A DNA stretch of 64,000 nucleotides, taken from positions 973,501 through 1,037,500 of the forward strand of contig NZ_CP098511.1 in NCBI RefSeq assembly GCF_026222555.1. Direction: 5' to 3'. The position numbers and the translations under genes were made by a program. The notes beneath the pieces are model-generated. The model saw only the letters and a list, made by a program, of their open reading frames with translations, did not search any database and had not been told where the DNA came from. Source of the DNA: Aquimarina sp. ERC-38. GTDB taxonomy: Bacteria; Bacteroidota; Bacteroidia; Flavobacteriales; Flavobacteriaceae. Shown piece after piece: positions 1 to 64,000 of this stretch. Numbering within the stretch: position 1 is the first letter of the stretch; each line of letters starts with the position of its first letter.

Positions 1-25
1 ATGGGTATTATAATAGTACTACAAA

Positions 26-1366
26 TTACGATTTCATCTCGAAATCCTCCATAAACTTGGTTGTATAGTTGCCCGAAATATAATCAGGATGATCCATTAG
101 TTGTCTGTGAAAAGGTACAGTGGTTTTGATTCCTTCTACAATAAATTCGTCTAGTGCCCTTTTCATTTTATTAATGGCTTCCTCACGAGTTTGCGCGGTA
201 GTAATCAACTTTGCAATCATCGAATCATAATTGGGCGGAATACTATATCCGCTATACACATGCGTATCTATACGAACTCCGTGTCCTCCAGGAATATGCA
301 GATTCGTAATTTTACCAGGAGAAGGCCTAAAGTCTTTATGCGGATCTTCAGCATTAATTCGGCATTCTATAGAGTGTAACTGCGGATAATAATTTTTACC
401 AGAAATTGGCACTCCTGCAGCTACTAATATTTGTTCGCGGATCAAGTCATAATCTACTACCTGCTCTGTAATCGGATGTTCTACCTGGATTCGGGTATTC
501 ATTTCCATAAAGTAGAAGTTACGATGCTTATCAACTAAAAATTCAACGGTACCTGCTCCTTCGTATTTTATAAATTCTGCTGCTTTTACGGCTGCTTTTC
601 CCATTTTATCCCGTAATTCATCGGTCATAAAGGGAGAAGGTGTTTCTTCAGTTAATTTTTGATGTCTTCGTTGTACGGAGCAATCTCTTTCGGATAAATG
701 ACAAGCTCGACCGTTACTATCTCCTACTACTTGTATTTCAATATGCCTGGGTTCTTCAATTAATTTCTCCATATACATACCATCGTTCCCAAAAGCAGCA
801 CCTGCTTCCTGACGGGCACTATCCCAGGCTTTCTTTAGGTCTTCTTTTTTCCAGACCGCACGCATTCCTTTTCCGCCTCCACCAGCAGTTGCCTTTAACA
901 TTACCGGATACCCCATTCCTTTGGCTATCTTTTCTGCTTCTTCATAAGATTCCAATATTCCTTCACTACCAGGAACGGTGGGTACTCCTGCTTCTTTCAT
1001 GGTGGCTTTAGCCGTTGCTTTATCCCCCATTTTATCAATCATTTCAGAACTGGCACCTATAAACTTAATATCATGTTCCTCACAAATTTTAGAAAATTTT
1101 GCGTTTTCCGATAAGAACCCATAACCCGGATGAATAGCATCAGCATTAGTGATTTCTGCAGCCGAGATAATATTTACCATTTTTAAGTAAGATTCATTGC
1201 TAGGTGCAGGTCCTATACAAACTGCTTCATCGGCAAAGCGTACATGAAGGCTCTCAGCATCTACCGTAGAATATACAGCTACGGTTTTAATTCCCATTTC
1301 CTTACAAGTCCTGATAACCCGTAAGGCTATTTCACCTCTATTAGCAATTAATATTTTTTTAAACAT
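26..1366 (-). CDS. accC: Acetyl-CoA carboxylase, biotin carboxylase subunit
   Basis: This is the ATP-dependent carboxylation subunit that loads CO2 onto the biotin of AccB in the first committed step of fatty acid synthesis. The 446-residue length is normal for the family. Visible are the N-terminal biotin carboxylase domain (starting [14 protein letters not shown]), the ATP-grasp glycine loop GGGGKGM at about 162-168, Lys116, and the catalytic stretch with E288, N290, R292 and E296. It is the last gene of the leftward cluster DUF177-rpmF-fabH-accB-accC and follows accB after about 115 bases. The gene ends 25 bases from the window edge, where nothing else is visible. Confidence 0.97.
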
Positions 1367-1480
1367 ACTTAGTTGTGTTTGGAGGGTAACCTATTAATAA
1401 TTACAATATTTTACTTAGAAACAAGGGTTTAAGTTTATTATCCTGTAATTATCTGTATTTTGGTATTAATAACTTATTTG

Positions 1481-1987
1481 CTATGAAGGATCCACTATAA
1501 ATAAAGGTTCGTCAAATTCTACCGGAGAAGAATCATCAACCAATACTTTAACAATGGTACCTGAAACTTCGCTTTCAATTTCATTAAAAAGCTTCATAGC
1601 TTCTATGATACAAAGTACATCTCCTTCTTTTATGGTATCTCCAACTTCAACAAATACCGGTTTATCAGGAGAAGGTTTTCTGTACAACGTACCAATAATT
1701 GGTGATTTAATAGTGATATGGTTCGGATTACTTTCTGTATTTGAAGCACTTTTAGGTGCTTCATCTTTATTATTGTCAGGAGCCGAGGTTGCCTGTGTAG
1801 TAGTATTAACAGGAACTGCCGGTATAGGTGCTGTATTTACCGGAATTTGCTGTACATACGTAGTTTCTTTTGTATCTTCCGAACCGGTTTTAATGGTAAT
1901 TTTTACGTCATCCATTTCAAGCTTTACTTCGCTTGCCCCTGATTTGGCAACAAATCTAATTAAATTCTGAATTTCTTTTAAATCCAT
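1481..1987 (-). CDS. accB: Acetyl-CoA carboxylase, biotin carboxyl carrier protein
   Basis: This is the biotinylated carrier subunit of acetyl-CoA carboxylase. The protein has 168 residues: an N-terminal segment, a Pro/Thr/Ala/Asn-rich linker (about 45-90), and a C-terminal biotinyl domain. The biotin attachment motif EAMK is present, with Lys132 as the expected modified residue. It lies between fabH (25 bases upstream) and accC, an order usual in Bacteroidetes, which supports co-transcription with them. Confidence 0.97.
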   Translation of the reverse strand: MDLKEIQNLIRFVAKSGASEVKLEMDDVKITIKTGSEDTKETTYVQQIPVNTAPIPAVPVNTTTQATSAPDNNKDEAPKSASNTESNPNHITIKSPIIGTLYRKPSPDKPVFVEVGDTIKEGDVLCIIEAMKLFNEIESEVSGTIVKVLVDDSSPVEFDEPLFIVDPS

Positions 1988-2012
1988 AATGTTTAATAAT
2001 TGTGTTTAGTAT

Positions 2013-3008
2013 TTAGGAATTATAAGCCCATTTTACATACATGGAACCCCAAGTAAATCCACCTCCAAAGGAAGCAAAAACCAAATTATCCCCCTTCTTT
2101 AATTTTTTTTCGTAATCACTTAGTAATAATGGCAAGGTTGCTGATGTAGTATTGCCATAACGATCTATATTCATCAGCACTTTTTCACTTGCTAAACCCA
2201 TACGGTTTGCCGTAGCATCTACAATTCTTTTGTTTGCCTGGTGTGCAATTAACCAGTCTACATCTTTACTGGTCAGGTTATTACGTTCCATAATCTTTGA
2301 ACTGGCATCTGCCATATTAGAAACTGCATATTTAAAAACCGTCTTACCATCTTGTCTGACAAAATGCTTTTTATCTGCAACCGTTTCTTGTGTAGGTGGT
2401 AAAAGAGATCCACCTGCTTCTATCCTTAAAAAGTCTCTGCCTATCCCATCTGATCGAAGGTATTCATCCTGTACTCCCAATCCCTCATAGTTAGGTTCGA
2501 ATAGGGCAGCACCACCCCCATCACCAAAAATAATACAGGTAGTTCGATCCTTATAGTCAATTATGGATGACATTTTATCTGCACCAATCAGCAATACTTT
2601 TTTATATCTTCCTGATTCGATGTAGCGTGCAGCGGTAGACATTCCGTATAAAAAACTGGAGCATGCCGCCTGCAAATCATAAGAGAATGCATTTGTAGCA
2701 TGGATAGCACTGGCAGCATAAGCTGCAGTTGCTGCTACCATCAGATCCGGTGTTGCGGTAGCGAAGATAACCATATCAATTTCGGAAGGGTCTACGTCGG
2801 TCTTTGATAATAAATCTTTTGCTGCTTCTATTCCTAGAAATGAGGTGCCTTTATCACTATCTTTTAGAATTCTTCTTTCTTTAATTCCAGTACGACTAGT
2901 GATCCATTCGTCATTAGTATCAACCAGTGTTTCTAAAACTGCATTTGTTAATACATATTCCGGCACGTAAGCGCCTACGGCTGTAATAGCAGCTGAGATG
3001 TTACTCAT
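2013..3008 (-). CDS. fabH: Beta-ketoacyl-ACP synthase III
   Basis: This enzyme condenses acetyl-CoA (or a branched acyl-CoA) with malonyl-ACP to start fatty acid synthesis. The 331-residue protein has the thiolase fold family signature, with the catalytic triad visible as Cys116 (in AACSS), His256 (in AHQAN) and Asn286 (in YGNTT). It sits between rpmF and accB. Flavobacteria make many iso-branched fatty acids and FabH is the step that usually selects those primers, but substrate choice cannot be read from the sequence. Confidence 0.97.
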   Translation of the reverse strand: MSNISAAITAVGAYVPEYVLTNAVLETLVDTNDEWITSRTGIKERRILKDSDKGTSFLGIEAAKDLLSKTDVDPSEIDMVIFATATPDLMVAATAAYAASAIHATNAFSYDLQAACSSFLYGMSTAARYIESGRYKKVLLIGADKMSSIIDYKDRTTCIIFGDGGGAALFEPNYEGLGVQDEYLRSDGIGRDFLRIEAGGSLLPPTQETVADKKHFVRQDGKTVFKYAVSNMADASSKIMERNNLTSKDVDWLIAHQANKRIVDATANRMGLASEKVLMNIDRYGNTTSATLPLLLSDYEKKLKKGDNLVFASFGGGFTWGSMYVKWAYNS

Positions 3009-3134
3009 TAGTAATTTTTTAGTGATGCGTTACTACCAAAATTGCAATTAAACGCCGAAATTTACCAATTCTGATACAAATATGGCTTAAAATAACAGGA
3101 TTTTACCATATTTTCGATTAAAAACAAAAAAACC

Positions 3135-3148
3135 CTCACTATAGTGAG
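3135..3148 (-). terminator. Stem-loop after rpmF
   Basis: A perfect 14-base palindrome (CTCACTATAGTGAG) lies just after the rpmF stop. Read leftward it is followed by a run of T, as in an intrinsic terminator. It may attenuate transcription between rpmF and fabH rather than stop it fully. Confidence 0.7.
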
Positions 3149-3175
3149 AGTTATTCATTGTTTTTAATAAAACTC

Positions 3176-3376
3176 TTAAGCTGCCGCTTCTTCTTCAGTA
3201 TTGTCGATAATAACCTGGCCCCGGTAGTATAATTTACCCTCAAACCAATGTGCTCTATGATATAAATGTGCTTCACCCGTTGTAGGATCTGTTGCAATTT
3301 GCGGTACAGTTGCTTTATAATGTGTTCTTCTTTTATCTCTTCTGGTTTTCGAGATTTTTCTCTTAGGATGTGCCAT
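3176..3376 (-). CDS. rpmF: 50S ribosomal protein bL32
   Basis: This is the 66-residue large-subunit protein L32. It starts [17 protein letters not shown], the typical basic N-terminus of the family, and has the acidic C-terminal tail seen in Bacteroidetes members. It follows the DUF177 gene by 11 bases. The DUF177-rpmF pairing is conserved in most bacteria. Confidence 0.97.
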
Positions 3377-3387
3377 TGTTCAGCTAA

Positions 3388-3930
3388 TTAATCGTTTAAT
3401 AAATTTTTTAATTGATCCCAACGCGGATCTGTTTCTTTTTCCTGCCGGTCTTTTTTATTATCTCTTCCTCCCGGATGTAACTCTTCCAGTTTGTCTAATA
3501 TATCCGAATCCAAAGACCCGTCTTCAACGCCAGGATGTACTCTTTTTAAAGGTACGCCCAGTACAATCAGTTCGTATATATATTGTTGAACGTTTACCTG
3601 GTAATCTCCATGTGGTAAAATCAACAATTCTTCATTCTCATCATTGAACTCAGCACCAAACTTAATTACTAAAAAAAGTTCGTTTTGTACTGCTAGGTCA
3701 AAGGGTTCATTAGTTACATCACAGTTCACATTAACCGTTCCCTGTGCTTTAAAATTAAGCTCCATTAAAGTAGACTTCTTCTCAAAAGCCAAATCCACTT
3801 TTACCGAAGCACTATTAAACTCTTCGTATGCTAAATGCTCAAAAAATGAGTTGTCAATTATATAATCAAACTGATGTACGCCAATCTTCAATCCAACAAA
3901 AGGGATGGTATATTCCTTTAATGGTTTCAT
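3388..3930 (-). CDS. DUF177 / YceD family protein
   Basis: This 180-residue protein belongs to the DUF177 (YceD) family, encoded immediately upstream of rpmF across bacteria. In plants and E. coli, homologues are linked to 23S rRNA accumulation. The sequence shows the family's central segment with a Cys followed by acidic residues, and a charged C-terminal tail. Family length and the conserved rpmF neighbour give the call. A TAnnTTTG box at 3975-3982 lies 45 bases upstream and probably drives the operon. Confidence 0.9.
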   Translation of the reverse strand: MKPLKEYTIPFVGLKIGVHQFDYIIDNSFFEHLAYEEFNSASVKVDLAFEKKSTLMELNFKAQGTVNVNCDVTNEPFDLAVQNELFLVIKFGAEFNDENEELLILPHGDYQVNVQQYIYELIVLGVPLKRVHPGVEDGSLDSDILDKLEELHPGGRDNKKDRQEKETDPRWDQLKNLLND

Positions 3931-3974
3931 TTCCTATCAGTTTACTCGCCTTATCACGTCGATAAAGGCGGGTG

Positions 3975-3982
3975 CAAAGATA
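3975..3982 (-). promoter_or_regulatory. TAnnTTTG promoter box for the DUF177-rpmF-fabH-acc operon
   Basis: Read on the minus strand this is TATCTTTG, a full match to the Bacteroidetes -7 consensus TAnnTTTG, 45 bases ahead of the DUF177 start. No clear -33 element was seen. Confidence 0.6.
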
Positions 3983-4055
3983 CTAAATTTTTTAGATTTT
4001 TAACCCTTCCGTATGAATTTAAATTTTATGGTTTTTCACTTTATCAACCTACGGT

Positions 4056-5135
4056 CTATTCTAAATGATTAGATTTCTTTTTCTGAAAACGCGACTTTCT
4101 AGGTTGCCGTTTTAAAGGGTTATCTGTAAGTTCTTCGTATTCTTTTCTGTTTTTATAAATTTTAAGAGCAGTAAAAACCGCTTCTTTAAAAGAACCGAAG
4201 TCCGCTTTGTTTTTTCCGGCAATTTCAAAAGCAGTTCCGTGATCCGGAGAGGTTCTAATTCTATTTAATCCTGCAGTATAGTTTACCCCTTTCCCGAAAG
4301 ATAAAGTTTTAAAGGGAATCAAACCCTGATCATGATACGAAGCTATAATGGCATCAAAACTTTTATAAGTATCGGACCCAAAAAAACTATCCGCGGCATA
4401 GGGACCATAAACCAGTGTTCCTTTTTCATTTAGTTCTTTAATGGTGGGTTTTAAAACGTCTTCATCCTCATTACCAATCACTCCATTATCCCCACTGTGC
4501 GGATTTACTCCGAGTACTGCAATCTTTGGTTTACGGATACCAAAATCTTTTTGGAGCGCATCATGTATCGTGGTAACCTTACGTTTAATAAGTTCCGGGG
4601 TTATATGTCCGGAAATATCTTTAATGGCTACATGATCCGTAAGTAAACCCACTTTTAAGGTGTCAGTGATCATAAACATCAAGCTATTCCCTTCTAGTTC
4701 CTGTGCAAGGTAATCCGTGTGTCCGGGAAAGGTAAAGGTTTCGGACTGAATACTTTTTTTATTAATCGGAGCTGTTACCAATACATCCACGTCATTTTCT
4801 TTCAGAGCCTTCACGGCAGAAGTAAAGGAGCGAATTGCATAATCCCCGATTTTCTCATCTTCTTTTCCGAAATTGATCGCTACGGATTCTTTCCAAAGGT
4901 TATACACATTGATTTTTCCATCAACGATTTTATCTAACGTATCTATACCATGAACCGTTGTATCCACTTTATACTGTTTTTTTAAGAACGAAATAATTTT
5001 TACGGATGCAAAAATAACCGGAGTACAAAAGTCCAACATTCGGGGGTCTTCAAATGTTTTAAGCACCACCTCACTCCCAATTCCATTTAAATCTCCTATG
5101 GATATTCCCACTCGTATTTTTTGATCTTCCGTCAT
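4056..5135 (-). CDS. pdxA: 4-hydroxythreonine-4-phosphate dehydrogenase
   Basis: PdxA oxidises 4-phosphohydroxy-L-threonine in pyridoxal phosphate synthesis. The 359-residue protein carries family motifs GDLNGIGSEV near the N-terminus, TAPINK, GHTDYLA (metal-binding His) and HDQGLIPFK (second metal-binding region). The C-terminal tail is basic and slightly longer than in E. coli. It lies upstream of DUF177 in the same direction with a 125-base gap that contains a promoter box, so it is probably its own transcription unit. Confidence 0.95.
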   Translation of the reverse strand: MTEDQKIRVGISIGDLNGIGSEVVLKTFEDPRMLDFCTPVIFASVKIISFLKKQYKVDTTVHGIDTLDKIVDGKINVYNLWKESVAINFGKEDEKIGDYAIRSFTSAVKALKENDVDVLVTAPINKKSIQSETFTFPGHTDYLAQELEGNSLMFMITDTLKVGLLTDHVAIKDISGHITPELIKRKVTTIHDALQKDFGIRKPKIAVLGVNPHSGDNGVIGNEDEDVLKPTIKELNEKGTLVYGPYAADSFFGSDTYKSFDAIIASYHDQGLIPFKTLSFGKGVNYTAGLNRIRTSPDHGTAFEIAGKNKADFGSFKEAVFTALKIYKNRKEYEELTDNPLKRQPRKSRFQKKKSNHLE

Positions 5136-5238
5136 TTTGTCTATTTGTTTATACGTATTTTTGAAGTGGCTTTAGAAAATAAAGTGCAGCACACTTCTAT
5201 TTATTGTGACTGCAAATTTAACCATTTAATTTTCATTT

Positions 5239-5826
5239 ATGTTTACAGGGATCATTGAAGAAGTAGGAACTATTCTTCAGATTGAAAAAGAACAGGAAAA
5301 CATGCATTTAACGGTACAATGTTCTTTTACCAAGGAATTAAAAATAGATCAAAGCGTTGCTCACAATGGGGTTTGCCTGACGGTGGTACGTAAAGATAAA
5401 GATGCTTATGTAGTTACTGCTATAAAAGAGACCTTAGATAAAACAAATTTAAATCGATTACAGGAAGGTGCTTCTGTAAACCTGGAACGAGGGATGAAAC
5501 TCGGCGATCGGTTAGATGGGCATATTGTTCAGGGACATGTAGATCAAACTGCGGTTTGTACGGAAATTATGGAAACGGAAGGTAGCTGGCGTTTTACTTT
5601 TGAATACGATGCCTCTTTACATAATATGACTATTGAAAAGGGTTCGGTTACGGTAAACGGAGTAAGTCTGACCGTAGTGGATTCTAAACTCAACCAGTTT
5701 AGTGTTGCCATTATTCCTTTTACCTACGAGCATACTAATTTCAACACTTTTAAAGTAGGGACGGAAGTCAATCTGGAATTTGATGTGATTGGAAAGTATG
5801 TAAAACGGATTACTGAGTTGGGGTAG
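5239..5826 (+). CDS. ribE: Riboflavin synthase, alpha subunit
   Basis: The enzyme dismutates two 6,7-dimethyl-8-ribityllumazine molecules to riboflavin. The 195-residue protein has two tandem lumazine-binding domains: the first starts MFTGIIEEVG and contains HNGVCLTVV, the second contains GHIVQGHVD and VNGVSLTVV. Length is standard. It is divergent from pdxA, and its stop lies only three bases from the end of the convergent HEPN-like gene. Confidence 0.96.
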   Translation: MFTGIIEEVGTILQIEKEQENMHLTVQCSFTKELKIDQSVAHNGVCLTVVRKDKDAYVVTAIKETLDKTNLNRLQEGASVNLERGMKLGDRLDGHIVQGHVDQTAVCTEIMETEGSWRFTFEYDASLHNMTIEKGSVTVNGVSLTVVDSKLNQFSVAIIPFTYEHTNFNTFKVGTEVNLEFDVIGKYVKRITELG

Positions 5827-5829
5827 GTG

Positions 5830-6261
5830 TTATTGCTGATTTTGAATACAATATTGACAAATTGCCTCTAAAGATGTGTATACTATCTCTAATTCTTCCT
5901 TGTCAATTTGATAATTTTTATATCTGGAAAAATGACAGATATCATAAAGTTCTTTATACGAATACCAAATCTCTTGTGTTGTATTGTGCTCCACAAAAAA
6001 TTTCATTGCTTCATGAGGCGTTCCTCCTATGAATTGATTAAAGGTTCTTCTGTACTCGTTATACGACTCAAACTCTAATTTTTTGCTTAAATCCGGATGT
6101 ACATATTGGTTGGGGAAAAGGGAACCTTCAAAAAACTTCAAAGCAGTGTAGAATGCCGTAGTAACTTCCCAATCTTTAAAATTACCATTTGACTTTATAA
6201 ACTTATGAGCGTTTAAATTATGGGTAGCATGATCAAAAGGGTTGTACTTTCTAGCTGCCAT
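5830..6261 (-). CDS. Small HEPN-like protein, second gene of a two-gene module
   Basis: This is an uncharacterised 143-residue, mostly helical protein. The N-terminal part (HATHNLNAHKFI, then a helix with ALKFFEGSLF) resembles the helical cores of HEPN and AbiV-like proteins, but no clean RxxxxH RNase motif is evident. Its start overlaps the end of the upstream 143-residue gene by 11 bases, so the two are translationally coupled. The pair is inserted between ribE and rng, which suggests a mobile two-gene toxin-antitoxin or defence-like module. The family call is inferred from appearance only. Confidence 0.55.
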   Translation of the reverse strand: MAARKYNPFDHATHNLNAHKFIKSNGNFKDWEVTTAFYTALKFFEGSLFPNQYVHPDLSKKLEFESYNEYRRTFNQFIGGTPHEAMKFFVEHNTTQEIWYSYKELYDICHFSRYKNYQIDKEELEIVYTSLEAICQYCIQNQQ

Positions 6262-6682
6262 ATTTTAAAATAAAACCATCAGAAGTAATATTATCAACCT
6301 CGATCATCTTTGAAAAAGACATTATAGAAAAATCTAATTCAATTTGATTATTAGTCTTATTAATTTCTTCCGATATAGAGTAAGCCTTTCTTCTCTTAGT
6401 TTTATCGTAATAGTCATTTTTAGCAAGAATTACTAAGCATTTAAAAGACGAAAAATGATCTACTTTCAAATACATATCTTTAACTTCAATATTTTGTTCA
6501 TTTAATTTGGACTTAAGCAAAGAAGAAGATTGGGCTGCTGATTGCAAATTTTTTTGAAAATCAGCTTCTATTTCCTTGATAACATCATCTTTCCCTCTTT
6601 TATAGGAAGAATGTAAAAGTTCACCTATTGGCAACTGATCACCAATAATACCGAAGTCTATTAAATTTAAAGAATTATTCAT
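6251..6682 (-). CDS. Hypothetical protein, first gene of the module with the HEPN-like gene
   Basis: This 143-residue protein is not firmly recognised. It has an acidic helical N-terminal half and a C-terminal half that alternates strands and helices (KCLVILAKN, then IELDFSIMSFS). That layout is weakly reminiscent of a minimal nucleotidyltransferase fold without its usual GSxxD active site. Coupling to the HEPN-like gene by an 11-base overlap is the best clue to its role. Codon use is richer in A/T than in ribE and rng on either side, consistent with acquisition. Confidence 0.55.
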   Translation of the reverse strand: MNNSLNLIDFGIIGDQLPIGELLHSSYKRGKDDVIKEIEADFQKNLQSAAQSSSLLKSKLNEQNIEVKDMYLKVDHFSSFKCLVILAKNDYYDKTKRRKAYSISEEINKTNNQIELDFSIMSFSKMIEVDNITSDGFILKYGS

Positions 6683-6870
6683 TTCAAAATGATTTTATAT
6701 CAATTTTGCAAGAATCGCTAAGATAAAATAAATATTCACGCGTATGTAAGTTTAATAATGAATTAATTAGCTCGTAGAATAGACATTATTTGTGGAGTAA
6801 TACAACTATTGTTTTTCTCACTTCTTAAACTAAATATACTTGTTACTCTCCATGAAATATTAAATCAAAA

Positions 6871-6901
6871 AAGCCCAACCTATATAGAATAGATTGGGCT
6901 T
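6871..6901. terminator. Bidirectional intrinsic terminator after rng
   Basis: The inverted repeat AAGCCCAA / TTGGGCTT has an A-run on the left and a T-rich right flank. It lies nine bases beyond the rng stop and could terminate transcription from both directions. Confidence 0.75.
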
Positions 6902-6909
6902 GGAATTTT

Positions 6910-8451
6910 TTATACTTGAATTAAATCACCTTCCTGGTCATGAAAATGATATTCTAAATAAGTATAGGCATCTCTGGGTACTACTTTAATCCACTTTTTA
7001 TGGTCTAAAAACCACTTGGATCTAGTAGAAGGAAAACCCTGTGTTAAGTATGCCGCAATAAAAGGATGTGCACTTAAAGAAACTTTTTTGTGCTCCTTTT
7101 TTAAAATTTTCTCAAGGTCTACTTGTATTTTATCTAACAATACAATAGGTGCTTCAACCTCTTGGTCACCACCACTTGGATTTTCTTCCCGGGTTTTAAT
7201 TTTCATTTCGGGTCGAACACGTTGTCTGGTTATTTGAATTAAACCAAACTTACTAGGTGGTAAAATTTTATGTTTTGCTCTATCATCTTTCATTTCTTCT
7301 TTTAAATGATTAAAGAGCGTTCTTCGGTTGTTTGCATTATTCATATCAATAAAATCAACTACAATAATACCTCCCATATCGCGGAGGCGTAATTGTCTTG
7401 CTACCTCAGTAGCGCTAATTAGATTGACTTCTAATGCGGTATCTTCCTGGTTTTTTGCTTTGTTTGACCTGTTACCACTGTTCACGTCAATAACGTGCAT
7501 GGCTTCGGTATGTTCAATGACCAGATAAGCGCCTTTGCTCATAGATACGGTTTTACCAAAACTGGTTTTAATTTGTCTTTCTATTCCGTATTTTTCGAAA
7601 ATCGGAATTCGGGAATTATGTAACTTCACGATAGATTCTTTTTTTGGTGCCATTTCCAGGACACTTTCTTTGATATTATGGTAAAGTTCTTCATTGTCGA
7701 CAACAATGGATGAAAAGGAATCATTAAATACATCTCTTAAAATAGAAGATGCACGATTCATTTCCCCTAAAACTTTAGAAGGGTGATGCGCTTTGTATAT
7801 CTTTTTACACATAGACTCCCACCTTTCTAGCAAGTTTTGTAAATCTTTATCAAGTTCTGCTACTTTTTTGCCTTCTGCGACGGTACGTACGATAATACCA
7901 AAACCTTTGGGTCGGATACTTTTTACTAATCGTTTTAACCGGTCTTTTTCTTCATTAGACTCTATTTTTTGCGAAATAGAAATTCTTTTAGAAAACGGAA
8001 CTAAAACAATATAACGTCCTGCAATGGATAATTCTGAACTGATTCTCGGACCTTTAGTCGAAATCGGTTCTTTTACAATTTGTACAAGTAAAGATTGATT
8101 TGATTTTAACACATTGGTAATTACCCCATGTTTATCAATATCTTTTTCAAAAGGAAAATCTTTTAACAAGTAGTTCTTTTGTTTTCCTGAACTCACACCT
8201 TTAATAAATTTTAATAAAGAAGCTACCTGTGGGCCTAAATCATGGTAATGCAAAAAGGCATCTTTCTCATAACCTACATTCACAAATGCGGCATTTAGAC
8301 CGGGAACTGCTTTTCTAATTTTAGCGATAAAAATATCACCTACAGAAAAATCGCTGTTATCTTCTTCTTTATGTAATTCAATAAGTTTTCCGTCCTTTAA
8401 CAAGGCAAAATTTGTAGAGTCACCTGATCTGATTATCAATTCTTTATTCAC
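6910..8451 (-). CDS. rng: Ribonuclease G (RNase E/G family)
   Basis: This single-strand endoribonuclease acts in rRNA maturation and mRNA turnover. The 513-residue protein has an N-terminal S1-type RNA-binding domain (about 35-130, with a long internal insertion). The catalytic core follows, with VDFIDM (metal-binding Asp residues) and KFGLIQITRQR, and then the small C-terminal domain. It lacks the long disordered scaffold of RNase E, which fits RNase G. An HU gene and a 29-residue basic protein lie upstream in the same orientation. Confidence 0.95.
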   Translation of the reverse strand: MNKELIIRSGDSTNFALLKDGKLIELHKEEDNSDFSVGDIFIAKIRKAVPGLNAAFVNVGYEKDAFLHYHDLGPQVASLLKFIKGVSSGKQKNYLLKDFPFEKDIDKHGVITNVLKSNQSLLVQIVKEPISTKGPRISSELSIAGRYIVLVPFSKRISISQKIESNEEKDRLKRLVKSIRPKGFGIIVRTVAEGKKVAELDKDLQNLLERWESMCKKIYKAHHPSKVLGEMNRASSILRDVFNDSFSSIVVDNEELYHNIKESVLEMAPKKESIVKLHNSRIPIFEKYGIERQIKTSFGKTVSMSKGAYLVIEHTEAMHVIDVNSGNRSNKAKNQEDTALEVNLISATEVARQLRLRDMGGIIVVDFIDMNNANNRRTLFNHLKEEMKDDRAKHKILPPSKFGLIQITRQRVRPEMKIKTREENPSGGDQEVEAPIVLLDKIQVDLEKILKKEHKKVSLSAHPFIAAYLTQGFPSTRSKWFLDHKKWIKVVPRDAYTYLEYHFHDQEGDLIQV

Positions 8452-8650
8452 TCTGATAAGGTTTATTCCTGTAAATTACAGGAGATTCAACAAATTTTTA
8501 AATGAAAATCCTGATGTTATAAAAAGTATCAGAACTTTCATAAAACACTATGTTTTACAATTACGTAGATAGTAATAATTCAAGATACTCTATCTGAATT
8601 ATAACGATCGATGTCAATGAACTTAAAATTAAAAAAGTAGTTTGTAACAA

Positions 8651-8740
8651 CTACTTTTTCTTGTGACGGTTGGCTCTTCTTCGTTTTTTACGCTTATGCG
8701 TAGCAACCTTGTGTCTTTTACGTTTTTTACCACTTGGCAT
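8651..8740 (-). CDS. 29-residue very basic ribosomal-type protein
   Basis: The short frame starts MPSGKKRKRHK and ends ANRHKKK. About two thirds of its residues are Lys, Arg or His. Nearly identical peptides are conserved across Bacteroidetes, and the composition matches the AURKAIP1/COX24 (mS38, mycobacterial bS22) class of tiny small-subunit ribosomal proteins. That assignment is from recollection and composition, not alignment. The gene lies 21 bases downstream of the HU stop on the same strand and is probably co-transcribed with it. Confidence 0.75.
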   Translation of the reverse strand: MPSGKKRKRHKVATHKRKKRRRANRHKKK

Positions 8741-8761
8741 AGTGTGTGCTCTTTTATATGA

Positions 8762-9055
8762 TTATTTACTAACTTCTACGTTGGACTTTACACCTTCTAC
8801 AAAAATCTTTGCAGGTTTAAAAGCCGGAATATTGTGTGCAGGAATTTTTATTGTAGTATTTTTAGAAATATTCCTTCCCGTTTTTTCTGCTCTGGTTTTG
8901 ATAATAAAGCTACCAAATCCTCTCAAATAAACATTATCGCCACTTTCCAAAGAACTTTTTACTTCTTCCATAAAGGTCTCAACAGTTGCCTGAACATCTC
9001 CTTTTTCAATACCTAGTTTCTCTGAAATTTTTGCTACAATATCTGCTTTAGTCAT
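8762..9055 (-). CDS. HU-family nucleoid DNA-binding protein
   Basis: This is a histone-like HU/IHF protein that bends DNA non-specifically. From the chosen start (MTKADIVAKISEKL) it has 97 residues, the usual HU length, with the GFGSF motif and the beta-arm region KIPAHNIPAFKPAK, a variant of the usual NPxT arm. The frame is open 21 codons further upstream, but the -7 box at 9095-9102 falls inside that extension, so the inner start is preferred. It is followed by the 29-residue basic protein and then rng. Confidence 0.93.
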   Translation of the reverse strand: MTKADIVAKISEKLGIEKGDVQATVETFMEEVKSSLESGDNVYLRGFGSFIIKTRAEKTGRNISKNTTIKIPAHNIPAFKPAKIFVEGVKSNVEVSK

Positions 9056-9094
9056 TATACTTCCTTTTAGGGTTTTATTTAAATTTTGAGGGGG

Positions 9095-9102
9095 CAAATA
9101 TA
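9095..9102 (-). promoter_or_regulatory. TAnnTTTG promoter box for the HU gene
   Basis: The minus strand reads TATATTTG, a full consensus match, 40 bases ahead of the HU start at 9055. Confidence 0.6.
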
Positions 9103-9183
9103 ATAATTTAAAATCCAAAAAATCAAGACTTAAGATGAAAAAGTGATCTTTTAAAGCTTTAATTTTACAAAACAGACAAATTT

Positions 9184-10260
9184 ATGATTTATTTTTCTAA
9201 AAAACTCATTTCGTGGTATTTACAAAACAAACGTTCCATGCCTTGGAGGGAGACGACAGACCCTTATCATATTTGGCTGAGCGAAATCATACTTCAACAG
9301 ACCCGGGTTGCTCAAGGATTACCATATTATAACGCATTTATCGAAGCTTTTCCTACCGTGTTTGAACTTGCCGAAGCCGAAGAAGAAACCGTACTTAAAT
9401 TATGGCAAGGATTAGGGTATTACAGTCGGGCCCGTAACCTTCATTATACGGCAAAACAGATTGTATCGGAGTATGGCGGGCAATTTCCAAATTCTTATAA
9501 AGAGTTATTAAAATTAAAAGGAGTTGGGGATTATACTGCCAGTGCTATTGCTTCTATCTGTTTTAAGGAGCCTACGCCGGTTGTAGATGGTAATGTTTAC
9601 CGTGTATTGTCCCGTTATTTTAAAATTGCTACACCTATTAACAGTACGGCTGGTATCAAAGAATTTAAAGAAATAGCTTTGCAGGTAATAGATACCGAAC
9701 AACCTGATACCTATAATCAGGCTATAATGGAATTCGGGGCTTTACAATGCAAACCTCAAAATCCGTATTGTATTATTTGCCCGTTAAACGAAAGTTGTGC
9801 CGCTTTACAAAAAGGAAGCGTATCAGAATTACCGGTTAAATTAAAAAAGTCAAAAATCAAAAAACGATATTTTACGTACCTGCTCTTTGTAATTAAAGAT
9901 GTTAAAACTATCTTACAAAAGCGTACGGAAAAAGGTATTTGGCAAAACCTGTATGAATTTCCTTTACTAGAGTTTGATAAAGCTCCTAAAAGTGAGAAGC
10001 TTATTTTTGAGCATCCTTTATTTCAAAATATGGTAAAGGATACAGTGTATCAAATTGAAAAAATCAAAGACTACCACAAAGTCCATAAATTAAGCCATCA
10101 ACATTTATATACAGAATTCTATATAATCCATACGGAAACAGTCCCTGAACTGACTCTAAATCAAGAAGAAATTAAGCTTTCCGAACTCCGAAATTATCCG
10201 GTACCTATATTAATTGGCAATGCTATTGACTATATTGAGAAGAATCAATTAATTTTGTAA
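9184..10260 (+). CDS. mutY: A/G-specific adenine glycosylase
   Basis: MutY removes adenine mispaired with 8-oxoguanine. The 358-residue protein shows catalytic Glu34 (SEIILQQT), a helix-hairpin-helix (LKGVGDYTASA, 111-121) and catalytic Asp135. The 4Fe-4S cluster ligands are Cys189, Cys196, Cys199 and Cys205 in the C-x6-C-x2-C-x5-C spacing. A C-terminal NUDIX-like 8-oxoG recognition domain follows. It opens the conserved flavobacterial block mutY-ssb-gldE-gldD. Confidence 0.97.
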   Translation: MIYFSKKLISWYLQNKRSMPWRETTDPYHIWLSEIILQQTRVAQGLPYYNAFIEAFPTVFELAEAEEETVLKLWQGLGYYSRARNLHYTAKQIVSEYGGQFPNSYKELLKLKGVGDYTASAIASICFKEPTPVVDGNVYRVLSRYFKIATPINSTAGIKEFKEIALQVIDTEQPDTYNQAIMEFGALQCKPQNPYCIICPLNESCAALQKGSVSELPVKLKKSKIKKRYFTYLLFVIKDVKTILQKRTEKGIWQNLYEFPLLEFDKAPKSEKLIFEHPLFQNMVKDTVYQIEKIKDYHKVHKLSHQHLYTEFYIIHTETVPELTLNQEEIKLSELRNYPVPILIGNAIDYIEKNQLIL

Positions 10261-10330
10261 GCCTACCATATCATCATTTTTTGGTATATTTACTAAAGAC
10301 CTAACACAAATCATTCAAAATTAAAATTTT

Positions 10331-10798
10331 ATGTCAGGAACACTTAACAAAGTAATGCTTATCGGACACACCGGAGATGAAGTTAAAATGCATTATTTTG
10401 AAGGCGGAAATAGTATTGGTCGATTTCCTTTAGCTACTAATGATTCATACATGAACAAAACTACCGGAGAACGGGTGACCACTACAGAATGGCACAATAT
10501 TACGGTACGTAACAAAGCTGCTGAAATTTGTGAGAAATACCTTAAAAAAGGGGATAAAGTATATATTGAAGGAAGGTTAAAGACCCGTAAGTGGCAGGAT
10601 GATAAAGGCAATGATCGCTACTCCACTGAAATTCAATGTACCGAATTCACCTTTTTAACCCCTAAAGGAGAAAATCAATCATCAGGTGCAATGCCAGGGG
10701 TTTCTGCCATGCAAACTGATGCTAAAACAACCCCAACAGTTAGTGGAGACACTCAGCCTACCTCCAAAATCCCCGAAGAAGACGATTTACCTTTTTAA
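10331..10798 (+). CDS. ssb: Single-stranded DNA-binding protein
   Basis: The 155-residue protein has an N-terminal OB fold (about 1-115), a Ser/Thr/Gln-rich linker and the canonical acidic tip EEDDLPF that recruits repair and replication partners. It follows mutY by 70 bases and precedes gldE by 25 bases, matching the order known from Flavobacterium johnsoniae. Confidence 0.97.
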   Translation: MSGTLNKVMLIGHTGDEVKMHYFEGGNSIGRFPLATNDSYMNKTTGERVTTTEWHNITVRNKAAEICEKYLKKGDKVYIEGRLKTRKWQDDKGNDRYSTEIQCTEFTFLTPKGENQSSGAMPGVSAMQTDAKTTPTVSGDTQPTSKIPEEDDLPF

Positions 10799-10823
10799 AC
10801 TTGTTTAACCAAACCTTTAGCCG

Positions 10824-12152
10824 TTGGACCCTGGCCCAGAATTTTTACTTTTTGTTTTTCCCTTTTTGCTAACTTCTCAGCTTCCGTATATTCTTGCGGT
10901 TATTCTTTTGCTTTTTTGCTCTGCTTTAATATCTGGTAGTGAGGTTGCTTTGTTTTCCCTTACTCCTTCGGATTTACCTAAGGATAAAGAACTTGCCACC
11001 CCTAATCAACAGATCATTTTAAAGCTTCTGGCAAAACCAAAAAAACTGTTGGCCACTATTTTAGTTGCTAATAACTTTATCAATATTGCCATCGTACTGC
11101 TTTTTGATATTCTCGGTAAAATATACTTTGAAGACTTGAACTACACTGTGCTAGGTTGGATTAATGTTCGTTTTGTAGTTGAAGTAGGTATTGTAACCTT
11201 TTTTATCCTACTATTTGGAGAAATTTTACCCAAAATCTACGCAAGTCGTAATAAAGTTTTATTTTCTAACTTAATGGCAAAGCCTCTAAATGTTTTGGAT
11301 TGGTTTATTACACCAATTAGTTCTCCTATGCGTAGCATTACCATTGCAATTCATAATCAGTTCGGAAAACAAAAATCAAATTTTAGTGTAGATCAGCTAT
11401 CACAGGCACTAGAATTAACCTCAGAAGAAGATACTACGACCGAGGAAAAAAAAATACTAGAAGGTATTGTTTCCTTTGGAAATACAGATACGAAACAGGT
11501 GATGAAGCCCCGTATTGATATTTTCGCGTTGAATATCGAACTTCCGTATGCTACTATTATTAAAGAAGTAGTAGAACAAGGGTATTCTCGGATTCCGGTT
11601 TTTGAAGAAAGTATTGATAAGGTAAAAGGTATTTTATACGTCAAAGATTTGTTACCTTATATTAATACCACAGATTTTGACTGGACCCAATTATTAAGGG
11701 AGCCTTATTTTGTCCCGGAAAATAAAAAACTGGATGATTTGTTGAATGATTTTAAGTTGAAAAAAAATCACCTGGCCATCGTAGTTGATGAATACGGAGG
11801 TACCAGTGGCCTTATTTCGCTAGAAGATATTATTGAAGAGATTGTAGGGGATATTAGCGATGAGTTTGATGATGAAGACTTGATTTTTTCAAAATTAGAT
11901 GATGACACTTATATTTTTGAAGGAAGGACTTCACTTAAGGATTTTTATAAGGTAATCCAGCTAGAAGATACCGATCTGTTTGAGGAGAAAAAAGGAGATG
12001 CGGAAACGCTTGCGGGGCTTTTATTGGAACTCTCAGGCAATTTTCCAAAACCCGGTGAAGTTATACACTTAGCAAACTTTACTTTTAAAGTAGAAGCTTT
12101 AGATAGTAAACGTATTAAACGTATTAAACTAAGTATCAAGAATGAAGTCTAG
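10824..12152 (+). CDS. gldE: Gliding motility-associated protein GldE (CBS/CorC-type membrane protein)
   Basis: The 442-residue protein has a DUF21/CNNM-type transmembrane region (about 5-165), a pair of CBS domains (about 200-330) and a C-terminal CorC/HlyC domain. Next to ssb and gldD this identifies it as GldE, which supports GldD function in type IX secretion and gliding. The start is taken at TTG, giving MDPGPEF, because GldE proteins typically begin MDPxP and no ATG lies nearby. Its end overlaps the gldD start by 11 bases. Confidence 0.92.
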   Translation: MDPGPEFLLFVFPFLLTSQLPYILAVILLLFCSALISGSEVALFSLTPSDLPKDKELATPNQQIILKLLAKPKKLLATILVANNFINIAIVLLFDILGKIYFEDLNYTVLGWINVRFVVEVGIVTFFILLFGEILPKIYASRNKVLFSNLMAKPLNVLDWFITPISSPMRSITIAIHNQFGKQKSNFSVDQLSQALELTSEEDTTTEEKKILEGIVSFGNTDTKQVMKPRIDIFALNIELPYATIIKEVVEQGYSRIPVFEESIDKVKGILYVKDLLPYINTTDFDWTQLLREPYFVPENKKLDDLLNDFKLKKNHLAIVVDEYGGTSGLISLEDIIEEIVGDISDEFDDEDLIFSKLDDDTYIFEGRTSLKDFYKVIQLEDTDLFEEKKGDAETLAGLLLELSGNFPKPGEVIHLANFTFKVEALDSKRIKRIKLSIKNEV

Positions 12153-12714
12153 CCTTTTAGTAATTATTATTCTTATAGTACTAATGTGTTTTGGGTGTCA
12201 AGAAGAAGCTACTAATCCAAAACCTCGTGCGATGCTAGGTCTGACTTTTCCGGAGGCAACCTATAACAGTTTGCAAACCTCTTGCCCGTATACTTTTGAA
12301 CATAATAATATTACCGTAGCTACCGCTATTGATCAAAAAAACCCTTGTTGGTTGAATATCTCATATCCTCAACTCAAAGCCACTATCTATTTATCTTATT
12401 ATCCGGTTACCAACAATTTACGTTCTTTATTGAGGGATGCGCAAAACATTACTAAAGAACATATGGTAAAAGCGGATGCGATTAAACCCGAAGTATATAC
12501 CAATCCTGATAAAAGAGTGTTTGCCGAAATCAATAAGGTAAGCGGGGATGCTGCCTCTACCACGCAGTTTTACGCTACCGATAGCACTTCTCATTTTATA
12601 TCCGGCTCGGTATATTTTCGGGCAAAACCTAATTACGACTCTATTTTACCAGCTGCACACTATTTGTACAAAGATGTAGTGCATTTGATTGAAACCTTAG
12701 AGTGGGAAGAGTAA
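12142..12714 (+). CDS. gldD: Gliding motility lipoprotein GldD
   Basis: This is a 190-residue lipoprotein with a hydrophobic signal and a lipobox ending at Cys19 (MCFGC). It is required for gliding and type IX secretion in F. johnsoniae. Identification rests on position directly after gldE, the lipoprotein signal and the usual length. Its start overlaps the gldE end, consistent with translational coupling. Confidence 0.93.
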   Translation: MKSSLLVIIILIVLMCFGCQEEATNPKPRAMLGLTFPEATYNSLQTSCPYTFEHNNITVATAIDQKNPCWLNISYPQLKATIYLSYYPVTNNLRSLLRDAQNITKEHMVKADAIKPEVYTNPDKRVFAEINKVSGDAASTTQFYATDSTSHFISGSVYFRAKPNYDSILPAAHYLYKDVVHLIETLEWEE

Positions 12715-12846
12715 GGTCGAGTTAATTTAACTTCATCACAATGTCATACATAGATAATAAAATTAATCAATCATAATTTCTGTAAACATTTAAATCTTTA
12801 ACTTTTAGGATTACAAAAGATAGTTTACAATCGAGGAAACTTTTTA

Positions 12847-12854
12847 TATATTTG
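12847..12854 (+). promoter_or_regulatory. TAnnTTTG promoter box for the HigBA-like pair
   Basis: TATATTTG is a full match to the Bacteroidetes -7 box, 22 bases before the toxin start at 12877. No obvious operator palindrome was seen. Confidence 0.55.
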
Positions 12855-12876
12855 CAATGTTTCCTATTTAATAATA

Positions 12877-13218
12877 ATGATAAAGAGGTTTGAAACTATT
12901 TTACTTGAAGAAGCTTTTGAGTTTATCAAAAAACAAGATATTAAGGCTAAAAAGAAAATTTTTCAAAACATACGTAGGGCAGAACGACATAATGATCCTA
13001 AATTCTTTAAAAAATTAACAAGTGAAATATGGGAGTTTAGAACATTATATTCAGGTGTACAATATAGACTATTAGCTTTTTGGGATAAAAAAGATAAAAA
13101 TCAAACGTTAGTTTTAGCAACTCATGGAATCTTGAAAAAAACTAGTAAAGTGGACAAAAAAGAAATTGAAAGATCAGAAAATATTAGAAAAATGTATTTT
13201 AAAAATAAAGAAGAATGA
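12877..13218 (+). CDS. RelE/HigB-like toxin (Gp49-like)
   Basis: The 113-residue basic protein resembles phage Gp49-like HigB toxins, ribosome-dependent mRNA interferases. The central segment (EIWEFRTLYSGVQYRLLAFW) carries the characteristic RxLY and YRLLAFW motifs. It precedes its likely antitoxin and overlaps it by four bases (ATGA). Toxin first is the HigBA order. Confidence 0.85.
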   Translation: MIKRFETILLEEAFEFIKKQDIKAKKKIFQNIRRAERHNDPKFFKKLTSEIWEFRTLYSGVQYRLLAFWDKKDKNQTLVLATHGILKKTSKVDKKEIERSENIRKMYFKNKEE

Positions 13219-13502
13219 AAAAATACACTTTGGATAAAGCGGAAGACTTATTGATTGGAAAAAGAGGTACTAAAGAAAGAGAAGAATATGAGTTTGAGCT
13301 AAAACTAGAACTCATCGGAGATATGATAAAAAAAGCACGAAAAAAAAGAAAACTAACTCAAGAACAACTTGGCGAATTGGTAGGAGTGAAAAAAGCTCAA
13401 ATCTCAAGATTAGAAAATAATACGGGCAATGTAACATTTGAAACCGTAATGCGAATTTTTAATGCACTTGATGCAAAATTAAATGTAAGCCTCCAACTAT
13501 AA
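13215..13502 (+). CDS. HigA-like antitoxin with XRE HTH
   Basis: The 95-residue protein has an XRE-type helix-turn-helix at about 33-85 (KLTQEQLGELVGVKKAQISRLE). Overlap with the upstream toxin gene by four bases indicates a type II toxin-antitoxin operon in which this protein neutralises the toxin and represses the promoter. Confidence 0.87.
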   Translation: MKKYTLDKAEDLLIGKRGTKEREEYEFELKLELIGDMIKKARKKRKLTQEQLGELVGVKKAQISRLENNTGNVTFETVMRIFNALDAKLNVSLQL

Positions 13503-13633
13503 ATACTATCTCTCTACTATTTCCTTTACAAAATCTATAGGTTAATTCTGCTTTTAAATCAGCATACTATTAATCCATATAAATACCATACATTTCATTT
13601 ATTTTAAAGACTTTTGCCGTTAGTTTTATAAGC

Positions 13634-14506
13634 ATGTCAAAAGATACTTTAAAATGGGTTTACCTGGGAGTTCTTTCTTTAGTCTGGGGTAGTTCCTTTA
13701 TTTTAATTAAAAAATCCTTACTTGGTTTAACACCCCTTCAATTAGGGAGTTTACGTATCTTGTTTGCTGCGGTATTCTTATTACTCATTGGGTTACCTAG
13801 CTTAAAAACCATTAAAAAGAAGGAATGGAAGTGGATTGCTATTTCGGCATTTGTAGGTACGTTTATACCGGTTTTTCTGTTTGCTTATGCTCAAACCGAA
13901 ATTGATAGTGCGATTACTTCAATTCTTAATTCGACCACTCCCCTGCTTACCTTAATTTTAGGAGCTTTATTGTTTTCTATAAATTTTACCCGAAATCAAT
14001 TGATTGGAATTATTATCGGACTTCTGGGGTGTTGCGCTTTAATCTGGATTGGTTCTAACGTAAATCCCAGTCAAAACTATTGGTTTGCCGGTTTGGTTAT
14101 TCTAGCCTCCGTTTGTTATGCAGCTAATGTGAATATTATTAAACGGTATATGCAGGACATCAACGCCACGGCAATTGCCGTAGGAAATTTTATTTTTTTA
14201 ATTATTCCGGCTATTATTGTACTCATTGCTTCTGGTTTCTTTGCTACGGAAACGTTACAAGATCCTAAAGTACAAACCAGTTTATGGTACGTTGGCATTC
14301 TTGCCGTAGTAGGCACCGGAACGGCAAAAGTGTTGTTTAATAAATTAGTTCAAATCAGTAACCCGATTTTTGCATCTTCAGTTACCTATACCATCCCGGT
14401 AGTTGCCTTTACCTGGGGTATTCTAGATGGTGAAGATTTTACTCTTCTACAGTTTTTATCAGCAGGTGTGATTATACTAGGGGTTTTTATTTCGAATCGG
14501 AAGTAG
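13634..14506 (+). CDS. DMT-superfamily transporter, EamA type
   Basis: The 290-residue membrane protein has about ten predicted transmembrane helices arranged as two EamA repeats, the first opening with LSLVWGSSFILIKKSL. Such proteins export amino acids or other metabolites, but the substrate cannot be inferred. It stands alone between the HigBA-like pair and the convergent tyrS. Confidence 0.9.
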   Translation: MSKDTLKWVYLGVLSLVWGSSFILIKKSLLGLTPLQLGSLRILFAAVFLLLIGLPSLKTIKKKEWKWIAISAFVGTFIPVFLFAYAQTEIDSAITSILNSTTPLLTLILGALLFSINFTRNQLIGIIIGLLGCCALIWIGSNVNPSQNYWFAGLVILASVCYAANVNIIKRYMQDINATAIAVGNFIFLIIPAIIVLIASGFFATETLQDPKVQTSLWYVGILAVVGTGTAKVLFNKLVQISNPIFASSVTYTIPVVAFTWGILDGEDFTLLQFLSAGVIILGVFISNRK

Positions 14507-14575
14507 AATTGCCAGATTTTAAGAAGTAACATATTTTAAACTCTTAATTTTTTGAAAAATCTTAAGAACGATTCG

Positions 14576-15874
14576 TTAATCCTGGACCACCCCCACAAAA
14601 TAATTTTTCTTCCCTCGTTGTAATAAAACGAACTTCCCGTTGATTAAATCATCTTTTGTGATTTGATAACTATCTGTGACTTTTTCTTTGTTTACCGAAA
14701 TGGAATTTTCTTTTAATGCCCTTCTTGCTTCCCCATTAGATTTTAGAAAATTAGTTTCTTCAGCTAGGGCAGCGATAATATCAATTCCATCTTCTATTTT
14801 ATCCTTAGATAATTGTGCTTGGGGAACCCCTTCAAATACATCTAAAAACGTAGCTTCATCAAGGCTTTTTAAGTCGGTAGAAGTAGATTTTCCAAACAAG
14901 ATAGCAGAAGCTTTGACTGCATTCTCCAAATCTTCGGTTGAATGCACCATAGCCGTAATTTCTTCAGCTAATTTTTTCTGAAGGTTACGGGCGTGCGGAG
15001 CTTCCTGATGTTCTTTAATTAATACTTCTATTTCTTCTTTCTTTAGAAAAGTAAAAATTCTAATATATTTTTCGGCATCTTCATCGCTGGAATTTAACCA
15101 GTATTGGTAAAATTTATAGGGAGAGGTACGTTTTGCATCCAGCCATACGTTGCCACCTTCTGATTTTCCAAATTTGGAACCGTCAGATTTGGTAATAAGC
15201 GAACAGGTTAAGGCATAGCCCTTACCTCCTCCTATTCTACGGATCAACTCCGTTCCTGTGGTGATATTACCCCATTGGTCACTACCGCCCATCTGTAACG
15301 TACAATCCAGGTTTTTATATAAGTGTAAGAAATCATAACCCTGTACCAATTGGTAGGTAAATTCGGTAAAAGACATACCGTCTGTAGACTCCGAAGAAAT
15401 CCGGTTTTTAACGGAATCTTTTGCCATCATATAATTGACTGTAATATGTTTTCCAACATCCCGGATAAAATCCAAAAAGGAAAAATCCTTCATCCAGTCG
15501 TAGTTATTTACTAAAACCGCAGCATTTGCAGTTTTGCTTTCAAAATCTAAAAAACGCCCCAGTTGTTTTTTAATAGCTTCCTGGTTATAACGCAAGGTTT
15601 TTTCATCCAGTAAATTTCGCTCAGCCGACTTTCCCGAAGGATCACCAATCATGCCTGTTGCGCCTCCGACTAAAGCTACCGGTTTATGACCTGCTCTTTG
15701 ATAATGTGCCAACAGCATGATGGGAACCAGATTACCAATGTGCAAAGAATCTGCGGTAGGATCAAAACCCACATAAGCAGCCCGCATTTCTTCTAGCAGA
15801 TATTCTTCGGTTCCGGGCATAGCATCATGTAACATCCCCCGCCATTGTAATTCTTCAATAAAATTTGAAATCAT
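14576..15874 (-). CDS. tyrS: Tyrosyl-tRNA synthetase
   Basis: This class I synthetase has 432 residues. The HIGH-type motif appears as LHIGNL in [13 protein letters not shown], the KMSKS-type motif as KFGKS, and a C-terminal S4-like RNA-binding domain ends the protein. A full -7 box (TATCTTTG on the minus strand) lies at 15898-15905. Confidence 0.97.
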
Positions 15875-15897
15875 AGTAATTTTGTTCTACTGGATCG

Positions 15898-15905
15898 CAA
15901 AGATA
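15898..15905 (-). promoter_or_regulatory. TAnnTTTG promoter box for tyrS
   Basis: The minus strand reads TATCTTTG, a full match, 24 bases ahead of the tyrS start. Confidence 0.6.
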
Positions 15906-16100
15906 TAAATCTGAAACCTTATGCTTGTAATCATAAATGTTTAAATACAATAAAACTAGTGAGAATAATAAAACCCAGATTGTACTTAATTCATACATTA
16001 GATTTTTTTCCAAATATAAAAGCCAAAAAACCACCGAAATTCTGATAGGAAACCAAAAGCCTACTATTTATACTTACTTTAGCTTATCAATTAAGACTAT

Positions 16101-17129
16101 ATGATTTTAGTTACCGGTGCTACGGGCCTTGTAGGTACTTATCTTTTATCCGAACTTACCAGAGGGAACCGGAAGATTCGGGCTATGTACCGTACACAGG
16201 AAAAACTTGATCATACCCGAGAGGTTTATTTGAAATTAAGTGCATCCAATACTGAAAATAGTTTCCAAAGGATTGAATGGGTACAGGGAGATATTACTGA
16301 TGTAGTAACTTTAGAAACAGCTTTTACAGGAATTACCGTAGTATACCATTGTGCTGCCCTGATTTCTTTTGATCCGGCGGACTATTCTAAACTACGAAAA
16401 ATTAATATTGAAGGGACTGCTAATATTGTAAATCAATGTGTTTTACATAGAGTTCATACTTTATGCCATATAAGTAGTATTGCTACTTTGGGCGAAAGTG
16501 TATCTTCTCAAAAAATTAATGAAAAAACCGAATGGAACCCGGAACATAAACATTCGGTATACGCCATTACAAAGTACGGAGCAGAAATGGAAGTTTGGCG
16601 TGGTTCTCAAGAAGGATTACAGGTTATCATTGTGAATCCGGGCATTATTATTGGCAGTGGCTTTTTTACATCCGGAAGTGGTTATTTCTTTAGACGGATC
16701 GCCAAAGGTTTATCTTATTACACCCCAGGTATCAGCGGATATATTGCAGCAGAAGATGTAGCTTCCTGTATGACTGCATTGGTTGATAAAGGTATAAAAA
16801 ACGAACGCTATGTCCTCGTAGCTGAAAACTGGTCTTTTCAGCAATTCTTTTCTACGGTAGCAAATGCACTAAATAAACCTGCTCCGCATAAACAAGCAAG
16901 TAAAATAGGAATGCAACTGGCCGTATGGTATTACAACCTTCGTTATTTATTAACTGGAAAGCGGAGAAAATTGTTTAATGCCACCGTAAAAAGTGCTTTT
17001 TCGGAATCTGTTTATGATAATTCTAAAATTGTACAAGAACTGGATTATTCTTTTATTCCAGTAGATAAAGCAATTCAAGAAACTGCTGATTATTTTAAAA
17101 AGTATTATAACGTTAGCAATACCAAATAA
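16101..17129 (+). CDS. NAD-dependent epimerase/dehydratase (extended SDR) family protein
   Basis: The 342-residue protein has an N-terminal Rossmann motif (TGATGLVG, 5-12) and the SDR active site with Ser125/126 and the YxxxK pair Tyr154/Lys158. These proteins act on nucleotide sugars, flavonoid-like alcohols or sterol-like compounds; the substrate is unknown here. It is a single-gene unit. Confidence 0.9.
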   Translation: MILVTGATGLVGTYLLSELTRGNRKIRAMYRTQEKLDHTREVYLKLSASNTENSFQRIEWVQGDITDVVTLETAFTGITVVYHCAALISFDPADYSKLRKINIEGTANIVNQCVLHRVHTLCHISSIATLGESVSSQKINEKTEWNPEHKHSVYAITKYGAEMEVWRGSQEGLQVIIVNPGIIIGSGFFTSGSGYFFRRIAKGLSYYTPGISGYIAAEDVASCMTALVDKGIKNERYVLVAENWSFQQFFSTVANALNKPAPHKQASKIGMQLAVWYYNLRYLLTGKRRKLFNATVKSAFSESVYDNSKIVQELDYSFIPVDKAIQETADYFKKYYNVSNTK

Positions 17130-17249
17130 GAAATATGACTTTGCAACTTAGATGGGTAAATTGCTATCATTACTGAAATTAGGATTTGTACTAAGCATAA
17201 CCGAAACAATCCGGTTCAAAAGCATACTAAAATTCAATATTTAGAAAAA

Positions 17250-17432
17250 TTAGTGTCCGATTAAAATAAACAAAAGTTTACGCAGCATAGTAAAATAAAA
17301 TAATACCAAACTTTAAAGTAGTTAAAGGTTACTTTTTTACTTTATAAAAATAATTTGTCTTGATTCTTGGTTCTAGAAGCGATAGCGACCTGCCCGTCTG
17401 CAGGCGGGTCTTGAATCTTTACCGGACATTAA
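17250..17432. repeat. Possible IS-derived or MITE-like remnant with inverted ends
   Basis: The 315-base gap between the SDR gene and the next CDS contains TTAGTGTCCG at 17250 and the imperfect inverse CGGACATTAA at 17423-17432. In between lies a GC-rich hairpin (CCTGCCCGTCTGCAGGCGGG, about 17390). No coding frame is present. The ends look like those of a small non-autonomous transposable element, but the family is not identified. Confidence 0.35.
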
Positions 17433-17444
17433 TGATTCAAAACA

Positions 17445-17861
17445 CTATTTCCTCAAAACCCCCTGCACCTCCATAATCGGTAAGTCTTGCAGTGCTCTTT
17501 CGTTAATTGTATTTTTAGGGAAAACAAAACGCTTATCAAAGAGTTGATTGTTATGAAAATACGTAACTGAAAAAGTATTGATCATCGATAATACTTCATC
17601 CTGAACGTATTCTATCTTTCTAAAAGACTTGGGAGCAATATCTCCTAAGTTATGACGTAGTAAAGATGTCTTTTTTAGATCATCATAACCTTTAGTTACT
17701 ACCAACGCCGTTTCTAAGGTTTGACCGCTATCATTAATTAAATAGGCATTCCACTCATTAGCGGTAAATTCATCGTTCCATTCCCTGACTACTGCCACGT
17801 ACACATCGGTTACAACCGGAATATGAATATCTTTTTTCAAAATAGATATTAATTTAGACAA
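17445..17861 (-). CDS. Conserved hypothetical protein downstream of pheS
   Basis: A 138-residue soluble protein rich in beta-strand-forming residues, with no motif I recognise. It follows pheS by six bases in the same direction and is almost certainly in the pheS transcript. Proteins in this position in flavobacteria are sometimes mislabelled as a PheRS subunit, but nothing in this one resembles a synthetase domain. Confidence 0.75.
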   Translation of the reverse strand: MSKLISILKKDIHIPVVTDVYVAVVREWNDEFTANEWNAYLINDSGQTLETALVVTKGYDDLKKTSLLRHNLGDIAPKSFRKIEYVQDEVLSMINTFSVTYFHNNQLFDKRFVFPKNTINERALQDLPIMEVQGVLRK

Positions 17862-17867
17862 TAGTAA

Positions 17868-18887
17868 TTACAATGCCGGAATAAACTGGTCTAAAAACCG
17901 TTTGTCATTTTCGCTTAATAACCTGATATCTAAAATCCCGTATTGCAATAAAGCAATCCGATCGATTCCCATTCCAAAGGCAAATCCGCTGTATTCATCC
18001 GGGTCGATATTACAATTTTTTAAAACATTAGGGTCTACCATCCCGCAACCCATGATCTCTAACCAACCCGTTCCTTTAGTCATTTTATAATCGGTTTCGG
18101 TTTCCAGGCCCCAATATACATCTACCTCAGCACTAGGCTCTGTAAACGGAAAGTAAGAAGGACGCAACCGGATTTTTGACTTTCCGAACATTTCCTGGGT
18201 AAAGTATTGCAAAGTTTGTTTTAAATCGGCAAAAGAGACATCTTTATCGATATATAAACCCTCTACCTGATGGAAAAAACAATGGGACCGGGCAGAAATC
18301 GCTTCGTTACGATATACCCTACCTGGCGAAATGGTACGAATAGGCGGTTTGTTATTTTCCATATACCGTACCTGTACTGATGAGGTATGTGTTCGCAATA
18401 AAATATCCGGATCCGTTTGTATAAAAAAGGTATCCTGCATATCTCGCGCCGGATGATATTCGGGTAAATTCAAGGCAGTAAAATTATGCCAGTCATCTTC
18501 AATTTCAGGACCTTCACTTACATTAAACCCAATACGAGAAAAGATGTCGATAATATTATTTTTTACTAAGGATATTGGGTGTCGCGAACCTATACTAATA
18601 GGTTCTCCCGGTCGTGTAATATCCTCACCTTTACTCTGGTACTGTGTACTGGTATCTGCTTCTTCTTTTAAAAGCTTTACCTTTTCTTCAGCTATATTTT
18701 TAAGGGTATTAATCGCTTGCCCGAACTCCTTTTTTTGTTCTACGGCAACGTTTCTGAATTCTGAGAAAAAATCGTTGATAATCCCTTTCTTTCCAGAGAA
18801 CTTAATCCGAAAAGCTTCAATTTCTTCTTTGGATTTAGCTTGAAAATCTTCAACTTCGGCAATATATTCCTTGATCTTATCTATCAT
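17868..18887 (-). CDS. pheS: Phenylalanyl-tRNA synthetase alpha subunit
   Basis: This class II synthetase catalytic subunit has 339 residues. It shows an N-terminal coiled coil, motif 2 (the segment [13 protein letters not shown]), and motif 3 near the C-terminus ([14 protein letters not shown]). pheT is not adjacent, which is common in Bacteroidetes. A -7 box at 18928-18935 precedes it. Confidence 0.97.
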
Positions 18888-18927
18888 CTGTTTTATCTTT
18901 TCAACAGGTTTTGGTTTCAGCTACTGG

Positions 18928-18935
18928 CAAAAATA
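18928..18935 (-). promoter_or_regulatory. TAnnTTTG promoter box for pheS
   Basis: The minus strand reads TATTTTTG, a full match, 41 bases upstream of the pheS start and just after the stop of the preceding gene. Confidence 0.5.
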
Positions 18936-18942
18936 CATTTTT

Positions 18943-19299
18943 CTAACGGATGTATTCTTGTTTGACAAAATATTGAACAATGGCTTCTTTCATTAAAACT
19001 GACTGTTCGCCAGCTTTTAAATGTGGTAATTGTTCTAAAACTTTATAATGAGGCCAACCATCATCATCATAAAAATCAAACTCATAATATCCATAAGGTT
19101 CTAACAACCTACAGATGGCAATATGCATCAAATCCAGTTTTTCATCTTTCTTAAATTTGCGATGTATTTGTCCCAATTCCTGAACACCAACCAGGTAAAT
19201 GATGGTATCCAGGTCTATTTCGTCACCATCAGCGAATTGCGAAGACAGTTTTTTTAGTAAAACTTCCCAGCGTTCTTTTAATTTTTCATCTCCAACCAT
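18943..19299 (-). CDS. Conserved hypothetical protein
   Basis: A 118-residue acidic protein, mainly helical, with a Tyr/Asp-rich central segment (YGYYEFDFYDDDGWPHY). I know of no assigned function; proteins like it occur near pheS in Bacteroidetes. A full -7 box lies at 19320-19327, giving it its own promoter ahead of pheS. Confidence 0.75.
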   Translation of the reverse strand: MVGDEKLKERWEVLLKKLSSQFADGDEIDLDTIIYLVGVQELGQIHRKFKKDEKLDLMHIAICRLLEPYGYYEFDFYDDDGWPHYKVLEQLPHLKAGEQSVLMKEAIVQYFVKQEYIR

Positions 19300-19319
19300 A
19301 TGGACTTCTGTTCAGAATG

Positions 19320-19327
19320 CAAAAATA
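19320..19327 (-). promoter_or_regulatory. TAnnTTTG promoter box
   Basis: The minus strand reads TATTTTTG, 21 bases ahead of the 118-residue protein's start. Confidence 0.5.
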
Positions 19328-19388
19328 CAATCTTTAGTATATATACTTATGTTTAGTGGAGATATAAAATCTAATCCTTTTTTAGTTT

Positions 19389-19427
19389 GAGTCCCACCCC
19401 CTGCCCCCCTAATGGAGGGAGTATTTA
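19389..19427. repeat. Short C-rich dispersed repeat
   Basis: A C-rich then G-rich block (CCCACCCCCTGCC... GGAGGGA) stands out in AT-rich intergenic DNA. Its pattern matches two segments inside leuS (25320-25351 and 26058-26092), so it looks like a copy of a small dispersed palindromic repeat. Confidence 0.4.
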
Positions 19428-19529
19428 CTAAATCATGGAAATTTAAAAATTTTAATGGGTAACCCATTAAAATTAATAACATCTTACGATTGAACAATTC
19501 TTATATTGCGAGCCAAATGAATTGTCTTT

Positions 19530-20051
19530 ATGAATTATATAGATATTATCCTTGCGGTACTTTTGCTTTGGGGATTAATTCGGGGGTTTAGTAAAGGATT
19601 GTTTTCTTCTTTAGCTTCGCTGATCGCGCTTGTGGTAGGTTTATACATTGCCGTACACTTTTCTGAAGTAGTTGGTTCTTACTTTTTTCCAAATACAGCA
19701 GAGGATAATCATACTGCCATAAAATTAGCATCCTTTGCTATCACTTTTGTCATTGTTATTATTTTGGTCACTTTAGCCGGAAAAATTTTGACTAAGATAG
19801 CGGATTTTGCTTCTTTAGGAATTGTAAATAAACTTCTGGGTGCCGCCTTCGGAATTTTAAAAATGGCTTTTATTGCTAGTGCCATTTTAATGCTGGTAGA
19901 TGCGGGAAACCGGTCTTTACAATTTTTTAAACAAGAAACCCTGGACGAATCTTATCTTTATGAACCCGTACGTAAAATTGCCCCTATGATTCTACCGAAG
20001 ATCATGAGAAAATCAGATCGTGAAAATGTAGAGGAATCAAATCTTATTTAA
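19530..20051 (+). CDS. CvpA family membrane protein
   Basis: The 173-residue protein has about four transmembrane helices in the first 135 residues and the N-terminal pattern MNYIDIILAVLLLWGLIRGFSKG, of which the G-x-x-R-G-x-x-x-G core is typical of CvpA (colicin V production) proteins. The molecular function of the family is unclear. It overlaps the convergent SulP gene by eight bases at their 3' ends. Confidence 0.88.
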   Translation: MNYIDIILAVLLLWGLIRGFSKGLFSSLASLIALVVGLYIAVHFSEVVGSYFFPNTAEDNHTAIKLASFAITFVIVIILVTLAGKILTKIADFASLGIVNKLLGAAFGILKMAFIASAILMLVDAGNRSLQFFKQETLDESYLYEPVRKIAPMILPKIMRKSDRENVEESNLI

Positions 20052-21885
20052 CTGACTGTACCTGGAGTTGAATAGTACTCAGGCATTCATCAAAGTTTTG
20101 AAAAATACGTTCGTCTGATACCAAATCCGGAATAATATCAATAGAAGTCATCATATACCTAGGTTGTTGTTGTAAACCAATAATATACGTCAGTACTTCT
20201 TTTTGTTTTAGTGAAAAAAGAATTTCTTCCAGCACGTATAACCCGGACTGGTCCATATAAGGAACGTTGTCCATTCGTATAATTACAGCAGCAACTTTTT
20301 CAGGAATTTGAGAAGCCAGTACCTGAATTTCCTTGCTGGCGCCAAAAAATAAGGGACCGTTTAAGTGCTTTATCACAATATCTTCCCTAAGATGATTCGG
20401 CAAACTTTTTTCGTCTGTCCATAAATCTTCATTTAAGTCATGTAACCGGTTTATTTTAGAAGCCGTTGCGGTATAGTCGCCCATCTTTTTCATAAAAACC
20501 AAAGCTGCTAGTACCAAGCCAACGCCTACGGCATATACCAAGTTCCAAAAAACGGAAAGTATAAGGACAATCAGCATAATAGCAACTTCGATTTTAGGCA
20601 TATGCGGAATTGCTTTTAGACCTTTATAATCCATTACGCCAAAGCCTACGGTTATTAAGATGCCTGCTAGTACCGCAGCCGGAATTTGAGAAGCTACCGG
20701 TCCTAAGGCAAGTAAAATAACCAGTAAAAGCAACCCTGCTATAATCCCAGACAACTTTGTCCTACCCCCAGCATTTATATTAACTACGGTTCGAATAGTA
20801 GCTCCTGCCCCTGGAATTCCTCCGAACAACGCAGCGACACTATTTCCAATACCTTGTCCTACCAATTCTCTATTTGGTTGATGCCTGGTTTTGGTCATAT
20901 TATCGGCAATTACTGAGGTTAATAAAGAATCTATACTTCCTAGAAAAGCAAGGGATAAGGAGGTTAATAAATAAGGCGAAATTAATCCAAAATCGAAATT
21001 GGTGAAAATGGATACATTAGGTACTGGAAACCCTCCTGGTATTTCCTGGATCGGACGGTATTCTAAATTCATAAAATAAGCAACCCCAGATACCAGGATC
21101 AATGCTACTAACGTACTGGGTATGGCCGTAGTAACCCTCTTAAATCCATAAATAATCAATATGGTTGCCAGACATAATATAAGTTCTAACCAGTTGATAT
21201 ATTGGATTGACCTAGGCAATATTTTCAGGGTACCTAACACCCCGGAAGTTTTAGCTGCTGCGACAGATTTAGCTTCTTTTAGAATTTCATCTGGGTTTAT
21301 ATTTTCTGTTTGAGATAAGGTTTTTCTTAGATCTTCTACTACAAAAATATTATCTATGTTTTCTTCTTTTATGGTTCGGTTAAGAATACGCTCTTCTCCT
21401 TGTGGTAAGTAGTTATTAATAAGTTCAGTATCTTCCTTTGGGTAATATCCTATTGCCGGTAGTATTTGGGTAATTAAAATCATAATCCCAATTGCCGTCA
21501 TAAACCCGGAAACTACGGGTTGGGGCATAAATTTAATATATTTACCGATACCAACCGCACCTAATCCAATCTGGATCAAGCCTGCCACTAAGAAAATCGT
21601 TAAAATAGCAGGTAACGCTTTTTCTATATCTCCTTCATTTGCTGCAATAATTCCGGCAATTACCAGTGTACTTACGGCAGTCATCGGAGCAGTAGGCCCG
21701 GATATTTGCGTGGCTGTTCCCCCAAAAATAGCGGCAAACAAGCCAATAAAAATAGCTCCGTACAACCCTGCAGAGGGACCCAATCCTGAAGAAACTCCAA
21801 AAGCCAAGGCTAGCGGTAGTGCTACGATTCCGGCAGTCAAACCTCCAAAAAAATCTCCTTTTAAATTAGAAAATAAACCTTTCAT
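20044..21885 (-). CDS. SulP family inorganic anion transporter
   Basis: The 613-residue membrane protein has the SulP core of about 12-14 helices and a C-terminal cytoplasmic STAS domain (about 490-600). A hydrophilic insertion of about 60 residues lies at about 160-220. SulP proteins move sulfate, bicarbonate or other anions; selectivity cannot be read here. A second, shorter SulP coupled to a carbonic anhydrase lies just upstream but in a separate unit. Confidence 0.92.
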   Translation of the reverse strand: MKGLFSNLKGDFFGGLTAGIVALPLALAFGVSSGLGPSAGLYGAIFIGLFAAIFGGTATQISGPTAPMTAVSTLVIAGIIAANEGDIEKALPAILTIFLVAGLIQIGLGAVGIGKYIKFMPQPVVSGFMTAIGIMILITQILPAIGYYPKEDTELINNYLPQGEERILNRTIKEENIDNIFVVEDLRKTLSQTENINPDEILKEAKSVAAAKTSGVLGTLKILPRSIQYINWLELILCLATILIIYGFKRVTTAIPSTLVALILVSGVAYFMNLEYRPIQEIPGGFPVPNVSIFTNFDFGLISPYLLTSLSLAFLGSIDSLLTSVIADNMTKTRHQPNRELVGQGIGNSVAALFGGIPGAGATIRTVVNINAGGRTKLSGIIAGLLLLVILLALGPVASQIPAAVLAGILITVGFGVMDYKGLKAIPHMPKIEVAIMLIVLILSVFWNLVYAVGVGLVLAALVFMKKMGDYTATASKINRLHDLNEDLWTDEKSLPNHLREDIVIKHLNGPLFFGASKEIQVLASQIPEKVAAVIIRMDNVPYMDQSGLYVLEEILFSLKQKEVLTYIIGLQQQPRYMMTSIDIIPDLVSDERIFQNFDECLSTIQLQVQSVK

Positions 21886-21934
21886 AAATGGTTAGTTAGC
21901 CTTTGATAGTTTGTAAATTTACTATTGTAAAATC

Positions 21935-22100
21935 CGTCAGTTCGAGTGCTTCGACCGAAGGAAGAAGTGTGCTTCAACCAGTTCAGCAGAACTATCGAGA
22001 ACAAGGGTTTTAGTCAAAAAACTATTCTCGATATCCTCGATCGAGTCAAGGACAAGTTGTTTTTTCCTCATTTTATTACGAAAAAACACTCGAATTGACG
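21935..22100. repeat. Imperfect palindromic intergenic repeat (REP/MITE-like)
   Basis: The 304-base gap between the SulP and carbonic anhydrase genes contains a non-coding block bounded by CGTCAGTTCGAGTG (21935) and its near-perfect inverse CACTCGAATTGACG (ending 22100). Internal TCGA-rich segments (TATCGAGAAC and ATTCTCGATA) can also pair. Blocks of this style are common between flavobacterial genes. No frame is present. Confidence 0.55.
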
Positions 22101-22189
22101 CTTTTTTCTAATTATGTTATAGTTATGAATTAGTTGATAACTAAAATAGAAAGCTTTCTTTCTATGTATGTACTCAATCAAAGAAAGTA

Positions 22190-22825
22190 CTACGCTTCAA
22201 AAAAGGTAACCTTACCCGAACTGATATCGTACATTCCTCCAATTAATAGGATTTCGTTATGTTCTTCCATTTCTTTTAAAACCTGACTTCTCGTTCGGAT
22301 ATTATCTAATGTGAGTTGAACATTCTTTTTTGCCACTTCATCGACAAATTTCAGGTTGCCCGAGTTTCTTTGTGAAGCTTCAGAAGGTTCTTTTACTGCA
22401 ACTACAGCTGGTTTAATTTTAGAAAGTAAGGCGGTTAAATTTCCCATCTGTGCGTTATCGCAGGCTCCTTTTACCGCTCCACAACTGGTATGACCTAGCA
22501 CCACGATAATTTTAGTTCCAGCCAATTTACAGGCAAACTCCATACTACCCAGCATATCTTCGTTTACAATATTACCCGCCACCCTGGCACTAAAAATATC
22601 CCCGATTCCCTGGTCAAAAATAAGTTCTGAAGATACCCGGGAATCGATACAACTGAGTACGGTAGCAAACGGATATTGTCCTCTGCTCGTATCTTTCATT
22701 TGATCTAAGAGGTCTTTATCTTCTTTTTTATTTTCAACAAAACGTTGGTTTCCTTCTTTTAATAAGGTCAAGGCTTTATCCGGTGATATAGAAGCCTGAA
22801 CTTCCTTAGTATATGCTTTTCTCAT
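22190..22825 (-). CDS. Beta-class carbonic anhydrase
   Basis: The 211-residue enzyme interconverts CO2 and bicarbonate. Zinc ligands are visible as Cys59, His112 and Cys115, with the catalytic Asp61-Arg63 dyad in CIDSR. Its start codon overlaps the stop of the upstream SulP gene by one base (TAATG arrangement), so the two are translationally coupled. This suggests the SulP partner handles bicarbonate. Confidence 0.95.
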   Translation of the reverse strand: MRKAYTKEVQASISPDKALTLLKEGNQRFVENKKEDKDLLDQMKDTSRGQYPFATVLSCIDSRVSSELIFDQGIGDIFSARVAGNIVNEDMLGSMEFACKLAGTKIIVVLGHTSCGAVKGACDNAQMGNLTALLSKIKPAVVAVKEPSEASQRNSGNLKFVDEVAKKNVQLTLDNIRTRSQVLKEMEEHNEILLIGGMYDISSGKVTFFEA

Positions 22826-24411
22826 TAGATGGGTTCTGTTAATTTAGGTTTCATAAAAAATTCAATATAACTATCTGGGTTTTTTACTTCTCCTCGTTCG
22901 GATATTAAATGAATGGTAATATTTCTACTTTTAGCTTTTTCAGAGAAATCTTCCAGAATCTCGATAATATCGTAGTCCAGGAACTTCGTTTTCCGCACGT
23001 CCAAAGTTAAAACAGTATTTTCAGGCAATGTATCCAATTCCTTCAAAATAGCGCCTTTATTAAAAAAAGTAACCTGTTCTGCCAGGGTCATATTGATCCT
23101 ATGTACGCCGTCACTTTTATCCTGAATATGAAGAAAGTGAGAATTTTGGTAACTTTTGATAAGAATAACCACAATACCTACTAGCAAGCCCAATCCAATT
23201 CCTACTAACAAATCTGTAAAAACAATCCCTACTACGGTTACAATAAATGGAACAAACTGTTTCCAACCCAGTTGATACATAGTTTTAAATAAGGCAGGTT
23301 TTGCTAATTTATACCCTACAATAAATAAGATAGCTGCTAATACGGAAAGTGGGATTTTATTTAATAATCCGGGTATTAAGATTACTGAAATTAATAATAA
23401 AAAACCGTGAAGGATAGCCGCCATTTTAGTTTTTCCGCCGGATTGAATGTTGGCTGAACTACGAACAATCACCTGAGTTACCGGCAATCCACCTATTAAT
23501 CCGGATAAAATATTACCGGTTCCCTGGGCAAGTAACTCCCGGTTAGTAGGGGTCACTCCTTTTTCAGGGTCTAGTTTATCTGTTGCTTCTACGCAAAGTA
23601 AGGTTTCCAGACTGGCAACTAACGCAATGGTAAATCCGGTTACCCAAATTTGAGGGTTTGTAATTGCCGAAAAATTGGGAAAACTGAACTGTCCTAAAAA
23701 AGAACTAAGGTTATCCGGAATAGGAACGCTTACTAAATGCTCGGGTGAAATCCCCCAGGTGTCCGAGGATTGCGTAGTTAAATAAAAAATAATACCAACG
23801 ACTACGGCTACCAGCGGACCTTGAATTAACTGAAAAATCCTGCCTTTTTTTACCAGTACGTTAGACCATAATAACAATATTCCCAGAGAGATCAACGCAA
23901 TTAAGGTTGCTCCCGGGCTAATATAATTGACCGAATTTAATATTTCTGAAAAGGTATTTTGACCATCTACCTGAAGAAACGAAAAATCTCCTTCCGGATC
24001 CTTATCATAGCCAAAGAAATGAGGGATTTGTTTTAAAATAATGATAATCCCAATCCCGGTTAGCATTCCTTTAATTACCGAAGAGGGAAAATAATATCCG
24101 ATGATCCCTGCTTTTAAAACTCCAAATAATATTTGAATAATGCCTCCAAGTACCACGGCCACCAGAAAATTCTGATAGCCTCCCAAAGTACCTATTGCCG
24201 TTAATACAATAGCGGCTAATCCGGCAGCCGGACCACTGACCCCAATTTGTGATCCACTCAAAGCACCTACCACAATACCTCCAATAATACCCGCAATTAA
24301 TCCTGAAAATAAAGGGGCGCCACTGGCAAGGGCAATACCCAGACATAAAGGCAATGCGACAAAAAAGACCACAATACTTGCCGGAATATCACTTTTTAAG
24401 TGTTTAAACAT
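22825..24411 (-). CDS. SulP family transporter, likely bicarbonate, coupled to carbonic anhydrase
   Basis: The 528-residue protein has a SulP transmembrane core (about 1-410, with the usual ASGAPLFSGLIAGIIGG region) and a C-terminal STAS domain. Direct coupling to a beta-carbonic anhydrase is a known pairing for bicarbonate-transporting SulP proteins such as the BicA type. The bicarbonate assignment is inferred from that pairing. Confidence 0.9.
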   Translation of the reverse strand: MFKHLKSDIPASIVVFFVALPLCLGIALASGAPLFSGLIAGIIGGIVVGALSGSQIGVSGPAAGLAAIVLTAIGTLGGYQNFLVAVVLGGIIQILFGVLKAGIIGYYFPSSVIKGMLTGIGIIIILKQIPHFFGYDKDPEGDFSFLQVDGQNTFSEILNSVNYISPGATLIALISLGILLLWSNVLVKKGRIFQLIQGPLVAVVVGIIFYLTTQSSDTWGISPEHLVSVPIPDNLSSFLGQFSFPNFSAITNPQIWVTGFTIALVASLETLLCVEATDKLDPEKGVTPTNRELLAQGTGNILSGLIGGLPVTQVIVRSSANIQSGGKTKMAAILHGFLLLISVILIPGLLNKIPLSVLAAILFIVGYKLAKPALFKTMYQLGWKQFVPFIVTVVGIVFTDLLVGIGLGLLVGIVVILIKSYQNSHFLHIQDKSDGVHRINMTLAEQVTFFNKGAILKELDTLPENTVLTLDVRKTKFLDYDIIEILEDFSEKAKSRNITIHLISERGEVKNPDSYIEFFMKPKLTEPI

Positions 24412-24602
24412 TTTATTTAATTTTTAGTAAAAAATGATATTAAATATTAGCAAGATGTATCATTTCTTTGCAAGAAACTAAAAATAATAGTAATACTATC
24501 ACGAATGCGTTAATGATTTGTAAAAATGTGAGGTTGTGCTGTGTTTCGTGTTTACATGTATTTTGATTTAACTATAAAAGACCTTAGAATTATACAAAGA
24601 CT

Positions 24603-27600
24603 TTATCCTACAATATTTACAATTTTTCCGGGAACAATAATTACTTTTTTAGGGGCTCGACCGGAAAGTTGTTGTTGGGTTTTTTCATGTTGCATTACCG
24701 CTGCTTCTATTTGATCTTTGGTTAAATCCAGTGATAATTCCATCTCAAAACGTTTTTTACCGTTAAAGGAAACCGGATAGGTTTTAGTACTTTCCTGTAC
24801 AAATTTTGCGTCATATATCGGAAACGGAGCGGTCGCAATGGATTGTTGATGTCCGAATTTACTCCATAATTCTTCACTAATATGCGGGGCATAGGGTGAT
24901 AAAAGAATTAAAAGGGGTTCTAAAACAGATTTGGAATAACATTTAGCTGCCGTTAATTCGTTTACCGCAATCATAAAGGTACTTACGGAAGTATTGAAAG
25001 AGAAGTTCTCAATATCATCCTGTACTTTTTTAATGGTTTTATGTAATATTTTAGCCCCCTCTTTTTCCTCGGCAATTGTTGTATCTATGGTATAAAAGCT
25101 TCCTTTTTCACCGGAATGGTAGAGTTTCCATAGTTTTTTCAGGAAATTATGTACGCCCGTAATTCCGGCGGTATTCCAGGGTTTGGCTTGTTCTAGCGGT
25201 CCTAGAAACATTTCATATAAACGTAAGGTATCCGCACCGTATTGCTCGCAAATATCATCGGGGTTAACGACGTTATATTTGGATTTGGACATTTTTTCGA
25301 CTTCGCGGGATACTATAAAATCCCCTCCCGGCCTCCCCGAAGGAGAGGAGTCTATTTCTTTATAGATCTCACCATTATCTAGAATAAATTCGGCATTTTT
25401 AAACTCTGGACGCCACAATCTAAAAGCCTCAATATCAAGTGCGTTTGTAGTTCCTTTTAATAAGGACGTATCAACATGAATCTTATAATACTTGAAAGAA
25501 GTTATCATGATTTTCCCCTTTAAGTTCATTTCTTTAACTTCCTTCGAAACTAAATTTTGAACTTTAGTAGTTAGTTTTTCACGAATATAATTATGTTGTA
25601 TCTCTTCTTTATTTCGAGGTTTATTATAGTGTTTTCTGAAGATCTTCATTAAATCATAGGAGTAAAGCCTATTTTCTATGATGTTATATTTATTTCTTAA
25701 AGTTTCTAACTTTTTGTTGTCTTCAGTTGAAAGTTTTAATTCTGGATTGATAAAACCTCCAAAATTAACTCCTATTTGATGAATAAAAGCACTCTCCCCC
25801 AAAATCATCCCCTGATTAATCAACTTTTTAAAAGGTTCACGAACCGGAACGATTTCGCGATCGTATAAAAATTTAGTCCAAAACCGTGAGTATAATAAAT
25901 GCCCGGTGGCATGTTCGCTTCCACCAATATATAAATCGACGTTTTGCCAATAATCCAAGGCTTCTTTGGATGCAATTTCGTTGACATTTTTTGGATCCAT
26001 ATATCTAAACAGGTACCAGGAGCTTCCTGCCCAACCTGGCATGGTGTTTAATTCTAAAGCCCCACCTTTTCTATCTGGAGAAGAGATATTTTCAAATTCT
26101 TTTTTACTTACTATTTTACCGGTTCCGTCTTTTTCTAACCAATACCATTCTTTTGCCCTGCCTAAAGGGGGTTCCCCGGTTTCGGTGGGGAGGTATTTTT
26201 CAATTTCCGGTAGTTTTATGGGTAAATGCTCTTTGGCAATCATTTGTGGCATTCCGTCTACATAATAAACCGGGAAAGGTTCGCCCCAATAGCGTTGTCG
26301 GCTAAAAACTGCATCCCGTAGTCGATAATTGATTTGGCGTTCGCCCTGTCCTAATACTTTTAAAGTTTCAATAGCCACCCGATTGGCTTCTTTATAATCA
26401 AGATCATCTAGGAAATCGGAGTTAGTGATGATGGTGTTTTGTTTATCGGTATAGGCTTCTTTGGAAATATCAACATCTTTAAAAATATTAAAGATAGGTG
26501 GCATCCCCGGTTGGTTTTTAAAATGATTGGCAAAGTCATAATCCCGTTGATCTCCGCAAGGTACCGCCATTACTGCCCCGGTTCCGTATCCTGCTAATAC
26601 ATAATCTCCAATCCAAATCGGAACGGGTTTTTTAGTAAAAGGATGCTCGGCATAAGCCCCGGTAAATACCCCACTGATTGTTTTTACATCTGCCATTCGT
26701 TCGCGTTCGCTACGTTTTGCTGTAGCTTCCACATAAGCTTCTACGGCTTCTTTTTGTTCAGGTGTAGTGATTTTAGCCACCAGTTCATGTTCCGGAGCCA
26801 AAGTCATAAACGTCACTCCAAAAATGGTATCCGGGCGGGTGGTGAAAACTTCTATCTCAAGTTTAGAGTGAGGAGTTAAGAGTTCAGAGTTACTTAACTC
26901 ATCACTCATAACTCTGAACTTAACCAGCGCTCCCACAGACTTACCGATCCAGTTGGTTTGGGAATCTTTTAGGGGTTGTGGCCAGTCGATGGTTTGAAGG
27001 TCTTGTAACAGGCGTTCGGCATAGGCGGTAATGCGCATACTCCACTGGGTCATCTTTTTTCTTACCACCGGATAGCCCCCGCGTTCCGAAACTCCGTTGA
27101 CAATTTCATCGTTGGCTAGTACGGTACCCAGTTGCGGACACCAGTTTACTTCAGTTTCGGCTAGATAGGTGAGCCTATATTTTAATAATAGTTGTTGTTG
27201 TTCTTTTTCGGTGTATTGATTCCATTCTTCGGCGGGGAATTTTGAAATATTTTCATCGCAAACCGCATTTACAGTGGTATTTCCTTCCTTTTTAAAAACG
27301 GTGATTAATTCGGCAATAGGCCGGGCTTTATCGGTTGTATTATCATACCAGGAATCGAAGAGTTGAATAAAGATCCATTGGGTCCATTTATAATACTCCG
27401 GATCACTGGTTTTTACCTCGCGACTCCAGTCAAATGAAAATCCGATTTTATCTAATTGTTCACGGTACCGGGCAATGTTTTCTCGAGTAGTTACGGCAGG
27501 ATGTTGCCCGGTTTGGATAGCGTATTGCTCCGCCGGTAAACCGAAGGAATCGTAGCCTTGCGGGTGTAAGACATTAAACCCCTGGTGGCGTTTGTAACGA

Positions 27601-27794
27601 GCGTAGATATCACTGGCAATGTACCCTAAGGGATGCCCAACGTGCAATCCTGCCCCGGAAGGATACGGAAACATATCTAGTACGTAGAATTTTTCTTTTT
27701 CGCTTTGATTTTCAGCTTTAAAGATTTGGTGTTTTGCCCAGTATTTTTGCCATTTGGATTCTATCTCCCTAAAATCGTAACTCATGCCTGTCAT
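24603..27794 (-). CDS. leuS: Leucyl-tRNA synthetase, unusually long
   Basis: This class I synthetase has the HIGH motif as HVGH (in GLHVGHPLGY), an editing domain, and KMSKS at about 833. At 1063 residues it is longer than typical bacterial LeuRS (about 820-970). The excess includes a segment of roughly 95 residues before the KMSKS region (about 670-765), plus three short inserts encoded by repeat-like DNA (about 293-310, 568-579 and 815-825). The alternative start three codons in (MSYDFREIE) fits the family N-terminus equally well. A -7 box lies at 27813-27820. Confidence 0.95.
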   Translation of the reverse strand: MTGMSYDFREIESKWQKYWAKHQIFKAENQSEKEKFYVLDMFPYPSGAGLHVGHPLGYIASDIYARYKRHQGFNVLHPQGYDSFGLPAEQYAIQTGQHPAVTTRENIARYREQLDKIGFSFDWSREVKTSDPEYYKWTQWIFIQLFDSWYDNTTDKARPIAELITVFKKEGNTTVNAVCDENISKFPAEEWNQYTEKEQQQLLLKYRLTYLAETEVNWCPQLGTVLANDEIVNGVSERGGYPVVRKKMTQWSMRITAYAERLLQDLQTIDWPQPLKDSQTNWIGKSVGALVKFRVMSDELSNSELLTPHSKLEIEVFTTRPDTIFGVTFMTLAPEHELVAKITTPEQKEAVEAYVEATAKRSERERMADVKTISGVFTGAYAEHPFTKKPVPIWIGDYVLAGYGTGAVMAVPCGDQRDYDFANHFKNQPGMPPIFNIFKDVDISKEAYTDKQNTIITNSDFLDDLDYKEANRVAIETLKVLGQGERQINYRLRDAVFSRQRYWGEPFPVYYVDGMPQMIAKEHLPIKLPEIEKYLPTETGEPPLGRAKEWYWLEKDGTGKIVSKKEFENISSPDRKGGALELNTMPGWAGSSWYLFRYMDPKNVNEIASKEALDYWQNVDLYIGGSEHATGHLLYSRFWTKFLYDREIVPVREPFKKLINQGMILGESAFIHQIGVNFGGFINPELKLSTEDNKKLETLRNKYNIIENRLYSYDLMKIFRKHYNKPRNKEEIQHNYIREKLTTKVQNLVSKEVKEMNLKGKIMITSFKYYKIHVDTSLLKGTTNALDIEAFRLWRPEFKNAEFILDNGEIYKEIDSSPSGRPGGDFIVSREVEKMSKSKYNVVNPDDICEQYGADTLRLYEMFLGPLEQAKPWNTAGITGVHNFLKKLWKLYHSGEKGSFYTIDTTIAEEKEGAKILHKTIKKVQDDIENFSFNTSVSTFMIAVNELTAAKCYSKSVLEPLLILLSPYAPHISEELWSKFGHQQSIATAPFPIYDAKFVQESTKTYPVSFNGKKRFEMELSLDLTKDQIEAAVMQHEKTQQQLSGRAPKKVIIVPGKIVNIVG
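25320..25351. repeat. C/G-rich dispersed repeat inside leuS
   Basis: A GC-rich block with inverted CTCC/GGAG segments encodes residues around SSPSGRPGGD just before the KMSKS motif. It resembles the intergenic block at 19389-19427 and the block at 26058-26092. Confidence 0.45.
26058..26092. repeat. Related repeat copy inside leuS
   Basis: This segment (GCCCCACC, then CTGGAGAAGAGA) encodes residues around SSPDRKGGA. Many LeuRS sequences lack residues at this point. The similarity to the other two copies is visual. Confidence 0.35.
26866..26918. repeat. Nested inverted repeat inside leuS
   Basis: GAGTGAGGAGTTAAG (26866-26880) pairs with CTTAACTCATCACTC (26893-26907) with one mismatch. TTCAGAGTTA (26883-26892) pairs exactly with TAACTCTGAA (26909-26918). 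The segment encodes about 18 extra residues in the editing-domain region. Confidence 0.7.
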
Positions 27795-27812
27795 TCCTGT
27801 TTTTTAAGAAGG

Positions 27813-27820
27813 CAAATGTA
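27813..27820 (-). promoter_or_regulatory. TAnnTTTG promoter box for leuS
   Basis: The minus strand reads TACATTTG, a full match, about 19 bases ahead of the first leuS start. Confidence 0.55.
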
Positions 27821-28067
27821 CTAAAACTGAAAGGGATATTGAAGGTTTTGCGTTTGGTTTGTAAAGGTGGGTTTTGGTTATTCTTATGAGGGTTATATTT
27901 ATATAATTCTGTTTTTAGGGTGGAGATTTGAGAGTCAGGAAACAGGATTGCTGCGCTTTTGGACTCAGGTGCGAGGAAACGGGATCGCTGACGCTTCTAG
28001 ACTCAAGAAACAGGAGTCATGACTCGTTTTGAGCAAAGTTTTGAAAATTGAGACTATTAAAATTATA

Positions 28068-29000
28068 CTAGACTTTTCTTGCTTTTTCTTCCATAGGTTT
28101 TAGGCAGTGGTAGATAAAATTATTGACCGGGGTTGCAATATGTAGACGTTCTCCTTCACGTACGATATACCCATTAAAATTATCTAATTCTGAAGGTTTG
28201 CCCTGCATTAAGTCCCGCTGGGTAGAAGCCGTGGCTCCTTCGGGTTGTTTACTGATAAAATTCATGGTAGTTGCAACTATATTTGAAGGTAAACCGATGT
28301 CTTTTGCCTGGCTAATTTCATAAATTTCTTCGGCGGTTTGTTTTAATAAGGTACGTAATTTTACGTTTTGATACATTTGCTGAATGGGCGTTCGGGTTAA
28401 GCCTCCTAGTCCGCTTACGGTGGCGATAAACATAAATTTAGTCCAGATATCCACCCAAATGTCTTTAGATAGTGTGCATTTAAATCCGCCACTGTTTAAA
28501 ATAGTATGGATCGTTTTTGCTCTTTCTGAAATAAGCCCTCGTTCTATCTCTCCAAATATAAGTTCGGGAGTATGCCCAAAATGGTTCACCACCCCGGGTT
28601 GTTCCAGTTTACTGTACAATTTGCAAAGCCCGCCCATTATGTTCTGTTTGTCCAGGTGTTGTAATAGCTTGTCAACATTATCTGCCCCGTTTTGTAAGGG
28701 AATCACTACCGTATTGGGATGAATAACTGTTGCCAGTTCTTTTGCCACTTCGGCGACCTGCCAGGATTTAGTACAGATCAAGACGATATCCGGATGTTGT
28801 AAATCACTGATGTTTGGAAATACTTTAAAGTTTTTAGTTATATAAGTTTCTTCAGCAATACTCTTTACCTGTAACCCGTTTGTTTGTAAAACTTTACAAC
28901 TTTCGCCCCTGGCGATAAAGGTAACTTTCTGACCGGAATGTGCCAGTTTTCCTCCAAAATAAGCGCCTACACCCCCGGCACCGATAACTGCTATGTGCAT
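28068..29000 (-). CDS. Ketopantoate reductase family protein (PanE/ApbA)
   Basis: The 310-residue protein has an N-terminal NADP-binding GAGGVGAYFGG motif (7-17) and the C-terminal ApbA helical domain. Family members reduce 2-dehydropantoate to pantoate for CoA synthesis, but many paralogues act on other substrates. The start is set at MHIAVIGAG, which puts the Rossmann strand at the N-terminus; the frame is open 16 codons further upstream. Confidence 0.88.
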   Translation of the reverse strand: MHIAVIGAGGVGAYFGGKLAHSGQKVTFIARGESCKVLQTNGLQVKSIAEETYITKNFKVFPNISDLQHPDIVLICTKSWQVAEVAKELATVIHPNTVVIPLQNGADNVDKLLQHLDKQNIMGGLCKLYSKLEQPGVVNHFGHTPELIFGEIERGLISERAKTIHTILNSGGFKCTLSKDIWVDIWTKFMFIATVSGLGGLTRTPIQQMYQNVKLRTLLKQTAEEIYEISQAKDIGLPSNIVATTMNFISKQPEGATASTQRDLMQGKPSELDNFNGYIVREGERLHIATPVNNFIYHCLKPMEEKARKV

Positions 29001-29040
29001 CTGATCTAAATTTCGGACAAAAATATGATAAGTTGGTAAA

Positions 29041-29246
29041 AGATTCAAGACCGCTAACGCTTCTAGAATCTAGAACCAAGACTTTATTGTATTTTTTTAA
29101 AATATATAAAATGAAAATATAAAGAACCTGTTATGTGTTGCGAAAAAAGCATTTACCAGTCTGCGGACTTGCAGGTCGCTAACGCTGCAAGAATCAAGAA
29201 TCAGGACTTTATTGTGTTTTATAAAAGTATGTAAAATGAAAATATA
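29041..29246. repeat. Tandem pair of diverged ~80-base repeats
   Basis: The 310-base gap before hicA contains two diverged copies of one segment: GCTAACGCT, AGAATC, a CAAGACTTTATTGT-like stretch and AAAATGAAAATATAA occur in the same order in 29041-29121 and 29164-29246. Related pieces (CTTCTAGA, AGAATCAAG, GACTCAAGAAACAGG) occur at about 17360-17420 and 27928-28012, so this is a dispersed family. Confidence 0.5.
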
Positions 29247-29310
29247 AGATTCTTGTTTGTTTAAAAGTAAATAATTATTTACTTTTAATAATGTAGTTAG
29301 ATTAATTTAG

Positions 29311-29504
29311 ATGAAATGTTCCGAGCTCTATCGTATTTTGACGAAAGACGGTTGGTATGCTATATCTCAAAAAGATTCGCACGTTAAAATGAGGCATAAA
29401 ACCAAAAATAATACCACTATATTTCCCATCATGGTAGTCAGGAAATGGGTAAGGGTTTAGAGAAGAAAATTTTAAAGGATGCCAGGATTAAAAAAATAAA
29501 ATGA
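29311..29504 (+). pseudogene. Frameshifted HicA-like toxin
   Basis: The frame starts MKCSELYRILTKDGWYAISQ, typical of the HicA double-stranded-RNA-binding-like fold with its catalytic His in DSHVKM. It stops at 29458-29460. In the next frame, HGSQEMGKGLEKKILKDA continues the HicA C-terminus up to the stop at 29502-29504. A one-base deletion near 29436 (an expected Asn codon in IFPNHGS) explains the break. The downstream hicB start overlaps the ancestral hicA stop. The toxin is probably inactive. Confidence 0.8.
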
Positions 29505-29899
29505 TGTTAAAGAAAAAAACAATACTACTGACAGTAGAAAAAACAAATACAGGATTTTCTGCATTTTCAAAAGATTATCCGATTTTAACAACAGCTACAT
29601 CCGTACCTGAGCTTATCAATAATGCTTATGAGGCTACCAATTTCTATTTTGAAGAAGAAAAAATAAATCCGGAATCAATCCAAATCAAGTTTGAAATTGA
29701 TTTTGAACAATTTTTTAAATATTTTAAAGTAATTAATGCAAAGTTCTTAGCAGAAAAAATAGGTATGAATGCATCTTTGTTATCACAATATGTTCAGGGG
29801 CATAAAAAACCATCGGCAAAACAAACTGAAAAAATACTTAGTGGTATACATCAAATTGGCGAGGAACTCTCCGGAATAAACCTTTTACAAGTAGTATAG
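29501..29899 (+). CDS. HicB-like antitoxin with C-terminal HTH
   Basis: The 132-residue protein has a HicB partial RNase H-like fold (residues about 5-60) followed by an XRE-like helix-turn-helix (KIGMNASLLSQYVQGHKKPS, about 85-105). It is coupled to the broken hicA by overlap of start and stop codons. Retention of an intact antitoxin after toxin loss is common. Confidence 0.82.
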   Translation: MMLKKKTILLTVEKTNTGFSAFSKDYPILTTATSVPELINNAYEATNFYFEEEKINPESIQIKFEIDFEQFFKYFKVINAKFLAEKIGMNASLLSQYVQGHKKPSAKQTEKILSGIHQIGEELSGINLLQVV

Positions 29900-30002
29900 C
29901 ATCCCTTAATTTTAAAAATGAAGTAAATAGTACGCTATCATTTTAAATGAAATGGAGTAAGTAATCCTAACTTTAGTACTTTTACGTTTCAAATTTGCTT
30001 TT

Positions 30003-30881
30003 ATGAGTTCTTCTTTTGAGAAATATCAAAAAAGAAGATTAATTTCTTCTTATTTTTCGGTGGTTATTAGTATTTCCTTGGTACTTTTTTTATTAGGCCT
30101 CCTGGGTTTGTTGATTTTAAATACTAAAAAGGTGGCGGATCATTTTAAAGAAAAAATTCCGGTTTCTATTTATTTAAAGGATACGGCAAAGGAGGTTGAA
30201 ATCAAACAGCTTGAAAAAAGCCTAGCACTGGCAGATTATACAAAATCCACCCAATTTATTTCTAAGGAAGAGGCTGCGGAATCGCTAAGTAAGGAAATCG
30301 GAGAGGATTATATGGATTTTTTAGGGTATAATCCGCTACAAAATGCGATTGATGTGTATTTAAAAGCGGATTTTGTAGATGAGGTTAAAATTGAAGAAAT
30401 TGTAAGCTCTTTACAACAAAAGAATTTTGTAGATGAAGTTGATGTAAGTAAGCCACTTATTTCGCTATTAAATGATAACATTAAAAAGATCAGTTTTTGG
30501 GTCTTATTAATTAGCGGCATTTTTACGTTTATAGCCGTGCTTTTGATTAATAGTTCGATTCGGCTTTCTGTTTATTCTAAACGTTTTATTATTAAAACCA
30601 TGCAAATGGTAGGGGCTACTAAATCTTTTATCCGGAAACCTTTTATCTGGAAATCTATCCGGTTAGGTATCGTAGGGGCTATTGTCGCCATCATTGGCGT
30701 AGGTGTGGTGCTTTTTTACCTGGATAAGACTTTTCCGGAATTGTCTTTATTAAAGGATATTCCTCTATTGGTAGGATTATTTTTAGGTGTTTTTGGGATG
30801 GGGGTGATTATTACCTGGATCAGCACCTTTTTTGCTACTCAGCGCTTTTTAAACCTCCGAACGGATGAATTGTACTATTAA
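30003..30881 (+). CDS. ftsX: Cell division protein FtsX
   Basis: The 292-residue membrane protein has one N-terminal helix (about 20-42), an extracellular domain (about 45-155) and three C-terminal helices, the FtsX layout. With FtsE it controls peptidoglycan hydrolysis at the septum. In many Bacteroidetes DUF3098 follows ftsX directly; here lgt follows at ten bases and the DUF3098 gene lies 27 kb away. Confidence 0.95.
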   Translation: MSSSFEKYQKRRLISSYFSVVISISLVLFLLGLLGLLILNTKKVADHFKEKIPVSIYLKDTAKEVEIKQLEKSLALADYTKSTQFISKEEAAESLSKEIGEDYMDFLGYNPLQNAIDVYLKADFVDEVKIEEIVSSLQQKNFVDEVDVSKPLISLLNDNIKKISFWVLLISGIFTFIAVLLINSSIRLSVYSKRFIIKTMQMVGATKSFIRKPFIWKSIRLGIVGAIVAIIGVGVVLFYLDKTFPELSLLKDIPLLVGLFLGVFGMGVIITWISTFFATQRFLNLRTDELYY

Positions 30882-30891
30882 AATTTAAATT

Positions 30892-31719
30892 ATGCTTATC
30901 AATTGGAATCCTGATCCTGAAATTACCCGTTTATTTGGGATACTTCCTATACGCTATTACGGGTTGTTTTTTGTAACAGGCTTACTGTTAGGGGTACAGG
31001 TGGTCAAAAAAGTATATAAATCCGAAGGGGTTCCTGTGGCATATTTAGAAACCTTGGCGTCGTATTTGTTTCTAGGAACAATTATCGGGGCAAGGTTGGG
31101 ACATTGTTTGTTTTATGATTTTGACTATTATGCTGATCATATTCTGGAAATGTTTATTCCTTTTCGAGAAGTGAAGGGTAGTTGGCAATTTACCGGCTTT
31201 ACCGGATTGGCCAGTCACGGTGGAGCCATTGGCATTTTAGTTGCCATCACTATCTACTGTATAAAATATAAAATGCCGTTCTTAAAAATTATGGATTACT
31301 TGAGTATCGGGATTCCGGTAGGTTGTATTTTTATTCGTTTAGGTAATTTTATGAATTCTGAAATTTACGGGAAACCTACAAACGGGGATTATGGAGTGGT
31401 TTTTATGCGGGATGATTTGATCCCCAGACATCCAACACAATTGTACGAAGCTTTTTTATATTTGCTAGTTTTTATAACAGTATACTTTTATTACCAAAAG
31501 CTTCGCCCTAAATACGACGGCGTTCTTTTTGGGATCTTTTTAATTGGCATGTTTGTTTCCCGCTTTCTAGTTGAATTTTTTAAAGAAAACCAAGTTGCCT
31601 TTGAAGATAATATGACCTTAAATATGGGACAATGGTTAAGTATACCTTTTATCGTCATTGGCGTGTTCTTTTTATTTTATAATCAGGTGTTTGGGAAAAA
31701 TACAGCTGAATTTACTTAA
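30892..31719 (+). CDS. lgt: Prolipoprotein diacylglyceryl transferase, 3' end formed at an island junction
   Basis: Lgt attaches diacylglycerol to the lipobox Cys of prolipoproteins. The 275-residue membrane protein shows HGGAIG and the family signature RLGNFMNSEIYG. The last ~32 codons begin at a 21-bp sequence (31623-31643) repeated exactly at 55799-55819. There a second, diverged copy of the lgt tail runs to a stop at 55895. The terminal part may therefore have come with the integrated island. Confidence 0.95.
   Translation: MLINWNPDPEITRLFGILPIRYYGLFFVTGLLLGVQVVKKVYKSEGVPVAYLETLASYLFLGTIIGARLGHCLFYDFDYYADHILEMFIPFREVKGSWQFTGFTGLASHGGAIGILVAITIYCIKYKMPFLKIMDYLSIGIPVGCIFIRLGNFMNSEIYGKPTNGDYGVVFMRDDLIPRHPTQLYEAFLYLLVFITVYFYYQKLRPKYDGVLFGIFLIGMFVSRFLVEFFKENQVAFEDNMTLNMGQWLSIPFIVIGVFFLFYNQVFGKNTAEFT
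31623..31643 (+). other. Left attachment core (attL) within lgt
   Basis: This 21-base stretch coding for part of the Lgt segment NMGQWLSI is repeated exactly at 55799-55819. Confidence 0.8.
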
Positions 31720-31734
31720 ACATAGGTTAAACAA
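31716..31734 (+). other. Putative left integrase arm site
   Basis: TTAAACATAGGTTAAACAA contains two near copies of GGTTAAACA and occurs again at 55676-55694, inside the other end of the island in the same orientation. Confidence 0.65.
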
Positions 31735-31925
31735 TTATATCGATTATTTACAATTTTTCTAATCTCTAGGTGAATCTTTAGTATAAAGTAAAACCCAATT
31801 TTATAATAGCACATTCAGAAAATAGCTTAGATTTTTAAAAACAGATGAAATAAGATCCAAGATTTTATTTGTTTAAGATCTTAGATTTTGTTTTTTGTTA
31901 GTTTAATGGGAAAATAATATATTTT

Positions 31926-33008
31926 CGCTCTAGTTTATAATTGCTATTATTTGTATCTTTAATTTATGGATTTAGAAAAGATAAAAGTTGGGATAAGTAA
32001 GTTATCTGTTGAAGATCAGGCTTTATTGGCTGTAGAGTTAGAGAAGCTCATCACTAAGGAAAGCTCTTCAATTCAAGTGCAAGCATCTCGTCGTCATATT
32101 TTGGACAATAAACAAGGGTGTTGCCCTCATTGTAATCACCCAAAATATGTTCGTTTTGGTATAGATAGAGGAGCACAGCGCTACAAATGTAAGTCCTGTC
32201 GCAGGAGCTTTACAGAATATACAGGCACTTGGATGGCTGGTTTACATAAGAAAGATAAAGTAGATGCCTATTTAGCCTTAATGTTAGAAGAAAAGAGTTT
32301 GGATAAGATCAAGGAATCTTTGAAAATCAATAAAAAGACTGCATTTGATTGGCGTCATAAAATATTAGCTTCCTTAACGGATACAAATCGGGATGATTTT
32401 ACTGGAATTACTGAAAGTGATGAAACCTTCTTTTTAAACTCGGAAAAAGGAAAAACTCCTGAAGGGCGTGAATCTAGGAAACGTGGTGGCACCTCTAGTA
32501 AAAGAGGTATTAACAAAGATCATGTAGCGGTCATTGTTACACAAGACAGGAGGTCAGGTTTGGATTTGACAGTTGCAACTATGGGGCGTATCAAGAAAAG
32601 TGATATACAAAAAGCTATCGGAGACCGAATTAACAAGAACCAGACGATTCTTTGTAGTGATGCCCATGTGAGTTATAAAGGCTTTGCTATAGACCAAAAC
32701 ATAGAACACTATCCATTAAAAGGGAGTATAAAACAACAGGTAAAAGATAAAATATACCATATACAACATGTTAATTCTACCCACAACAGAATAAAAAAAT
32801 GGATTGATAATGCTTTTTGGGGTTTAGCCACTAAATACCTGCAACAGTACCTAAATTGGTTTAAACTCAAAGAGCAGCTCAAAAACAATAAGGATAAAGC
32901 GTTGCTATTTGTGCAATAAACCGTCTTAAATGTTAACGCTATAAAGAATTACAAAAATATTGAAGCACAATATCAAAAACTAATATCAACGCAATTATAA
33001 ACTAGAGC
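31926..33008 (+). mobile_element. IS1595-family insertion sequence, complete
   Basis: The element is about 1.08 kb with exact 18-bp inverted repeats at 31927-31944 and 32991-33008 (GCTCTAGTTTATAATTGC and its inverse). It is flanked by a direct repeat ATATATTTT at 31917-31925 and 33009-33017, consistent with the roughly 8-bp target duplication of this family. Both ends are present and the transposase is intact. Confidence 0.88.
31966..32919 (+). CDS. IS1595-family (ISXO2-like) transposase
   Basis: The 317-residue transposase has an N-terminal zinc ribbon (Cys53, Cys56, Cys75, Cys78) and an ISXO2-like catalytic domain with Asp152 (ESDETFF), Asp232 (CSDAH) and Asn270 (VNSTHNRIKKW). Third-position Asn is seen in part of the IS1595 family. 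The frame is intact, so the element may be active. Confidence 0.92.
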   Translation: MDLEKIKVGISKLSVEDQALLAVELEKLITKESSSIQVQASRRHILDNKQGCCPHCNHPKYVRFGIDRGAQRYKCKSCRRSFTEYTGTWMAGLHKKDKVDAYLALMLEEKSLDKIKESLKINKKTAFDWRHKILASLTDTNRDDFTGITESDETFFLNSEKGKTPEGRESRKRGGTSSKRGINKDHVAVIVTQDRRSGLDLTVATMGRIKKSDIQKAIGDRINKNQTILCSDAHVSYKGFAIDQNIEHYPLKGSIKQQVKDKIYHIQHVNSTHNRIKKWIDNAFWGLATKYLQQYLNWFKLKEQLKNNKDKALLFVQ

Positions 33009-33065
33009 ATATATTTTTAATAGTAATAAAACGCACGTTCCCTATTACTGATTATTTTGTGTTTA

Positions 33066-33462
33066 TCAGGCTGCTGCTAGTTGTGCGGTTCTCTGAATCC
33101 TCCTTCCTATTTCTTGGGCATTGGCAGTTTGTATGTAAGCTTCCCTCTAACCGAGTGGCTCTCTTTTTTGTAATTAGTGCTTTTAGTTTTTTTTCGTCTC
33201 TATAATTTTTAGGTAGTTTTCCTTTTCTTTTGAAGTCAGTTTTAATTTGATGCTTGGTTACAAAGTTTCTGTTTTTGTTGGTAGCATAGATAGCATTTGC
33301 TCCAATAATCCTGGTTTTTCTATGGGTCAGATTTTGTATTTTGTAGATAGTGGATTGTAATCGTGTGCCTTCATTAAAAGCATCAAAGCTGATATGCTCA
33401 ATAAAATTAATCCCGTCAATTTGAAGTTTGTTTACTTTGGCTCCAAACTCTACCGGTTTTAG
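33066..33462 (-). pseudogene. Transposase remnant, IS1182/IS5-type
   Basis: Leftward translation gives the C-terminal third of a DDE transposase (PVEFGAKVNKLQIDGINFIEH, then NEGTRLQSTIY, ATNKNRNF and TDFKRKGK). Near the end the frame shifts and a segment is missing, after which QTANAQEIGRRIQRTAQLAAA continues the protein to a stop at 33066-33068. No N-terminal part remains. It is a decayed IS fragment next to the intact IS1595 element. Confidence 0.75.
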
Positions 33463-33485
33463 ATATGTATATAAACTAACAACTT

Positions 33486-36182
33486 TTAAAACTTAAAATC
33501 CAATTTAAGCAGAAAGTATTGAGGCAAAATTTTATTTTCTGAAATTAACTGGTTTGTGTCTCCCACGTAGTACGTAGCAAAAGTATCCGTATTCCAAATA
33601 TTTCGGGCTAGAAACTTAAGGGTAAGGGCATTTTTTTTAATAACGTATTTAGCGTCAAAGTCAGTAAAATAATATGTGTTATCTCGATTAGAATTTCCAA
33701 AAAAATAGCGTTCGTTTGATAGTTTAAAATGAAGTTTTTCACTGACTTCAAAATTCAAATCTAAAAATGACGTATTATTTATATTTGAAACATTTGAATT
33801 GACAGAAACTTCCGAAGTAATTGACTTACTACCAATATGAAAATTAAATACTCCATTATAAATTGACCGTATTTCTACTCCGTAATTAAAAGATCTACTC
33901 CTAATGTCTCTAAGTTCAGAATTATTTACAATATTTTGGAAATTTGTTTCAGAAATGCCTCCTTTGACCTTAAAATTAATCGATAGTTGTTCTACAAATT
34001 TATCTATACTTGTATTCCAGGTATATTGTTCTTTATCATCAAGAATAAAAGTCTCTGATAAACTATAATTGGGCACAATTTCGCTTCTGGAACTTTTATA
34101 TTGATCGTTCTTTAAATAAAGAAATGTAGAATTGATAAGAAATTCATCACTCCAGTTACCATAAACATAATTTGCAAAGAAAAAAGAATTATTTAATTGT
34201 TCAAAATTACCAAGACCTCTGTTAAAATTTCTAAAATTAGTTAATATATATCCGCTTTGTACATCTGAAAAAGAAAAATTCTTTGTTTCATATTCATAAG
34301 CGAATGATAACTTATTTTTTTTATTAATAGAGTAATTGAGACCAATCCCAGGAACTACGTAAAATATAGATTCCGAATTATCAGAACTATTTTGATTTAC
34401 GGTAACAAATAATTGATGTATTTGAAATGACGGTCGTATAACCACTTTTCCTATTTCCCAGCTATATTTTGATTTTAAATATAAATCACTAAAAAGATAA
34501 TTAAGATTATTGGAAAATAAATTATCGTCCGGAAAACTGGTTTGATTATTATTTTTAAATGACAAAGAACTCTTAAGCTTTGAGTTTGTATTTTGATATC
34601 CCAATTTAATATCTAAATTATTCTTGTTGATTTTAGTAATATAATTTCCCTCTAATGCCAAATAATTAAACTTATAATCCACGTTTTGTAAAATAGATTC
34701 TATCTCTTCTTCTTCAGGAAACAAGTTTTCAAAAAGAAATTGATCAACTGAAAAATTTTGAGGCTTTTCATCGTAAGTATATCTTCCAGTTATCAATAGG
34801 GCACTTTTATCTTTTTGCCTTTTAGTATACGTGATTCTTTGATCAATGAATACGTTATCGGTGTCTAATTGTTTATTTATAGATTCATCATTGAAGGTTA
34901 AAGCCTCTCTACTATTTTGCTTACCAATGTTATATTTACTTACATATTCTATCCTACTATCATCATTAATAGAATAGATTCCATCTAATTTTCCAAATCC
35001 GGTGAATAGTTTTTTTCTTATTCTCCCTTCTTCGTTGTTAGTAAAACTATCTTCTCCAATTAAATACTGTATGGTGTTAGTATTAAAAAAACTGATTTCA
35101 TCGGTATTGAAAAAAGCAATCCCTTTAATCTTTAATTTTTCTAATGGATTGTATACTGTATTTAAAGAAGCAAACTCAGAATTATTTAAATTGATACGCT
35201 CTTTTTTAAGATCAGGTTGCAAACCTTCAATATTTATAATATCTATGGCTCCAATATCGTCACCAACATATGTTATATCAGAAAAAACATTTGGATTAAT
35301 AATTTTATAAATATCTCCAATTGCATCTATTCCAGTATTATTTACATTACTAAAAACATAAAATTTGGTGTCTTTATTAAACGAAATAAGATTAAGACGA
35401 TTCTCATAAAAGTTATCGGTTCCATATCCAAGTGAAGCATTTCCGAATAGTGAGGTTTTTTGACCTTGTTTTAAGGTTAAATTGATAGCTACTTTATCAC
35501 TATTTTCAATCCCTTTCAATAGTGGATTATCAGAAAATCGTTGGAGGATTTCAACTTTATCAATACTATTAGAATTTAAGTTCTTGGTTAATAAGCTATA
35601 TCCTTTTTCAAATAAATCATCTCCTTCTATCATTACCTTTTCCACAGCTTTACCTTGCACTTTGATTTGTCCGTCATTATCTACCTCTACCCCAGGTAAT
35701 TTTTTAAGGATATCTTCAGCAATTTCTTCACTGCCATCAGCAAAACGATTTGCTTTGAAAATTATAGTATCTTTTTTTACGGTGATAGCGGCATTAGCAT
35801 TTATAATTACCTGATCCAGGGTAAAAGAATCATTTTTCAAAACTATATTTTTTTCAATTGGTTTATTATGATTCTCTAACTTCAAAGGGATAAAAACGTC
35901 AGCGTATGATAATCCACTTACTTTGATTACATAACTTCCTAACGAATCAATTTGCATCTTATAAAATCCATCTAAATTACTGTAAGTATATGTAACCGTT
36001 TTTGTAGTGTCAGCAGTAAAAAGGACTACATTGGCAAATGAAACCGATTGATTTATTGTGTCCTTTATACTTCCTTGAAGGAAAGTCTGTCCAAAACCTG
36101 AATTTGTAATTATTAGAACAAAAAGTAAAAAAATGTTTTTGTTCGATTTTGGTTTTATATAATTTGACCTTATCATAATCAT
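33486..36182 (-). CDS. Outer-membrane beta-barrel protein with carboxypeptidase-like domain (TonB-receptor-like)
   Basis: The 898-residue exported protein has a signal peptide, a carboxypeptidase-regulatory-like beta-sandwich (about 35-115), a plug-like domain (about 130-225, with LPGVEVDNDGQIKVQGKAVEKV) and a long beta-strand-rich barrel ending in an aromatic residue (LKLDFKF). This layout matches the OMP_b-brl_3 family rather than full SusC receptors. It is the third gene of a leftward unit after a small secreted protein and a GLPGLI protein. The substrate is unknown; such pairs may take up or export peptides. Confidence 0.85.
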   Translation of the reverse strand: MIMIRSNYIKPKSNKNIFLLFVLIITNSGFGQTFLQGSIKDTINQSVSFANVVLFTADTTKTVTYTYSNLDGFYKMQIDSLGSYVIKVSGLSYADVFIPLKLENHNKPIEKNIVLKNDSFTLDQVIINANAAITVKKDTIIFKANRFADGSEEIAEDILKKLPGVEVDNDGQIKVQGKAVEKVMIEGDDLFEKGYSLLTKNLNSNSIDKVEILQRFSDNPLLKGIENSDKVAINLTLKQGQKTSLFGNASLGYGTDNFYENRLNLISFNKDTKFYVFSNVNNTGIDAIGDIYKIINPNVFSDITYVGDDIGAIDIINIEGLQPDLKKERINLNNSEFASLNTVYNPLEKLKIKGIAFFNTDEISFFNTNTIQYLIGEDSFTNNEEGRIRKKLFTGFGKLDGIYSINDDSRIEYVSKYNIGKQNSREALTFNDESINKQLDTDNVFIDQRITYTKRQKDKSALLITGRYTYDEKPQNFSVDQFLFENLFPEEEEIESILQNVDYKFNYLALEGNYITKINKNNLDIKLGYQNTNSKLKSSLSFKNNNQTSFPDDNLFSNNLNYLFSDLYLKSKYSWEIGKVVIRPSFQIHQLFVTVNQNSSDNSESIFYVVPGIGLNYSINKKNKLSFAYEYETKNFSFSDVQSGYILTNFRNFNRGLGNFEQLNNSFFFANYVYGNWSDEFLINSTFLYLKNDQYKSSRSEIVPNYSLSETFILDDKEQYTWNTSIDKFVEQLSINFKVKGGISETNFQNIVNNSELRDIRSRSFNYGVEIRSIYNGVFNFHIGSKSITSEVSVNSNVSNINNTSFLDLNFEVSEKLHFKLSNERYFFGNSNRDNTYYFTDFDAKYVIKKNALTLKFLARNIWNTDTFATYYVGDTNQLISENKILPQYFLLKLDFKF

Positions 36183-36373
36183 GTTTACTGTATAAAGTCG
36201 AATTTTAGATAAATGTTTATCGACAATTACTTATCTAAGTAGTGTTCAATATTAAAAATGTAATTATAATTTATTGCTGAATAAAAGGGGTTTCCTATAT
36301 AAAACAAAAACTTGGGGAACGAATATTAAAGATTGATGATTAATATTATATAGACCTAACAACAATAAGTAAA

Positions 36374-37135
36374 CTATTTATTCGGAAAAAATTCTAAATG
36401 ATTTACTTCTGTTTCATTAACTTCAACCGTTGCGCCTCTAGGTAGCTTACCCTTAATTGACTTAACAATTGAGTTTACCAGTTTACCTCTCTTTTCAACA
36501 TAATTTTTAAGACTTATTGTTTTTCCAGAACGTGATAAATCCTGAATATTCTGACTATGTGGAATATTAATTGACTCAACTAAAAATTCAACCTCTCCTT
36601 TACTATCTCGTGCTTCTAGAATAACTCCTGGAAGCCCGTGGAGTTTCCAGGGACCAAAAGGAATTGGAATGCTAGTAGCGTACCAGGCGGTGTAGGAACG
36701 ACCACGAAATTCACAAGTTGCTTTGGTACTCAATAAATCACCAATATACTTTTGCTGTTCATGTAATGTCCAATTAAGCTTGGGTTTTTTTTCTTTGATT
36801 ATATACGTTTCCCCTTTTATCCACACAGTTCTCGTGAATAAAGAATCTTTCTCAAAATCAGTTTTATTAATAGTACCTATTGAGTCATTAATATTTACTT
36901 TAATACTTACATTTCCTAATTCACCGCTTTCTTCGGTATTTTTTTCGCTCATTTGATCATTCCAAAAGAAAATTGATTGTTTTTGATTAGAAAACAATGT
37001 TGATTTATAGTTTTTTGGGGTGCCATCAAGACTAATATTAAAATCATAGACAATTTTGCAATTAGTTTGGATTTCTTGCGAATATGCGTAATAACAAGAA
37101 ATTAATACTATTACTGTGTTGATTAAATTTTTCAT
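36374..37135 (-). CDS. GLPGLI family protein
   Basis: The 253-residue protein has a signal peptide (about 1-20) and the family-defining segment HGLPGVILEARD. GLPGLI proteins are periplasmic or surface-associated, restricted to Bacteroidetes and usually encoded beside a beta-barrel protein, as here. Their function is unknown. The start lies 11 bases after a perfect stem-loop (37146-37175). Confidence 0.9.
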   Translation of the reverse strand: MKNLINTVIVLISCYYAYSQEIQTNCKIVYDFNISLDGTPKNYKSTLFSNQKQSIFFWNDQMSEKNTEESGELGNVSIKVNINDSIGTINKTDFEKDSLFTRTVWIKGETYIIKEKKPKLNWTLHEQQKYIGDLLSTKATCEFRGRSYTAWYATSIPIPFGPWKLHGLPGVILEARDSKGEVEFLVESINIPHSQNIQDLSRSGKTISLKNYVEKRGKLVNSIVKSIKGKLPRGATVEVNETEVNHLEFFPNK

Positions 37136-37145
37136 AATTGTTTAA

Positions 37146-37175
37146 GAAGAGCTTTAATAATTATTAAAGCTCTTC
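37146..37175 (-). promoter_or_regulatory. Perfect stem-loop between small secreted protein and GLPGLI gene
   Basis: GAAGAGCTTTAAT pairs perfectly with ATTAAAGCTCTTC around a four-base loop. Read leftward, no U-run follows, so it is less likely a terminator than a stability or translation-control element. It ends 11 bases before the GLPGLI start. Confidence 0.6.
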
Positions 37176-37185
37176 ATTTTTTTGT

Positions 37186-37560
37186 TTAATTTATCGCGTC
37201 ACTAAGAGATATCCTCGCCTGTCGTGTTAACTCCCTAATTGTTGAAGCAACGCTATCGCAAGGAATATCTTTTGCTGTTAAAGTAACGGAGGCACTCGTG
37301 GAAGACACACCTACACTTACTGTAACTGATACATCAACTGTACAAAAATCCTCTAACAAAAGTTGAATTTCTTCAAAGTTATTAAATTCATCTTTAGAAG
37401 AAATATCAAGATTAATAACTGTTGTTTCATTTTCGCAACTAGATGTTATAACAAAGTTTGTTCTGTGATTTGAGTCATTCTCAACTGCAAAAGTTGTTCC
37501 AGCAAAAGTTGTTCCAGCAAAAGTAAGAAATGCAATAAGTGTTAAAAATAATTTTTTCAT
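37186..37560 (-). CDS. Small secreted hypothetical protein
   Basis: The 124-residue protein has an N-terminal signal with a duplicated FAGTT segment coded by a 15-bp tandem repeat, followed by a domain rich in Ser, Thr and Val (VSVTVSVGVSSTSASVTLT) and three Cys residues. It matches no family I know. As first gene of the unit with GLPGLI and a beta-barrel protein it could be an exported substrate or partner of them. Confidence 0.7.
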   Translation of the reverse strand: MKKLFLTLIAFLTFAGTTFAGTTFAVENDSNHRTNFVITSSCENETTVINLDISSKDEFNNFEEIQLLLEDFCTVDVSVTVSVGVSSTSASVTLTAKDIPCDSVASTIRELTRQARISLSDAIN

Positions 37561-38084
37561 TTTATTATAAATTTATTAATTTGTTTCCTACTCTATTAAA
37601 AAAGGCTTTTCGGATTCCGCCTGGTCATTGCGCAATGATGTTTTGTATTCATTTTATAAAAAGTTACTTAGACAATTCATACAGAAAATATTCATCTGTT
37701 CTATCATATCTTTGCAAAATTGTAATATGGAAAAAACATCTAAATAACATTTTAAGAAACCGTTCGTTTTTTGATTGAAGCAAAGATGTGGGGTATTTAA
37801 TTATTGTACAACAGATCATTCCCTGTTTTTTAAAAATACCAACCTTATTTTTAAAAATAATGGAGATGTTTTATGTTATTACTAAGCTTTCAGTTTAATT
37901 ATAGTAATTAGATATAATAACTTGAACACTAAAGATATCTCAACTGTTTACGTTTTAGAAAATTTTGATAATAGTGAATTAAAGATCTAGATTTTTGAAC
38001 TAAAAACTCTTTTGATTTTATGGTTTAGCCAGGTATAGTATCTTTAAATAAACTTTAGCTATTTAATTTATAGTTTGCCTTATA
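37561..38084. other. Divergent intergenic region
   Basis: This 524-base AT-rich gap separates the leftward secreted-protein unit from the rightward regulator and must hold both promoters. A TATCTTTG box on the plus strand at 37707-37714 matches the -7 consensus, but lies far (about 370 bases) from the regulator start. No convincing gene is present; the 79-codon open frame in its left part shows no gene-like features. Confidence 0.5.
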
Positions 38085-39836
38085 ATGATCTTTATTACTA
38101 GATTCGCTTTCCTCTATTTTGTATCTCACTGTTACCTCTATTCCCAAGACATTGAATCGAATCTTTTTGGCACTAAAAAAGATACACTACTAACAAAATC
38201 ATATGACGAAATTTACAAACTTCATTATGATAACTATGAAATTGATAGTCTTTATAACTTTTATGCCAAAGCTTTCATAAGAAAAGCATATGAAGAAAAA
38301 GATACAGCCAGAATTACTATTGGCTATTATGTATTAACATACAAGAATTTAAATAGTAACCTTCAATTTAATGATAGCCTGATTAAGTACGCTAATATGT
38401 TAAAATCTTATCAATGGTCCTGGCAAGGTTACGACAATAAAGGAGTTATATATAATGATAAAAGAAACTTTCAATTAGCATTAATTAATCATGTTAAAGC
38501 TTATAATATAGCAAAGGAGTATGGACTTAAGGATTATCAAATCAGTTCTCTACTAAGTCTAGGTATTTTAAAAGAGCGAATCGGTAGGTATGAAGAATCT
38601 TTACAGAATTTTAAATTAAGTACAATATTTTTAAAAGAGAAAATAGAGAAAACTGATAGTATTGATGAAAGTCTACAACAGTCTTATCTCAATAATTTAC
38701 ATATCTTAAGCAATTCATATCGCTTAAATAAAAAGTTAGATTCTGCCAAAATTATAATTAATGAAGCGAAACAATATCAAAAATTTGAATGGGCTTTTAG
38801 AAGTCTGAATAAAATTAAATTAAATGAAGCAGAAATTGATTATGATTCGAGAAAATACAAGAATGCAATTAAAAACGGGACGTTTGCTATTTCTCATTTT
38901 ATCGAAGATGAAGATGAGAAAAGCGTTGCTGCTTGCTATTATATAATAGGCATGTCACATTTTAAATTAGGCTACAAAGATATCGGTATAGATTATTTAA
39001 TTAAAATGGATAGTATATACTCAAAATTAGGAAGCATATACCCCCCTGTTAGATCAGGTTATGAGAATTTAATTTCATATTTTAAAAAGAAAAAATATAT
39101 AGAAAAACAATTATATTTTGTTAATCAACTATTACATTTTGACAGTATTGCACATGATAACTATACATTTATATATGAACACTTAGTAAATAATCTGGAA
39201 AAACCCGAACTATTAAAGCAAAAAGAAGAATTAACTAAGCAATTAAAAGGTAAAAATAAAAAAGTTCGATATTGGGTTTTTACAGCACTATTTGTAATTA
39301 TAATATTGTTATTTGAAATTGTAAGAAGGAAGAAATTATTATTAAAAAAAGAAAAAGAAAAAGAATTACTAGAAATAAAATTTCAAAAAAGGTTTGATGA
39401 TCTGGTAGGAAAAACCAAGAAATCTTATTCTTATAAATCCACTAATATAGAAGATGAAAATTATACTGATAATTTAGAAATTTCAAAACCAGTAGTATCT
39501 GATATTTTAAAGCAACTTAAGCGGTTTGAAGAAAATCAAGATTACATAAATTCTGAACTAACTGCTACCATATTAGCGAAACAATTTAACACTAATGCAA
39601 ATTATTTAGGACGTATTGTAAAGTTTCACCATCATAAAAGTTTTAGACAATATGTAAATGATTTACGAATAGACTTTGCTTTAGATCAAATTCGTAATAA
39701 TTTAAAATTTCGAAATTATTCTATATCTGCAATAGCTAAAGAAGTAGGTTTTAAAAATACTGATCCTTTTACCAAAGCTTTTAAAAATAAGGTAGGTATA
39801 AATCCTTCTGATTTTTTAAAAAAAATTTCGAAATAG
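38085..39836 (+). CDS. Membrane-anchored TPR regulator with C-terminal AraC-type HTH
   Basis: The 583-residue protein has an N-terminal signal-like segment, TPR-like helical repeats through about 60-370, a transmembrane helix (about 395-411), a charged linker, and an AraC-family helix-turn-helix at about 489-583 ending NPSDFLKKIS. The layout puts the TPR sensor in the periplasm and the DNA-binding domain in the cytoplasm. It directly precedes the GG-peptide/protease cassette on the same strand, and the leftward GLPGLI unit diverges from it, so it is a likely regulator of either. A ligand could be a peptide, but this is inference. Confidence 0.88.
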   Translation: MIFITRFAFLYFVSHCYLYSQDIESNLFGTKKDTLLTKSYDEIYKLHYDNYEIDSLYNFYAKAFIRKAYEEKDTARITIGYYVLTYKNLNSNLQFNDSLIKYANMLKSYQWSWQGYDNKGVIYNDKRNFQLALINHVKAYNIAKEYGLKDYQISSLLSLGILKERIGRYEESLQNFKLSTIFLKEKIEKTDSIDESLQQSYLNNLHILSNSYRLNKKLDSAKIIINEAKQYQKFEWAFRSLNKIKLNEAEIDYDSRKYKNAIKNGTFAISHFIEDEDEKSVAACYYIIGMSHFKLGYKDIGIDYLIKMDSIYSKLGSIYPPVRSGYENLISYFKKKKYIEKQLYFVNQLLHFDSIAHDNYTFIYEHLVNNLEKPELLKQKEELTKQLKGKNKKVRYWVFTALFVIIILLFEIVRRKKLLLKKEKEKELLEIKFQKRFDDLVGKTKKSYSYKSTNIEDENYTDNLEISKPVVSDILKQLKRFEENQDYINSELTATILAKQFNTNANYLGRIVKFHHHKSFRQYVNDLRIDFALDQIRNNLKFRNYSISAIAKEVGFKNTDPFTKAFKNKVGINPSDFLKKISK

Positions 39837-39954
39837 AGCTTATCTTTTAGATTTTAACCCTTTTTTTTAAAAATAGGGTTATAAAGTCAATTTTTATAGT
39901 TGTTTATATCCTAATCTTGTTTTTCTTTGTTTGAGAAATTTAAATTATTTGAGT

Positions 39955-40125
39955 ATGAAAACTTTAAAACAGTTAAAAAACCTTGAACTAACCAATCTAC
40001 ACTATATAGTAGGGGGTGATGGTGATGTTGGGCCTGGTGATAAAAAAGGCAAAGACAAGGATAAACCTAAACCTTCAAATCCCAAACCACCATCTACACC
40101 TACTCCAATAATATCTAGTGATTAA
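39955..40125 (+). CDS. Double-glycine-leader small peptide 1
   Basis: A 56-residue peptide starting MKTLKQLKNLELTNLHYIVGG. The leader ends in GG with hydrophobic residues spaced as in double-glycine leaders cleaved by C39-type exporters. The remaining 35 residues are rich in Lys, Pro, Asp and Gly, contain no Cys, and end PTPIISSD. The ATG at 39955 is preferred over an upstream TTG. A related peptide lies before the next protease gene (41823). A stem-loop follows, then an S8 protease. I recognise no described family; it could be a RiPP-like or signalling peptide. Confidence 0.72.
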   Translation: MKTLKQLKNLELTNLHYIVGGDGDVGPGDKKGKDKDKPKPSNPKPPSTPTPIISSD

Positions 40126-40141
40126 AAATAATATTATAAAA

Positions 40142-40170
40142 TTGAGCGAGTATGTAATATACTTGCTCAA
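40142..40170 (+). promoter_or_regulatory. Stem-loop between GG peptide 1 and its protease
   Basis: TTGAGCGAGTAT pairs with ATACTTGCTCAA with one mismatch around a five-base loop. It ends eight bases before the protease ATG and lacks a following U-run, so it could limit read-through or protease translation. Confidence 0.6.
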
Positions 40171-40178
40171 ATTATCAT

Positions 40179-41768
40179 ATGAGAAAATTTAGTATACTTC
40201 TAATCTTGTTTTCCTTAGTTACACATGGTCAAACATTAAAGAATAAAGATCATTATCTTTCTAAACAACTAGTAAATGATATTAAGTTCAAAGAATGTAT
40301 AATTTTCATTAAAGACTGTCTTGTTATTAAGGCAACCCCTAGTGTAGTCGCCGTACTTGATAGTGATATGGATATTAATCATAAAGGATTAAAACCTTTT
40401 ATATGGAAAAATCCGCAAGAAGTCATTGATGGTATTGATAATGATCAAAATGGATATATTGATGATTTAAACGGATGGAATTTTATTGGGCAAAAATGCA
40501 ATGGTGAAAGTTTAGTATTTACTTCTATGGAAGAAACTCGTATTCTTAGAAAATATAGTAAGAACTATGTTGATAGTCTTTTTTCAAATAATACAATTCC
40601 ATATCAATATGAAGATGTTAAAAAATCATTTGAATCACTGTTTAACGCAGCAAAAGAGACTGTTGATATTTATGGAGAACAGGAAGGTAATTATACCTTA
40701 GTTATAGATACTTTAAAAATTCTAATGAATAAAGAAGATATAAATCGATTTGACCTCATTAATTATAAAACTAATAATGATACTATTCAAAATTACCTGA
40801 ACTTTGCAAAACACTATTACGATACCGGATTTCCATATAAACAATTTATAAAAGAACTAAATTTCAATAAAAAAGTTTTACAATTTGCTTTAAATCTAAA
40901 TTATGATAATAGGGATTTAATAGGTGATCAAGTCGCAAATATTAATGATAAAACATATGGAAGTCCTAAATTTAATTTGATAACTGATAAAATAAGCCAC
41001 GGAACAGAAATTGCTGGGGTCATAGCGTCATTACTTACGAATGGTGATAGTTCTTTATTTTTATCAGAAAAACTACAAATTATGCCTATCATAATAACGG
41101 GTAATGGTGATCCTACTGATAAAGATATTGCACTCGCTATACGATATGCAGTAAATCAAGGTGTTAAAGTAATTAATCTAAGTCAAACCAAGACCTTCTC
41201 AATAACTGAGAATTTCATCGATAATGCACTTGCCTACGCAGAAAAAAAAGATGTTCTTATTGTTAAATCCGCCGGTAATGAATCTATAAACCTAGATAAA
41301 AAAATTAGATACCCCAATGATATTGATAATAATAATAAAGAACTTTACAATAACATGATTGTTGTAGGATCATCTACTAAAAATTTAGATAGCACGCTTT
41401 TAGATTCTAGTTCAAACTACGGGAAGGATTATGTTGATATTTTTGTTCCAACTGATGAAGTAAAAACTTTTTTGCCCAATGATAAACTTTCTATAGAGGA
41501 CGGAGGAACATCATATGCTGCACCAATAATTGCTACTCTTGCTTTATTGATTCGATCATATTATCCTACACTTACCGCACCTGAGGTTAAAGAAATTATT
41601 ATGAAATCTGGTACTCCGTATGATATAAATGTAGAAATTACTCGAGAAGATGGTTCTAAAGAAATGGTTCCCTTCTCATCCCTTTCAAAATCAGGAAAAA
41701 TTGTCAACGCCTACAACGCCATTAAAATGGCGGAAAAAATTTCAAAAAGACAACTATCTAATAATTAA
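40179..41768 (+). CDS. Secreted subtilisin-like (S8) serine protease, island copy 1
   Basis: The 529-residue protein has a signal peptide (about 1-18) and a complete S8 triad: Asp61 (in VLDSD, where the usual DSG is DSD), His274 (SHGTEIAG) and Ser445 (GGTSYAAP), with oxyanion Asn367 (SAGN). The Asp-His spacing of 213 residues is far larger than in subtilisin and holds a charged helical insertion preceded by a Ca-site-like DNDQNGYIDD. No prodomain or type IX sorting domain is obvious. The conserved C-terminal SSLSKSGKIVNAYNA segment is shared with copies at 42077 and 56088. It directly follows GG peptide 1, making the peptide a plausible substrate or partner. Confidence 0.88.
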   Translation: MRKFSILLILFSLVTHGQTLKNKDHYLSKQLVNDIKFKECIIFIKDCLVIKATPSVVAVLDSDMDINHKGLKPFIWKNPQEVIDGIDNDQNGYIDDLNGWNFIGQKCNGESLVFTSMEETRILRKYSKNYVDSLFSNNTIPYQYEDVKKSFESLFNAAKETVDIYGEQEGNYTLVIDTLKILMNKEDINRFDLINYKTNNDTIQNYLNFAKHYYDTGFPYKQFIKELNFNKKVLQFALNLNYDNRDLIGDQVANINDKTYGSPKFNLITDKISHGTEIAGVIASLLTNGDSSLFLSEKLQIMPIIITGNGDPTDKDIALAIRYAVNQGVKVINLSQTKTFSITENFIDNALAYAEKKDVLIVKSAGNESINLDKKIRYPNDIDNNNKELYNNMIVVGSSTKNLDSTLLDSSSNYGKDYVDIFVPTDEVKTFLPNDKLSIEDGGTSYAAPIIATLALLIRSYYPTLTAPEVKEIIMKSGTPYDINVEITREDGSKEMVPFSSLSKSGKIVNAYNAIKMAEKISKRQLSNN

Positions 41769-41822
41769 TTTTATTTCTACCATTAAAAATTGGATAAAAC
41801 GAAATTTTTTGGGAAGGCTGCA

Positions 41823-41993
41823 ATGTCAGAAAACAGATTAAGGCTTTTAACAAATTTGAACTTAAAAATTGTAGGTGGTGAATCACCAATTAATGATGGA
41901 GAAAAATAGAAAAAAGGTGAAAAGGGATCAGGAGGAAGTAATTCTAAACCTCCGGCTTTACCAAATCCTATAATTAGTTCCGGTGAAAAATAG
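41823..41993 (+). pseudogene. Double-glycine-leader small peptide 2, interrupted by an amber codon
   Basis: The frame starts MSENRLRLLTNLNLKIVGGES, again a GG leader, and stops at TAG 41907-41909 after 28 residues. The same frame continues with KKGEKGSGGSNSKPPALPNPIISSGEK to a second TAG at 41991-41993, closely matching the C-terminal half of peptide 1 (Lys/Gly-rich then PxPIISS). One substitution in a Lys or similar codon would restore a 56-residue peptide. A stem-loop and a second S8 gene follow, exactly as for peptide 1. Confidence 0.7.
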
Positions 41994-42026
41994 TTATAGG
42001 TTTACCTTGTATATTTTATAAATTCT

Positions 42027-42061
42027 AAAAACTGCTATTAAAGAAAAGTAATAGCAGTTTT
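42027..42061 (+). promoter_or_regulatory. Perfect stem-loop between GG peptide 2 and its protease
   Basis: AAAACTGCTATTA pairs exactly with TAATAGCAGTTTT around an eight-base loop, ending 15 bases before the protease start. The trailing TTTT could allow partial termination. Confidence 0.65.
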
Positions 42062-43333
42062 CTCAAAAATTTAATCTTGATTTTACGTGTTTTATTAATA
42101 ATCCTTCTGGTAAATACACTAGTTGCTAAAAAATCTAATGATTCCAATTTACTTAAAAATGAATGGTGGATGAGGACTTGGAATAAAGATAGTCTTCCAG
42201 GCATTAGTTTAAATGCAGCCTTTCATAATAATAATTTACCTAAACAGAATACCGATACTATTATAATAGCGGTATTGGATTCAGATTTTGACACAAAGCA
42301 TAAAGATTTAAAAGAATATTTTTGGGTAAATCAAAATGAAATTTCAAATAATTCTTTGGATGATGACAGTAATGGATATGTAGATGATAAATATGGTTGG
42401 AATTTTTTAGGCATCAAAGGTCAAAAAAAAGCGCTAACCTTTACATTAATGGATGAAACACGAATACTATCGAAATATTCTGAAGAAGCTTTTGGTAATC
42501 TCAAGGAAGAGAAAGGTTTACCTTTCACTTTTGAAGAAGTCAAAAAATCATATGATTCCATTATTTCAGAAATAAAACAAGATATTGAATATAATAATCA
42601 AATTATTCAAGGGTATTCTAAAACCATAGAAATGTTGGAGCTTAAACCTAATGATTCGGTAATAGATTTTTCCACAATTAATTCTGATAATATAGAAAAC
42701 GAATCTTTGCAGCAATGGGTTGAATATTTATCGTATTTATTTGATGAAAGTTACAATTATACTGATGTACTACATGATTTAAAAATCTCGGAAAAATGTT
42801 TAGAAATCTGTATGAATTTAAATTATGATAATCGTGAATTGGTAGGAGATAATTATACTAATTTTTTAAATATTAATTACGGTAATTCATATTTTAATCA
42901 GAACAGTAGATTTCTTGAGCATGGCACGGCAATATCTGGAGTTATATCTTCTATACTTCAATTTCAAAAAAATAATGGAAACACCTTAATAAAAATAATG
43001 CCTATAACTATAACAGGTATTGGTGATTTTACCGACAAAAATCTTTCTTTAGGAATAAGATATGCTGTTGATAATGGTGCTAAAATTATTAATATAAGTC
43101 AGGGTAAAAAATTTTCAATTCAAGAAGATTTTGTAGATGATGCTTTAAAGTATGCTGAAACACATGATGTTTTGATAGTCAATTCTGCAGGAAATGAAAA
43201 TGAGAATGCGGACGATATCATAAAATATCCTAATGATGTAAATAATAAGGATAAAGAAATTGTAAATAATTTTATAGTTGTTGGTGGTAGTACTAAATCA
43301 ATAAATAAAAATTTAAGAGAAGGAGATTCGAGA

Positions 43334-44718
43334 GTGTAAACTGTACTCTGTCTGATTAAAATTTTAGTTTAATTTTAATGAGATATTATGACAACACAAG
43401 AACAACAAGAATTAGAGAAGAAGGCACTAGAGCAATTTATGTCTGGTAAGAGTCTTTTTAGTAAAGATGGTGCTTTTGCACCAATGCTTAAAAGTTTTAT
43501 TGAGAAGGCTTTAGCGTCTGAGATGGAAGGTCACCTGGACGATGTTGAACGTTCCAAAGGAAACAAACGTAATGGCAAGGGCAAGAAGACCATCAAGAGC
43601 GGTTTTGGGACTTTTGATATTGAAACCCCTCAAGATCGTCTCAGTAGCTTTGAACCAGAGCTGGTCAAAAAGCGGCAAAGTATCCTGGCAGACAACCTTT
43701 CAGATAAAATAATCGGTCTCTATGGCCTAGGGATGAGCTACCGTGATATCTCTTCACACATCAAAGAGATGTACGACACAGAGATCTCCCATACCGTGCT
43801 AAGCCAGATTACAGATAAGATCATTCCGGATGTAAAAGCATGGCAGAACCGTCCTCTAGAACCTTTATACTGCATCGTCTGGTTAGATGCTATGCACTAC
43901 AAGGTTAAAGTAGAAGGGAAGATCGTTCACAAGGCACTTTACAACATCTTGGGAATTAACAAAGAGGGGCAAAAAGAAATACTAGGGATATACTTATCTG
44001 AGAGCGAAGGTGCTAACTTCTGGTTGCAGGTACTCACCGACCTTAACAATAGGGGGCTTGAAGATATTTTGATAGCCTGTACCGATAACCTAAAAGGATT
44101 TACTAATGCGATACTCGGTGTTTTCCCCAAAGCTGAGGTTCAACTTTGTATCGTTCACCAAATACGTAACTCCTTAAAGTATATAGCTTCAAAGGATCAA
44201 AAGGAATTTATGAGGGACCTTAAAAAAGTCTATCGGGCAACAAATAAACAAGTGGCAGAGGATGAACTGGAAAAGCTATCGGGCAAGTGGGAAGAAAAAT
44301 ATCCGGTAGTCATTCAAAGTTGGCAAAACAACTGGGAGCATCTATCACAGTACTTTAAGTATACAGCACCTATTAGAAAAATCATCTATACCACCAACGC
44401 TGTAGAGGGGTACCATCGCCAGGTACGCAAAGTAACCAAGACCAAGGGTGCCTTTACAAATGATATGGCACTGCTCAAGCTCGTTTACCTTGCTACGATG
44501 AACATCCAGAAAAAGTGGACAAGCCCTCTCCACAACTGGAGCTCTACCATACAGCAACTTTATATTATCTTTGAGGATAGGATAGACCTGGATATTGGTA
44601 AAAACCAATCAAAACGTGTCGCTGACGCTAGGTCGCATTCCAAAATCAGTCGAAAACAAGTTTCGACTAATTTTGAAATGGATAAGAAAAAATAACTCAG
44701 ACAGAGTTTAATTTACAC
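43334..44718 (+). mobile_element. IS256-family insertion sequence
   Basis: The element is about 1.39 kb with imperfect 22-bp inverted repeats at 43334-43355 and 44697-44718 (19 of 22 matching, sharing ACTCTGTCTGA). Near-direct repeats GAGATTCGA and GAGATTTCA flank it but are imperfect, so the target duplication is not certain. It interrupts the second S8 protease gene. Confidence 0.85.
43388..44695 (+). CDS. IS256-family transposase
   Basis: The 435-residue mutator-type transposase has a DDE triad of Asp167 (WLDAMHYKV), Asp233 (CTDNLKGF) and Glu340 (TTNAVEGYHRQVRK). The frame is intact. Its GC content is visibly higher than that of the surrounding protease gene, consistent with recent arrival. 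Confidence 0.95.
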   Translation: MTTQEQQELEKKALEQFMSGKSLFSKDGAFAPMLKSFIEKALASEMEGHLDDVERSKGNKRNGKGKKTIKSGFGTFDIETPQDRLSSFEPELVKKRQSILADNLSDKIIGLYGLGMSYRDISSHIKEMYDTEISHTVLSQITDKIIPDVKAWQNRPLEPLYCIVWLDAMHYKVKVEGKIVHKALYNILGINKEGQKEILGIYLSESEGANFWLQVLTDLNNRGLEDILIACTDNLKGFTNAILGVFPKAEVQLCIVHQIRNSLKYIASKDQKEFMRDLKKVYRATNKQVAEDELEKLSGKWEEKYPVVIQSWQNNWEHLSQYFKYTAPIRKIIYTTNAVEGYHRQVRKVTKTKGAFTNDMALLKLVYLATMNIQKKWTSPLHNWSSTIQQLYIIFEDRIDLDIGKNQSKRVADARSHSKISRKQVSTNFEMDKKK

Positions 44719-45091
44719 TACCGGAGATTTCAAATTACGGGAAAAAAAATGTTGATGTATTTGCTCCGGGACAGGCTATAAATACTTTAACTCCTAATAA
44801 TAGTTCTAACTTATCAGACGGAACCTCTTTTGCAGCAGCGATAGTTACAGGAATATATGCATTGATCCGTTCTTATTACCCATCTTTGACAGCTCATGAA
44901 ATTAAAAGAATTCTTATAGATTCCGGTACTTCTTACGATATTAAAGTAGAAATCACCCAAAAAGACGGATCAAAAAAACTAGTTCTTTTCTCTTCTCTTT
45001 CCAAATCAGGAAAAATCATTAATGCTTATAATGCATTATTAATGGCAGAACAGCTATCAAAAAGATAGTTTTAGAAAAAATATTATAACAA

Positions 45092-45631
45092 ATAACAAAG
45101 CTTAGCGTAAAAATCCTTGAAAAACTCTTTGTTTTCACTATCTCCTTATTATTTATCACCTGTTCTTCAAACGATGACGAAGAAGATTGTATGAAAATCA
45201 TAACGTTTCCCGGATATCAAGTAGGTGGTACCATTCAACCTGAACGAAAATTAGAAGTACCCTGCGATTTTGAAGAGCCGGAAGAAAATGATATTATTAC
45301 CATCCCATCTCTCGAAAACTTTTCTTATAACGTAATTCAATTTGAGTTTACACAAGATACCGTTGCTAAAACCGATAGGTTACAATTTCAAATTGAATTA
45401 AATAATAATAATAATTTTAAAGCAATCGGTTTTCCTTACTTAACTCTCAGATATGACGATGGTATAGAAGTTTCTACTAGTTATGCAAATGATGCTATCA
45501 ATGCTTGTTTAGAGATTGAAGCTAATGGGAGTTGTTTGCATACTTATGATAAAACCTTTAATGGTGGTTCAAGCCAAATAGTTTTAGACACTTTCCAACT
45601 TAAGAAAGTTGAATACTTATTGACAGAATAA
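45092..45631 (+). CDS. Putative lipoprotein following the protease cassette, start unclear
   Basis: The in-frame ATG at 45191 gives 146 residues, but the same frame upstream encodes a basic then hydrophobic stretch ending in a lipobox (LEKLFVFTISLLFITCSS), clearly a lipoprotein signal. No ATG, GTG or TTG precedes it; only an ATA at 45092 follows the last upstream stop. Either a rare start is used or the original start was lost. The mature part is acidic with Cys residues and beta-strand-rich. It sits just downstream of the S8 gene and may be a surface partner of it. Confidence 0.6.
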   Translation: MTKLSVKILEKLFVFTISLLFITCSSNDDEEDCMKIITFPGYQVGGTIQPERKLEVPCDFEEPEENDIITIPSLENFSYNVIQFEFTQDTVAKTDRLQFQIELNNNNNFKAIGFPYLTLRYDDGIEVSTSYANDAINACLEIEANGSCLHTYDKTFNGGSSQIVLDTFQLKKVEYLLTE

Positions 45632-45975
45632 CCAGAAGAACTAATTCTGAGTCCATTTTAATACATTCATAGTTTACTTTGAGTTAGTAAAGATCTTGAA
45701 TTTGTTTGTAGTTTGAAGGTATATAGTGATGGTTAGGCAGTGTTTCGTAAGGGAAAGAGTTAAAGATAAAGCACTGACCATTTATTTGTATTATTGTTTT
45801 TTGTGGTTTTAGCGAAACACTATTTTGAAAAGCTGCGTAGCAGCACAATCAAAATAGATAGTTGAGCTAATTCCGCCACCAAGGCGGGATCTCCTAAATT
45901 CTAACACAAAGTCTATTAAGTTCGATAAATCGGTTCATTTTTTAAGTTTATAATTTAACACTTAAATGAACTGAT
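45632..45975. other. Intergenic region with possible recombinase site
   Basis: This 344-base gap contains a short GC-containing palindrome (CTGCGTAGCAG, about 45832) and, just before the recombinase start, GTTCATTTTTTAAGT (45933) with the imperfect inverse ACTTAAATGAAC (45960-45971). These could be resolvase-binding repeats. No gene is visible. Confidence 0.4.
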
Positions 45976-46665
45976 ATGTTATTTGGATATGCACGTATAA
46001 GTACCGCGTCTTAGAAATTTGATTTACAAATCGATGCTTTGTTAAAAGCAGGAGTAAAAGAAAAGAATATTTATAAAGATGTTTCCTCTGGAGCAAAAGC
46101 AAATCGGAAAAAATTGGATTTGCAATTAAGTAAATTGCGTGAAGAGGATGTAGTCATTGTTTGGAAGATGAATCGAATCGCAAGAAGTGTAGGACATATG
46201 CTAAAACTCGTCGATGAATTTGAACAATTGGATGTAGGCTTTAGAAGTTTACAAGAACCTTTTACAGATACAACTTCCGCACACGGAAAATTTGTGTTGA
46301 CCATTTTTAGTGCCGTTGCGGAAATGGAGCGTAATATAATCGTAGAACGAATATTAGCCAGACAGGAAAGTGCCAGGAAAAGAGGCGCTAAGATTGGTAG
46401 GAGAAAAGGTTTAAGTAAAATGGCTGAAGCAAAAGCAATCCTGGCAGAAAATTATTACCGGGATGAAAAAAACCAGCTCTCTATTACTGAAATAATGAAA
46501 CTAGTCGATATTAATTCCAAAGCCACTTTATACAAATATTTAGCGCATTGTGGTCGTAGGAACTGTATGATTTGTAAAGCTACTTTTTGGGATAAGAATC
46601 AAGATGTAAATAATGCATATTGCAGAAAACACATAAAAAAACCGAGGGAAAAAGTGGTATCTTAA
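45976..46665 (+). pseudogene. Serine recombinase/resolvase with in-frame amber stop
   Basis: Translation starts MLFGYARISTAS, giving the catalytic Ser9 in the resolvase motif YARxST, then hits TAG at 46012-46014 where most relatives have Gln. The frame continues with KFDLQIDAL and the rest of a normal resolvase: RLxR-like MNRIARS, the conserved EMERNIIVERI segment and a C-terminal HTH, about 229 residues in total. Restart inside the gene would lose the nucleophile, so it is probably inactive. Confidence 0.85.
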
Positions 46666-46751
46666 TGTTATTTTGCTAAATTAGAAGCAGTAAAATTATG
46701 AACCACCCCATGTTTGAGGTTTACTTCAGGTGTAGGGTTATTTATTAAATC

Positions 46752-47348
46752 ATGGGGTTAAAAATAAGTACAATAGCTGCTATACCTGAAAATGTAAATA
46801 GAGATTATTTATATATATTAGATTACTACAATTGGGATGAACCTATAGGGAATACTCTAAGAAACAGTTTTGATAAAATTGCAAAATTCGCTTCTGAAAA
46901 TAATTCAATAGCGATCCAAGGTATTCCCGAAAGCCATTTTTATTCCGAACTTTGGTCTTGGGAATCAATTAATGGTATCGATCCAAAAGAATTATTACCT
47001 GCTTTGATGATCACTACGATACATCCAAAATATTTTTTAGAAAGAAATGATAAGGATGTAAAAAAAGAAAAAAATTCAGAGGACAAATTAGTTTTCATAA
47101 AGATCGCAAAAGTTTGTAAAACTCCTCGAGATGTTTTAAAACTTATTGAAAAGATTTTCAGTGATATTCAAAACCATAAAAAAATTTGTGATTTTCAAGT
47201 AAAAAGTGAACTGAGTGAAGGAATTGGAAAAATTCTAAATGATACTATAATCTTAGAACCCGACATAGCAGGAGTCGGAATAAATATTAATAATATCTGT
47301 AAATTTTTGTCAAAAAAGCAACTCAAAAAAATTAAAAAATCTATATAA
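46752..47348 (+). CDS. Hypothetical protein
   Basis: A 198-residue soluble protein with alternating helix and strand segments, not recognised. A Lys/Glu-rich low-complexity stretch lies at about 102-112. It follows the broken recombinase on the same strand and precedes a tiny coiled-coil frame and the HEPN-like/AAA pair, so it may be accessory to that module. Confidence 0.6.
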   Translation: MGLKISTIAAIPENVNRDYLYILDYYNWDEPIGNTLRNSFDKIAKFASENNSIAIQGIPESHFYSELWSWESINGIDPKELLPALMITTIHPKYFLERNDKDVKKEKNSEDKLVFIKIAKVCKTPRDVLKLIEKIFSDIQNHKKICDFQVKSELSEGIGKILNDTIILEPDIAGVGININNICKFLSKKQLKKIKKSI

Positions 47349-47366
47349 GCGATAAATTAAAGTAAT

Positions 47367-47474
47367 ATGAGTGATCATAATAATGAAGAAACAACTAATA
47401 GAATAGAACTATTTGAGAATGAGGTAAGCGGGCTTAAGAAAGAGATTCAAAAACTTAGAATTTTCATTGATTAG
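47367..47474 (+). CDS. Possible 35-residue coiled-coil peptide
   Basis: A short frame MSDHNNEETTNRIELFENE... with a heptad-like pattern (IELFENEVSGLKKEIQKLRIFI). It lies 18 bases after the preceding gene and 60 before the next. It could be a real small protein or the degraded start of a larger one. Confidence 0.35.
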   Translation: MSDHNNEETTNRIELFENEVSGLKKEIQKLRIFID

Positions 47475-47534
47475 GTAACAAACTAGAAGAGTTCAATTAT
47501 ATAAATTGATTTATACCATTCATAAACCGAATTA

Positions 47535-48245
47535 ATGAATATAAAGGACTATTTAAAAAGACTAAATAATAATTCGCAAGAAATTTTTAATAAATCAATT
47601 CATGACACGGAAAACTTAGGAAGAGCACATCACTATTCTTCGTTTATTGGTGAATTTTCGAATTATGTTTTTGATAAGAATGAAGAAAGAATGATTCTTA
47701 CAGTGGCAATCCAACTTGAATCGGCTAGTTTCAATTTAATTTATGGAATGTACCGAGAAGCATTTTCTTCATTAAGACTGGCTTTTGAACTTGGGCTTGG
47801 AGCTATTCATTTTTCTATACATAAATTGGAGCAAAATGAGTGGATGAAAGGTGAAAATGATATTAAATGGTCTAAATTGATAGATAATGAAAATGGAGTT
47901 TTATCAAAACGCTTCTGTAATGCTTTTTTTCCGGAAGCATCAGAGTATATCGAGGACTACAATGATAAATCTAGAAATGCTTATAGAAGAATGTCAGAAT
48001 TTGTGCACGGAAATTATGAAACTTGGAGTAAAAGTGGCCTTAAATTGAAATTTGATCCACAGCTTAAGAAAGACTATTTTGAACTCAATAGTGATATTTC
48101 TAAAATATTAATATTTATGCTTTGTTGTCGATATTTAAAATCACTAACTCAAGAAAATAAAGAATCTATATCTGAATTTCTTCTAGAAGAATTGAGACAT
48201 ATATCTCCTGTAAGAGAATATTTGGGGGGTGCAAAAGAACTATAA
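47535..48245 (+). CDS. HEPN-like helical protein, partner of the AAA ATPase
   Basis: The 236-residue, all-helical protein has a segment RRMSEFVHGNYETW (about 154-167) that resembles the conserved R...H region of HEPN-type and DUF5677-like proteins. It ends one base before the ATG of an AAA ATPase gene, so the two are a tightly coupled pair. HEPN-ATPase pairs often act in phage defence; that role here is inference. Confidence 0.6.
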   Translation: MNIKDYLKRLNNNSQEIFNKSIHDTENLGRAHHYSSFIGEFSNYVFDKNEERMILTVAIQLESASFNLIYGMYREAFSSLRLAFELGLGAIHFSIHKLEQNEWMKGENDIKWSKLIDNENGVLSKRFCNAFFPEASEYIEDYNDKSRNAYRRMSEFVHGNYETWSKSGLKLKFDPQLKKDYFELNSDISKILIFMLCCRYLKSLTQENKESISEFLLEELRHISPVREYLGGAKEL

Positions 48246-48246
48246 T

Positions 48247-49827
48247 ATGACAGAATTTAAACTTAGAACTGAAAGCATCAAAGATGACGACATAACATTG
48301 CTTGCTGTAAAAAATAAGAATGATAAAAAAATAATTAAATCTTTACTTTCATCAGAACCATGCTTGTTAGAAGGTTCTAGGGGTACTGGAAAATCTTTTC
48401 TTATGAAGATTGCACAAATAAAATTGGAAAAGAAAGAATTAGCTTTATCTATATTTATATCATTCAACATAAGCTCTTTAATAAATACCAGAGATAATTT
48501 ACAATTTTATCATTGGATGTTGGCAAAAACGCTTAGAGCATTAATGAATAAATTAAGAAAAAAAGGATTATCCATTTCAAATTATTCAAAAACTTTATTA
48601 AGTAATGATTCATCAGAAAATGACAAAACTATTGAGAAAAATTTGAAAGAGATTGTAAGACTTTTTGAAAATTCATACAGTCAGCAATGCACAAATGTTA
48701 ATGTGGAAAAACTTCCTGACATAGAAGACGTTAAGGAGGCAATTCAAGAAATCTGTACTAAAAACAACCTAGATAGAATTTATTTTTTCTTTGATGAGGC
48801 TGCTCACGTTTTCAGACCAGAACAACAAAGACAATTTTTTAATCTATTTAAAGATTTGAGATCTCCATATATTACTTGTAATGCTGCAATATATCCTGGG
48901 GTTACACATTTCGGAGATTCTTTTGAACCAATTCATGATTGTATATATGAAGTGCTTGAAAGAAATATAGCAGACAGTGACTATTTAGAATATTTTAAAA
49001 AATTGGTATCGAAACAAGCTGACACAGGTTTGACAAAAGCATTAAACACTCAAGTTGAACTATTTAATACTCTTGCGCTATCATCTGGAGGTAACCCCAG
49101 AATTTTATTGAAGACTATTCAAGAAATGCAAAAGTTTAATACGAATGAAGCCAATAGAATTATTAAGGATTTTTACCGAGTTAAAATTTGGTCGGAACAT
49201 ACTGAATTGGGAGAGAAATATAAGGGTCATCAATCCTTGATTGACTGGGGTAGAGATTTTCTCGAAAAAACTGTTATACCAGCTATTTTAAAAAATGAAA
49301 AATCTAGTATCTATTTTTGGATCAGTAAAAATGTCCCCGAGACAGTTAAGGAATCTCTTAGACTATTGACTTATACAGGAATTATAAGAAAGCTTGATAT
49401 AGGTATTCGTTCACATGGAGAATTAGGTAATAGATACGAGGTAAAATATGGATGTATAATAGCTTTAAAGCCCAATCCTCATTCTTATTCAAAAGAATTA
49501 TTTGAGATTCGAGATATTAGACGTTTCAATGAATTTAGCAGTAATAAAAAGGAGTATGAAAAAATTGAAAATCTTTCTGCATCTATTCTTGAAGATGAGC
49601 AGTATATAGAGTCCCTTGAAAGTATGCTTAATAAATCTATTGATGTTTTGTCTCTAACAAAATGGCAAAAGGAAAGATTGAAACATTCAGGATTTCAAAC
49701 CATTAAAGATTTATATGGCTTAAAAGAAAAAGTACTAATTGAGAAGATATATAATGTGGGACCCGTAAGGGCAAGAATTATGATGAATGCGGCCAATTCT
49801 GAGTTGTTAGAGTATATTTCAGGGTAA
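48247..49827 (+). CDS. AAA-type P-loop ATPase with C-terminal helix-hairpin-helix
   Basis: The 526-residue protein has Walker A GSRGTGKS (43-50) and Walker B IYFFFDEAAH (Asp184/Glu185), resembling ORC/Cdc6-like and STAND-adjacent ATPases of defence islands. A middle winged-helix-like region follows. The C-terminal segment (about 470-520, GFQTIKDLYGL then VGPVRARIMM) resembles the DNA-binding helix-hairpin-helix seen in RNA polymerase alpha C-terminal domains. The ATG at 48247 is preferred to an upstream GTG that would overlap the preceding gene. Confidence 0.75.
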   Translation: MTEFKLRTESIKDDDITLLAVKNKNDKKIIKSLLSSEPCLLEGSRGTGKSFLMKIAQIKLEKKELALSIFISFNISSLINTRDNLQFYHWMLAKTLRALMNKLRKKGLSISNYSKTLLSNDSSENDKTIEKNLKEIVRLFENSYSQQCTNVNVEKLPDIEDVKEAIQEICTKNNLDRIYFFFDEAAHVFRPEQQRQFFNLFKDLRSPYITCNAAIYPGVTHFGDSFEPIHDCIYEVLERNIADSDYLEYFKKLVSKQADTGLTKALNTQVELFNTLALSSGGNPRILLKTIQEMQKFNTNEANRIIKDFYRVKIWSEHTELGEKYKGHQSLIDWGRDFLEKTVIPAILKNEKSSIYFWISKNVPETVKESLRLLTYTGIIRKLDIGIRSHGELGNRYEVKYGCIIALKPNPHSYSKELFEIRDIRRFNEFSSNKKEYEKIENLSASILEDEQYIESLESMLNKSIDVLSLTKWQKERLKHSGFQTIKDLYGLKEKVLIEKIYNVGPVRARIMMNAANSELLEYISG

Positions 49828-49888
49828 CTTTGAGGACATTTATAATTTGATTTTAATCCGAAGGTCATTAATTATAAGAATTAAAACA

Positions 49889-51457
49889 ATGAACAATATT
49901 AAATTATACATAATAATTATAATTGGGATAACATCATCAACTACTTACAGTCAGGTCCTAAACGAAAAATTTGAGAATTATTCATCTCGGAGTGATTTAG
50001 AAAATAATTGGACAATAGAAGGAGATTATTTTCTTGAAAAGAATTTTCGTGAATCTAAAGAGTTAAGATTCAAAAATTCATTTAGCCTAATTCACAATAC
50101 TCCTAAAAAAGGAATTGGTAAAATTGAATTAAAATCTTTAATCACAGGATTAAATGATTGGGAGGTGATTGTTTACTTAGAAAAGAATTCTGTATTTAAT
50201 GATTGGAAAGAAGTAAATAGAACTAATGTCAATAAATTATTAGATAACTACTCTACTACAACTTTAGATTTTAATAAAATAGAAAACTTATTCTTAAAGC
50301 TAGAATTTATTTCTACTGGAGAAGCCTCTCCAATTGCAATAGAAAGTATAATATTCAATAAAATATCAAATGAGGCAAAACAAAAGATAAATTATGAGAA
50401 ACAACTAAAAGAAGCTCAAGTTGTTCGAGAGGATGAGATAAAAAAATTTATAAATAACAAGTCTTTTAATGATGCTAATGAGTTAATTAGAACTTATAAA
50501 GAGGATTATAAAAAGCGAGTTAAAGCCCTAACTATGCTTTCAAGAAAAAGTGTCGCCATCAAATTAATTTCTGGTACAGCATCTACATTAGGGAACTACA
50601 ATCAATTATCTAATCCTCTTAATTACAATAGATTTAAAGAATTCAAGACTCAACTATTCAAAAATCTAGAATCAATTGACACTCTATATTTTAATGATGA
50701 GATTGAAGGTAGAATAAATAATTTTTATAATCAGTTGAAAACTCCAATAGAGATAGTAAAAGGTATTGGAGATATATTCACTGGTGGAGCTGTAAGCAAG
50801 TTAGTGAATGGATTTAAAGGGTTAATAACAAAGGGGTTTAGCACTGAGAGATTAATTACTCTGGGAGTGAAGAAGAGTAAGCTACGTAAAAAACGAAAAG
50901 AAGGCATTCTACTTTACACTAAATCGAATAAATTTTTTAAGGAAATTGAATCTCAAAATCACAATACCCTTGCTTTAAATCTTAATATTCTTTCCATCTA
51001 TGATAAAACTGACGACTTTAATCACAGGGTTAATAATAAACTCAAAGAATACCTTGCATTTGAAAATATATTAATTGATAACTTTCATCTCCAAGAGATA
51101 GTAAAGAATGAATCTCATCAACAATTTAATAGTGAAATTGATTCATCATTTGTAAGCTTATTAGGTGATAAATCCACATTTAGTGTAAGTCAAATTACAA
51201 ATCACATAAAAAAATTAGATGTCTTTTTCTCAGATACAGAAGACTTAATTAAAGAGTATGAAAGAATTTCCAATTCTTTCAGTAGTTATTATACTGATTT
51301 TAAGACTCAATTGGAAAAGGGTTGTCCATTTTCGGGATTAGATGAAACAGATCAAAAATATTGGAATGATAATATATCTGAATTGATTAAAACAACGAAT
51401 GAATTGCAACAAGGTTTTATTGACAATTATGTTAATATCAAGTTCATCAAGGAATAA
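49889..51457 (+). CDS. Large secreted hypothetical protein
   Basis: From the ATG at 49889 the protein has 522 residues with a clear signal peptide (hydrophobic IIIIIGITSSTTYSQ). A beta-sandwich-like N-terminal region resembling a carbohydrate-binding or jelly-roll module (about 25-150) is followed by long charged helices. I do not recognise the family. It is on the same strand as the ATPase pair but is secreted, so a separate role is likely. Confidence 0.65.
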   Translation: MNNIKLYIIIIIGITSSTTYSQVLNEKFENYSSRSDLENNWTIEGDYFLEKNFRESKELRFKNSFSLIHNTPKKGIGKIELKSLITGLNDWEVIVYLEKNSVFNDWKEVNRTNVNKLLDNYSTTTLDFNKIENLFLKLEFISTGEASPIAIESIIFNKISNEAKQKINYEKQLKEAQVVREDEIKKFINNKSFNDANELIRTYKEDYKKRVKALTMLSRKSVAIKLISGTASTLGNYNQLSNPLNYNRFKEFKTQLFKNLESIDTLYFNDEIEGRINNFYNQLKTPIEIVKGIGDIFTGGAVSKLVNGFKGLITKGFSTERLITLGVKKSKLRKKRKEGILLYTKSNKFFKEIESQNHNTLALNLNILSIYDKTDDFNHRVNNKLKEYLAFENILIDNFHLQEIVKNESHQQFNSEIDSSFVSLLGDKSTFSVSQITNHIKKLDVFFSDTEDLIKEYERISNSFSSYYTDFKTQLEKGCPFSGLDETDQKYWNDNISELIKTTNELQQGFIDNYVNIKFIKE

Positions 51458-51555
51458 AACTCTTTTACATAGATGCTAAAAATTATAGCTGCTCTTTAAG
51501 ACAGCAATGCTTTTTAGCTGAACCGTTAGCAAGAGTTCAATAAAACGATAATAAA

Positions 51556-52311
51556 ATGGCAGGAAAATATGATGCATATTTAGTGTGTAAAAATGGACAC
51601 GGAATAAATAGTTCCTATTTCACGAGTCCAGAATTTAATCAAGCCTTTTGTACAATTTGTGGAGCAAAAACCAAAAAAGACTGTCCAAATTGTGGAAAAG
51701 ATATTGAAGGAAAAATACACTATGAAAATATAGTTGACCTTTCTAGTGGAATTGTATCCGTCCCAGAAATATGTAAACATTGTGGAAAAGACTTTCCTTG
51801 GAAATCAAAAATAGAAAAAATAGCGAAAAATATTACTAAAATTGATAGAGACAACCTATTACTTTTAGAAACAATTTTTGATAAATTCCATTTGGTAGTA
51901 AAACAAATTCGTCAAAGATATGATGACAGAGAAACACTTGATGTTAGAGATGAATATGACACTCAAGACTTATTACATTCACTTCTGAGAATTTATTTTG
52001 AAGATATCAGAACTGAAGAATGGAATCCAAGCTATGCAGGTTCGTCAACAAGGTCTGACTTCCTTCTAAAAAAAGAAAGTATAGTAATTGAAGTTAAAAA
52101 AACAAGACCTAATTTAAAAGCAAAACAAATTGGGGAACAATTAATAATAGATATTGCTAAATACAAAACACATCCGAATTGTAAAACCTTATACTGCTTT
52201 GTTTATGACCCTGATGGGTATATAAATAATCCAAAAGGAATTGAAAATGATCTAAATAATGACACGTTAAATATGAAGGTAAAAGTAAAAATCGTTCCAA
52301 AAGGACATTAA
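51556..52311 (+). CDS. Zinc-ribbon protein with DpnII/MboI-like nuclease domain
   Basis: The 251-residue protein opens with a DUF2321-like zinc region with Cys pairs at 32/35, 43/46 and 73/76. The C-terminal domain carries a PD-(D/E)xK pattern, Asp168 (RSDFLLK) and Glu179-x-Lys181 (IEVKK). It is preceded by DLLHSLLRIYFEDIRTEEWNPSYAGSS, a region I associate with the REase_DpnII-MboI family. It is likely a DNA-cutting effector in a defence system; no cognate methylase is nearby. Confidence 0.8.
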   Translation: MAGKYDAYLVCKNGHGINSSYFTSPEFNQAFCTICGAKTKKDCPNCGKDIEGKIHYENIVDLSSGIVSVPEICKHCGKDFPWKSKIEKIAKNITKIDRDNLLLLETIFDKFHLVVKQIRQRYDDRETLDVRDEYDTQDLLHSLLRIYFEDIRTEEWNPSYAGSSTRSDFLLKKESIVIEVKKTRPNLKAKQIGEQLIIDIAKYKTHPNCKTLYCFVYDPDGYINNPKGIENDLNNDTLNMKVKVKIVPKGH

Positions 52312-52462
52312 ATAACTGCTACTGAAATTGGCTACTATAAGGAATATCTCGTTCTAGTCTACTTCTAATATCTATGAACGTTTTCGGTTAGTTTTGTACT
52401 TGCAAAGTAAACAATAAAAACATGTAGCTATTCATAACCGATACCGATAAAAGTTCAATAAA

Positions 52463-53464
52463 ATGATGGATAAAATAAGTTCAATTTATAATTCTTCAAT
52501 TCAATCCATTGAAAATTCAAGTAATGGAGTGGTAAATGGTGTTTTAAGTGGTTTTGACAAATTAGATCAGATAACCAATGGATTTCAAAATTCAGAACTT
52601 ATTGTTATAGGCGGCAGACCTTCAATGGGTAAAACATCATTAGCTGTTTCATTAGCTATAAAAATAGGAGCTAACAGTAAGGATACACTTGGAATTTTTT
52701 CTTTACAAATGCCGGTTTATCAGTTTGTATCTAGAATGATTTCTCAAGAAACAGGTTTCAGTGCTTTAAAATTGAAAAAAGGTGAATTAGAGAAGCATGA
52801 ATGGGAAATATTACATACTCGCACTAAAAATATTAAGGAAGCGCCTATTTATCTACAACACTCGCACTGTATGAATATTAACGAAATTATAATGACTTGT
52901 AATGAGTTAGTAGAAAAAAAGCAAGTGAAATGCATTTTAATAGACAAATTGCAACTAATTGAGCCGTTACCTTCAGATTATAAATTTAATAATAGAGAGC
53001 AAGAAATAAATAAGGTAGTAATTAAATTAAAGCAAACAGCATTGAAATTAAATATCCCGATCATATTATTTTCTGATTTAAATAGATCAGTAGAGGGACG
53101 TGGTGGTTCCAAAAGACCTCTATTATCAGATCTCAGAGATTCAGGTCAAATTGAAAATGAAGCAGATATTGTAGCTTTTATATATAGACCTGAGCAGTAT
53201 AGAATAGCAGAATGGGATGATGATGAATCTAGTTCAACATCTGGTGAAGCAGAATTATGTATAAAAAAACACAATGTTGGTGAATTCCATAATATAAAAT
53301 TATCGTTTAATTCAATGACAGGGAAATTTGATAGTCTTAGTAAAAAGATATCTTCTAAATTTGATAATATGAGCGATGATCCTTTTTCCGATATAGGAAC
53401 TAAACAAGAATTTGTATTTGGTAGTAGCTTTCATAATCTTGAAAACGATGACATACCTTTTTGA
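52463..53464 (+). CDS. DnaB-like RecA-fold ATPase lacking the N-terminal domain
   Basis: The 333-residue protein has the DnaB C-terminal ATPase: Walker A GRPSMGKTS (51-59), Walker B IDKLQLI (where DnaB usually has DYLQLI), and SDLRDSGQIENEADIV with the following arginine region. The usual N-terminal helical domain of replicative DnaB is absent. The C-terminus ends NDDIPF, similar to the SSB-type acidic tip. It may be a helicase-loader-like or island replication ATPase. Confidence 0.85.
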   Translation: MMDKISSIYNSSIQSIENSSNGVVNGVLSGFDKLDQITNGFQNSELIVIGGRPSMGKTSLAVSLAIKIGANSKDTLGIFSLQMPVYQFVSRMISQETGFSALKLKKGELEKHEWEILHTRTKNIKEAPIYLQHSHCMNINEIIMTCNELVEKKQVKCILIDKLQLIEPLPSDYKFNNREQEINKVVIKLKQTALKLNIPIILFSDLNRSVEGRGGSKRPLLSDLRDSGQIENEADIVAFIYRPEQYRIAEWDDDESSSTSGEAELCIKKHNVGEFHNIKLSFNSMTGKFDSLSKKISSKFDNMSDDPFSDIGTKQEFVFGSSFHNLENDDIPF

Positions 53465-53541
53465 TTTAATAAAAGAAATAATTCACTAAGACGATTAAAA
53501 TCCAGTTCAATATAATTTTCATTCGTTTCAAAATCTAAAAA

Positions 53542-53567
53542 AAACCGATACGTTACTGTATCGGTTT
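53542..53567. terminator. Bidirectional intrinsic terminator
   Basis: AAACCGATAC pairs exactly with GTATCGGTTT around a six-base loop, with an A-run on one side and T-rich sequence on the other. It separates the DnaB-like gene from the convergent HTH genes. Confidence 0.8.
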
Positions 53568-53619
53568 ATAAATTATGTCACCATCCAATGTGCATGACTA
53601 GCATTAAAAATTTCTAATG

Positions 53620-53889
53620 CTAAAAATTTCCATACATCTTTCTAGCTTGTAATATACTTTTACGGTGGTATTTAAAGTTCCTTCCGATGCGAGTATATTT
53701 AATAATATGAGCATCCCGTAGTTGTTGCATTTTTGTTCGACTTGTAAAGCCTAACAATTGTTTTGCTTCTTGGGTGCCAATCCATTCGGCTTCGTTCTTA
53801 TTGGTATTGCCTAATTTTTCTTCGGCATAATCCAGTACTTCATCAATTAACTGGAAAAGAGCTTCGGTTTCTATTGTAATTGTACTCAT
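53620..53889 (-). CDS. Helix-turn-helix (excisionase-like) protein 1
   Basis: The 89-residue protein has a MerR/excisionase-type HTH_17 domain in the C-terminal half (EWIGTQEAKQLLGFTSRTKMQQLRD). It overlaps the stop of the upstream related gene by four bases. Such proteins pair with tyrosine integrases in Bacteroidetes mobile elements and may control excision. Confidence 0.82.
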   Translation of the reverse strand: MSTITIETEALFQLIDEVLDYAEEKLGNTNKNEAEWIGTQEAKQLLGFTSRTKMQQLRDAHIIKYTRIGRNFKYHRKSILQARKMYGNF

Positions 53890-54185
53890 GCTTTTATTGT
53901 TTTTGTAGTAGCATACCTGTTAGAGTTTTGATTGAGAAAATCTAAAATGCTATTTTTTGAGTACTGATAGGTTTTACCGATTTTAGTAAATTGAATAGCA
54001 TCGACATCCCGTAGCTGCTGCATTTTAACCCGGCTTTTAACTCCTAATAATTTTTTGGCTTCATTGGTGTCAATCCAATCAGATGCACCTTCACTTTCGG
54101 TTACTTTAAATTGCTCATAAATCTTATGAGTCAATTCATCAATTAATTTGTAGAACGTAGCTTTTTCAAAAACAATTACTTCCAT
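53886..54185 (-). CDS. Helix-turn-helix (excisionase-like) protein 2
   Basis: This 99-residue paralogue of the preceding protein has the same architecture (DWIDTNEAKKLLGVKSRVKMQQLRD). The two genes are tandem duplicates expressed together, downstream of the integrase by about 230 bases on the same strand. Confidence 0.82.
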   Translation of the reverse strand: MEVIVFEKATFYKLIDELTHKIYEQFKVTESEGASDWIDTNEAKKLLGVKSRVKMQQLRDVDAIQFTKIGKTYQYSKNSILDFLNQNSNRYATTKTIKA

Positions 54186-54414
54186 AATAATACATTTTAA
54201 TGCTTATAGAAACAAAGAAACTAAATGCTCTCATACTTAAAACCTAAATATGCAGGTAGGTGTTTCTATCTGCAAATCTTTGCAGTAAGATCTAGGTAGT
54301 TGCTAGCAAAAAGGTATATAAGCCATTTTTAATTTTAACAAATTAAAATATTCAAGCCTAAGATCAATTAAACTACAGTAAGTTCCGGAAAAATAATATG
54401 ACTTAAGACAAATA

Positions 54415-55629
54415 CTAAAAATTCAGAACATCATTTAAAGCTTTATCCGTTAGGGTATGGTCAAAATTACTTTGATATCTTACGGTAGTAGCTATATCAG
54501 AATGACGATATAATTTTTGCAACATTTGTACGGGTATTTTAGAACCTGAAATATTACCAAAACTATGACGTGCGATATGGAAGGTAAGTTTTTTCTCAAT
54601 TTTAGCTAGCTTTGCAATCTTTTTAAGGTTTTTATTAACGTATGTATTGTGATTATGTAAAGCCCTATGAATAGCTTCGTCGTTATCAAAATCACATTTT
54701 CTTAAAAATGGAAAAATTAAACCCTTATTATCTTCTTTGTATAGCTCATATTTTTCTAGAATAGCAATCACCTTGATAGGAAGTTCTAATGAATCTAATT
54801 TTTGATTTTTACGCATGGCATAATATAACCTTCCATCTCGTATCGCATCCCATCGCATAGTCAATACATCGCTAAAGCGAATTCCCGCCAAATAAAATGA
54901 AAATAAAAAAGCATTACGGGTATGATTTAAAGAAGAATCTTCTGGTAGTTCTAATTCTTCCAGGTCTTTTATTTCTTCTATGTTTAGACCTATTTTTTCA
55001 GCGTTAGGCGTTTTTAAGGTAAACTTACCCCTGCCAAATGGATAGTGCTTCTGTTCTACTTCATTTAATCGTATGGCTTTATTATACATTACGCGTATAA
55101 AGGAAAACATATTGTAGAGAGAATCCTGACCCAAGTTTTTTGCAACCAGATAAATTTCCAATTTCTTTAGAAGGGCTAGCGTAATTTGTTCAAAATATAA
55201 ATCCTCATTTTTATTGAATTTTTTAAAGGAATTAAAGCTTCTAACATAATTACGATAGCTGGCATATTTTTTAAGTTGCTTTAACTCTTTTAAATGGGTT
55301 TCAGTTAATTCATAAAAGGTTTGCTGACCTACCCTATCCAGTTTAATCTTTCGGATGATCTGTTTTATATCAATATGCTCATTTTTTCTCCTACTTTCTA
55401 AGATCAAATTTTCGGCTAATGCTAGCTTATTAATAATTAAATTATTGATACTTTGATTTTGCGGATGCGAATTTTTTACCCTCAAAGTTTTAAAATTCCA
55501 ATCTTTTTCTTTAATATAGGCGAGAAATATATACTTAGGTTTTCGATCATAAGTAATACGAAGTACAATAGGAAAAGTATCATCAGCTTTCTTCTTACTT
55601 TTATAAAGTAGTATTTTCGTCGTAATCAT
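54415..55629 (-). CDS. Tyrosine site-specific integrase of the island
   Basis: The 404-residue integrase has an N-terminal arm-binding domain (about 1-95), a SAM-like core-binding domain (about 105-195) and a catalytic domain with Arg251 (AGIRFSD), His351-x-x-Arg354 (HIARH), His376 and the nucleophile Tyr385. All active-site residues are present. It lies 170 bases from the right attachment core with arm-like repeats in between, so it is the likely integrase for the lgt site. Confidence 0.93.
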   Translation of the reverse strand: MITTKILLYKSKKKADDTFPIVLRITYDRKPKYIFLAYIKEKDWNFKTLRVKNSHPQNQSINNLIINKLALAENLILESRRKNEHIDIKQIIRKIKLDRVGQQTFYELTETHLKELKQLKKYASYRNYVRSFNSFKKFNKNEDLYFEQITLALLKKLEIYLVAKNLGQDSLYNMFSFIRVMYNKAIRLNEVEQKHYPFGRGKFTLKTPNAEKIGLNIEEIKDLEELELPEDSSLNHTRNAFLFSFYLAGIRFSDVLTMRWDAIRDGRLYYAMRKNQKLDSLELPIKVIAILEKYELYKEDNKGLIFPFLRKCDFDNDEAIHRALHNHNTYVNKNLKKIAKLAKIEKKLTFHIARHSFGNISGSKIPVQMLQKLYRHSDIATTVRYQSNFDHTLTDKALNDVLNF

Positions 55630-55675
55630 TATATATAGCTATACCAATTCTCTCCACAAATATAATACAAAAAGG

Positions 55676-55694
55676 TTAAACATAGGTTAAACAA
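55676..55694 (+). other. Putative right integrase arm site
   Basis: TTAAACATAGGTTAAACAA, identical to 31716-31734. With the preceding GG it forms two copies of GGTTAAACA two bases apart. Confidence 0.65.
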
Positions 55695-55798
55695 ATACGT
55701 GTACAAAACGATTGTAAATGAATTTTAATGAACTTTTACATAACATAAATCATTTAAAAACAATACTATACGTAATTTAGTGTATTTACAAGTTCGAT

Positions 55799-55819
55799 TA
55801 TGGGACAATGGTTAAGTAT
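55799..55819 (+). other. Right attachment core (attR) in the displaced lgt tail
   Basis: This is an exact 21-base copy of the sequence within lgt at 31623-31643, marking the right boundary of the island. Confidence 0.8.
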
Positions 55820-55895
55820 CCCTTTTATCCTAGTAGGCGTGTTCTTTTTGTTTTATAATCAGGTATTTAGGAAACGTGATGTTCAGGCGGTTTAA
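55800..55895 (+). pseudogene. Displaced 3' end of lgt
   Basis: A 31-codon frame MGQWLSIPFILVGVFFLFYNQVF... to TAA matches the last residues of intact Lgt, differing mainly at third codon positions and at the last few residues (FRKRDVQAV versus FGKNTAEFT). It is the lgt tail left by integration at this end. Confidence 0.85.
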
Positions 55896-56087
55896 ATAGA
55901 GGTTAATTTTTTATTATAATTCATAAAATTGGAAGGTTAGATGTATAATTCTAAAGACGAAAAAATACAAATCGTTAAATAATACAATCTGAAGTAAAAT
56001 AGAGGTCATAATACGCATATCTAAATCCTCAAGCTACAATCAAACCCAAAAATTAAAAATAAAGATGACTACTAAGATAACACTCTT

Positions 56088-57737
56088 ATGAAAAACTATA
56101 TCCTAAGTGCTCTAAGCATTTTTATCTTTTCGTTGGGTTTTGCCCAACAAACTAAGGTGATCACTCAATCTGTAAAAATTTATGATTATACAGAACAAAA
56201 TTTTATTGAAAAACAATTAAGAAATTGGCAACATAAGGATATTGTTTTAGATACCATTCCCGGTACCAGTATAGACAGACTATACCGGGAATTTGATTTA
56301 AACCTAAAAGATTCGATCATTGTAGCTATTATTGATAGTGGTATCGATATAGAACATGAAGATTTAAAAGGGCAGTTTTGGGTCAATACAAAAGAAATTG
56401 CTGGTAACGGTATTGATGATGATCAAAACGGATATATTGATGATATACACGGATGGAATTTTCTAGGTACTAAAAACGGACAGCAAACACTTTATGCGAG
56501 GAAAGAATTAGTCAGGATACTAAAAAACAAAAGGTATTTTAAAAATAAAGAGAAATTCCTAGCTAAAGCTGATACTACCTCAGTAGAAATGGCTCAAAAT
56601 TATGAAAAACAAGTAAAAACCCTAAAGGAAGACTGGGACTATGTCACTGACATTGAAAACGACTATAAAAAAATTAGAAAAGATTTAAAATCGTACTTCC
56701 CCAACCAAAGATATAACATGGAAGCTTTAAAAGATATTGACACCATAAAGCATCCTGAATTATCTTATTCGGTTAGAAAACTGGATTATTACCTTACTTA
56801 TGATGCGACCCTTGAATGGATGTCTGATTATAAAGAATACCTTCAGGTCATAGAAGATTACAAACTCAATCCTAAATTTCAAGACAGAAAAGATATTGGC
56901 GATGATATTTCGGACATAAATGATAGAAACTATGGTAACCCAATCATAACCCCTAAAAATCGTAAAGAATTACATGGTACTGCGGTTGCTAGTTTAATTG
57001 CCGCCCGTAGGAATAATGACATCGGAATGAACGGTGTTTTAAATAACGTCAAATTAATGGTTTTAAGAGCCGTTCCTTCTGGAGATGAATATGATAAGGA
57101 CATAGCGCTAGCCATTAGATATGCAGTTGATAACGGAGCAAGAATAATCAATATGAGTTTTGGGAAAAGCTACTCCTCTTATCCTCAAATGTTAAAAGAA
57201 GCAATTACGTATGCTTCTACAAAAGATGTGCTATTAGTACATGCGGCAGGAAATGATAGTAATAATGTAGACACTATTACTTTCTATCCTCTAGATTATT
57301 CAAATGAAGGTCGAAACTCTAAAAAGAATGAGTTTGTCGATAATTTCGTAAATGTAGGTGCGATTCATTATAAATTAAACGAAAAATTATCCGCTTATTT
57401 TTCAAATTATGGTAAAGGAGATGTAGATATTTTTGCACCCGGACATTTTTTAAATTTAGCATTACCTGATAACGCTTATTCTACGGATAGTGGCACTTCA
57501 TTTGCAGCACCTGTTGTCGCTGGTATCGCAGCGATCCTTCGCAGTCAATATCCTGCATTGTCCGCTGCCCAGACAAAACAAATTTTACTTTCATCAGGTA
57601 TCACTTATGATCTACTAGTAAGACCTCCGGGGGGTGAACAAGAAGAAAGAGTCCCATTTTCTTCTTTATCCAAATCAGGTAATGTTGTAAATGCTTATAA
57701 CGCATTTGTGATGGCAAAGGAAATGTTGAAAGAGTAA
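56088..57737 (+). CDS. Secreted subtilisin-like (S8) serine protease, chromosomal copy
   Basis: The 549-residue protein has a signal peptide (about 1-19) and an intact triad: Asp83 (IIDSGID), His296 (LHGTAVAS) and Ser471 (SGTSFAAP), with Asn389 (HAAGN). The Asp-His insertion is about 213 residues, as in the island copies. The N-terminal NWQHKDIVLDTIPGTSIDR and C-terminal SSLSKSGNVVNAYNA segments are shared with them. It lies 190 bases outside the right island boundary. No GG peptide precedes it. Confidence 0.93.
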   Translation: MKNYILSALSIFIFSLGFAQQTKVITQSVKIYDYTEQNFIEKQLRNWQHKDIVLDTIPGTSIDRLYREFDLNLKDSIIVAIIDSGIDIEHEDLKGQFWVNTKEIAGNGIDDDQNGYIDDIHGWNFLGTKNGQQTLYARKELVRILKNKRYFKNKEKFLAKADTTSVEMAQNYEKQVKTLKEDWDYVTDIENDYKKIRKDLKSYFPNQRYNMEALKDIDTIKHPELSYSVRKLDYYLTYDATLEWMSDYKEYLQVIEDYKLNPKFQDRKDIGDDISDINDRNYGNPIITPKNRKELHGTAVASLIAARRNNDIGMNGVLNNVKLMVLRAVPSGDEYDKDIALAIRYAVDNGARIINMSFGKSYSSYPQMLKEAITYASTKDVLLVHAAGNDSNNVDTITFYPLDYSNEGRNSKKNEFVDNFVNVGAIHYKLNEKLSAYFSNYGKGDVDIFAPGHFLNLALPDNAYSTDSGTSFAAPVVAGIAAILRSQYPALSAAQTKQILLSSGITYDLLVRPPGGEQEERVPFSSLSKSGNVVNAYNAFVMAKEMLKE

Positions 57738-57787
57738 TGACGAGACAATCTTAAAATTACCTTTAAAATGTTATAACATAGTACTAA

Positions 57788-57808
57788 CTTTATGTAATAA
57801 ACATAAAG
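57788..57808 (+). promoter_or_regulatory. Palindromic operator-like site before the MazE-like gene
   Basis: CTTTATGT and ACATAAAG form a perfect 8-bp inverted repeat around five bases, ending four bases before the start codon. AbrB-type MazE proteins bind such palindromes in their own promoters. Confidence 0.5.
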
Positions 57809-57812
57809 CTTA

Positions 57813-58127
57813 ATGGAAACTAAAATAGGAAAAATAGGAAATTCTTATGGTATTATTTTACCTGCTCATATGCGAAAAATAGCAGAAATTAATGAAAAGG
57901 TACACGTTCATACGGATGGTAGAAAAATTGTGATTACTGCTCCTTTAAACAGCACTATTAAAAAATGGCCAACTAGAGTAAATGTTACTATAAAAAATAA
58001 GTCCGGTCAGGTAGCTTTAGATCAAATACGTTGCATTGATAAAAGAAGAATTAAAGACTATTTGGAAACTTTTACATCCAAAGAAGTCAAAGAAGTAAAT
58101 AATACTCTTCTTGAAATCTTTAAATAA
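57813..58127 (+). CDS. MazE-MazF fusion remnant
   Basis: The 104-residue protein joins an AbrB/MazE DNA-binding N-terminus (KIGKIGNSYGIILPAHMRK, residues 1 to about 45) to the C-terminal half of a MazF toxin (STIKKWPTRV, then KSGQVALDQIRCIDKRRI). The junction VITAPL is similar in both families (MazE end and MazF ITAPL/TST region), so a deletion between mazE and mazF explains it. The N-terminal half of MazF is missing, so no toxin activity is expected. It may still bind the operator. Confidence 0.8.
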   Translation: METKIGKIGNSYGIILPAHMRKIAEINEKVHVHTDGRKIVITAPLNSTIKKWPTRVNVTIKNKSGQVALDQIRCIDKRRIKDYLETFTSKEVKEVNNTLLEIFK

Positions 58128-58249
58128 TAAAAACAAATAATAGCTCCCTGCCACATACCTAAACCAATCAAGTTTATAGATATACCTGCTAGAGTTAATA
58201 ATTTTTAAGATATTTGCAAACTAGTGTGTCCAATAGAAAGAATTGAGCT

Positions 58250-58507
58250 ATGAAAAAACAATCAAAACCCGTTCAAACCAAACCCGAATTTATTTTTGGA
58301 AAAAAGAACTATGTAGTGATGGGGATAGGTCTTGCGGTAATTGCTTTTGGTTTTATTTTAATGGCCGGGGGCGGTAGTGACGATCCTAATGTGTTTAATC
58401 CGGCAATCTACAATTTTAGAAGAATTCGATTGGCACCTACCATTGTTTTAATTGGCTTTGGAATTGAAGTATATGCCATTCTACTAAATCCGGATAAAAA
58501 GAAGTAA
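58250..58507 (+). CDS. DUF3098 family membrane protein
   Basis: The 85-residue protein has two transmembrane helices (about 23-42 and 62-78) and the Bacteroidetes DUF3098 pattern GGGSDDPNVFNPAIYNFRRI. The gene usually follows ftsX in this phylum. Here it lies 27 kb from ftsX, beyond lgt, the island and the S8 protease. Function is unknown. Confidence 0.88.
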   Translation: MKKQSKPVQTKPEFIFGKKNYVVMGIGLAVIAFGFILMAGGGSDDPNVFNPAIYNFRRIRLAPTIVLIGFGIEVYAILLNPDKKK

Positions 58508-58509
58508 GT

Positions 58510-59379
58510 TTACTTTCTAAATTTTTCTTCCTTATAAAATTTCTCTAGGAAATCATAACAAACCAATTCGTAAAATCGCTGTTTGGAACGAAAGGCCCGG
58601 TTTACTAACATGTGTATATAACTGGAAATTAGGGAATTTTTTAAAACTTCTTCAGGATGGTTTTTTAAATTTTCTTCAATTTGATAAACTATCGGCTTCA
58701 TTTCTTTAATGTATTCAGCATTTATAGTACAAAGTAGCTCTTCTTCCACTGAAGTAGCTTTGTCATGGAGAATAGCTTTACATTTTGTTTTTAATTTTCG
58801 GTATTTAGTATCTAATTGTTTGGTTAACCTTTTATCAGCCTGAAATTCTTTTTTATAACCCGCTACATTTTGAGTACAAAGTTTTAATTTCTTATCCGGA
58901 GAATAGGTAAAAAGATTAAGTAAACTATTGATTAACTTAATTACCAGAAAAAAATAATCTTCTTCATTATTAATTTCGCGAATTGCCTTTAATATTACTT
59001 CGCTTTCTTTATAAAAAAGCAACTCAGATGCTTCGATATTAAATTTTGAGTAGCGTTCTAACTCTCGTTGATAGGTATCTATTTGGATTTTATGTACTAT
59101 CTCATGTTCTACATAAGATAGTATCAGCGACTGTACAGTCGTCATTACTTTTTCTAAAAAATTATTGTTCGTTAAACGAAATCGAACGCGAATATGCGTA
59201 TCCGGGTCAGCGTACCGGATAAAAAACCAGCGATCGATCCAATCTTGTGCCAAAGCTTGATCACTAATAACCGAAACCATTTCATTTAAAATCATATCAG
59301 ATGACCTCGCACCGCAATAGATTTTATAATAAAGCCATGAATCCCCAGGAATAAAAGTTCGTTGTATTTCGTTTGTCAT
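58510..59379 (-). CDS. Thiopeptide/lanthipeptide-type dehydratase, elimination domain (SpaB_C)
   Basis: The 289-residue protein matches the SpaB_C family: an N-terminal WLYYKIYCG strand, WIDRWFFIRYADPDTHIRVRFR and a helical C-terminal half. In class I LanB enzymes this domain removes glutamate from glutamylated Ser/Thr to form dehydro residues. Here it is a separate gene six bases after the glutamylation-domain gene, as in split LanB systems. Confidence 0.88.
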   Translation of the reverse strand: MTNEIQRTFIPGDSWLYYKIYCGARSSDMILNEMVSVISDQALAQDWIDRWFFIRYADPDTHIRVRFRLTNNNFLEKVMTTVQSLILSYVEHEIVHKIQIDTYQRELERYSKFNIEASELLFYKESEVILKAIREINNEEDYFFLVIKLINSLLNLFTYSPDKKLKLCTQNVAGYKKEFQADKRLTKQLDTKYRKLKTKCKAILHDKATSVEEELLCTINAEYIKEMKPIVYQIEENLKNHPEEVLKNSLISSYIHMLVNRAFRSKQRFYELVCYDFLEKFYKEEKFRK

Positions 59380-59385
59380 TACTAT

Positions 59386-61650
59386 TTAATTGTTACTGGT
59401 ATGATCCATATTTTTATAAAGCGAAATAATAATCTGATTGGTAAAAGGTTTTTTCTCTTTATTTTGCACCACACAATGTTCCGGAAGGGACAGAAATTCT
59501 TCAAAATAACAAGTATTCCTGTTTTTAACAGTATCCCAAAGCATATGTAAACAAGTCGAATTATCCGAATCTATTAACAACGTATTATCTCCATCTACCA
59601 GCGAGAAATATTGAGGAATTTGCCATTGCTTTTTCCATTCAGTAAAAGCCTGCTGATCTTCGTTTATTTTAGTAAAATTTGGTTTTATATCCTTCACTCG
59701 AAATTTCCATTGTGCTTTCGAAATAATAAAGTCACGGTAACAAACACGTGGGAGAAACGTATTTTCTTCTAAAAATGACCCCCAATTAAAACCTACCGAA
59801 GAACGTTTGTTTTGATTTTGCAAGTCACAAACAAACTGATAAATGGGCAATGCATTGTAGCTGTAATTATGGGCGTTACTTAACCTGGGTTTTACCTCTT
59901 TGTTTAATTTTTTGGAACGTAATACAATACGATTGTTCTTTACAGAAATTAGCAGATCCTCGACAAGTATCTGTTGATCCACGGGTAAACTAGACTTCGC
60001 GAGATAAGGGATTTCATAATCTCGGTTTACTTCCCTTTTTAAAATATTCCCGGTTCGGGATTGCGGTAAATGGATAATTTCGGCTAGAATACATTCTTTA
60101 TCATTATTTTCTTCGATACTTACAATCTTATTTACTTGTTCCCTAATTTCAGGATGACCGGTAGTAAACCTTCCCAATAAATTTGCAGCCGAACTCCCCC
60201 CGATCGAAGATAAAAACATACGTTCTTCCCCGTTAATCTTTAACAAAGTACCCATGGCAGACATGGTGTCCGGCAGATCATCATAATGCTCAGGAAAAGA
60301 AGCAATATCTTCAGCTAAAATTTCGATCTGATAGGTATTTTTACTTTCTTTTAGTTTTTTCTCAAGAATTTCCTGGAAAGTACTTTTTGTATAGCTTTTT
60401 TGTTCTGAATAACGTATGGGAATGTTAAGATCATCTAAAAAAGGGGTAGTATCTGAAGCTTCCTGGTTTTGTAAATAACCAATACCTACCTCCGTATCTA
60501 AAGCAGTAGTCAATGGAACTTCCCGCGTTTCGTATCGCTTCACAAACGCATTTCTAAAAATATCCAGATTGGTTTCTCTAGGTGCCGGGGTAATTTTACT
60601 AAAAAAGGCTAGTAATTTGGCGGTTTTATACCCCCATTTTTTAGCTATTGACTTTTTAGTTACTACTGGATAAAGGTCGGTTTGCAGTTTATATTTATGA
60701 TCCGTTTTTATTTGTAGGGTATCAATGAGATTGAGTAAATCCGAATAAATCGCTACTGAATTACTTACAACATGATCGATTTTAGAAAGTTCCTGGATAA
60801 ATCTGCTTAATGTTTTCGTTATCAAATTAGCAGGGACAATATCTTGAAGTATATTCTTTACACCAGTTAATAAATCCGAACCCGTTAAAGCAGGCTCCAA
60901 TTCGCTAACTAAAATCTGATTACTAATTAACTGATCTATAAATTCTGTGGCTACTTCTTCTGAAATATCAGGATCTTTACATAATAGTTTAACTAGAGTT
61001 TGTAAACTTGTTCCTTTTTTAGCAACATCTAAAATCTTGGATACATATTCTGAGTCATAAATAGCTTCAATAGCATGTTCTCGATCCGCCTTCTCATTAT
61101 AAGAGTATTCTACGTAGCGATATTGGGAACCAATCCGGTATAAACTGGAGTTTGGGAACCATTGTAACCGTTTTTTAATAGCTACGTCTTCCGCTAATTT
61201 TTGCGATAAGCTGACCAAAAGGTTCATGTCCAGACGGGTTTGCCGCCGATATTCCTTACTAAAACCCAACTCCATTTGGGTACTTTTATCAAAAGAAATC
61301 ATACTACATCCCGCAAAAAGCCCGAAGGGAGTACAACGTGAAGTACTCCGGGTGATATATTTTAAAATGGCATAGCGCAATTTATCTGATTCCTTTTTAG
61401 AAAAGGTAGTAGTAGCATCGTTCCATCTTTTCCATTGTTCATACAAGGCAGGAGAAGCAATAAACAGTGCCTCTTTAAAAATGGTATTATTCCAAAATTC
61501 AGCAAGAAAATCTCTGTTGACACCTTCATTTTCAAAAAACTCTATATAAAGGCTAATCGGAAAAACTGGAGTACGTAGACAAGCCTTTTCTAAAAAAAGG
61601 TAGGGGTTTTCAGGTTTCAAAAAGTTACGGTTTGCGTAGTTAAGTTGCAA
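59386..61650 (-). CDS. Lantibiotic dehydratase, glutamylation domain (LanB N-terminal)
   Basis: The 754-residue protein matches the Lant_dehydr_N domain, with SRCTPFGLFAGC near residue 95-106 and an RPRLSNAHN-type region (VKPRLSNAHNYS) later. It would use glutamyl-tRNA to activate Ser/Thr of a precursor peptide. A -7 box (TATATTTG) overlaps the apparent TTG start at 61650, so translation may really start about ten codons later at TTG 61620. No precursor gene, LanC cyclase or transporter is adjacent. Confidence 0.88.
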   Translation of the reverse strand: MQLNYANRNFLKPENPYLFLEKACLRTPVFPISLYIEFFENEGVNRDFLAEFWNNTIFKEALFIASPALYEQWKRWNDATTTFSKKESDKLRYAILKYITRSTSRCTPFGLFAGCSMISFDKSTQMELGFSKEYRRQTRLDMNLLVSLSQKLAEDVAIKKRLQWFPNSSLYRIGSQYRYVEYSYNEKADREHAIEAIYDSEYVSKILDVAKKGTSLQTLVKLLCKDPDISEEVATEFIDQLISNQILVSELEPALTGSDLLTGVKNILQDIVPANLITKTLSRFIQELSKIDHVVSNSVAIYSDLLNLIDTLQIKTDHKYKLQTDLYPVVTKKSIAKKWGYKTAKLLAFFSKITPAPRETNLDIFRNAFVKRYETREVPLTTALDTEVGIGYLQNQEASDTTPFLDDLNIPIRYSEQKSYTKSTFQEILEKKLKESKNTYQIEILAEDIASFPEHYDDLPDTMSAMGTLLKINGEERMFLSSIGGSSAANLLGRFTTGHPEIREQVNKIVSIEENNDKECILAEIIHLPQSRTGNILKREVNRDYEIPYLAKSSLPVDQQILVEDLLISVKNNRIVLRSKKLNKEVKPRLSNAHNYSYNALPIYQFVCDLQNQNKRSSVGFNWGSFLEENTFLPRVCYRDFIISKAQWKFRVKDIKPNFTKINEDQQAFTEWKKQWQIPQYFSLVDGDNTLLIDSDNSTCLHMLWDTVKNRNTCYFEEFLSLPEHCVVQNKEKKPFTNQIIISLYKNMDHTSNN

Positions 61651-61655
61651 ATATA
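61648..61655 (-). promoter_or_regulatory. TAnnTTTG promoter box for the split LanB pair
   Basis: The minus strand reads TATATTTG, a full -7 match. It overlaps the first possible start codon, which argues for a later start. Confidence 0.55.
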
Positions 61656-61760
61656 AAGGATTCTATAGAATTCTAGCGTACGTATATGCATCAGATACGT
61701 GGTTATACTTGTAAAAAGCCATTTTCAGAATTAGTATCTTTAACCCATAATTTATGTTTT

Positions 61761-62525
61761 ATGCATATACCGCCGGGTAAAAAAATATATTTTGCCTCTG
61801 ATCAACACTTGGGTGCACCTACTAAAGAAGAAAGCAGGATTCGGGAACGTCACTTTATCAATTGGCTGGATCAAATAAAAGCAGATACTGCGGTACTTTT
61901 TCTATTGGGTGATCTTTTTGACTTTTGGTTTGAATACCAAACCGTAGTCCCTAAAGGATTTACCCGGACTTTAGGAAAATTAGCAGAATTTACAGATCAG
62001 GGGATCCCGGTACATTATTTTGTAGGAAATCACGATTTATGGATGAGTGGCTACTTTGAAGAAGAATTAGGAATTCCTGTTTATCACCAACCTAAAGAAT
62101 TTACTTTTAACGGCACTACTTTTTTTATAGGTCATGGAGATGGTCTTGGACCTGGTGATAAAGGTTATAAACGAATGAAAAAGGTGTTTACCAATCCGAT
62201 AGCCAAATGGTTTTTCGGATGGTTGCATCCCGATCTGGGGGTAAAACTGGCTCAATATTTATCGGTAAAAAATAAGCTTATTTCCGGAGATGAAGACATT
62301 ACATTCTTAGGGGAAGATAACGAGTGGTTGGTACAATACTGCAAGAAAAAACTACAACAGAAAAAAAGGGATCACTTTATTTTTGGTCATCGGCATCTAC
62401 CGCTACAGATACCACTTGGGCAAAACGCTGTATATACTAATTTAGGTGACTGGATTATACATTATACGTATGCAAGTTTTGATGGTCAAACTTTACAATT
62501 AGAGAAGTATCATACACAAGCCTAG
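61761..62525 (+). CDS. UDP-2,3-diacylglucosamine diphosphatase (LpxH-like)
   Basis: This calcineurin-like phosphoesterase has 254 residues from the chosen start (MHIPPGKKIYFASDQHLGAP). Metal-binding motifs DQH, GDLFDFW, GNHD and GHRH are all present. It hydrolyses UDP-2,3-diacylglucosamine in lipid A synthesis. An upstream ATG at 61686 would add 25 residues with no family counterpart. Confidence 0.92.
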   Translation: MHIPPGKKIYFASDQHLGAPTKEESRIRERHFINWLDQIKADTAVLFLLGDLFDFWFEYQTVVPKGFTRTLGKLAEFTDQGIPVHYFVGNHDLWMSGYFEEELGIPVYHQPKEFTFNGTTFFIGHGDGLGPGDKGYKRMKKVFTNPIAKWFFGWLHPDLGVKLAQYLSVKNKLISGDEDITFLGEDNEWLVQYCKKKLQQKKRDHFIFGHRHLPLQIPLGQNAVYTNLGDWIIHYTYASFDGQTLQLEKYHTQA

Positions 62526-62620
62526 CTTAATCTGTTAGAATAATATAAATGACGAGTTGATTGTAGTTATAATAAACTCGTGGGCATTACAAAATCCTAT
62601 TTTTATACTCGTATAAAATA

Positions 62621-62646
62621 AAAAACCACCCTTTCAGGTGGTTTTT
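62621..62646. terminator. Terminator for tRNA-Ala, bidirectional
   Basis: AAAAACCACC pairs exactly with GGTGGTTTTT around a six-base loop, directly after the 3' end of the tRNA gene. Confidence 0.8.
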
Positions 62647-62647
62647 G

Positions 62648-62721
62648 TGGAGCATATCGGAGTCGAACCGATGACCTCTACGCTGCCAGCGTAGCGCTCT
62701 AGCCAGCTGAGCTAATGCCCC
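62648..62721 (-). tRNA. tRNA-Ala (GGC anticodon)
   Basis: The minus strand folds into a cloverleaf: acceptor GGGGCAT with ATGCTCC (one G-U pair), D-arm TAGCTCAGCTGGCTAGAGC, anticodon stem CTACG/CGTAG around loop CTGGCAG, and T-arm ATCGGTTCGACTCCGAT. The GGC anticodon reads GCC/GCT Ala codons. CCA is not encoded. Confidence 0.93.
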
Positions 62722-62749
62722 CAGGGATAAAGCTTTTTTAATTTCCGGT

Positions 62750-62757
62750 CAAAAATA
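62750..62757 (-). promoter_or_regulatory. TAnnTTTG promoter box for tRNA-Ala
   Basis: The minus strand reads TATTTTTG about 29 bases upstream of the tRNA 5' end, with a TTG-containing segment (GTTGTTAAT) about 16 bases further upstream. Confidence 0.55.
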
Positions 62758-62865
62758 CAAGAATATTATTAACAACTGCTAAATTCTTTACAAAATCTAT
62801 CTGTTCCTTTAGCATTTTTTATAGCTAAATGAATATTGAATGGCATAGAAGATTTATAAAGAAAA

Positions 62866-62960
62866 AAATTGAAGATCAAGGCAAAAAACGCAGGCATAGT
62901 CATAGCTAAGGCGAGGCTTTTTAACGCAGAGATTCAGGTTTTTTCTATGAAAAATCCTAT
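62866..62960. repeat. Possible dispersed intergenic repeat
   Basis: The 270-base gap between tRNA-Ala and the GNAT gene contains a GC-richer, non-coding block (AAGGCAAAAAACGCAGGC, then GCGAGGCTTTTTAACGC). It has the look of a flavobacterial intergenic repeat. Only one copy is in the window. Confidence 0.3.
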
Positions 62961-62981
62961 TATTTGATGTTGATTTAGCTA

Positions 62982-62989
62982 TATCTTTG
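62982..62989 (+). promoter_or_regulatory. TAnnTTTG promoter box for the GNAT gene
   Basis: TATCTTTG lies only four bases before the start codon, with TTTG at 62963-62966 as a possible -33 element. Confidence 0.5.
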
Positions 62990-62993
62990 AGCC

Positions 62994-63494
62994 ATGATTA
63001 GAAAAGCAATCGAATCTGATATTGATATGATCCACCGATTAACGCAATCTTGTGCGAAAGCAATGATTGCAAAGGGTATTTATCAGTGGAACGAGCATTA
63101 CCCTACCCGATCCCGATTTGAAAAAGATATAGCTTTAGGAGAACTGTACCTTCTGGAAGAAAACCATATGATTAAAGGAATTATCGTCATTACTCCCACC
63201 ATGGATGAGGAGTATATTCCCATACAGTGGTTGACTTCTTCGGATGAAAATATATATATTCATCGATTGGCAGTACACCCCGAGTATTGGCATAACGGAT
63301 ACGCCCGAAAACTCATGGACTTTGCCGAAACCTACGCTCAGGAACAAAACTATCCATCTGTCCGCTTAGATACCTTTAGTAAAAACAAGCGAAACCATAC
63401 ATTTTATGAAAATCGCGGGTATCAACGATTAGGAAATATTTTTTTTCCAAAACAAAGTGAATTTCCATTTTACTGCTACGAACTGGTATTTTGA
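62994..63494 (+). CDS. GNAT family N-acetyltransferase
   Basis: The 166-residue protein has the GNAT fold with the acetyl-CoA-binding stretch HRLAVHPEYWHNGYARKLMD (motif A, with the Q/RxxGxA-like HNGYAR). The substrate is unknown. Its stop overlaps the start of the MATE gene by four bases, so the two are coupled. Confidence 0.88.
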   Translation: MIRKAIESDIDMIHRLTQSCAKAMIAKGIYQWNEHYPTRSRFEKDIALGELYLLEENHMIKGIIVITPTMDEEYIPIQWLTSSDENIYIHRLAVHPEYWHNGYARKLMDFAETYAQEQNYPSVRLDTFSKNKRNHTFYENRGYQRLGNIFFPKQSEFPFYCYELVF

Positions 63495-64000
63495 AAACGA
63501 ATATTTCTTTTAAACAGATCAACAAACTGGCCGTTCCTGCCATTATCGCCGGGATCGCTGAACCTTTGCTTTCCATAACAGATACGGCAATTGTGGGTAA
63601 TATAAAAGAATTCGGAACAGAATCCCTGGCAGCTGTAGGTATCGTAGGTTCTTTTTTATCCGCACTTATTTGGATTTTGGGTCAGACCCGAAGCGCTATT
63701 TCAACCATTATATCTCAATACCTGGGTGCTGATAAAATAGAAGAAGTAAGGACCTTGCCAGCGCAAGCCATATTTTTAAACCTGGTATTAAGTGTCTTTT
63801 TGCTTGGCACCACCTTGTCTTTTGCTGAAACCATTTTTACCCTATATAACGCTTCTGATAAAATATTGGAGTTCTGTAAACTGTATTACGGCATTCGGGT
63901 ATGGGGGTTTCCATTGACCTTATTCACATTTGCCGTTTTTGGAATTTTTAGGGGTTTACAAAATACGTTTTGGCCTATGGTCGTAGCAATTTTTGGGGCT
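63491..64000 (+). CDS. MATE family efflux transporter, 5' part
   Basis: The first 170 codons of a multidrug/toxin extrusion exporter run off the window end. The start is TTG, overlapping the GNAT stop (TTGA). The N-terminus matches DinF/NorM-type MATE proteins (LAVPAIIAGIAEPLLSITDTAIVG) with about four helices visible. The substrate is unknown. Confidence 0.88.
   Translation, partial: MKTNISFKQINKLAVPAIIAGIAEPLLSITDTAIVGNIKEFGTESLAAVGIVGSFLSALIWILGQTRSAISTIISQYLGADKIEEVRTLPAQAIFLNLVLSVFLLGTTLSFAETIFTLYNASDKILEFCKLYYGIRVWGFPLTLFTFAVFGIFRGLQNTFWPMVVAIFGA

Follow-up and report, generated by a model that had tools for sequence, protein, structure and literature searches.

The window considered here, i.e., the whole stretch of 64,000 nucleotides of Aquimarina sp. 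ERC-38 DNA that was analysed, contains on its plus strand a TPR-AraC regulator gene (38085-39836), a GG-leader precursor peptide gene (39955-40125), a stem-loop (40142-40170) and an S8 protease gene (40179-41768), which we call unit 1. The initial annotation of this DNA placed a membrane TPR-AraC regulator ahead of the peptide and protease genes, and this description holds: the product of 38085-39836 has TPR_12 and HTH_18 domain matches, and a TPR superhelix is also present in its predicted model (pLDDT 84) and in the fold matches. The protein is laid out as a signal peptide, the TPR superhelix, a membrane helix at approximately residues 396-413 and an AraC-type HTH at residues 497-579 (helix, signal and topology assigned by eye), an arrangement in which the TPR part would lie outside the inner membrane and the HTH in the cytoplasm. 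The fold search with the regulator model did not separate RRNPP-like from other TPR proteins.

The peptide gene, an open frame recognised by sequence, begins 118 nt after the regulator stop codon, so that a putative propeptide gene lies directly beside a putative receptor gene; by a second measure this spacing is 122 nt, and 59 of 65 relatives fall at 75-169 nt. As reported initially, the gene has about 56 codons; it encodes 56 amino acids, with a leader ending in IVGG and a Cys-free, Ser/Thr-containing core ending in TPIISSD. The leader has the GG and, by eye, part of the hydrophobic spacing, and it scores below the leader-model threshold. No homologue of this peptide was found in a search of 5.8 billion proteins because it has too few words in common with any protein. 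UL135 and ComC were considered as identities of single peptides and rejected, the matches being of low complexity or weak.

The stem-loop seen previously between peptide and protease has a folding z of -4.9 and may be an attenuator or a terminator; z values of -2 or below were obtained for 17 of 23 gaps ahead of S8/S9 genes in relatives and for 22 of 34 stretches 3' of relatives' peptides that have no protease. The gene of S8 protease 1 is intact, and its product is in line with the secreted subtilisin-like protease proposed for this unit: it has an S8 domain match, a signal peptide by eye and a complete active site (Asp, His, Asn and Ser all in place), and it falls outside the housekeeping S8 clade. 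Its Asp-to-His stretch measures 212 residues. An insertion of about 213 residues at this place had been regarded as unusually long, but comparable lengths are found in all 70 S8s measured (it spans 195-235 residues in the 18 housekeeping S8s and 205-223 in the 52 others), and the insertion is therefore ordinary and no hallmark. A match to S8 protease 1 at E<=1e-60 is present in 135 of 149 family genomes, the insertion having been measured only in the 70 S8s. The window also contains a third S8 gene (56088-57737, plus strand), overlooked initially, which belongs to the cassette type, sharing 60% identity with the S8 of the L110 cassette, and has no regulator or peptide that could be found alongside.

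Unit 2 follows on the same strand. Its peptide frame (41823-41993) has a GG leader and runs from the ATG at 41823 for 28 codons to an in-frame TAG (41907-41909), and the frame beyond still reaches PNPIISSGEK. After a stem-loop at 42028-42061 (z -2.5 for the stretch 41985-42080) comes S8 protease 2, whose first part (42077-43339) and last part (44712-45068) are split by a plus-strand IS256-family insertion sequence at approximately 43333-44719 (terminal repeats 43333-43365 and 44687-44719, transposase 43388-44695); two near-identical copies of this element (99.4-99.6%) are present in another stretch of the same genome. Because of the TAG in the peptide and the element inside the protease, unit 2 is a relic, and of the two consecutive units that had been described only unit 1 is intact. 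The PxPIISS-type end ascribed to both peptides is indeed common to them, the second existing only as a relic (TPIISSD versus PNPIISSGEK), and the C-terminal motif of the unit 1 peptide is found again in the paralogous locus L011, where the peptide is frameshifted. The lipoprotein previously counted with the cassette is probably a bystander, since it forms part of a resolvase-containing block that occurs again in another place in the genome (87-93%).

Divergently from the regulator, on the minus strand, a DUF805b RNA element (37578-37630; Rfam match 37585-37623) lies 17 nt ahead of the ATG at 37560 of a gene for a secreted 124-aa protein (37186-37560). This gene, a GLPGLI family gene (36374-37135; TIGR01200, E 3.2e-35) and, in the same direction, a gene for an 898-aa protein with a CarboxypepD_reg-like domain (33486-36182; outer-membrane type by eye) are the candidate output of the regulator. 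Many relatives' regulators likewise have opposite-facing operons of small secreted proteins with a leading DUF805b RNA: 20 of 25 DUF805b-like elements lie divergently ahead of a regulator (17) or of LanB (3), at a distance of less than 3 kb, and there are none in 20 control loci. The Rfam gathering score of DUF805b (RF02914) is reached by the window element and at 9 of 29 other regulator loci. The setting of this RNA is thus divergent from TPR-AraC regulators and ahead of small secreted peptide genes; in a literature search, the word DUF805 was absent from the papers among the matches listed. The upstream regions of the window and L011 have a palindrome in common, which falls inside the DUF805b region and occurs too rarely for its meaning to be assessed.

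Regulator and leader peptide as a recurrent pair

The regulator and the leader peptide form a recurrent pair, to which S8 and/or S9 proteases are added in part of the cases. When 1.22 Mb of collected loci were searched with a leader profile from which the window row had been left out, with reversed sequences as a control, there were 77 matches at 12 bits or more and none in the control. The matches represent 75 frames (25 of which were in the model building) with 72 distinct sequences, and all but one are located less than 1.5 kb 3' of a TPR-AraC gene on the same strand. Behind 36 of the 43 regulators that were fetched by regulator alone there is a leader peptide (at least 8 bits, less than 1.5 kb), and a protease gene (S8 or S9) lies within 7 kb on the same strand in only six of the 43, each time an S9; this compares with a protease in 34 of 38 loci chosen by S8. 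Of the 37 regulators without S8/S9 in that range, 30 still have the leader peptide. Similarly, 32 of 62 regulator-peptide pairs have no protease within 1.5 kb, many pairs have no recognised downstream partner at all, and in some cassettes an S9 prolyl oligopeptidase takes the place of the S8 or accompanies it. The initially proposed linkage between regulator, peptide and S8 protease genes does recur, with the regulator and the GG peptide as its constant part and the protease as an accessory. A phylum-wide draw of 28 loci contained the leader peptide in 11 and lacked it in 17 (L241, L244-L252, L255, L256, L259-L263), and therefore the pairing is a trait of a single regulator branch.

The coding signature expected of the peptide frames is present in the eight compared pairs of relatives' peptides, all of which are under purifying selection (pN/pS 0.25-0.57, with some rows used in more than one pair). 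Of the non-housekeeping S8s, 38 of 52 lie within 7.5 kb of a regulator; the 18-row housekeeping clade has no regulator in the examined flanks, and no leader peptide was seen beside its members. A wider S8 scan of genome contigs yielded five distant loci, none with a leader at 12 bits or more.

No earlier description of TPR-AraC and GG peptide pairs was found in the open-licence literature among the matches listed. A related setting is that of the Bacteroidales RiPP clusters BGC2 and BGC9, which are of radical SAM or LanM types; there TPR-domain genes lie near GG precursors, and the authors raise pheromone binding by TPR domains (PMC10352776), but their account of these clusters contains no TPR-AraC and GG peptide pair.

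Association with LanB and the leader type

Leader type, LanB and regulator occur together across genomes, often as neighbours. The window itself has a split LanB at 58510-61650, 19.5 kb from the cassette with recombinases between, which was missing from the initial annotation; on the minus strand, it comprises an elimination-domain protein (Lant_dehydr_C, 58510-59379, E 5.5e-61) and a glutamylation-domain protein (Lant_dehydr_N, 59386-61650), the latter, identified by domain match, being the sole PF04738 match in the genome. Without correction for phylogeny, the regulator and LanB are associated both in the family genomes (13 with both, 2 with LanB only, 16 with the regulator only, 118 with neither; p 3e-9) and in the genus genomes (39, 2, 3 and 8 in the same order; p 9e-6). 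Among the LanB genomes of the family, 7 of 15 have a regulator at a distance of about 1 kb from LanB; among those of the genus, at least 16 of 41 have one within 5 kb of it. Extra S8 copies showed no significant association with LanB across the genus (p 0.17).

Bacteroidetes class I lanthipeptide precursors have an LxLxKx5L...GG leader (NCBIfam NF038153, lant_leader_L1a; Walker et al. 2020, PMC7268733). This motif is present in the relatives, of whose peptides 19 of 27 match NF038153 at E<=1 and 10 of 38 at E<=0.01, compared with 7 of 27 and 4 of 38, respectively, for TIGR04149 (rSAM-modified GG peptides). Shared with the known systems, all in relatives, are the leader motif with its GG site, the C39 transporter, the split LanB and S8 or prolyl oligopeptidase neighbours (PMC7268733). 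Three features are different: the precursors here are scattered, and most are accompanied by a TPR-AraC regulator of their own; the window core and the cores of 9 of 62 relatives are Cys-free, Cys occurring in the other 53; and LanC (PF05147) is unmatched in the window genome and in 9 others of 25 searched, 15 having one. All Cys-free cores among relatives are protease-linked (9 of 30 versus 0 of 32 others).

The statement that the window has no exporter was confirmed for the C39 type, all three C39 matches of the genome lying elsewhere; in a relative (L051), LanB, regulator and peptide share their locus with a C39 transporter and with an ORF for a membrane-anchored protein of 431 aa (HlyD-like by eye). 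Lanthipeptide proteases may be of the subtilisin type (LanPA) or prolyl oligopeptidases (LanPB) (PMC7268733). The earlier comparison with LanP fits this leader type and the co-occurrence with LanB: S8/S9 genes adjoin the precursor and, in relatives, LanB, and the S8 has the fold, an intact active site and predicted export. They differ from LanP in occurring also in cassettes without a neighbouring LanB, and leader removal by them is putative.

Possible peptide sensing and the alternatives

The explanation that we favour, at about an even chance, is that Bacteroidota have a LanB-linked RiPP system to which unit 1, with its regulator, precursor and processing protease, belongs as a satellite cassette; the cassette probably senses the peptide, S8/S9 serving for peptide maturation or turnover. 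Across 62 pairs, core similarity rises with TPR identity when HTH and linker are taken into account (r 0.113, p 0.004; p 0.029 once pairs with TPR identity of 0.45 or more are dropped), and there is no correlation with HTH or linker identity. This weakly suggests that peptide cores follow the TPR part of the regulator and not its DNA-binding part; the case that the regulator senses the peptide is an indirect one.

In such a scheme, the precursor would be recognised through its leader, dehydrated in most relatives by the LanB pair of the genome, cleaved behind the GG and carried out by a C39 transporter whose gene lies elsewhere. Beyond the inner membrane the S8 (elsewhere an S9 prolyl oligopeptidase, or both) would trim or remove the peptide, the TPR domain of the membrane regulator would bind the product and the cytoplasmic AraC domain would then switch the cassette and the divergent operon (in the window, 37560 down to 33486). 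The window cassette appears to be of a diverged type, with a weak leader, no Cys and no LanC match in the genome, and its peptide may travel unmodified. These same features count against the favoured explanation, as does the fact that some relatives have the cassette without LanB.

The RRNPP proteins include Rap, NprR, PlcR, PrgX and Rgg. They are intracellular receptors of Firmicutes, and the gene of the TPR receptor adjoins that of a small communication propeptide (PMC10075063), as it does here. The present regulator is set apart from cytoplasmic receptors by its signal peptide and by the hydrophobic helix 396-413 that separates the TPR and HTH parts (both read from the sequence and its alignment); its TPR part is probably outside the inner membrane, and the helix links it to an HTH of the AraC type. 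The GG leader of the peptide and the Gram-negative host are further differences. The whole scheme, by analogy, would be a trans-envelope counterpart of the Firmicutes TPR pheromone receptors.

A realistic, if somewhat doubtful, alternative is an ordinary class I lanthipeptide-type locus with a secreted antimicrobial or similar product, where the TPR-AraC protein is only a cluster-situated regulator answering another cue and S8/S9 are LanP-type leader proteases of the two described kinds (PMC7268733). The NF038153 leader type, LanB next to regulator and peptide in many relatives and the transporter locus L051 agree with it, but many pairs without a recognised downstream partner, up to 13 regulator copies per genome beside one LanB match (G177 and G193) and core similarity that follows the TPR domain do not. 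It is improbable that, whatever its relatives do, the window cassette has lost its function in this genome and is decaying: unit 2 is broken twice, the L011 peptide is frameshifted, IS elements and recombinases are nearby, the leader is diverged and LanC is missing, but all three frames of unit 1 are open, its protease active site is complete, its spacing is usual and its C-terminal motif is repeated in the relic and the paralogue. That the peptide is an S8 inhibitor or a chaperone-like propeptide encoded in trans, as adjacency in the same direction and a stem-loop able to set stoichiometry might suggest, is very improbable because the constant pair is regulator and peptide and not peptide and protease, S9 replaces S8 in other cassettes, the GG leader is of export type, there is no inhibitor family match and none is seen at housekeeping S8s; of the proposed roles of the protease, maturation fits the LanP idea and inhibition is unlikely.

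Extending the favoured satellite-cassette explanation, we tentatively consider, as a possibility well short of even, that the Gram-negative Bacteroidota have a whole family of circuits sensing peptides across the envelope, in which membrane TPR-AraC receptors each have their own lanthipeptide-type GG precursor, with up to 13 channels per genome on one LanB, S8/S9 for linear (Cys-poor) signals and, as output, DUF805b-led divergent operons for small secreted proteins. If true, this would mean many-channel peptide signalling in Bacteroidota made of lanthipeptide parts, a Gram-negative counterpart to the TPR pheromone systems of Firmicutes in which the genes of each receptor and its peptide are adjacent and every pair is directly testable. 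LanB genes without a nearby precursor would then be explained as well, the precursors being dispersed, and S8/S9 proteases beside LanB would gain a role and the DUF805b RNA a biological setting.

Regulator, peptide and accessory protease

The TPR-AraC regulator of the first unit (38085-39836; Pfam TPR_12 and HTH_18) begins, as judged by eye, with a signal peptide; the TPR part comes next and is divided from the HTH by a hydrophobic helix (residues 396-413, also by eye) with Arg/Lys behind it; because of these two features the TPR part should lie outside and the HTH inside in the predicted topology. The GG peptide gene (39955-40125, 56 codons) starts 118 nt after the regulator stop codon, its leader ends in IVGG, and its core, GDGDVGPGDKKGKDKDKPKPSNPKPPSTPTPIISSD, is devoid of Cys. 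A hairpin (40142-40170, z -4.9) separates it from the gene of the S8 protease (40179-41768), whose active-site Asp, His, Asn and Ser are all there.

The association of regulator, GG peptide and S8 protease proposed in the initial annotation is real and conserved, as it recurs in loci of related genomes. A small ORF between regulator and protease in the loci of extra S8s carries the leader pattern KLxLxKxxIxKLxxxxxIxGG. A profile built from 26 such leaders, the window row excluded, scored >=12 bits 77 times in 1.22 Mb of loci and never did so on the reversed sequence; the matches represent 75 frames (25 of which had served to build the profile, and three of which repeat loci of this genome already counted) and 72 distinct sequences. 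All leader frames except one (locus L055) follow a TPR-AraC gene of the same strand at a distance of <1.5 kb. A leader peptide at >=8 bits accompanies 65 of 87 regulator frames (six of the 87 counted twice) and 36 of the 43 regulators in loci fetched through the regulator only, and it starts 75-169 nt behind the regulator in 59 of the 65; the same measure is 122 for the window. The window peptide has the usual place behind its regulator, yet its score is under the threshold of the profile; in the paralogous locus of the same genome (L011) the peptide is frameshifted with the PIIS end kept. The small peptide frames of relatives are coding, since pN/pS is 0.25-0.57 in 8/8 pairs from related genomes (some pairs share a row); no close relative of the window peptide was found for this test, which covers the relatives' peptides. 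In a phylum-wide draw, a leader peptide was present in 11/28 regulator loci, and the pairing is therefore a feature of one branch of TPR-AraC regulators. Three loci from another family of the order (L253, L257, L258) have a GG peptide and prolyl oligopeptidase unit opposite in strand to the TPR-AraC gene rather than behind it, and in L246, L248 and L249, whose TPR-AraC genes belong to a lower-scoring branch, the regulator precedes a conserved Lys/Glu-rich protein of 58-62 aa that lacks a GG leader.

Judged from these loci, the regulator and the peptide form the constant pair and the protease is their accessory. Over the 7 kb that follow on the same strand, 23 of the 87 regulators have S8 alone, nine S9 prolyl oligopeptidase alone, 12 both and 43 neither, a mix that mirrors the choice of loci: a protease is present in 34/38 loci of the S8-led set versus 6/43 of the regulator-led set, where all six are S9. 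Among 62 peptide-regulator pairs, cores with an S8/S9 gene within 1.5 kb have a mean of 1.07 Cys (none in 9/30), and those without have 2.44 (none in 0/32; p 3e-6), with the provisos that the protease-free cassettes come mostly from five genomes, that proteases were recognised through two queries only, and that the L223 core was cut at a wrong point by the script, Cys being present either way. A possible interpretation is that peptides closed by thioether bridges can do without a protease, whereas linear peptides would be trimmed or turned over by one.

The S8 family, the second unit and the neighbourhood

A match to this S8 at E<=1e-60 was found in 135/149 family and 52/52 genus genomes. In a tree of 70 S8s, 18 housekeeping enzymes form a clade (100/100), and no TPR-AraC gene was found near them in the flanks covered; 38 of the other 52 sit <=7.5 kb downstream of a TPR-AraC gene, some of the rest being on short contigs. 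The long Asp-His insertion, previously singled out as unusual, marks the family and not the cassette, because among the 70 aligned proteins this stretch spans 195-235 residues in 18/18 housekeeping S8s and 205-223 in 52/52 others. The window carries a third S8 (56088-57737), which groups with the cassette-type enzymes in the tree; neither a regulator nor a peptide was detected next to it.

The second unit did not hold up as a working one: it is a relic, because its peptide frame meets a TAG after 28 codons and its S8 is split by an IS256-family element. This element has two more copies (99.4-99.6% identity) in another stretch of the same genome. A further regulator and GG peptide pair of this genome (L142, G000:C1:936000-950000) is flanked by two copies of the element. 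The lipoprotein, once counted as part of the system, is likely a bystander, as the lipoprotein and resolvase block (45147-46613) is duplicated elsewhere in the genome with 87-93% identity (L144), behind another cassette of TPR-AraC, peptide and two S9; the block is possibly a mobile unit. A stretch lying between cassette and LanB genes (46039-55629), with a resolvase, an ORC-CDC6-like ATPase, a DnaB-like helicase and a tyrosine recombinase, looks like an integrated mobile element, and a short ORF that joins a MazE-like to a PemK/MazF-like stretch (57813-58127) is perhaps a decayed toxin-antitoxin pair.

The divergent DUF805b-led operon

Divergent from the regulator gene, on the minus strand, lies a DUF805b RNA (Rfam RF02914; 37585-37623, whole element 37578-37630), which precedes genes of a secreted 124-residue protein, a GLPGLI protein and a large outer-membrane-type protein. 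A search of 29 other regulator loci and 11 housekeeping-S8 loci placed DUF805b at or above the Rfam threshold in nine of the former and none of the latter. A covariance model from 11 elements (4-pair stem, both-side changes in 2/4 pairs) detected, at E<=0.01, 25 elements in 75 regulator loci and none in 20 control loci (242 kb); DUF805b was first noticed through its nearness to regulators, and these counts cover regulator and control loci only. Twenty of the 25 are divergent from a regulator (17) or a LanB gene (3) and lie at most 3 kb upstream of it; the same holds for nine of the 14 elements outside model building. Upstream stretches of this kind account for 18% of the sequence in the regulator loci. 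The divergent DUF805b-led operon is likely a target of the regulator. Many DUF805b-led genes encode small proteins whose leader, judged by eye, is either Sec-like or of a second GG type; the latter is seen, e.g., in L208, L213, L218 and L229. The secreted 124-aa protein of the window (37186-37560, minus strand) has a Cys-framed stretch resembling, by eye, DUF805b-led proteins in L118 and L056, with which it may form a recurring family.

Relation to LanB-linked RiPP systems

The type of system had been sensed in the initial annotation, which mentioned RiPP maturation by LanP-type S8 enzymes: peptides of relatives match a class I lanthipeptide leader and the regulator co-occurs with LanB. Passages of Walker et al. 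(2020, PMC7268733) describe class I precursors of Bacteroidetes with an LxLxKx5L motif and often a terminal GG, split LanBs, and LanPB enzymes of class III clusters, which are prolyl oligopeptidases. The class I leader model NF038153 (NCBIfam) is matched by 19/27 peptides at E<=1 and by 10 of 38 other peptides at E<=0.01. Of the 149 family genomes, 15 have the LanB N-domain (PF04738) and 29 have the regulator (E<=1e-100), 13 of them having both (Fisher p 3e-9). Of the 52 genus genomes, 41 have LanB and 42 the regulator (E<=1e-120), with 39 having both and eight having neither (p 9e-6); here the number of regulators is 0-13 (median 5) per genome with LanB and 0 or 1 per genome without. LanB and regulator lie about 1 kb apart in 7/15 family genomes, and the gene order LanB, LanB C-domain, TPR-AraC, GG peptide, S8 is found in L051 (where a C39 transporter follows), L053, L057 and L058. 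Exceptions are G154 and G152, with a leader peptide and S9 or S8 but no LanB; G018, G148, G160 and G195, with LanB and no regulator at the cut-off; and G127, with both but no leader beside the regulator.

It is plausible, though less likely, that the cassette is an ordinary lanthipeptide-type production locus, the chief rival reading; the leader matches and the LanB neighbours seen in relatives speak for it. The split LanB of the window (58510-61650), the sole PF04738 match of the genome, lies 19.5 kb from the cassette, with the resolvase and tyrosine recombinase in between, and the C39 peptidase matches of the genome (two strong, one weak) are all outside the window. The window product should not be a lanthipeptide, because its core lacks Cys and the genome gave no match to LanC. 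The best reading, at about even odds, is that the cassette is a satellite of LanB-linked RiPP systems in the Bacteroidota and most likely serves as a peptide-sensing circuit.
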